Source of the DNA: a virus
Reading direction: 5' to 3' (one strand)
Length of the DNA stretch: 21,907 nucleotides
IMG/VR virus record: IMGVR_UViG_3300008107_000506
Coordinates: 1-21,907 of that record
Made by a program: the position numbers and the translations under genes. How positions within the stretch are numbered: position 1 is the stretch's first letter; every line of letters begins with the position of its first letter. The notes below the pieces were generated by a model, which saw nothing but the letters and a program-made list of their open reading frames with translations, was not told where the DNA came from and did not search any database. Positions 1-21,907 of the stretch are shown here, one piece after another.

Positions 1-1
1 C

Positions 2-535
2 CTGCACGTTGTGGGCTCACAGGTCTTGTTCCATCTGTATTCTCACGGTGACGTTGGACCGATCAACAAGCTTTGGAAGTCTCTAGGCTCTGACACTCGT
101 GAGTTCCAGAAGTTCAAGCTTTGGGCTGGACAGATGACACGCCTTGATTGTGATGGTGAGATCACGAACACTCTCACGTTCAAGAAGGATGATGGTTTCA
201 GGCTAGCCAAGAACACTGGCCCGGCGCGCAAGATGCTGCCTTGGATTGGTGATTATGACAAGCTCGAACAATCATGCGCCAACTTCCTTGACTTCAAGAA
301 GGACAAGGGGGATAAGCCGGAGCCCAATGCTTTCAAGCTTCTGACCCGTATCAACAAGATGGTTGGTGATATTGACGCGGCATCAGAGGAATATGGTGTT
401 CCGATTCCCAAGGATATTCAGGCCAGCCTTGATAACCTCAAGGAGAAGTTGAGCCGGATTGACATCAAGTCCTTTAAGGATGTTCCGAATGTGAACCTCA
501 AGGCTGAAGGGGTTGAGGGTGATATTGCCCACTGA
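2..535 (+). CDS. Unknown protein, 5' end cut by the window edge
   Basis: The reading frame is open from the first bases, so this is the C-terminal part (about 177 residues visible) of a longer protein. A GTG at 11 could serve as a start, but no ribosome binding site can be seen before it. The visible part is soluble and mixed charged, with a Lys/Asp-rich helical-looking C-terminal half (about residues 95-165) and no motif I recognise. Its GC content is roughly 50% or higher, above most genes in the window. It ends just before a strong terminator, so it is probably the last gene of a different transcription unit, perhaps another phage module. I cannot assign a function. Confidence 0.7.
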   Translation: MHVVGSQVLFHLYSHGDVGPINKLWKSLGSDTREFQKFKLWAGQMTRLDCDGEITNTLTFKKDDGFRLAKNTGPARKMLPWIGDYDKLEQSCANFLDFKKDKGDKPEPNAFKLLTRINKMVGDIDAASEEYGVPIPKDIQASLDNLKEKLSRIDIKSFKDVPNVNLKAEGVEGDIAH

Positions 536-537
536 AT

Positions 538-567
538 AATCTAGGGGAGCAATCCCCTAGATTTCTT
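538..567 (+). terminator. Rho-independent terminator
   Basis: A 10-bp perfect stem (AATCTAGGGG / CCCCTAGATT) encloses the 6-nt loop AGCAAT and is followed by TTCTT. It begins three bases after the stop codon at 533-535, so it should end the transcript of the truncated first gene. This is the clearest intrinsic terminator in the window. Confidence 0.85.
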
Positions 568-577
568 CCTATCATCA
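566..577 (+). promoter_or_regulatory. Recurrent motif TTCCTATCATCA, possible promoter element
   Basis: The 13-mer CTTCCTATCATCA occurs here directly after the terminator and again before the tRNA (1565-1577), both in intergenic DNA. The core CCTATCATC occurs five times on the + strand, and I found none on the - strand. Placement after a terminator and ahead of a new gene suggests a promoter or processing signal. This is inference, because no phage RNA polymerase gene is visible here to link it to. Confidence 0.3.
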
Positions 578-602
578 ACTAACCCAATGTGGAGCGCCAA
601 AA

Positions 603-833
603 ATGGTTACTCTTCGCGAAGCTAGACAGCGTGCTTCTATTGTCAATGCTTGTATTGAATTCATTCGCGATCATGGAGAATATCGTGTAACATTGCAAGA
701 ATGGCCACAATTTCGTGCATCTACTGAAGAACGTGCATACTATACAAATGACTTGGACGATGCGTTGCATACTGCCTTCTCTATGCGCCGTGAATACTGT
801 CTTAATATGTTGAAGCAGACTTCCCTCGACTAA
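603..833 (+). CDS. Small hypothetical protein, 76 aa
   Basis: The ATG at 603 is preceded by GGAG (591-594), an acceptable ribosome binding site. The protein is mixed charged and looks helical, with several Arg/Glu pairs, one Trp and no signal peptide or membrane segment. It is the first gene after the terminator and probably opens a new transcription unit. I do not recognise a family. Such small proteins at the start of phage early units are often host-takeover factors, but nothing in this sequence shows that. Confidence 0.6.
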   Translation: MVTLREARQRASIVNACIEFIRDHGEYRVTLQEWPQFRASTEERAYYTNDLDDALHTAFSMRREYCLNMLKQTSLD

Positions 834-835
834 CT

Positions 836-1213
836 GTGACTTATCCGCAACATTCTGTAGTTAATGGAGGATTAAATGCAAGACTTTCGTGTAGTTTGGG
901 TAGAAGTTTAAAGAACAATGCAGCAAAACAAATAAAAGGGTTGTGCTTTGAAAAAGATGGTTCGTCTTCTGCTATGGCTTGGTATATAGACGGTAGATTT
1001 TTTAAAGATCACCCTCGTGATCAAGACCTTATGCCTTCTGAGCCTGAAAAGAAGGTAATTAAAAGGTGGTTTAATATTTATCCTTCAGGCTATTTTGAGG
1101 TATTTCAATCTAAGAAAATTGCCGATTATGGAGCATCAAATTGGGTTACGCCAAGAGTCGCCTGTGTTTACCGTGAAATCGAATACTACGAAGGAGAGGG
1201 TTTAGATGAGTAA
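836..1213 (+). CDS. Hypothetical protein with a doubtful 5' end (possible frameshift)
   Basis: The open frame begins at GTG 836 and gives 125 residues, but its first 24 or so codons look non-coding: they run over a GGAGG Shine-Dalgarno sequence at 866-870. That site is placed to start a different frame at ATG 876, which encodes MQDFRVVWVEV and stops at 909-911. A -1 shift at 908 would join those 11 residues to the good-looking downstream frame. The rest (about residues 35-125) reads as a normal soluble protein with aromatic-rich segments such as GYFEVFQSKK and ending YYEGEGLDE. The stop overlaps the next gene by 8 bases. The function is unknown; the coding call is firm from about 940 onward. 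Confidence 0.5.
   Translation: MTYPQHSVVNGGLNARLSCSLGRSLKNNAAKQIKGLCFEKDGSSSAMAWYIDGRFFKDHPRDQDLMPSEPEKKVIKRWFNIYPSGYFEVFQSKKIADYGASNWVTPRVACVYREIEYYEGEGLDE
866..911 (+). other. Strong ribosome binding site plus 11-codon ORF
   Basis: GGAGG at 866-870 lies 5 bases before ATG 876, one of the best initiation sites in this region. The ORF it starts is only 11 codons long (MQDFRVVWVEV, stop TAA 909-911). The peptide resembles the start of the nearby gene at 1348 (MNKYLVVWKDN). It is either the true start of the gene called at 836, separated from it by a one-base shift, or a leader peptide. Confidence 0.45.
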
Positions 1214-1340
1214 AGATATTCTGTTTACATTCCTAGCTCTGTGTGCTTTCACAGGTCTTTGGGTGTTGTTCATCTTCTGGCACCTTGATCTCTGGTCACA
1301 TAAGGAAGAGAAAGATGAAGAACCCCCTACATTTATCTGA
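1206..1340 (+). CDS. Small membrane protein, 44 aa
   Basis: ATG 1206 overlaps the stop of the previous gene (ATGAGTAA arrangement), a typical translational coupling in this genome. The protein has a short polar N-terminus and one hydrophobic segment, about residues 5-28 (ILFTFLALCAFTGLWVLFIF). A charged C-terminal tail follows (SHKEEKDEEP). This predicts a single-span inner-membrane protein. It lies outside any recognisable lysis cassette, so calling it a holin would be a guess. It is too short for common gene-finding cut-offs. Confidence 0.6.
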   Translation: MSKDILFTFLALCAFTGLWVLFIFWHLDLWSHKEEKDEEPPTFI

Positions 1341-1347
1341 GGTTATC

Positions 1348-1557
1348 ATGAACAAATACTTAGTAGTGTGGAAAGACAACTACGGCGTAATCCAAAGTGA
1401 GGTATCAACAGATCACCCAACTCTTTTGACACCTGAACAGTGGGTAATACTCGCAGCAAAATCTGAGGGCTATTCTCAAGAAGATGTAGACACCCTTATT
1501 GAGGATGGTTACGGGTTGTTTTTGGTCTGTAGTATGCCCACACAATTCTACGTTTAG
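1348..1557 (+). CDS. Small hypothetical protein, 69 aa
   Basis: I chose ATG 1348 because GAGG (1339-1342) lies just before it and it follows the stop of the membrane protein by 7 bases. An upstream extension in the same frame (from 1243) would overlap that whole gene in another frame. The product begins MNKYLVVWKDN and has a central helix-like part (TPEQWVILAAKSEGYSQED). It is acidic and soluble with no signal peptide. The start resembles the 11-residue peptide at 876. No family is recognised. Confidence 0.6.
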   Translation: MNKYLVVWKDNYGVIQSEVSTDHPTLLTPEQWVILAAKSEGYSQEDVDTLIEDGYGLFLVCSMPTQFYV

Positions 1558-1564
1558 AAGTAAA

Positions 1565-1577
1565 CTTCCTATCATCA
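1565..1577 (+). promoter_or_regulatory. Second intergenic copy of CTTCCTATCATCA
   Basis: This 13-mer is identical to 565-577, where it follows the terminator. Here it lies 8 bases after the stop of the 69-residue gene and 47 bases before the tRNA. It may be the promoter or a processing signal for the tRNA. The evidence is repetition and position only. Confidence 0.3.
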
Positions 1578-1623
1578 CGTCAGCAGTGAAAGAGAAACTG
1601 TAGAATTGATTATGAGTCCATCA

Positions 1624-1700
1624 CTGCCTGTAGCTTAACTGGATAAAGCAATGGATTTCTAATCCGTCGAGTAGGGGTTCGACTCCCTTCAGGCAGGCCA
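1624..1700 (+). tRNA. tRNA-Arg, anticodon TCT
   Basis: The cloverleaf folds completely. It has a perfect 7-bp acceptor stem (CTGCCTG / CAGGCAG), T8-A9, and a D-stem GCTT/AAGC with loop AACTGGATA. The anticodon stem is ATGGA/TCCGT with loop TTTCTAA (anticodon TCT at 1658-1660). The T-arm is AGGGG-TTCGACT-CCCTT. Discriminator G is at 1697 and CCA is encoded at 1698-1700. A20 in the D-loop and discriminator G agree with arginine identity. It would read AGA codons, which the phage genes use often. The first pair C1-G72 is unusual for an elongator tRNA. Confidence 0.93.
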
Positions 1701-2010
1701 AAATTCCAGTAGATGTTGGTCCGAGTCTACATTTCGCATGGAGCGCCCCGTTCTGCGCATCGGACTCCAAGCTGCTGCCCTTCTGTTCCGCATGTAGCAG
1801 AGGACTCTAGAAATAGAAGGGCTGTCCTGAGCAAGACAACTTTAAAAGGCTTAATAATTTACCCTTAGTCAAAATACGTTAATAGACCGCCTGACAAGGG
1901 AAGGAATGTGTGGGTATTCGTAATCCCACAGGGTAATTTAATTTGAATGCGTTGTAGGTGATCGATCTGAAAGCTAGCTCAGAAAAACCTTCCTTTTCAA
2001 ACCAAAACAG
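1701..2010 (+). ncRNA. ORF-free stretch with several predicted hairpins, possible structured RNA
   Basis: About 310 bases follow the tRNA without a plausible gene. Complementary arms include GTCCGA/TCGGAC (1719-1724 / 1760-1765), GCCCTTCT/AGAAGGGC (1777-1784 / 1815-1822), CCCTTAGTCA/TGACAAGGG with one bulged A (1862-1871 / 1892-1900) and TGTGGG/CCCACA (1909-1914 / 1925-1930). The first 130 bases are clearly more GC-rich than the flanks. Two perfect 8-bp palindromes, GATCGATC (1960-1967) and AGCTAGCT (1972-1979), lie just before the next gene. I find no second canonical tRNA and match no known RNA family. The region could be a structured RNA, a long 5' leader or decayed tRNA genes. Confidence 0.3.
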
Positions 2011-2373
2011 GTGACACATGAACTCTCTCTCTCTTGGCTTATCTACGCATCAGATGTTATTCCTAGTATTGGTAGGATGTTTGCGGTTTTTGCGTTTCTA
2101 CTAGCGGGTTTCTTAATTGGATACACTATTTTTTTTATAGATTATAATGAACCCCGATATTTAAAATTTTATTGGAAATCTGGTCTGTTTATTTTTGCTT
2201 TCCTATCATTGACAGCAACCTTACTCCCTTCGCGAGACACTATTCTTCTCATTGCAGGTAGTGAGATTGGAGAAAAGGTTATTGAAACAGAAGTTGGTCA
2301 GCAGTCTATTCGTATCTTGAAGAACAAACTTTCGGAGATTGAACTTGAACAGACACGAAAGAAGGCTCAATGA
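2011..2373 (+). CDS. Small two-span membrane protein, 120 aa
   Basis: The frame starts at GTG 2011. The ATG at 2018 is in another frame. Two hydrophobic segments are visible, about residues 23-43 (MFAVFAFLLAGFLIGYTIFF) and 57-73 (SGLFIFAFLSLTATLL). A sequence LLPSRDTILLIAGSEIGEKV follows, then a charged, coiled-coil-like C-terminus. The LLPS..T..LIAGSE pattern after the second span resembles small membrane proteins I associate with other tailed phages; their role is unknown. The 3' end overlaps the deaminase gene by about 29 bases. Membrane location is a confident prediction; the function is not. Confidence 0.65.
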   Translation: MTHELSLSWLIYASDVIPSIGRMFAVFAFLLAGFLIGYTIFFIDYNEPRYLKFYWKSGLFIFAFLSLTATLLPSRDTILLIAGSEIGEKVIETEVGQQSIRILKNKLSEIELEQTRKKAQ

Positions 2374-2749
2374 TCTTTTTAATCTGGCTCGCGACCACTC
2401 TCCTCAGGACCTTGCAAGCGTAGTTTCAAGTATATATATAGGTAATAAACTAGTATCTTATGGATTTAATTCACGAAAGACACATCCTCTACAGTATTAT
2501 TACAGTAAAAATTCTAGTGCCATATGTATTCATGCAGAGATTGATGCTATCCGAAATGCCCTTAGGTTTGTCCATGTGGATGAACTTAAGGGTGCTTCGA
2601 TCTACATCGCTCGTGCTAAGGCACCAGCACCACGTAAACCAAAGTCACTAATGGGACTGGCTAAGCCGTGCTCTGGCTGTGCTCGTGCTATTAGTGTGTT
2701 TGGTATCAGCAATATCTACTACACACAAGATGGGGTTTGTAATGGGTGA
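2345..2749 (+). CDS. Cytidine/deoxycytidylate deaminase-like protein
   Basis: This is a zinc-dependent deaminase of the cytidine/dCMP deaminase fold, 134 aa from TTG 2345. GGAG (2334-2337) is 7 bases upstream; TTG 2339 is an alternative start. Zinc ligands are His63 in the motif HAE and Cys109 and Cys112 in PCSGC, with Glu65 as the proton shuttle. It probably converts dCMP to dUMP, or a related base, and would feed the downstream ThyX. It is shorter than T4-type dCMP deaminases and lacks an obvious allosteric region, so the substrate is uncertain. Residues 57-76, including HAE, are encoded by one copy of a perfect 57-bp inverted repeat whose other copy is at 6990-7046. Confidence 0.82.
   Translation: MNRHERRLNDLFNLARDHSPQDLASVVSSIYIGNKLVSYGFNSRKTHPLQYYYSKNSSAICIHAEIDAIRNALRFVHVDELKGASIYIARAKAPAPRKPKSLMGLAKPCSGCARAISVFGISNIYYTQDGVCNG
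2515..2571 (+). repeat. 57-bp perfect inverted repeat, copy 1 (in deaminase)
   Basis: All 57 bases are the exact reverse complement of 6990-7046. Identity stops abruptly at both ends: the next bases at 2514 and 2572 do not match. This copy encodes the conserved zinc motif HAE, so it is presumably the original and the other copy the derived one. Confidence 0.97.
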
Positions 2750-3140
2750 CACAGTTCTTATGTTTGTGTATGGCTCACTTAAACGTGGGTTTCATAATCA
2801 TCGTACTATGGAACACGCAGATGGTGTGTTTATTCGTGAAGCTCGGTCAGCCAACCGGGCTTTTTCTTTATTCTCTCTTGGCTCTTTCCCAGCCCTAGAC
2901 TATGCAGAAGATGGAGAGACACCGTTCTATATCAAGGGAGAGCTTTTTGAAGTACCCCTTAGTGGTGTTCCTATCATCGACCGCCTAGAGGCATCATACA
3001 GAAAGACACAGATCACTCTTGACTCTGGTGAAAAAGCTTACGTGTACCTACTTCGCCCTAACTGGGGACGAACCCCGAGACTATTCCCTGTGTCAGCTAA
3101 TGAAGATTTCGTCTTCTGGCATCAACGCTCAATGGAGTAA
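2742..3140 (+). CDS. Gamma-glutamylcyclotransferase-like (AIG2/GGCT) protein
   Basis: The product is 132 aa. ATG 2742 overlaps the deaminase stop by 8 bases; a longer frame from 2679 would overlap the conserved zinc motif of the deaminase. The family marker FVYGSLKRG is at residues 8-16, forming the substrate-binding turn, with GELFEV at 66-71. DRLEA at 80-84 carries the likely catalytic Glu83, followed by the aromatic segment SYRKTQ. GGCT enzymes convert gamma-glutamyl amines or dipeptides to 5-oxoproline plus the free amine. Among amidoligases it may trim or recycle gamma-glutamyl intermediates. This gene opens the amide-chemistry operon. Confidence 0.85.
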   Translation: MGDTVLMFVYGSLKRGFHNHRTMEHADGVFIREARSANRAFSLFSLGSFPALDYAEDGETPFYIKGELFEVPLSGVPIIDRLEASYRKTQITLDSGEKAYVYLLRPNWGRTPRLFPVSANEDFVFWHQRSME

Positions 3141-3145
3141 CTAAT

Positions 3146-4021
3146 ATGTTTACAGTGAAGACCCTAGACGAAATGGGTTTTAAGGATAAAGAAAAGTCTG
3201 TTTTCCTAGCCACACACTCTGGTACTAGCCGTGCCCGGTTTGCAACTGGTTTGTTTCTGATTGAGAAACACCAATGTCATAACCAGCTAGGTTGTTACTT
3301 ACAGCAAAACCACCCATCTTACCTTGTTATCAACGATCTAGAGCCGTGTTTAGAAAAATGCCGCAAGTCTCTTAAGGAGTTTATTCTTGCGAACCACTTT
3401 GCTGATGACTCACCGTGGTCAGAGTTGTTTGAGTATATGGAGTTGTTTGAGCACAATGGTAAGCTGTTCTACTACTTCTACTTTGAAGGAAATAGCCCTT
3501 ACATTCGTCGTCTTCTTTTTAACTTCTCTATTGCACTTCGTGCTCTGAGTGAAGGTGATTCAGATAAGTATAGATGTGACCGTAACACCCACAACTACGG
3601 TCTTAAACACTACCTTTACCTTATGAAGACCTTTGACCTTAACTGGAAACAGGCAGCAGTACTCAGCCGTGTAATCCAGCCCGATGGTACACCAAAGAAG
3701 TTGAATAACTCTACTCCTATCTGGAAACCCTATGATGTTCACCTCTTTAACCATCATTTCCTTAATACTGTGTTTAGTTCCAGGTTTTTAGAGGGTAAAC
3801 CTAACAAACCAAACGGATTTGCTCATAGTGGTAACGACCTAGCCCTTTGGGGCCAAGAACACCCATTTTCAGATGGTAAGCCAAGCCCAATTAGTGTAAA
3901 AAGAAAGATTTTGTTTGGCACACTAACACCAGTTCACGATAATCTTCTGTGGACTACAGAAAACATTGTCTATTATGTCAAGAACGGAAAACTTCCAGAT
4001 GAACACAAAGAAGCAGCTTAA
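3146..4021 (+). CDS. Unknown protein of the amidoligase operon, 291 aa
   Basis: ATG 3146 follows the GGCT stop by 5 bases and the 3' end overlaps the next gene by 23 bases, so it is part of the operon. The protein is soluble and rich in aromatic residues and His. It has conserved-looking stretches such as FLATHSGTSRARFATG (about residues 20-35) and a C-terminal part beginning near GNDLALWGQEHPF. No signal peptide, membrane span or nucleotide-binding loop is evident. I recognise no family. A tailoring enzyme, a carrier/acceptor or a substrate-binding protein of the pathway would all fit, but this is guilt by association only. Confidence 0.75.
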   Translation: MFTVKTLDEMGFKDKEKSVFLATHSGTSRARFATGLFLIEKHQCHNQLGCYLQQNHPSYLVINDLEPCLEKCRKSLKEFILANHFADDSPWSELFEYMELFEHNGKLFYYFYFEGNSPYIRRLLFNFSIALRALSEGDSDKYRCDRNTHNYGLKHYLYLMKTFDLNWKQAAVLSRVIQPDGTPKKLNNSTPIWKPYDVHLFNHHFLNTVFSSRFLEGKPNKPNGFAHSGNDLALWGQEHPFSDGKPSPISVKRKILFGTLTPVHDNLLWTTENIVYYVKNGKLPDEHKEAA

Positions 4022-4664
4022 GGTATTTGTAGAAGACGGAGATACCCTAATCCAGAAGATGTTCAACAAACGTGGTTACACTATTGTCAAGAACCACAAG
4101 GTTGCTGACATTATTGTATTCTCCGGTGGTGAAGACATCAATCCAGAATTATATGGTCAGAAACGTTTAGCTGTAACCAAAAGTGTTAACTACAAGAGAG
4201 ATGAATATTGTGAGACTCTATACGAGACACACAAGGACAAGCCTAAGATTGGTATCTGCCGTGGTGCTCAGTTTCTAAACACTCAGTGTGGTGGTTCTAT
4301 GTACCAAGACGTTAACAATCACGGTAAGACTCACCTAGTTTACTCAGCTAACTTTGAAGAAGAGTTTGGTGAGGTAACGTCCACCCATCACCAGCAGATG
4401 ATTCCGGCTTTCGATGCTGAGATTATCGCTGTAGCCAAGGAGTCTTCTCGTCGTGTACGTGACGGTGCGACTCTTATTGGTGGACACTTCACAGATGACA
4501 TAGAGGTTGTGTACTACCTCAAGGAAAAGTGTCTATGTTTTCAGCCGCACCCTGAATACGGCCACGAGAACACAGAAGAACTCTTCTGGGCCGTTATCAA
4601 ACACAAGATGCCGGACATCTATCTGGAACCTGAATCCACTAATGAACCTAGCGAGGTAGCGTAA
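3999..4664 (+). CDS. Class I glutamine amidotransferase-like (peptidase C26 type)
   Basis: The product is 221 aa from ATG 3999. The frame can be extended upstream to 3966, but that part overlaps the previous gene and has no site to favour it. The class I triad is complete: nucleophile Cys87 in GICRGAQ, and His184 and Glu186 in FQPHPEYGH. The early segment IIVFSGGEDINPELYG (39-53) is typical of the gamma-glutamyl hydrolase/PuuD branch. These enzymes hydrolyse gamma-glutamyl amides or release ammonia from glutamine. As a stand-alone domain here it may cleave a gamma-glutamyl intermediate made by the operon's ligases. It ends with the TAATG overlap to the next gene. Confidence 0.85.
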   Translation: MNTKKQLKVFVEDGDTLIQKMFNKRGYTIVKNHKVADIIVFSGGEDINPELYGQKRLAVTKSVNYKRDEYCETLYETHKDKPKIGICRGAQFLNTQCGGSMYQDVNNHGKTHLVYSANFEEEFGEVTSTHHQQMIPAFDAEIIAVAKESSRRVRDGATLIGGHFTDDIEVVYYLKEKCLCFQPHPEYGHENTEELFWAVIKHKMPDIYLEPESTNEPSEVA

Positions 4665-6094
4665 TGTGCGGTCTATTTGGTATGGTCAGCGCAAGTGCGC
4701 TACAAGATTTTGACAAGGAACAGTTCAAGAAAATCAGTTTCCTATCATCAGTGCGAGGTATTGATTCTACTGGTTATCTTCGTGTAGCTGGTTCTCCTAA
4801 CAAGAGACCCGCATATGTTAACTTCCTTAAGTCGGCACGGGACCCTATTTCTTTCTCCAAACTACCAGAGGTTAGGGAGTTTATTAAGCCAGTAAACCTC
4901 TATGCTCTACTAGGTCACACACGGTCTGCAACCAAGGGTTCTGTCAATACCCAAAATGCGCACCCATTTCTGTCCAAGTGTGGGCGGTTTGTTGTGTTCC
5001 ACAACGGAACACTTAACAATGTACACACTGGGTATGAGACTGACTCAGAGTGGTTGACTAACAAGCTTGGTGAATCCGGTGGTGATCTAGAAAAAGTTCT
5101 TCCTGATGTACTTGGTGCGTATTGTCTAGTTATCTGGGACAATCAGGAAAAGACAATTACTATTATTCGTAACTCTCAACGGCCTCTGTTCTATGCCAAG
5201 CGAGGTAAGTGGAAGTTCTTTTACGCATCAGAAGAGTGGATGCTTATGACAGCTTTCAACATTCCCAAGGCGGACATTGTGGAGCTTTCAGTACACAAGC
5301 GAATTACTCTCAAGTATGATGAGCATATGGACTTTGAGAAAGAGGAGGTAGAAGTAAAAGCTACCAAACCCTTTCGACACCAGAACTACGGGGCGTACGG
5401 ATCGTACGATTACGACAAAGAATGGTTCGAGGGTGGTTTCTTCTCAGACAGGTTGGTGGAAGAACTTGGAGAAAAAAGAGAGAATCTTACCCTACCTAGA
5501 GAACAAACAAAACAACAAAAAGAACAAAAGGTTCATGGACCTCTTGTACCAGTGGAAAAATCAAGCGGAACTCCACCTGTGGGAAATCTGGACCCATCCC
5601 TCTTTGAGCCAAAAGCAGATGAAAAAGATGGAGAGAGTACTTCGTCAGAAAGGAGTAAGACTACTAACGTAGTCCCGTTCCGTAGCCGTGACATTATTCG
5701 TACTCGGCGTATTACTAACTCTAATGAAGTAATTACAGAGTTCTATCTTCTGCAAGTAGGTTTTAGCCCAGAAGATATTCGTGTAATTATGGAAGCCTCA
5801 GAAGAATTGGACATTGATACTGATTCAATTAACGATCTAATTGAAAACGGTATCATGAGCTTTGGTACTGACTACCTTCCAACATCACAGGAACTCAACA
5901 CGTTTGTTACTTTCTTCTTGAGTAAGAACCGTGCTGTCAGTCTTCACCACTACAAGAACCTAGTAGCCTGTGGTTGTGGTATATGTGGCCGTGACTTTGA
6001 TTACGATGAAATGCGTAACTGGTCAGACCAACCGGGCTCACACTTTTCCTGCTTCGGTAACTGCACACCAGTCAAGTCTATCAACATTAACTAA
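4664..6094 (+). CDS. Class II glutamine amidotransferase with unknown C-terminal extension
   Basis: This 476-aa protein begins MCGLFGMV, so after Met removal Cys2 is the N-terminal nucleophile of class II (GlmS/PurF-type) glutaminase domains. The glutaminase domain spans about residues 1-235, with LLGHTRSATKG (GHTR) and FHNGTLNN as further markers. No synthetase or sugar-isomerase domain follows. A low-complexity Lys/Glu/Gln linker (about 265-345) leads to a helical segment. The C-terminus carries CGCGICG and CFGNC, a possible zinc-binding site. It could supply ammonia to the ligase encoded 13 bases downstream. ATG 4664 shares one base with the preceding stop. Confidence 0.88.
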   Translation: MCGLFGMVSASALQDFDKEQFKKISFLSSVRGIDSTGYLRVAGSPNKRPAYVNFLKSARDPISFSKLPEVREFIKPVNLYALLGHTRSATKGSVNTQNAHPFLSKCGRFVVFHNGTLNNVHTGYETDSEWLTNKLGESGGDLEKVLPDVLGAYCLVIWDNQEKTITIIRNSQRPLFYAKRGKWKFFYASEEWMLMTAFNIPKADIVELSVHKRITLKYDEHMDFEKEEVEVKATKPFRHQNYGAYGSYDYDKEWFEGGFFSDRLVEELGEKRENLTLPREQTKQQKEQKVHGPLVPVEKSSGTPPVGNLDPSLFEPKADEKDGESTSSERSKTTNVVPFRSRDIIRTRRITNSNEVITEFYLLQVGFSPEDIRVIMEASEELDIDTDSINDLIENGIMSFGTDYLPTSQELNTFVTFFLSKNRAVSLHHYKNLVACGCGICGRDFDYDEMRNWSDQPGSHFSCFGNCTPVKSININ

Positions 6095-6106
6095 GGAACT
6101 CTTACC

Positions 6107-7060
6107 ATGTCTGTACTAATTGGTGCTGACCCGGAACTATTCGCATTCAAGGGCGATAAACCTATATCGGTTCACAACCTTCTCTCTGGTGACAAGCGTA
6201 ATCCTCTGCCAGTAGACGAAGGTGCTGTACAGGTTGACGGTACTGCTGCTGAGTTTAACATTATCCCAACTGACTCAGTAGATGTCTTCGTTAATCGTAT
6301 TATCAAAGTGCGTAAGAACATTGAGTCAATCATCCAGCAATCAGACAAAGATGTAGTTCTTCGTTCTGTTCCCGCGGTTAAGTTTGACAGTGACTATTGG
6401 GCGACTATTCCAAGTTCTAACAAAGAACTTGGGTGTGACCCTGACTTCAACGCTTACACTGGTAAGGAGAATGTTATAATTCCTGAAGAACAGCGTAAGG
6501 GCTTTGAGACCATGCGTACTGGTTCAGGACATATTCATATTGGTTGGCGTAACCCTAAGGAACCTTTCAAGGACGATGTAGAGAAGTACGATCACTTTGT
6601 AAATTGTCGTGTACTTACTATGCTTATTGACAATGTTATCCTTCCCTTTGAATTTAGGTGGGACAAGGACGTGGAGCGTCGTAAACTCTACGGTAATCCC
6701 GGTGCTTTTAGGCCAAAGCCCTATGGTCTAGAGTATCGTGTACTAAGCAACGCTTGGGTTGACCAACCTGATATTGCCCGTGTTCTATTTAAAACTATTA
6801 CTGAACTTGTAGAACAGGTTAAGGAGAGAAACATTGATATTGTAGAAAATGTTGATGGGGGAGTAATTTTGTACGGTACTAACAGAATTATTGGCAGGAA
6901 CGAATGTTACTCCTATAGTACTTACTGGGAGAGTTACAATGTTCCAAACAATGCCCCTAAGGGTAAACTGTACAGGTTCTTTATAAACTACAAACCTAAG
7001 GGCATTTCGGATAGCATCAATCTCTGCATGAATACATATGGCACTATGAAGGTAAAGTAA
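6107..7060 (+). CDS. COOH-NH2 ligase, phage type (glutamine synthetase fold)
   Basis: The product is 317 aa. AAGGA (6094-6098) lies 8 bases before ATG 6107. Sequence markers of the phage COOH-NH2 ligase family are present in order. They are GADPELF (6-12), the acidic metal/ATP-binding VQVDGTAAEFNI (41-52), GSGHIHIGW (139-147) and the Arg-rich LYGNPGAFRPKPYGLEYR. The reaction would be ATP-dependent amide formation between a carboxylate and an amine. The two-gene neighbourhood with a class II amidotransferase suggests ammonia or an amino acid as the amine donor. Residues about 295-313 near the C-terminus are encoded by the antisense copy of the deaminase zinc-motif DNA, so the original tail may have been replaced. 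Confidence 0.82.
   Translation: MSVLIGADPELFAFKGDKPISVHNLLSGDKRNPLPVDEGAVQVDGTAAEFNIIPTDSVDVFVNRIIKVRKNIESIIQQSDKDVVLRSVPAVKFDSDYWATIPSSNKELGCDPDFNAYTGKENVIIPEEQRKGFETMRTGSGHIHIGWRNPKEPFKDDVEKYDHFVNCRVLTMLIDNVILPFEFRWDKDVERRKLYGNPGAFRPKPYGLEYRVLSNAWVDQPDIARVLFKTITELVEQVKERNIDIVENVDGGVILYGTNRIIGRNECYSYSTYWESYNVPNNAPKGKLYRFFINYKPKGISDSINLCMNTYGTMKVK
6990..7046 (-). repeat. 57-bp perfect inverted repeat, copy 2 (3' end of ligase gene)
   Basis: These bases are the exact reverse complement of 2515-2571. On the - strand this copy would read ICIHAEIDAIRN, the deaminase motif. On the + strand it encodes KGISDSINLCMN near the ligase C-terminus. Flanking bases do not match, so the duplicated block is sharply bounded. 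Confidence 0.97.
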
Positions 7061-7061
7061 C

Positions 7062-7712
7062 ATGAAATCACCGGATGATGTTGATCTCTACGCCTTTACT
7101 TCACTTCAGGACGTAGACCAGAGATTACGTAAGTCTATCTGTAAACACACACCAACAGGTAAGTGGGTTAATATAGAACAGGTATCCCAACTACCAGACA
7201 GCAGAGAGTTCACCTTCGTAGGTACAAATTACTTTGGTGATATAATCTCTGGTTCTATCAAGGAGTTAGATTACTCCTGCCCCAAGGTTGGTATGTTTAC
7301 TGATCATAACGAAGTTTTTCTAGCTGAGCGTGTACCTGTCCGACAGTACAAAGGAGGTATCAACCCTCAATCTGTACGTTTCAGGTGTATGTACGGTGAA
7401 GATGCCTCTATCGGTTTCTTCCATTGTTCTGGTTTTTACTCAATGCTAGACAATAACTACCCTTCACTGAGTAATGTAATTCCAGAATATCTTCGTAAGG
7501 ATGGTACTAACAGGTGCGCAATTCGTCGATTCAATTGGATCAGTGTCAACGATTTCAAGATTGTTACTCTGTACTTTATGCGGGACAAGGTAATTTCTTT
7601 TACCAACAAAGGTAAAGATATTACACCTAGTAACATCAACTCTACTACAGCCGAGTTTAACCGCCAGTATCTAGTTAAAGACATTGACCTTATCAGGAGT
7701 GTACTACAATGA
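7062..7712 (+). CDS. Unknown protein between the two COOH-NH2 ligases, 216 aa
   Basis: ATG 7062 lies one base after the ligase stop, and the 3' end overlaps the next gene by 4 bases (ATGA), so translation is probably coupled. The product is soluble, with a beta-rich look (for example REFTFVGTNYFGDIISGSI), scattered Cys residues and no clear catalytic signature. Its fixed position between two ligases suggests a partner subunit or substrate-presenting protein. I do not recognise its family. Confidence 0.75.
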   Translation: MKSPDDVDLYAFTSLQDVDQRLRKSICKHTPTGKWVNIEQVSQLPDSREFTFVGTNYFGDIISGSIKELDYSCPKVGMFTDHNEVFLAERVPVRQYKGGINPQSVRFRCMYGEDASIGFFHCSGFYSMLDNNYPSLSNVIPEYLRKDGTNRCAIRRFNWISVNDFKIVTLYFMRDKVISFTNKGKDITPSNINSTTAEFNRQYLVKDIDLIRSVLQ

Positions 7713-8914
7713 GTGGCCTGCTTACAAAACAGGTGTCCTACATCTTTGGTGTCAAGAAGCACAGCAAAGCTTACAAAGACGCTTTCGGTGTAGAGATTGA
7801 GGTAGAGCCAAAACCTAATGTTCGTGTTCTTGACATACTGCCACGTAACGGAGCTTACGAAGCTAACTGGCACACCAAGGCTGATGGTTCCCTTCGTAAC
7901 GGTGGTTACGAGATTATCTCCAAGGTTATGACCGAGTGCGAGATTAACTCTGCCAAGGCTACTTACAACGAAAGTTTCCCTTGGGAGTTGTTTTGTACCA
8001 CTAGCCCGCGTACTTCAATCCACGTACATCTTAACTTCTCACAGAACCTTCTGTACGAGGTGATCACCTTCTACTGCCATATGCTTCTTATAGAGGACAT
8101 TATTGCAGAATATTCTGGTAAGTCCCGTAAAGGTAATTTGTTTGCATTAGAAGCTGGTAAGTCCCTTAGTAACTACAATGCTGTTCGTGACCTTGTGTCC
8201 AAGCAAGACTATCGGTTTGTCAACAATGACAACAAGTACACTTCTGTAAACTTAGAATCTCTAATGCGTCTTGGGACTGTAGAAGTTCGTACTATGCGTG
8301 GTCTTACTGACATCGAGGACATCTTCGAGTGGGTTCAGATTCTTTTAGACATTAAGAAGATGTGTACACACAAAACTCCTGCACAGATTGACTTTCAGTC
8401 ACTATTACCAAAAGCTCTTATTGACTTCTGTGAAGAACGTAACATTGATTACCGTGAGAAGATTAACAGCCAGCTATCTCTGTTCTACGATCTTATGTCT
8501 TCTCATCCTACTGGCTGGGACTTTACCAATCCTAAATGCGATTGGCGTAACGCAGATGGTCTACAGGACTACAACGTTAGATTCTGGGGACATAAGGATG
8601 TAGACACAATCCTATCATACGACTACTATAAAAAGTTCCTAAAAGAAACACAACGAAAGCCAGAGCCTTTTCGGCCTAACCAACCTCTGCCCCGGCTGAA
8701 TAACAATGTTTTAGTTGTTGTAGATGATCCACGAGTTAGGTTTGTCAACAATGAAGAAAACTTATTGGAACTAAGGAGGGGATTGCCAGAGTGGGCTCAA
8801 ATTATCCCCATAGACGAAATTATGGACGAACAGCCAGAGGTTCCAGAACCAAATGTAGAACTAGACGACTTTGATGAAGATGAGGATGAGGAATTACAAG
8901 ATGGCCATTTCTAA
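7709..8914 (+). CDS. Second amidoligase (Amidoligase_2-like, glutamine synthetase fold)
   Basis: The product is 401 aa from ATG 7709, overlapping the previous stop by 4 bases. Family markers are AFGVEIEVE (25-33), WHTKADGSLRNGGYEI (54-69, the Asp-Gly-Ser/Tyr-Glu pattern), SIHVHLNF (103-110) and GTVEVRTMRG near the middle. These form the metal- and ATP-binding site of glutamine-synthetase-fold amidoligases. The enzyme would form an amide or isopeptide bond using ATP. It differs clearly from the first ligase, so the pathway seems to use two ligation steps or two substrates. The C-terminus is strongly acidic (DDFDEDEDEELQ) and overlaps the ATP-grasp gene by 14 bases. Confidence 0.82.
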   Translation: MSGLLTKQVSYIFGVKKHSKAYKDAFGVEIEVEPKPNVRVLDILPRNGAYEANWHTKADGSLRNGGYEIISKVMTECEINSAKATYNESFPWELFCTTSPRTSIHVHLNFSQNLLYEVITFYCHMLLIEDIIAEYSGKSRKGNLFALEAGKSLSNYNAVRDLVSKQDYRFVNNDNKYTSVNLESLMRLGTVEVRTMRGLTDIEDIFEWVQILLDIKKMCTHKTPAQIDFQSLLPKALIDFCEERNIDYREKINSQLSLFYDLMSSHPTGWDFTNPKCDWRNADGLQDYNVRFWGHKDVDTILSYDYYKKFLKETQRKPEPFRPNQPLPRLNNNVLVVVDDPRVRFVNNEENLLELRRGLPEWAQIIPIDEIMDEQPEVPEPNVELDDFDEDEDEELQDGHF

Positions 8915-9674
8915 GAATTTTTATATCGTACCTTACAAAATGGGATCCAAGAGTGCTACGGCTCTTGGTCAAGCCCTAGGTGTCAAACGTGTAGACAAGG
9001 AGCGCAACCGCCTTGTTGGTAAAAATACAAAAACAATCCTGAACTGGGGTAACTCTGACATCCAGCATCAGGAGATTCTCAAGTGTACAATTCTAAACCC
9101 TCCTGAAGCCGTTAGGAAGGCCGCTGACAAGCTTTCTTTCTTCTCTGTAATGGGAGATAGCCCGATTGTGCCAAAGTGGACTACGGACCACGCTAGGGCC
9201 GTAGAATGGGTATCAGATGGTAAGACTGTTTTTGGTAGAAAAGTCTTGACAGGCCACTCAGGAAATGGTATCATTGTAATGAACAGTGACAACCAAGACC
9301 AATGGCAGCCATGTCCTCTCTATACGATGTACATGCCCAAGAAGGAAGAATACCGAGTTCACTTCTTCAAGGGCAAGGTTATCTTTGTACAGCGTAAGGC
9401 TATGGTCAAGGATTTTCAGAACCCTAACTTCCAGATTCGTAATCTACAGAATGGGTTTATCTACGCCAACCAAAATATCGAACTACCCGTACCTGTTCAA
9501 CAAGTTGTAACTAATTTTTTGGATGATCACAATGCTCTTGGTCTTGATTTTGGTGCTATTGATGTTATTTACAATCAGAAGGCGGACAAGGCTCTGATCT
9601 TGGAAGTCAACTCTGCTCCGGGTCTACAGGGCTCTACGCTAAATGCCTATGTCGAAGCGATTCGGGCGGGGTAA
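8901..9674 (+). CDS. ATP-grasp ligase, RimK/D-Ala-D-Ala-ligase-like
   Basis: The product is 257 aa from ATG 8901, with GAGG upstream in the previous gene's acidic tail. An extension to 8871 in the same frame is possible but lies inside that tail. ATP-grasp features in order are FGRKVLTGHSGNGI (111-124, lysine plus glycine-rich ATP loop), EEYRVHFFKGKVIFVQRK (149-166), the metal-site strand LGLDFGAIDVIY (213-224) and LEVNSAPG (234-241). ATP-grasp ligases make an acyl-phosphate and attack it with an amine. This is the third independent carboxylate-amine ligase in the operon and its last gene. Its stop lies inside an inverted repeat. Confidence 0.87.
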   Translation: MAISKNFYIVPYKMGSKSATALGQALGVKRVDKERNRLVGKNTKTILNWGNSDIQHQEILKCTILNPPEAVRKAADKLSFFSVMGDSPIVPKWTTDHARAVEWVSDGKTVFGRKVLTGHSGNGIIVMNSDNQDQWQPCPLYTMYMPKKEEYRVHFFKGKVIFVQRKAMVKDFQNPNFQIRNLQNGFIYANQNIELPVPVQQVVTNFLDDHNALGLDFGAIDVIYNQKADKALILEVNSAPGLQGSTLNAYVEAIRAG

Positions 9675-9780
9675 CTTAGCTCAGCATAGTTAATAACTAA
9701 GTTACTTAGTATATAATTAACTTAGTAACTTAGTATAATATTCTACTTGTATATTAACTTAGTTAATTACTTAAGTAGAT
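9671..9780. repeat. TAACTTAG repeat cluster in AT-rich DNA, origin- or operator-like
   Basis: The octamer TAACTTAG occurs four times directly (9672-9679, 9718-9725, 9726-9733, 9755-9762) and once inverted (9697-9704) within 91 bases. GTAACTTAG at 9671-9679 pairs perfectly with CTAAGTTAC at 9697-9705. ACTAAG-TTA-CTTAGT (9696-9710) is a near-perfect dyad. The cluster lies between the amidoligase operon and the replication genes. Phased short repeats in AT-rich DNA suit a replication origin (iterons) or a repressor-binding array. The choice between these is inference. Confidence 0.7.
9690..9717 (+). promoter_or_regulatory. Candidate sigma70-type promoter within the repeat cluster
   Basis: TTAATA (9690-9695) is 16 bases from a perfect -10 box TATAAT (9712-9717). 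A second TATAAT is at 9734-9739 without a good -35. The -35 box matches the consensus poorly, and in DNA this AT-rich such boxes arise easily. The TAACTTAG repeats overlap the promoter, as operators would. It would drive the genes from 9829 into the replication module. Confidence 0.4.
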
Positions 9781-9828
9781 ATTTTATCATATTTTTTGTA
9801 TTTTGTCAAGCTAAAAAATGAGGTTGAT

Positions 9829-10119
9829 ATGCCATTTTCTCTTTTCTGTATTAACACTCAGCAAAAGGTGTCTGGTCAGATGTCTCTTGTTTACAAACCA
9901 GAAGAAGGTGTCCACGAAAATCAATATACCAGAAATCCTAGAGTTAACCATATAGTTAGGGTTGGTAGCTTCTTCTCAGCTACTTACAGGTTTGATGATA
10001 ACCTAGAAACTGGCTTAGTAACAGAAATTTTTGGTGAAGCATACGACCAAGAAAACGACTGGCTTGTAATTAAATTCAAAGATGACAAAGGCTACACCTA
10101 CATTTGGGAGGAATTTTAA
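9829..10119 (+). CDS. Small hypothetical protein, 96 aa
   Basis: ATG 9829 has GAGG (9820-9823) five bases upstream, better than any start in the in-frame AT-rich extension to 9796. The product begins MPFSLFCINTQQK and looks like a small beta-rich domain, with RVGSFFSATYRFDDN and a terminal YTYIWEEF. It has no membrane segment or metal motif. It is the first gene after the repeat cluster, so it would be the first one transcribed from the candidate promoter. Its stop shares a base with the next start. No family is recognised. Confidence 0.65.
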   Translation: MPFSLFCINTQQKVSGQMSLVYKPEEGVHENQYTRNPRVNHIVRVGSFFSATYRFDDNLETGLVTEIFGEAYDQENDWLVIKFKDDKGYTYIWEEF

Positions 10120-10316
10120 TGAGATGTCCTGTATGTGACTACGACCCAGAACTAGGTCCAGATCAACAGAGTTCATATTTCACTGGTCTTAGTTTTGATC
10201 TTAAACCTATGCCCTACTTTGGCCCTGATGGTTCTGTAGAGTGTAATTGCTTTAGTGAATTTGATGAAGATGATGTAGGTTATCTAGATGAGGATGACTT
10301 AGATGACGGGGCTTAA
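10119..10316 (+). CDS. Small acidic protein with Cys pairs, 65 aa
   Basis: ATG 10119 shares one base with the preceding stop (TAATG). The N-terminus MRCPVCDYDP has a CxxC pair (Cys3, Cys6), and ECNC near residues 41-44 supplies two more cysteines. It may therefore bind one zinc. The C-terminus is extremely acidic (FDEDDVGYLDEDDLDDGA), which suggests a DNA-mimic or protein-binding tail, though no function is shown. The 3' end overlaps the next gene by 14 bases. Confidence 0.6.
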   Translation: MRCPVCDYDPELGPDQQSSYFTGLSFDLKPMPYFGPDGSVECNCFSEFDEDDVGYLDEDDLDDGA

Positions 10317-10521
10317 AACCTTAAGGTTTTTTGTAGACGTTCGGAACTTTCCTAACTTTCAAATTTTTAAAAGTAAGAGGTCTAAAAATTTTTACTTCAA
10401 CGTAATTGGTGTAGAGTGTATACATCTTGATCCTAGAAGTTTTTTAACTTTTGGTCAATGCTTCCGTGCTGCTCGTAAGTGGATGAGGGACAACCAGAAC
10501 AGGATTTACGGGAATGAGTGA
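10303..10521 (+). CDS. Small basic hypothetical protein, 72 aa
   Basis: ATG 10303 overlaps the previous gene by 14 bases. The product is basic and aromatic-rich (FPNFQIFKSKRSKNFYFNV), with a helical basic C-terminus (FRAARKWMRDNQNR), which could suit nucleic-acid binding. The palindrome AAAACCTTAAGGTTTT followed by two more T lies at 10315-10332 within its first codons and may act as an attenuator. No family is recognised. Confidence 0.55.
   Translation: MTGLKTLRFFVDVRNFPNFQIFKSKRSKNFYFNVIGVECIHLDPRSFLTFGQCFRAARKWMRDNQNRIYGNE
10315..10332 (+). terminator. Weak terminator-like or attenuator palindrome
   Basis: A perfect 16-base palindrome (AAAACC TTAA GGTTTT) runs into a six-base T tract. 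The stem has only two G-C pairs, so it is a weak intrinsic terminator at best. It spans the stop of the 65-residue gene and the fifth codon onward of the next one. Partial termination or a translation effect is possible. Confidence 0.3.
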
Positions 10522-10537
10522 TATTGTGGAGAGGCCG

Positions 10538-10723
10538 ATGAGAAAGCGGAAAACAATGTTGTTGAGCGCGGCAGCGTTGCTGATGTTCTTAAGCGGCTGT
10601 GAAAGTCTGCCCGGCCCAATGGCGCTGGCAGTGAATGAACCTGGTTTCGACGCTTCAAAGATCGCAACCCAGCGCACCATTGCGCTGAACTCCTGCGCCG
10701 TCAGCCCCATAGGTGAGAAATGA
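10538..10723 (+). CDS. Small predicted lipoprotein, 61 aa
   Basis: I prefer ATG 10538 (GAGAGG just before it) to ATG 10514 because it gives a standard lipoprotein signal: MRKRKTM, a hydrophobic core (LLSAAALLMF) and the lipobox LSGC with Cys21 as the acylation site. The mature part is only about 40 residues, with a Pro/Gly segment after the Cys and another Cys at 53. Rz1-like outer spanins look similar in size, but no Rz partner is adjacent and the proline content is low. Local GC is about 55-58%, against about 42% around it, so it is probably a recent acquisition. Its stop overlaps the next start (ATGA). Confidence 0.6.
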   Translation: MRKRKTMLLSAAALLMFLSGCESLPGPMALAVNEPGFDASKIATQRTIALNSCAVSPIGEK

Positions 10724-11031
10724 GCGAGATACCCAAAGATATTCTGGCAAAGGCTGTGATGGAAACTTATAAATTCACTATCATCGCGTCCGGCGTAGAC
10801 CCTTTCGACGCCAATTTCGATGACAAGTTCTTTGAGGCTGGATGCGATGACGCGACAATTTCTGTCCAAAAGGGAGCTATCATTTTAGAATTTAATAGAG
10901 AGAGCAAAACATTCTCTCATGCGCTTTGGTCTGCTATAAGGGATGTAGAGAAAGCAGGGGCAATAATTACTCATGTTGACGAGACAGAAACTAACAAAAA
11001 GACATATCAGATGCCCTTGTGGCGAATCTAG
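10720..11031 (+). CDS. Hypothetical protein with FEAGCDD motif, 103 aa
   Basis: ATG 10720 overlaps the lipoprotein stop by 4 bases. The core reads FFEAGCDDATISVQKG (37-52), then IILEFNRE and ALWSAIRDVEKAGAIITHVD (68-87). The pattern (acidic Cys motif, a beta strand, then a SAI-DVE-AG helix) resembles small proteins of unknown function that I associate with bacterial genomes; I cannot name a characterised family. Codon composition is GC-rich in the first half and AT-rich in the second, so the border of a transferred segment may lie near 10860. The 3' end overlaps the primase-helicase gene by 59 bases. Confidence 0.6.
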   Translation: MSEIPKDILAKAVMETYKFTIIASGVDPFDANFDDKFFEAGCDDATISVQKGAIILEFNRESKTFSHALWSAIRDVEKAGAIITHVDETETNKKTYQMPLWRI

Positions 11032-12529
11032 TGACGCTTACTCAGAGTACGAAACCTTTGGTAAGTGTTACTCTTGTAATAAATTATTTCCCTTAGCGGG
11101 GACCTTGGGAGGTACGGTGGAACCAGAACAAAACAAATCTCTACAGATTATTCCCCTAAGGGGGCTTGACAAAGGCACACTTTCACGGTATAATGTTTAT
11201 ACAGAAGTGGTAGATGACACACCGAAATCCGTGGTGTTCCCCTACAAAAACCACCAGAAGCATCGGCTCCTAGAGAAGAAACACTTCTGGGCAGTCGGTA
11301 AGCACCAGCCCGGTCTCTTCGGAACAGAAGCCCACGGTAACAAGGATGGTCTTAAGAACCTGATCATTACCGAGGGCGAACTGGACGCTATGTCTGTGTT
11401 CCAGATGACTGGTGTTCCTGCGGTGTCTGTTCAATCTTCTGCATCAGCACTAAACGATTGCCGGGCTGACTTTGAGTATCTTAACTCTGCTGATCGTATC
11501 TACCTGTGCTTTGATGCAGATGAACCCGGACAGAAAGCTGCTTCTCAGGTAGCCCAGTTATTCCCTCACGAAAAGGTATTCAAGATTTCTCTTGATGAGA
11601 AACTCAAGGATGCCAACAAATATCTTGAGGAAGGGCTGGATAGTGACTTCCTACGCGCTTACCGTGGTGCCAAGAAGTTTGTACCAGACGGTGTTATCTC
11701 ATCCTTCTCCGAGGTTGAAGAAGCTCTTGGCCAGCGTAAAGACAAGCCAGTATGCGCTTGGCCTATTTTATCACTTGAAAACAAACTAGAGGGCTTACGC
11801 CTTGGAAAAACTTATCTTGTATCCGGTCTTGAAGGTATTGGTAAAACTGAGATTGTACGGGCTGTTGAGTACAAAGTCCTACAGGAAACTGATTTTAACA
11901 TTGGTATCGTTCACCTTGAAGAACCAAAGGAAGATGTAGTAAACAATTTGCTTTCCTATCACGTACACATGGCACTGAGGAAAGACAAAAACAACGTACT
12001 CTCGGTTCAGGAAAAGATGGACCGATACAAAGAAATGGTAAAGAGAGATAACCGTGTCCATATTTTTAATCACTTTGGTAGTGACGATCCAAATCATATC
12101 CTCGGTATTATCCGCTTCCTTGTTACTGTCTGTGATTGTAAATTCATCTTCTTGGATCACGTCAATATTGTTGTGTCTGGCCTCGGCGCTGACGGCGACG
12201 AGCGCCGTACTCTTGATTACCTCTGTACTCGATTAGCCACAATGGCTAACGAACTAAACTTCTGTCTAGTCTTCGTATGCCACGAGAACGATGACGGAAG
12301 ACCCAGAGGCTCTAGAAACATCTCACAGACTGCCCATGTACATATCAGACTATCCCGTAACCTAGAGGCAGAAAATGCAGAAGAACGAAACAAGCTTTAT
12401 CTATCGGTGGCCAAAAATCGCCCAACTTCTGATTCAGGTCCAGCCGGTTATGCCTACTACGATCCTGATCTTGGGCATCTTACTGACCCTAATTCTTCAA
12501 ACATAGTTAACGCAGCAATAGCTTTTTAA
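10973..12529 (+). CDS. Primase-helicase, T7 gp4-like
   Basis: The product is 518 aa. ATG 10973 is the only ATG between the in-frame stop at 10964 and the zinc motif. Domains in order: a zinc-binding domain with Cys14, Cys16, Cys32 and Cys35; a TOPRIM primase core with TEGELDAMS (133-141) and FDADEPG (180-186); and a RecA-like hexameric helicase with Walker A GLEGIGKT (285-292), HLEE near 314-317 and Walker B FIFLDH (391-396). The C-terminal motif GSRNISQTAHVHIRLSRN follows. It unwinds the replication fork and lays primers for the polymerase encoded next. The first zinc pair is CxC instead of the CxxC of T7. The stop overlaps the polymerase start by one base. Confidence 0.95.
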   Translation: MLTRQKLTKRHIRCPCGESSDAYSEYETFGKCYSCNKLFPLAGTLGGTVEPEQNKSLQIIPLRGLDKGTLSRYNVYTEVVDDTPKSVVFPYKNHQKHRLLEKKHFWAVGKHQPGLFGTEAHGNKDGLKNLIITEGELDAMSVFQMTGVPAVSVQSSASALNDCRADFEYLNSADRIYLCFDADEPGQKAASQVAQLFPHEKVFKISLDEKLKDANKYLEEGLDSDFLRAYRGAKKFVPDGVISSFSEVEEALGQRKDKPVCAWPILSLENKLEGLRLGKTYLVSGLEGIGKTEIVRAVEYKVLQETDFNIGIVHLEEPKEDVVNNLLSYHVHMALRKDKNNVLSVQEKMDRYKEMVKRDNRVHIFNHFGSDDPNHILGIIRFLVTVCDCKFIFLDHVNIVVSGLGADGDERRTLDYLCTRLATMANELNFCLVFVCHENDDGRPRGSRNISQTAHVHIRLSRNLEAENAEERNKLYLSVAKNRPTSDSGPAGYAYYDPDLGHLTDPNSSNIVNAAIAF

Positions 12530-14445
12530 TGAGAATCATATGTGATATTGAAACAGACTCTCTAAAGCCAACTAAGATTTGGTGTATTGTAACTAAAGAC
12601 GTAGACACACAAGAAGTCAGAACCTTTTGGAGACCAGACCTAAACAAAGATGAGTTTCTGTCGTCTGTCAAAGACACTCAACTATGGATTGGTCACTTTT
12701 TTATCAAGTTTGACTATTGGAAAGTTCTACGTGTTTTCTTTCCAGAACTAAAGATTGATCCTCTGGCTATCTGTGACACTCACGTTACCTCTAAACTGTT
12801 TAACTTCAACATTGGGGAACATGGTCTAGAAGCTTGGGGTGAACGTCTAGGTATCTCAAAACCTAAGATCACTGACTTCAACACTGTTGACAAAGATGAA
12901 ATTATCAACCGATGCCAACAGGACGTAGAGATCAACTATAAGTTGTGGAAGAAGATGGAACCAGCCATTAACACTGGTGTCTGGGACAAGTCTTTAGAGC
13001 TTGAACACAAGATGGAGTTTATCACTCTGGATATGGAGAACAACGGTTTCCCGTTTGATTACGATGAAACTGTTTGTATCCGTAACGAGATTGAAGAACG
13101 TATCAACGATATCGACGTTCAGATTCGACAAGACTTTAAACCTAAGTGCTATCTAGTTAAAGAGGTTACACCACGTCTAACACAAAAAGGGACATTGGCC
13201 TTAAATGACTTCAAGTGGATCAGAGACCCAACGCCTGACCTTACTCCATTTACCGCCGGGGCGCCATTCAGTGTTATTGACTTTGAAGAGTTCAACCCAG
13301 CCTCAACAGTCCAGATTATTGAAAGACTTAATGAAGCTGGTTGGAAACCCAAAGATAAAACAGACGGCCATATCGAGGCAGAACGGGAATGTAAACGTAA
13401 CCCTAGAAATCGAGAACTCAAAGAACGTCTGGATCGCTTTCGACTCAGAGGCTATAAAGTTAACGAGACTAATCTAGCCACGTTACCTAGAGATGCCCCA
13501 GAAGGCGCTAGGAAGCTCGCTGAGAGGATTCTACTAACTTCACGTAGGTCAGTACTCACTGAGTGGATAAACGCCTACAACCCCGTCTCTAGGTGTCTAC
13601 ACGGCAGGTTCAATGGTATCGGTGCTTGGACACACCGTATGTCTCACCAAGCTCCTAATCAGGGCAACATTCCATCTGACCCTGAGGTTAAGAATACTGA
13701 AAACCCAACACCATACGAACAAGTCCAGCTTAAGTACGGTATGAATCTTCGTAAAGTATGGCGTGTGGAAAAGGGCGAAAGACTGTTAGGTGTCGACGCA
13801 GACGGTATCCAGCTTCGTATCTTTGCTCACTACATCGAAGACGAAGACTTTACAAACGCACTAGTTAGTGGAAAGAAAGAAGATGGCACTGACCCTCATA
13901 CTCTTAATGCTGTCAAGCTTGGTATTGGACCTGAAAGACGATCTATGGCCAAAACCTTCATTTACGCATTTTTGTTAGGTGCAGGGGTTGACAAAGTAGC
14001 AGAAATCCTCTATACTAATAATAAGGGTGCAAGAGAGGCTATGGATAACTTCATTGAGGGTTACCCCGGACTTAAGCTTCTCAAGCAAAAATCTATCCCT
14101 AAAGATGCAGAAAGAGGTTACTTTATTGGGTTAGACGGCAGGTTAGTCAAGGTTCCTAGTGAACACCACGTTCTAGCCGGGTATCTACAGAACGGTGAGT
14201 CCGTAGTTATGAAGACAGCCAACTTACTATGGAGACAAGAAGCCAGAAAGAACAATATCTACTTTAGACAAGTTAATTTAGTGCATGACGAATTTCAGAC
14301 GGTAACTAAAGATGACGATGTAATGGCTAACGAACTACAGAAGATTCAGGAAGAATCTATTACACAAGCAGGTAAGTTACTTGGTGTCAAGTGTCCATTA
14401 CTAGGGCAAGGTCAACAAGGTTACTCATGGTACGAGACACATTAA
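12529..14445 (+). CDS. DNA polymerase, family A, T7 gp5-like
   Basis: The product is 638 aa from ATG 12529 (TAATG junction). The 3'-5' exonuclease domain has motif I DIETD (Asp6, Glu8), motif II around HFFIKFD (Asp61) and motif III CQQDVEINY (Asp131). The polymerase domain has motif A DADGIQLR (about 422-429), the O-helix RRSMAKTFIYAFLLGAG and motif C LVHDEFQ. The residue equivalent to T7 Tyr526 / E. coli Phe762 is Tyr, a state associated with lytic phages. The residue equivalent to T7 Tyr530 is Leu. The size and lack of a 5'-3' exonuclease domain fit T7-type replicative polymerases. Confidence 0.95.
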   Translation: MRIICDIETDSLKPTKIWCIVTKDVDTQEVRTFWRPDLNKDEFLSSVKDTQLWIGHFFIKFDYWKVLRVFFPELKIDPLAICDTHVTSKLFNFNIGEHGLEAWGERLGISKPKITDFNTVDKDEIINRCQQDVEINYKLWKKMEPAINTGVWDKSLELEHKMEFITLDMENNGFPFDYDETVCIRNEIEERINDIDVQIRQDFKPKCYLVKEVTPRLTQKGTLALNDFKWIRDPTPDLTPFTAGAPFSVIDFEEFNPASTVQIIERLNEAGWKPKDKTDGHIEAERECKRNPRNRELKERLDRFRLRGYKVNETNLATLPRDAPEGARKLAERILLTSRRSVLTEWINAYNPVSRCLHGRFNGIGAWTHRMSHQAPNQGNIPSDPEVKNTENPTPYEQVQLKYGMNLRKVWRVEKGERLLGVDADGIQLRIFAHYIEDEDFTNALVSGKKEDGTDPHTLNAVKLGIGPERRSMAKTFIYAFLLGAGVDKVAEILYTNNKGAREAMDNFIEGYPGLKLLKQKSIPKDAERGYFIGLDGRLVKVPSEHHVLAGYLQNGESVVMKTANLLWRQEARKNNIYFRQVNLVHDEFQTVTKDDDVMANELQKIQEESITQAGKLLGVKCPLLGQGQQGYSWYETH

Positions 14446-14457
14446 AGGGAATTATTA

Positions 14458-14961
14458 ATGGCAACACAAACAGTTTATTTCAGTGGCACTTTCAAGTGGG
14501 CGAAGCTTAACGAGAAGAACGCCCAGACTTTCGTAGACAAGAACACGGGTGGTGAGGACAAGGGCCCTTTCTGTTCTGTAGATTTTACCTTTGACAACAA
14601 GGATGACCTAAAGGCTTTCAAGGCTTTCAAGACCCGTAACACTATCAAGATTGATGATGAAACTGGTGAACAGTTCGTACAGTTCCGTCGCTATCTAAAC
14701 CACAAGACCTACCCTGAGTTTGGTGGTGTACCAGAAGTCAAGATTAGAAACGAAGACGGCACTGACACCCCGTTTACTGACCTGATTGGTAATGGTACAA
14801 AGGGGACTATCAAGCTTTCCGTGTACGATCACGCATATGGTACCGCTTGCCGCCTTGGTGGTGTACTTATTACCAAGCTTGTTCCGTATGAAAAAGAAGG
14901 CAAAACAGACGAAGAACCAAAGACTGAAACCAAGGTCTTTAACGACGCAATTCCATTCTAA
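14458..14961 (+). CDS. Single-stranded DNA-binding protein, T7 gp2.5-like
   Basis: The product is 167 aa with AGGGA 8 bases before ATG 14458. The N-terminus is MATQTVYFSGTFKWAKLNE, followed by beta-rich sequence (FCSVDFTFDNKDDL) typical of phage gp2.5-like OB-fold proteins. The last residues, KVFNDAIPF, are an acidic tail ending in the IPF pattern of bacterial SSB C-termini, which recruit replication partners. It would coat single strands at the fork and in recombination. Position directly after the polymerase supports the call. Overall similarity to T7 gp2.5 itself looks weak, so the family call rests on length, tail and context. Confidence 0.75.
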   Translation: MATQTVYFSGTFKWAKLNEKNAQTFVDKNTGGEDKGPFCSVDFTFDNKDDLKAFKAFKTRNTIKIDDETGEQFVQFRRYLNHKTYPEFGGVPEVKIRNEDGTDTPFTDLIGNGTKGTIKLSVYDHAYGTACRLGGVLITKLVPYEKEGKTDEEPKTETKVFNDAIPF

Positions 14962-14973
14962 GGTAAACAACAG

Positions 14974-15234
14974 TTGTCAGACAATAAGAAGAATTATTAC
15001 CTAGTACACCTGACTGGAACAATTACAGAAGAAGTAAACCAGATTATTGGTATTTCCTCTAACGATGATATTACAAAAGAAAAGGCAGTAACTAATCTAC
15101 TGGACAGCATTTCTGAGAGTACCCCTAACGTAGTTCTATCTATTATTGACGTTAAGGAAGTTACTGAGAAAGAAATGCAACAGTTTGTCGAAGGTCTAAT
15201 GGACGAACCTGATACTCCGAGAGTTATCAACTAA
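14974..15234 (+). CDS. Small hypothetical protein, 86 aa
   Basis: The frame starts at TTG 14974, with AAGG (14960-14963) 10 bases upstream. No ATG fits, because the first internal Met is near the end. The product is acidic, with an N-terminal strand (YYLVHLTGTI) and a C-terminal helix (KEMQQFVEGLMDEPD). It lies between the SSB and exonuclease genes and overlaps the next gene by one base, so it is in the replication operon. Function unknown. Confidence 0.6.
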   Translation: MSDNKKNYYLVHLTGTITEEVNQIIGISSNDDITKEKAVTNLLDSISESTPNVVLSIIDVKEVTEKEMQQFVEGLMDEPDTPRVIN

Positions 15235-16058
15235 TGAAATCTATCCATACCCTAGTACCTGACATCTACGAGTTGTTTACTAGTGGTAAGGTTGACAAGA
15301 ACTCATTTGGTAAGTTCCTGTACACCCCGGAAAATAACGAAGAGAGACAGTCGAAAGATAACTCTCTTCGTATGTCTTCAATGGGTAATCCTTGTGATCG
15401 TCAACTCTACTACAAGACACACTACGCAGATGAATCTGAGAAAATGGAAGCTCCTGTACTCATCAAGTTTATGTTCGGGGACATCCTAGAATCATTTCTA
15501 CTACAACTAGCTGCGATGGCTGGCCACACCGTAGAAGGAGAACAAGAACAATTAGAACTACACGGAGTTAAAGGCCACAGGGATGCTATTATTGACGGTT
15601 GTCTTGTTGATGTTAAGTCTGCCAGTACTTATTCTTTTAATAAGTTCAAGGAAGGATTGAGCATTGACAACGATCCGTTCGGGTACATTACACAGATAAA
15701 TTCGTACCTAGAAGCATCTCAAAATGATCCTAGACTAAAGGTTAAAGACAAAGCCTACTTCCTAGCTATTGATAAAACTCTAGGTAATATGTGTCTGTCA
15801 GAAGCTCCTATCATCAAACGCGACTGGCAAAAGTTTATCTCAGATAAGCAAGAGATACTAAAATCTCCGACACCCCCACCTAGAGTGTTTAAAGCAGAGC
15901 CAGAAGGCAAATCCGGAAACGAAAAACTTGGTGTTAATTGTTCGTATTGTTCATTTAAAGCTAAGTGCTGGCCAGGCCTACGAACCTTTATCTACTACAG
16001 TGGTCCTGTATTTTTAACTAAAGTTGTTAACACACCAAAGGTTCCTGAAGTTAAATGA
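15234..16058 (+). CDS. PD-(D/E)XK exonuclease, Cas4/RecB-like, with 4Fe-4S cysteines
   Basis: The product is 274 aa from ATG 15234. The nuclease site is GDILES (Glu86), GHRDAIIDG (Asp117) and LVDVKSA (Asp126, Lys128), followed by a QI motif near 154. Cys54 in GNPCDRQLYY together with Cys236, Cys239 and Cys245 (CSYCSFKAKC) matches the split cysteine set that holds an iron-sulfur cluster in Cas4/AddB-type nucleases. By position it would take the role of T7 gp6, degrading host DNA or processing ends for recombination. No CRISPR genes or array are nearby, so a CRISPR role is unlikely. It overlaps the next gene by 4 bases. Confidence 0.88.
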   Translation: MKSIHTLVPDIYELFTSGKVDKNSFGKFLYTPENNEERQSKDNSLRMSSMGNPCDRQLYYKTHYADESEKMEAPVLIKFMFGDILESFLLQLAAMAGHTVEGEQEQLELHGVKGHRDAIIDGCLVDVKSASTYSFNKFKEGLSIDNDPFGYITQINSYLEASQNDPRLKVKDKAYFLAIDKTLGNMCLSEAPIIKRDWQKFISDKQEILKSPTPPPRVFKAEPEGKSGNEKLGVNCSYCSFKAKCWPGLRTFIYYSGPVFLTKVVNTPKVPEVK

Positions 16059-16450
16059 GTAAGAACAAAAAGAAAAAAGAACCAACACCACGTAATTCAT
16101 TTGAACGTGTACTAGACAAAGCCTTTCACTCACTCAGTAATGAGATGAAATTTGACTACAAGTACGAACCAGAGACTTTCAATGTTAAGGTTGACGTAAC
16201 TTACAAACCAGACTTTATTGCTGAAACTAAAGTTGGTAAGGTTATCGTAGAAGGTAAGGGTTACTTCAGAGACGAAGACCGTAAGAAGGTTTTAGCTTTT
16301 ACACAACAATACCCTGACTACAAGTACCACATTGTGTTTGAACGAGACAATGCCATCTACAAAGGTTCTAAATACAAGTACTCAGATTGGTGTACCAAGC
16401 ACGGTATTTCTTACTCTGTCAAATCTCTACCTAAGGAATTGTTTGAATGA
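16055..16450 (+). CDS. Endonuclease I / Holliday junction resolvase, T7 gp3-like
   Basis: The product is 131 aa from ATG 16055. Catalytic residues align well with the T7 enzyme: Glu17 (SFERVL), Asp53 (YKPDFI), Glu66 and Lys68 (VEGKGYF). T7 has Glu20, Asp55, Glu65 and Lys67. The segment QQYPDYKYHIVFERDN is also typical. It resolves branched DNA and helps break down host DNA. The N-terminus is very lysine-rich (KNKKKKEP), likely for DNA binding. ATGA overlaps on both sides place it in the recombination operon. Confidence 0.92.
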   Translation: MSKNKKKKEPTPRNSFERVLDKAFHSLSNEMKFDYKYEPETFNVKVDVTYKPDFIAETKVGKVIVEGKGYFRDEDRKKVLAFTQQYPDYKYHIVFERDNAIYKGSKYKYSDWCTKHGISYSVKSLPKELFE

Positions 16451-17211
16451 GTAAGACACACTTAATTATTCCCGACGCTCACGCTCACCCGGACTTTAAC
16501 AATAACAGAGCAGATTACCTTGGTAAACTTATTCTTGATCTTCGTCCTGATGTTGTCGTTAACTTGGGCGACGGTTACGACATGGCTTCTCTATCGACGT
16601 ACGACAAAGGAAAGAGAGCCTTCGCAGGTAGGTCGTATTCTCGGGACATTGCAGCCGGTAATGAGTTCCAAGAACGCACTTGGCTTCCTCTCAAAAGAGC
16701 AAAAAAGAGGTGGCCCAGAGCAGTATACTTGGAGGGTAACCATGAACACCGAATCGAACGAGCACTTGACATATCTCCTGAACTCCAAGGAACTATTGGA
16801 TTTAGTGACTACAGGCTCAACGACTATTACCATGAAGTTGTCAGATACGAAGGCGGAACTCCCGGAATAATTGAAGTAGATGGAATTTACTATGCTCATT
16901 ATTTTATTTCTGGTATTATGGGGCGTCCTATCGGCGGTGTTAAACCAGCTTATGCTATCCGGGCGGCTAACGGTAAATCGTCGGTTTGTGGCCACATCCA
17001 TACTGCTGACGTTAACATCCATACTAACATTGATGGCAATAAGACAGTTTGCGTAGTAGCAGGTGTATACCAAGACTATGACTCACCTTGGGCCGGTAAC
17101 ATCAACAAGCTTTGGTGGAGAGGGGTTGTGATTGCTAGAAACGTAGAGGACGGTGTGTTTGATCCTCAGTTTGTTTCTATCGACCAACTAAGAAAAGAAT
17201 ATGACAAGTAA
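16447..17211 (+). CDS. Calcineurin-like metallophosphoesterase
   Basis: The product is 254 aa. The metal-binding motifs are complete and in order: DAH (Asp10, His12), GDGYD (41-45), GNHEHR (97-102), a histidine in YAHYF (His151) and CGHIHT (181-186). Such enzymes hydrolyse phosphomono- or diesters using two metal ions. In T7-like and marine phages, related proteins sit in the replication module with uncertain targets (nucleic-acid ends, nucleotides or protein phosphates). It follows endonuclease I with a 4-base overlap, and its 3' end overlaps the next small gene by 11 bases. Confidence 0.88.
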   Translation: MSKTHLIIPDAHAHPDFNNNRADYLGKLILDLRPDVVVNLGDGYDMASLSTYDKGKRAFAGRSYSRDIAAGNEFQERTWLPLKRAKKRWPRAVYLEGNHEHRIERALDISPELQGTIGFSDYRLNDYYHEVVRYEGGTPGIIEVDGIYYAHYFISGIMGRPIGGVKPAYAIRAANGKSSVCGHIHTADVNIHTNIDGNKTVCVVAGVYQDYDSPWAGNINKLWWRGVVIARNVEDGVFDPQFVSIDQLRKEYDK

Positions 17212-17371
17212 CCTCCTTAAGAAACTGCTAAGTAATTATGACCTTGAAGAAGTCTTTCTGATGTTGGAGATTGATCCGTATGACGCACTAATTAAACTAT
17301 ACGAAATTGGTGAGGTTGATCTGGAAAGATTAGAGGAATACGCGGATGACTCGGACGATGAAGACGAGTAA
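17201..17371 (+). CDS. Small acidic hypothetical protein, 56 aa
   Basis: ATG 17201 overlaps the phosphoesterase gene by 11 bases. The product begins MTSNLLKKLLSNYDLEEVF and looks helical throughout, ending in a highly acidic tail (YADDSDDEDE). It fills what would otherwise be a 134-base gap in a tightly packed operon, and its frame uses the same codons as its neighbours. No family is recognised. Confidence 0.6.
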   Translation: MTSNLLKKLLSNYDLEEVFLMLEIDPYDALIKLYEIGEVDLERLEEYADDSDDEDE

Positions 17372-17540
17372 ACAAAAAGCACTTGAACGTAGAATTAAAA
17401 ACCTACAGGATAAGCATAAGAAGTACTTTATGGAAAACCGAGTGGGTGAGTTTCGTATGAGAGTTATCGACGAAAAGAAACATCGTGAGAAGAAAATCCG
17501 TCCTACAAACCTAGAGGAATTTATTGATGACGAAGGCTAA
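17358..17540 (+). CDS. Small basic hypothetical protein, about 60 aa
   Basis: Starts at ATG 17346 and ATG 17358 are in the same frame. I prefer 17358 (MKTSKQKALERRIKNLQDK) because it overlaps the previous gene less, but 17346 is possible. The protein is strongly basic and predicted helical (RRIKNLQDKHKKYF), with an acidic last segment (LEEFIDDEG). It may bind nucleic acid, though no domain is recognisable. It overlaps both neighbours. Confidence 0.55.
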   Translation: MKTSKQKALERRIKNLQDKHKKYFMENRVGEFRMRVIDEKKHREKKIRPTNLEEFIDDEG

Positions 17541-17700
17541 TGTATTTCAGATTCTAACAGAAGACCACATTGTTGAGGCTCTTACCAAGTATCTTCGTGA
17601 TACCCCATACAAGCTAGAGTTTGATAAGTTAATTATTTCTGGTGTAGAAGACGATGAAGTACATGGTCTAAAACTTGAACTCCTACTAGGAAAAGATTAA
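17527..17700 (+). CDS. Small hypothetical protein, 57 aa
   Basis: ATG 17527 overlaps the previous gene by 14 bases and its stop shares one base with the ThyX start (TAATG). The product begins MTKANVFQILTEDHIVEAL and ends LELLLGKD. It is acidic and looks like a compact alpha/beta mini-domain. The tight fit between two genes supports coding. Function unknown. Confidence 0.6.
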   Translation: MTKANVFQILTEDHIVEALTKYLRDTPYKLEFDKLIISGVEDDEVHGLKLELLLGKD

Positions 17701-18395
17701 TGAAAGCCGAACTTATTGACTATATGGGTACAGACCTTACTGTAGTAAATGCAGCTAGGGTCTCCTTTGATAAAGAGTCTGAGTGGGAGATTGAGACCGA
17801 TCCACATCACGGTGGTAAGATTCCACCGTATAATAGGTTATCTGACAAAGACAAGAAACTTATTAATTACCTAGCTAAACACGATCACTATACACCATTC
17901 ACTCACTGTGCTATAACCCTTAGGGAAACAGTACCGATCTTTGTAGCCCGCCAGAGGTTCAAACACACTGTAGGGTTCTCCTACAACGAAGTATCTCGTA
18001 GGTATGTAGATGACGAACCTGAGTTTTTTATTCCTGCTAAGTGGCGTAAAAGAGCTGAGGATAAGAAGCAAGGCTCTAGTGATGAGGAAATTGAAGAAAA
18101 ACAAATGGCAAAACTAGAGTACAAAGTAGCCATTAAGTTAGCTTTAAATACATATGAGCATCTTCTTGAAATTGGTGTAGCTCCTGAACAAGCCCGTATG
18201 GTTCTTCCACAGTCTATGTACACTTCTTATTATGTAACTGGTTCACTAGCAGCTTGGGCTAGGGCTTATAAGTTACGTTCAGATAAAAACTCACAAGCTG
18301 AAATCAGTGAGTTAGCTGAAATGTGGTCTGACACTATTAAACCTTTATTTCCTCATTCTTGGGAGGCATTAACTAATGACACGGGACTACGATAA
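17700..18395 (+). CDS. thyX: Flavin-dependent thymidylate synthase (ThyX)
   Basis: The product is 231 aa, a normal ThyX length. It methylates dUMP to dTMP using methylene-tetrahydrofolate and FAD, without the folate loss of ThyA. Typical parts are NAARVSFDK (17-25), YTPFTHC (64-70), ETVPIFVARQ, the segment FSYNEVSRRYVDDEPEF (93-109) and QARMVLPQSMYTSYY. The usual RHR signature is changed: the positions before the NE-S-RY block read RQRFKHTVGFS. A variant of this type also occurs in other phage ThyX proteins as far as I recall. With the deaminase and RNR it forms a dTTP supply route. It overlaps the HNH-like gene by 20 bases. Confidence 0.93.
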   Translation: MKAELIDYMGTDLTVVNAARVSFDKESEWEIETDPHHGGKIPPYNRLSDKDKKLINYLAKHDHYTPFTHCAITLRETVPIFVARQRFKHTVGFSYNEVSRRYVDDEPEFFIPAKWRKRAEDKKQGSSDEEIEEKQMAKLEYKVAIKLALNTYEHLLEIGVAPEQARMVLPQSMYTSYYVTGSLAAWARAYKLRSDKNSQAEISELAEMWSDTIKPLFPHSWEALTNDTGLR

Positions 18396-18624
18396 AGAAT
18401 ACGCACAATACCACGCTTCCCCAGAACAAAAGAAACGTAGGGCACAGCGTAACGCAGCTAGACGTAAAGCTATGCAAGACGGTAAGGTAAAAAAGGGTGA
18501 CAACAAGGAAGTAGACCACGTTGGTGCTAATCGAAAAGGTAAACTTAACAATAACAAGGTCAGAGTAGTTCCTAAAGGTGTTAACCGTAGGAAGCAACCT
18601 AAAAGAGACGGCAGTGAAGATTAA
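18376..18624 (+). CDS. HNH-nuclease-like small basic protein, 82 aa
   Basis: ATG 18376 lies within the end of thyX. The N-terminal half is very basic and helical (KKRRAQRNAARRKAMQDGK). KGDNKEVDHVGANRKGKLNNNKVRVVP (40-66) has the layout of phage HNH endonucleases: Asp47-His48, an Asn in the NNN block, and a VRVV strand. The final metal-binding His appears to be Asn70 (KGVNRR), an HNN variant. It could nick DNA, act in packaging or replication, or be inactive. There are no homing-endonuclease features such as an intron. Confidence 0.65.
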   Translation: MTRDYDKEYAQYHASPEQKKRRAQRNAARRKAMQDGKVKKGDNKEVDHVGANRKGKLNNNKVRVVPKGVNRRKQPKRDGSED

Positions 18625-18880
18625 TTCCTTTCCAGCAAAAGAACTAGAATCACTATTGAACAATCTAATCAAAGAAGATAACCTAAACCTAACAATTAAA
18701 AATACTAAAAAAGACATCTTACAATTTAGTCTTCGTGCAAAAAATAATAAAGACGATACTTTTAACATTGCAACTTTAGGTAATTTAAAAGTTGGGGAAT
18801 TTATTCTTTATTCAGCTTTTTCAAGTAATGGAACACCAGTTGTAATTTTTCAATTAAATGAAAGGTTAACAAATGATTAA
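18614..18880 (+). CDS. Hypothetical protein, 88 aa
   Basis: I chose GTG 18614 (MKINSFPAKELESLL), which overlaps the preceding stop by 11 bases and has AGAGA a few bases upstream. A GTG at 18578 gives 12 more residues, but these lie inside the HNH-like gene. The sequence is Asn/Lys/Leu-rich and notably AT-rich, with a helical first part and a beta-rich second part (TLGNLKVGEFILYSAFS, VVIFQLNE). No family recognised. It overlaps the MazG-like gene by 8 bases. Confidence 0.55.
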   Translation: MKINSFPAKELESLLNNLIKEDNLNLTIKNTKKDILQFSLRAKNNKDDTFNIATLGNLKVGEFILYSAFSSNGTPVVIFQLNERLTND

Positions 18881-19361
18881 CGAACATGATATTGAAGCGT
18901 TCAAGAGGTTTAAACAACCAGAGAAACTAGAAATGTTTATGGAAGACACCAATCTTAATTTTTACGATAAAGTCTACGAGTTTCACAAGGCTTTCAAACA
19001 CCCTACTGAACGTGACCTTGCTCAACCAGATGCTAATGAGTTTTGGCTACGATGGAGGCTTATCTCTGAAGAGTTTAAGGAGCTTGGCCTAGAGTTTACC
19101 AAGGCTGATGAGTACCTTATGAATGGTGTCTTAATTCCAGATATTATTAGAAGGAACATTCTAAAGGAAACAGCAGACCTTCTATATGTTGTCTTTGGCT
19201 TCTGTGTAACCTATAATCTACCTATTGAAGAAGCGTTTATGAGAGTACACCGCTCCAATATGTCTAAGCTTGGAGCCGATGGTAAACCTATCTACCGGGA
19301 AGACGGTAAGGTGTCCAAGGGACCAAACTACAAAGAACCTAACCTTAAGGGCCTTGTATAA
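18873..19361 (+). CDS. MazG-like nucleotide pyrophosphohydrolase
   Basis: The product is 162 aa and all-helical in appearance. The metal-binding pattern of all-alpha NTP pyrophosphohydrolases is present: Glu66, Glu67 and Glu70 in LISEEFKELG, then Glu99 and Asp102 in KETADLLYVVFG. The later segment HRSNMSKLGADGKPIYREDGK, with GPNYKEPNL, is typical of phage MazG-like and PRA-PH-like proteins. The enzyme would hydrolyse NTPs or dNTPs to monophosphates, or (p)ppGpp-related nucleotides. Position just before RNR fits a role in nucleotide-pool control. Confidence 0.87.
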   Translation: MINEHDIEAFKRFKQPEKLEMFMEDTNLNFYDKVYEFHKAFKHPTERDLAQPDANEFWLRWRLISEEFKELGLEFTKADEYLMNGVLIPDIIRRNILKETADLLYVVFGFCVTYNLPIEEAFMRVHRSNMSKLGADGKPIYREDGKVSKGPNYKEPNLKGLV

Positions 19362-19450
19362 TGAGTTGGTTTTCAGTTATTATTAGCTGGATTGAATATT
19401 TTAAACAAGAATCAAGATTAAAGAAAAAGGTTAAAAAGTTTAATGTCTGA
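19361..19450 (+). CDS. Very small ORF, 29 aa, hydrophobic then basic
   Basis: ATG 19361 shares one base with the MazG stop, and the ORF overlaps the next gene by 8 bases. It encodes MSWFSVIISWIEYFKQ followed by a basic tail (SRLKKKVKKFNV). It has the look of an amphipathic or membrane-attached peptide. The coupled junctions on both sides favour real translation, but the length is near the limit of what can be believed without comparison. Confidence 0.4.
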   Translation: MSWFSVIISWIEYFKQESRLKKKVKKFNV

Positions 19451-19652
19451 CAATGCTTCTAATTATAAAATTGAGTTTTCTAGTTCCCCTTATCTTCCTT
19501 TTACTCTTTATTATAAAAGAAAAAGAAATGGTTACTTTTTTGGCGACTCTTACGAATGGGTTGAACTTTCTCGTTTTGAAACTATTGAAGAAGCTAAAGA
19601 AAAACTAAAATATTACCAAAATATCTCTCTACCAATTTACCACGTTTATTAA
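19443..19652 (+). CDS. Small hypothetical protein, 69 aa
   Basis: ATG 19443 gives MSDNASNYKIEFSSSPYLPF, then a basic aromatic part (LYYKRKRNGYFFGDSYEW) and a helix (TIEEAKEKLKYYQN). It may be a small beta-beta-alpha domain. It is very AT-rich and lies directly before RNR. No family recognised. Confidence 0.55.
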   Translation: MSDNASNYKIEFSSSPYLPFTLYYKRKRNGYFFGDSYEWVELSRFETIEEAKEKLKYYQNISLPIYHVY

Positions 19653-19661
19653 GGACCTAGT

Positions 19662-21332
19662 GTGACTTTTTTTAAATCAAATGTAAATCCAATGTTTCGG
19701 AATCAACTTTCTGAAACAATTTTCAATTCAAAGTATCGTCACCAAGGTGCTGAATCTTGGGAAGAATTGTCCAAGACTCTTGTTGAGCATGTTTGTAAAG
19801 ACCATATGGACAAAGACAAAAGACAGATGCTTTTTGAGCTTATCCGGGACATGAAGTTTATTCCCGGTGGTCGGTATCTTTACTATGCAGGAAGAGACAA
19901 GGCATTTTTTAACAACTGCTATCTTTTAAAAGCAGAAGAAGACACAAGAGAAGATTGGGCAAATCTGTCTTGGAAATCTGAGTCTTGTCTTATGACTGGT
20001 GGTGGTATCGGTGTTGACTACTCTGTTTATAGACCATCCGGGGCAATTATTTCCCGTACAGGTGGTTTTGCGTCCGGACCTATTCCAAAGATGATGATGA
20101 TCAATGAGATTGGTCGAAGAGTTATGCAAGGGGGTTCTCGTAGGTCCGCTATCTACGCCTCACTTAATTGGCAACATAAGGACATTCAAACTTTTCTTAA
20201 TGTTAAGGATTGGGATGCTTTAAAGGTAGGCAACACTGGGTTAACCTTAAAAGATATTAAAGAACAAGATTTTGATTTTCCAGCACCACTAGATATGACA
20301 AATATCTCGGTAAACTACGATACCAAGTGGTTACTAAACTATATGAAAACAAACAATTCTGGTGACACATTTAAGAAAAATGTAACACAGGCCATGAAGA
20401 CGGGTGAGCCGGGATTTAGCTTTAACTTCTTTGATAAAGAAAACGAAACTCTTCGTAACGCATGTACTGAAGTAACCTCTAGTGATGATTCAGACGTATG
20501 TAATCTTGGTAGTATCAATCTTTCACGAATTGAGACTGTAGAAGAATTTGCTTCTGCTGTAGCTCTAGCCACAGAATTTCTTCTTATTGGTACACTCAAA
20601 GCTGATCTTCCCTATGAAAAGGTCTACCAAACAAGAGAGAAAAACCGCCGACTAGGTTTAGGTATTATGGGTGTACACGAGTGGCTTCTTCAACGAGGTC
20701 ACAAATACGAAATGAACGATGACCTTCGTAACTGGATGTCTGTTTACAAAGGTGTTAGCGATCATGTATCAAAAACAGAATCAGATAGGCTAGGTATTTC
20801 TAGACCAGTAGCTAACAGAGCTATTGCACCAACTGGAACTATTGGTATTCTTGCAGGGACTACTACAGGTATTGAACCAGTATATGCAGTGGCTTATAAG
20901 CGCCGATACCTAAAAGGAACTAAGTGGCACTATCAAAACTATGTAGACCATGCTGCTCAACAAATTATTCAGAGTACAGGCGTTGACCCAGACAAAGTAG
21001 AAAGTGCTATTGATCTAGCAGCAGACTACGAGAGGCGTATTAAGTTTCAAGCAGACGTACAAGACTACGTTGATATGTCTATCTCTAGTACAATTAACCT
21101 ACCAGCTTGGGGAACTGATCTTAACAATGAGGATAAGGTAGACCACTTTGCCTCTGTATTAGCTAAGTATGCACCTAGGCTTCGTGGGTTTACGTGTTAC
21201 CCTGATGGGGCGCGTGGTGGTCAACCTTTAACTCCAATTTCTTACAAAGAAGCTATTGAAACTTTGGGAACTGAGCACGTAGAAATGAACGATGTTTGTG
21301 ATATTACTTCAGGAGGTTATTGTGGGTCTTGA
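19662..21332 (+). CDS. Adenosylcobalamin-dependent (class II) ribonucleotide reductase
   Basis: The product is 556 aa from GTG 19662, with AAGGA (19651-19655) 6 bases upstream. RNR features are FIPGGRYLYYAG (66-77), Cys86 in NNCYLL and the thiyl-radical cysteine Cys268 in NACTE (Asn266, Glu270). Cys280 in SDVCNLGSINL (partner of Cys86) and APTGTIGILAGTTTGIEPVY follow. Cys546 and Cys554 near the C-terminus (CDITSGGYCGS) would re-reduce the active site. The lack of a small subunit gene in the window, the sequence style and the short length suit class II, which needs vitamin B12. The usual NPCGE box reads NACTE here. It supplies dNTPs for phage replication. Confidence 0.9.
   Translation: MTFFKSNVNPMFRNQLSETIFNSKYRHQGAESWEELSKTLVEHVCKDHMDKDKRQMLFELIRDMKFIPGGRYLYYAGRDKAFFNNCYLLKAEEDTREDWANLSWKSESCLMTGGGIGVDYSVYRPSGAIISRTGGFASGPIPKMMMINEIGRRVMQGGSRRSAIYASLNWQHKDIQTFLNVKDWDALKVGNTGLTLKDIKEQDFDFPAPLDMTNISVNYDTKWLLNYMKTNNSGDTFKKNVTQAMKTGEPGFSFNFFDKENETLRNACTEVTSSDDSDVCNLGSINLSRIETVEEFASAVALATEFLLIGTLKADLPYEKVYQTREKNRRLGLGIMGVHEWLLQRGHKYEMNDDLRNWMSVYKGVSDHVSKTESDRLGISRPVANRAIAPTGTIGILAGTTTGIEPVYAVAYKRRYLKGTKWHYQNYVDHAAQQIIQSTGVDPDKVESAIDLAADYERRIKFQADVQDYVDMSISSTINLPAWGTDLNNEDKVDHFASVLAKYAPRLRGFTCYPDGARGGQPLTPISYKEAIETLGTEHVEMNDVCDITSGGYCGS
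21311..21331 (+). promoter_or_regulatory. Strong Shine-Dalgarno inside the RNR C-terminal codons
   Basis: AGGAGG (21311-21316) encodes part of the final Gly-Gly of RNR and is the strongest ribosome binding site seen in the window. In-frame TTG codons for the next gene lie 3 bases (21320) and 12 bases (21329) downstream, so neither spacing is ideal. Confidence 0.55.
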
Positions 21333-21601
21333 AGAGAAATTTATTTACTCATAGAGAAAGAGTACCAGAAATTCATCCTTGGGTTGTTAAACAAATTACC
21401 ATACCCGGCCCAACAAGAGAAGAATTTGATTCTTTGAAAAAAACTGTTGATGAAATGATGAAGCTTTTAAAAAGAGCAAAAAAGTATGACCAAGAAAACA
21501 ACGAACCTGACTGTGAAATTGAAGACAAAATGCAATTTCTAAGAGAAGTAGCAAAAAGAGTTGGTGTTGATTTAGACAAAGAGTTGATTAAAAATGTCTA
21601 A
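21320..21601 (+). CDS. Hypothetical coiled-coil-like protein, about 90 aa
   Basis: The start is TTG 21320 or TTG 21329; the AGGAGG at 21311 serves one of them. The protein has a basic N-terminus and a long helix with heptad-like spacing (FDSLKKTVDEMMKLLKRAKKY, about 36-56), then an acidic segment and a second helix (MQFLREVAKRVGVDLDKELI). It would plausibly form dimers. It follows RNR with a 13-base overlap. No known family is recognised; a regulatory or chaperone role for RNR would be speculation. Confidence 0.6.
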   Translation: MWVLKRNLFTHRERVPEIHPWVVKQITIPGPTREEFDSLKKTVDEMMKLLKRAKKYDQENNEPDCEIEDKMQFLREVAKRVGVDLDKELIKNV

Positions 21602-21622
21602 TGATTATGAGAACGACCAAAG

Positions 21623-21907
21623 ATGACAAGCAAAGATTCTACCAAAGGTATAAAAAGTGATGGTTGGTCCACCAGATATTACGAGCTTCCAGAAGGTTCT
21701 AAAGAGTTACAAGATTTAATTGAGTATAAAAATATGAATTTTGCTGTAGCTAACATCTTTAAAGCTGCTTACCGTTTAGGGGATAAAGAAGGAACTAGTC
21801 CCGAATACGACCTAAATAAAATTGTCTTTTTTGCTGAAAGAGAACTAATTAGAAGGAAAAAACTAAGTGATCAAAGCAGTATACCTGACAGTGATTCTAA
21901 TGGTTAG
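21623..21907 (+). CDS. DUF3310-like small protein, 94 aa
   Basis: The product is 94 aa from ATG 21623 and is complete: the stop TAG is the last codon of the window. The core LQDLIEYKNMNFAVANIFKA (30-49), followed by YRLG and YDLNKIVFFAERELIRR, follows the pattern of DUF3310 proteins (Gly/Ala-Asn-x-hydrophobic-Lys, then an aspartate-led helix). That family includes part of T7 gp1.7, a nucleotide kinase. Here only the short helical domain is present, so kinase activity cannot be claimed. A 10-codon ORF at 21594-21626 overlaps its start (ATGA). Confidence 0.6.
   Translation: MTSKDSTKGIKSDGWSTRYYELPEGSKELQDLIEYKNMNFAVANIFKAAYRLGDKEGTSPEYDLNKIVFFAERELIRRKKLSDQSSIPDSDSNG

Follow-up and report, generated by a model that had tools for sequence, protein, structure and literature searches.

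The analysed window, the whole of a 21,907-base IMG/VR virus record, carries a perfect 57-bp inverted repeat with one copy in a deaminase gene and the other in an amidoligase gene. Comparison with a close relative showed that the amidoligase copy contains an exact 51-base insertion in reverse complement. The insertion was probably made in a one-off event, a long-range template switch primed by microhomology during replication or repair of the phage DNA. Most likely, the event is an exceptionally clean case of an already known type of mutation and not a regulatory device. It would be a natural instance of inverted template switching over a long range in a phage genome, with the donor, the recipient, the ancestral state and the microhomology all visible, and it illustrates that a single step can extend a protein by 17 new in-frame codons taken from the opposite strand of a gene unrelated to it. 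The footprint to be sought in phages with T7-like replisomes is an exact insertion with 5+1 nt of microhomology and a span of 4.4 kb.

The inverted repeat in the window

The arms of the repeat, at positions 2515-2571 and 6990-7046, are 57 nt each, 100% complementary and separated by 4418 nt. Among exact inverted repeats between distant sites of the window, the next in length has 14 nt, and the longest exact one in each of 30 first-order Markov sequences of the window's length had a mean of 14 nt and a maximum of 16 nt. Against this maximum, the 57-bp repeat is confirmed as real and far above chance expectation, in agreement with the earlier note that described it. The block occurs in two places only, both in the window's own record, and showed no match elsewhere in the viral and genome collections searched. 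In 19 records of related phages (~0.68 Mb), the longest exact distant inverted repeat is 25 nt.

The second copy is a precise 51-base insertion

The sole close relative found, the IMG/VR contig IMGVR_UViG_3300042691_007013 (L001/G001), is collinear with positions 3739-21907 of the window, with a DNA identity of 94.4% over 17,230 aligned columns. The L001 contig stops short of the deaminase gene, leaving the donor locus outside the comparison. No close relative other than L001 emerged from searches with the deaminase, with its neighbours or with the block. A megablast comparison of the window with known phages gave no match.

The end of the amidoligase gene in L001 reads AACTACAAA joined directly to ATGGAGGCAAAGTAA (in full, AACTACAAA-ATGGAGGCAAAGTAACATGAA), whereas the corresponding sequence of the window is AACTACAAA-[CCTAAGGGCATTTCGGATAGCATCAATCTCTGCATGAATACATATGGCACT]-ATGAAGGTAAAGTAACATGAA. 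Exactly 51 bases (6995-7045, + strand) are added in the window, with no target base lost or duplicated and with alignable flanks on both sides of the gap in L001. All of the added bases (51/51) are identical to the reverse complement of positions 2516-2566 in the deaminase gene (+ strand). Only 51 of the 57 bases of copy 2 are therefore newly added, the others being bases that already stood at the target: the left microhomology ACAAA (6990-6994, + strand), which is also found in the relative, and the 1-nt right microhomology A (7046, + strand), which is the initial base of the ATG(A/G)AGG that both phages retain. Six or more such microhomology bases over the two joints would arise by chance with a probability of ~0.0013. 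The earlier note's view that the repeat is not protein homology is correct.

A search for the block in close relatives, a check named in the earlier note, showed that the insert is absent from L001 and from 19 other related amidoligase genes. The inserted peptide is likewise absent from all 19 distant amidoligase tails. The ancestral insert-free state is thus defined by one close outgroup (L001) together with the tails of distant relatives.

The donor and the recipient genes

The donor gene (2339-2749, + strand) resembles dCMP/cytidine deaminases (Pfam PF00383, E=1.1e-9; PHROG 174, dCMP deaminase, E=1.5e-14), and a search by sequence found no relative of it in the PDB. Copy 1 (2515-2571, + strand) encodes SAICIHAEIDAIRNALRF with the HAE motif. 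The alignment of the deaminase with its homologue in Caulobacter phage Cr30 is ungapped over 128 columns, the block included, and all five distant relatives compared have the HAE motif, indicating that copy 1 is ancestral. Since the distant amidoligase tails (n=19) also lack the new peptide, the sequence comparisons identify copy 1 as the donor template and copy 2 as the derived recipient. Together with the clean gap in L001, these results bear out the proposal that copy 1 was the source.

The recipient gene (6107-7060, + strand) is a phiEco32-like COOH-NH2 ligase, an amidoligase (Pfam PF14395, E=9e-7; PHROG 3815, E=7e-61), with 317 codons in the window versus 300 in L001. The insert has a length that is a multiple of three and no stop codon in the amidoligase frame, and its 17 in-frame codons (PKGISDSINLCMNTYGT) form residues 297-313. 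The amidoligase family match ends near residue 249, placing the insert downstream of and outside the conserved domain. Of the 24 amino-acid differences between the window and L001 that precede the insert, 17 fall in residues 229-296, and the predicted structure has a pLDDT below 50 over residues 259-317, falling to ~31-32 in the inserted part. The position past the family match, the concentration of differences and the low pLDDT all suggest that the C-terminal tail looks weakly constrained and fast-evolving, so that an in-frame insert would be tolerated there.

The identity of the two copies had been taken to imply either a very recent origin or selection on the sequence itself, a statement that proved too strong. 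At the local divergence of 4.65% from L001, 51-57 bases would stay free of differences with a probability of ~0.07-0.09 even for an insertion made right after the split, the oldest event compatible with the absence of the insert from L001. Thus, no special selection is required. It is improbable that the insert has been kept for a function in which the 17-residue tail, read from the antisense strand of the deaminase motif region, or the 57-bp RNA duplex couples the amidoligase, in its expression or its activity, to the deaminase.

A template switch as the probable origin

The exact reverse complement, the insert-free ancestor, the older donor and the microhomology place the insertion among template-switch mutations, and the 4.4-kb distance to the donor makes it a long-range event and not a short-range four-point switch. 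Templated duplication by strand switching, one of several options raised by the earlier note, is favoured by the gap in L001, the 51/51 match and the Cr30 alignment. In the proposed sequence of events, the + strand of the amidoligase gene would be under synthesis when its 3' end halted at ...ACAAA (6994). The halted end would anneal through these five bases to TTTGT (2567-2571), the complement of the target ACAAA and the presumed priming site on the + strand of the deaminase gene. Extension by 51 bases would then copy position 2566 back to position 2516, after which the strand would go back to the original template and resume there at precisely the next base (7046, with the 1-nt overlap of A). 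The outcome would be a precise 51-bp reverse-complement insertion of 17 in-frame codons. The exact return to the next base requires two switches, which is a counterpoint to this scheme. The direction of synthesis is inferred, and replication would be favoured over break repair as the setting.

The presumed agent is the phage's own T7-like replisome. The window, a fragment of a phage, has a T7-like replication module that includes a primase/helicase, a family A DNA polymerase, an endonuclease I-like gene and a Cas4-type exonuclease. The DNA primase/helicase (10973-12529, + strand; PHROG 239, E=1e-114; Toprim and DnaB_C domains) is a candidate part of the switching machinery, and the family A DNA polymerase (12529-14445, + strand; PF00476, E=8e-26; PHROG 17) is the candidate switching polymerase. 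The T7 replisome forms inverted-repeat chimeras by template switching in vitro, which is promoted by its 3' exonuclease (PMC9484634). A template switch is a plausible mechanism here because the replication genes are similar to the T7 set.

The event resembles several known processes without coinciding with any of them. As in the four-point template-switch model (PMC7954356), a reverse-complement stretch is inserted between two points with intact surroundings, a perfect inverted repeat is formed with the source and a single event explains the whole change. However, that model concerns primate genomes and switches that stay local to a single replication fork, whereas the present donor, in a phage, is 4.4 kb distant from the insert. 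Microhomology-mediated break-induced replication (PMC2621351) and templated insertions at breaks (PMC11724301) share the microhomology joints, the inverted and distant templates and the short insertions, but they were described for human copy-number change and in yeast, and the present target has lost no base. The in vitro products of the T7 replisome and the phi29 polymerase (PMC9484634, PMC1855051) share the phage-type polymerase, the inverted orientation and the short complementary priming. They are mainly single-switch hairpins or inverted joins, in contrast to the return to the original template in a natural genome observed here. No papers on template-switch mutations in bacterial genomes were found among the open-licence papers searched.

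Among the seven indels of at least 9 nt that fall inside the aligned blocks of the window and L001 (17.2 kb of aligned columns), the 51-bp insertion is the only templated one, and the best matches of the remaining indels elsewhere are 9-11 nt, at chance level. There is thus no sign of a general tendency to templated indels in the two phages.

Alternative origins of the insertion

The main rival to the template switch is the capture of sequence during break repair, in which a double-strand break in the amidoligase gene was end-joined with a captured 51-57-nt fragment of the deaminase gene, or the fragment was copied at the break. Such repair could leave the same footprint of short end microhomology and a short insertion. 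In yeast, insertions templated by distant sites are documented at breaks (PMC11724301), and the endonuclease I-like and Cas4-type exonuclease genes of the phage could produce both breaks and fragments. However, the target has no lost or duplicated base, while end joining often trims; the 5-nt and 1-nt ends suit priming plus return at least equally well; and no end-joining gene is present among the gene products examined. Break-repair capture is therefore regarded as unlikely, though it deserves more weight than any other alternative. The 50 nt preceding the insert have nine substitutions against a mean of 5.5%, which places them at about the top 5% of 50-nt windows, a rank confounded by the relaxed tail. 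The substitutions immediately preceding the insert were also examined for another templated patch; the best match was 11 nt, at chance level.

An inverted copy could also have been made in vitro by a template-switching polymerase during library preparation or amplification, for example multiple displacement amplification (MDA), and then assembled. The record is a metagenomic virus contig, and MDA chimeras are mostly inverted, mostly join sites less than 10 kb apart and are mostly primed by 2-21 nt of complementarity (PMC1855051), traits that suit the first junction. However, these chimeras are described as single joins of two segments, whereas here the strand returns to the next base and the flanks are intact. 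An artefact would also have to dominate the coverage to reach the contig consensus, and the insert keeps the reading frame open. The option of an artefact, raised in the earlier note, is weakened by the exact return and the intact flanks and keeps some weight through the MDA-like first junction; overall it is considered quite improbable, below break-repair capture.

Two further readings have very little probability. One is an antisense RNA device, in which the arms pair within one polycistronic mRNA and the duplex is cut by RNase III. The deaminase and amidoligase genes are on the same strand and the isolated arms could form a very stable duplex (~-106 kcal/mol), but the arms would lie 4.4 kb apart within a translated mRNA and one of them codes for an enzyme motif and is hence not free to be tuned. 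The insert edges are microhomology, which a mutational origin accounts for, and the absence of the insert from L001 and the 19 related amidoligase genes leaves the RNase III device without support. The other, held to be just as remote, is a mobile element or recombination site, such as a small insertion element or the site of an invertible segment. It would agree with a precise insertion that has an identical copy elsewhere in the genome. However, the 51 bp have no terminal inverted repeats and no target-site duplication (TACAAA|ATG), and there are just two copies, one of which is the enzyme motif region, so that the insert lacks the hallmarks of a transposable element or MITE. The viral and genome collections yielded no further match to the block, and no integrase is present among the gene products examined. 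The proposed active recombination site is likewise unsupported, given the lack of target-site duplication and terminal repeats and the absence from relatives and collections.

Genome context and additional observations

ThyX, MazG-like and ribonucleotide reductase genes are also part of the replication module. Upstream of this module lies a group of amide-chemistry genes, comprising a gamma-glutamyl cyclotransferase, class I and class II glutamine amidotransferases, the phiEco32-like COOH-NH2 ligase, an Amidoligase_2 gene and an S6-glutaminyl-transferase-like gene. A tRNA-Arg (TCT) gene at 1624-1700 is followed by ~300 bp without a reading frame of at least 60 aa, and no RNA family other than a tRNA was found in the window. 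Promoter- and terminator-like sites in positions 1500-10000 occur at about the level of shuffled sequence. An AT-rich intergenic block at 9686-9741, with TTAGTAAC-like repeats and an inverted repeat, is largely conserved in L001 and is a possible replication or regulatory region.

Among 10-mers, TTCCTATCAT and TCCTATCATC are the most frequent in the window. TTCCTATCATC occurs four times on the + strand (566, 1566, 2968 and 4739). These four copies lie within the initial 4.8 kb, and the - strand has none; some copies are intergenic and others are coding in different frames. A variant with one change is found at 2200, and shorter forms at 8610 and 15806.

Direct repeats were observed in two other records. 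The related phage L020 has a 59-bp exact direct repeat in the same frame (9674-9732 and 13218-13276; DANVEEILAALDAAVRAASA) in the C-terminal ends of two genes, one amidoligase-like and the other downstream of it. This may be another non-local copy event, a sister case in direct orientation. L009 has a 31-bp exact direct repeat (5415-5445 and 9467-9497) just 5' of the apparent stops of two reading frames (LKTLEELME).

Several regions differ from the average relationship between the window and L001. Positions 21351-21907 (557 bp) are 100% identical to L001 compared with ~94% on average elsewhere, and L001 has ~70 extra bases at the junction; this could reflect a recent recombination event, strong constraint or chimerism at the contig end. 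Divergence reaches 36/50 bases amid ~95% identity at 16600-16830, 17760-17900 and 18050-18140, a pattern that suggests mosaic exchange. At 14445-14456, L001 has ~500 bp of extra or different DNA with a phosphoesterase-like reading frame, and at 18378-18423 it has different reading frames from the window, which carries an HNH-like ORF; both frames were named by eye.
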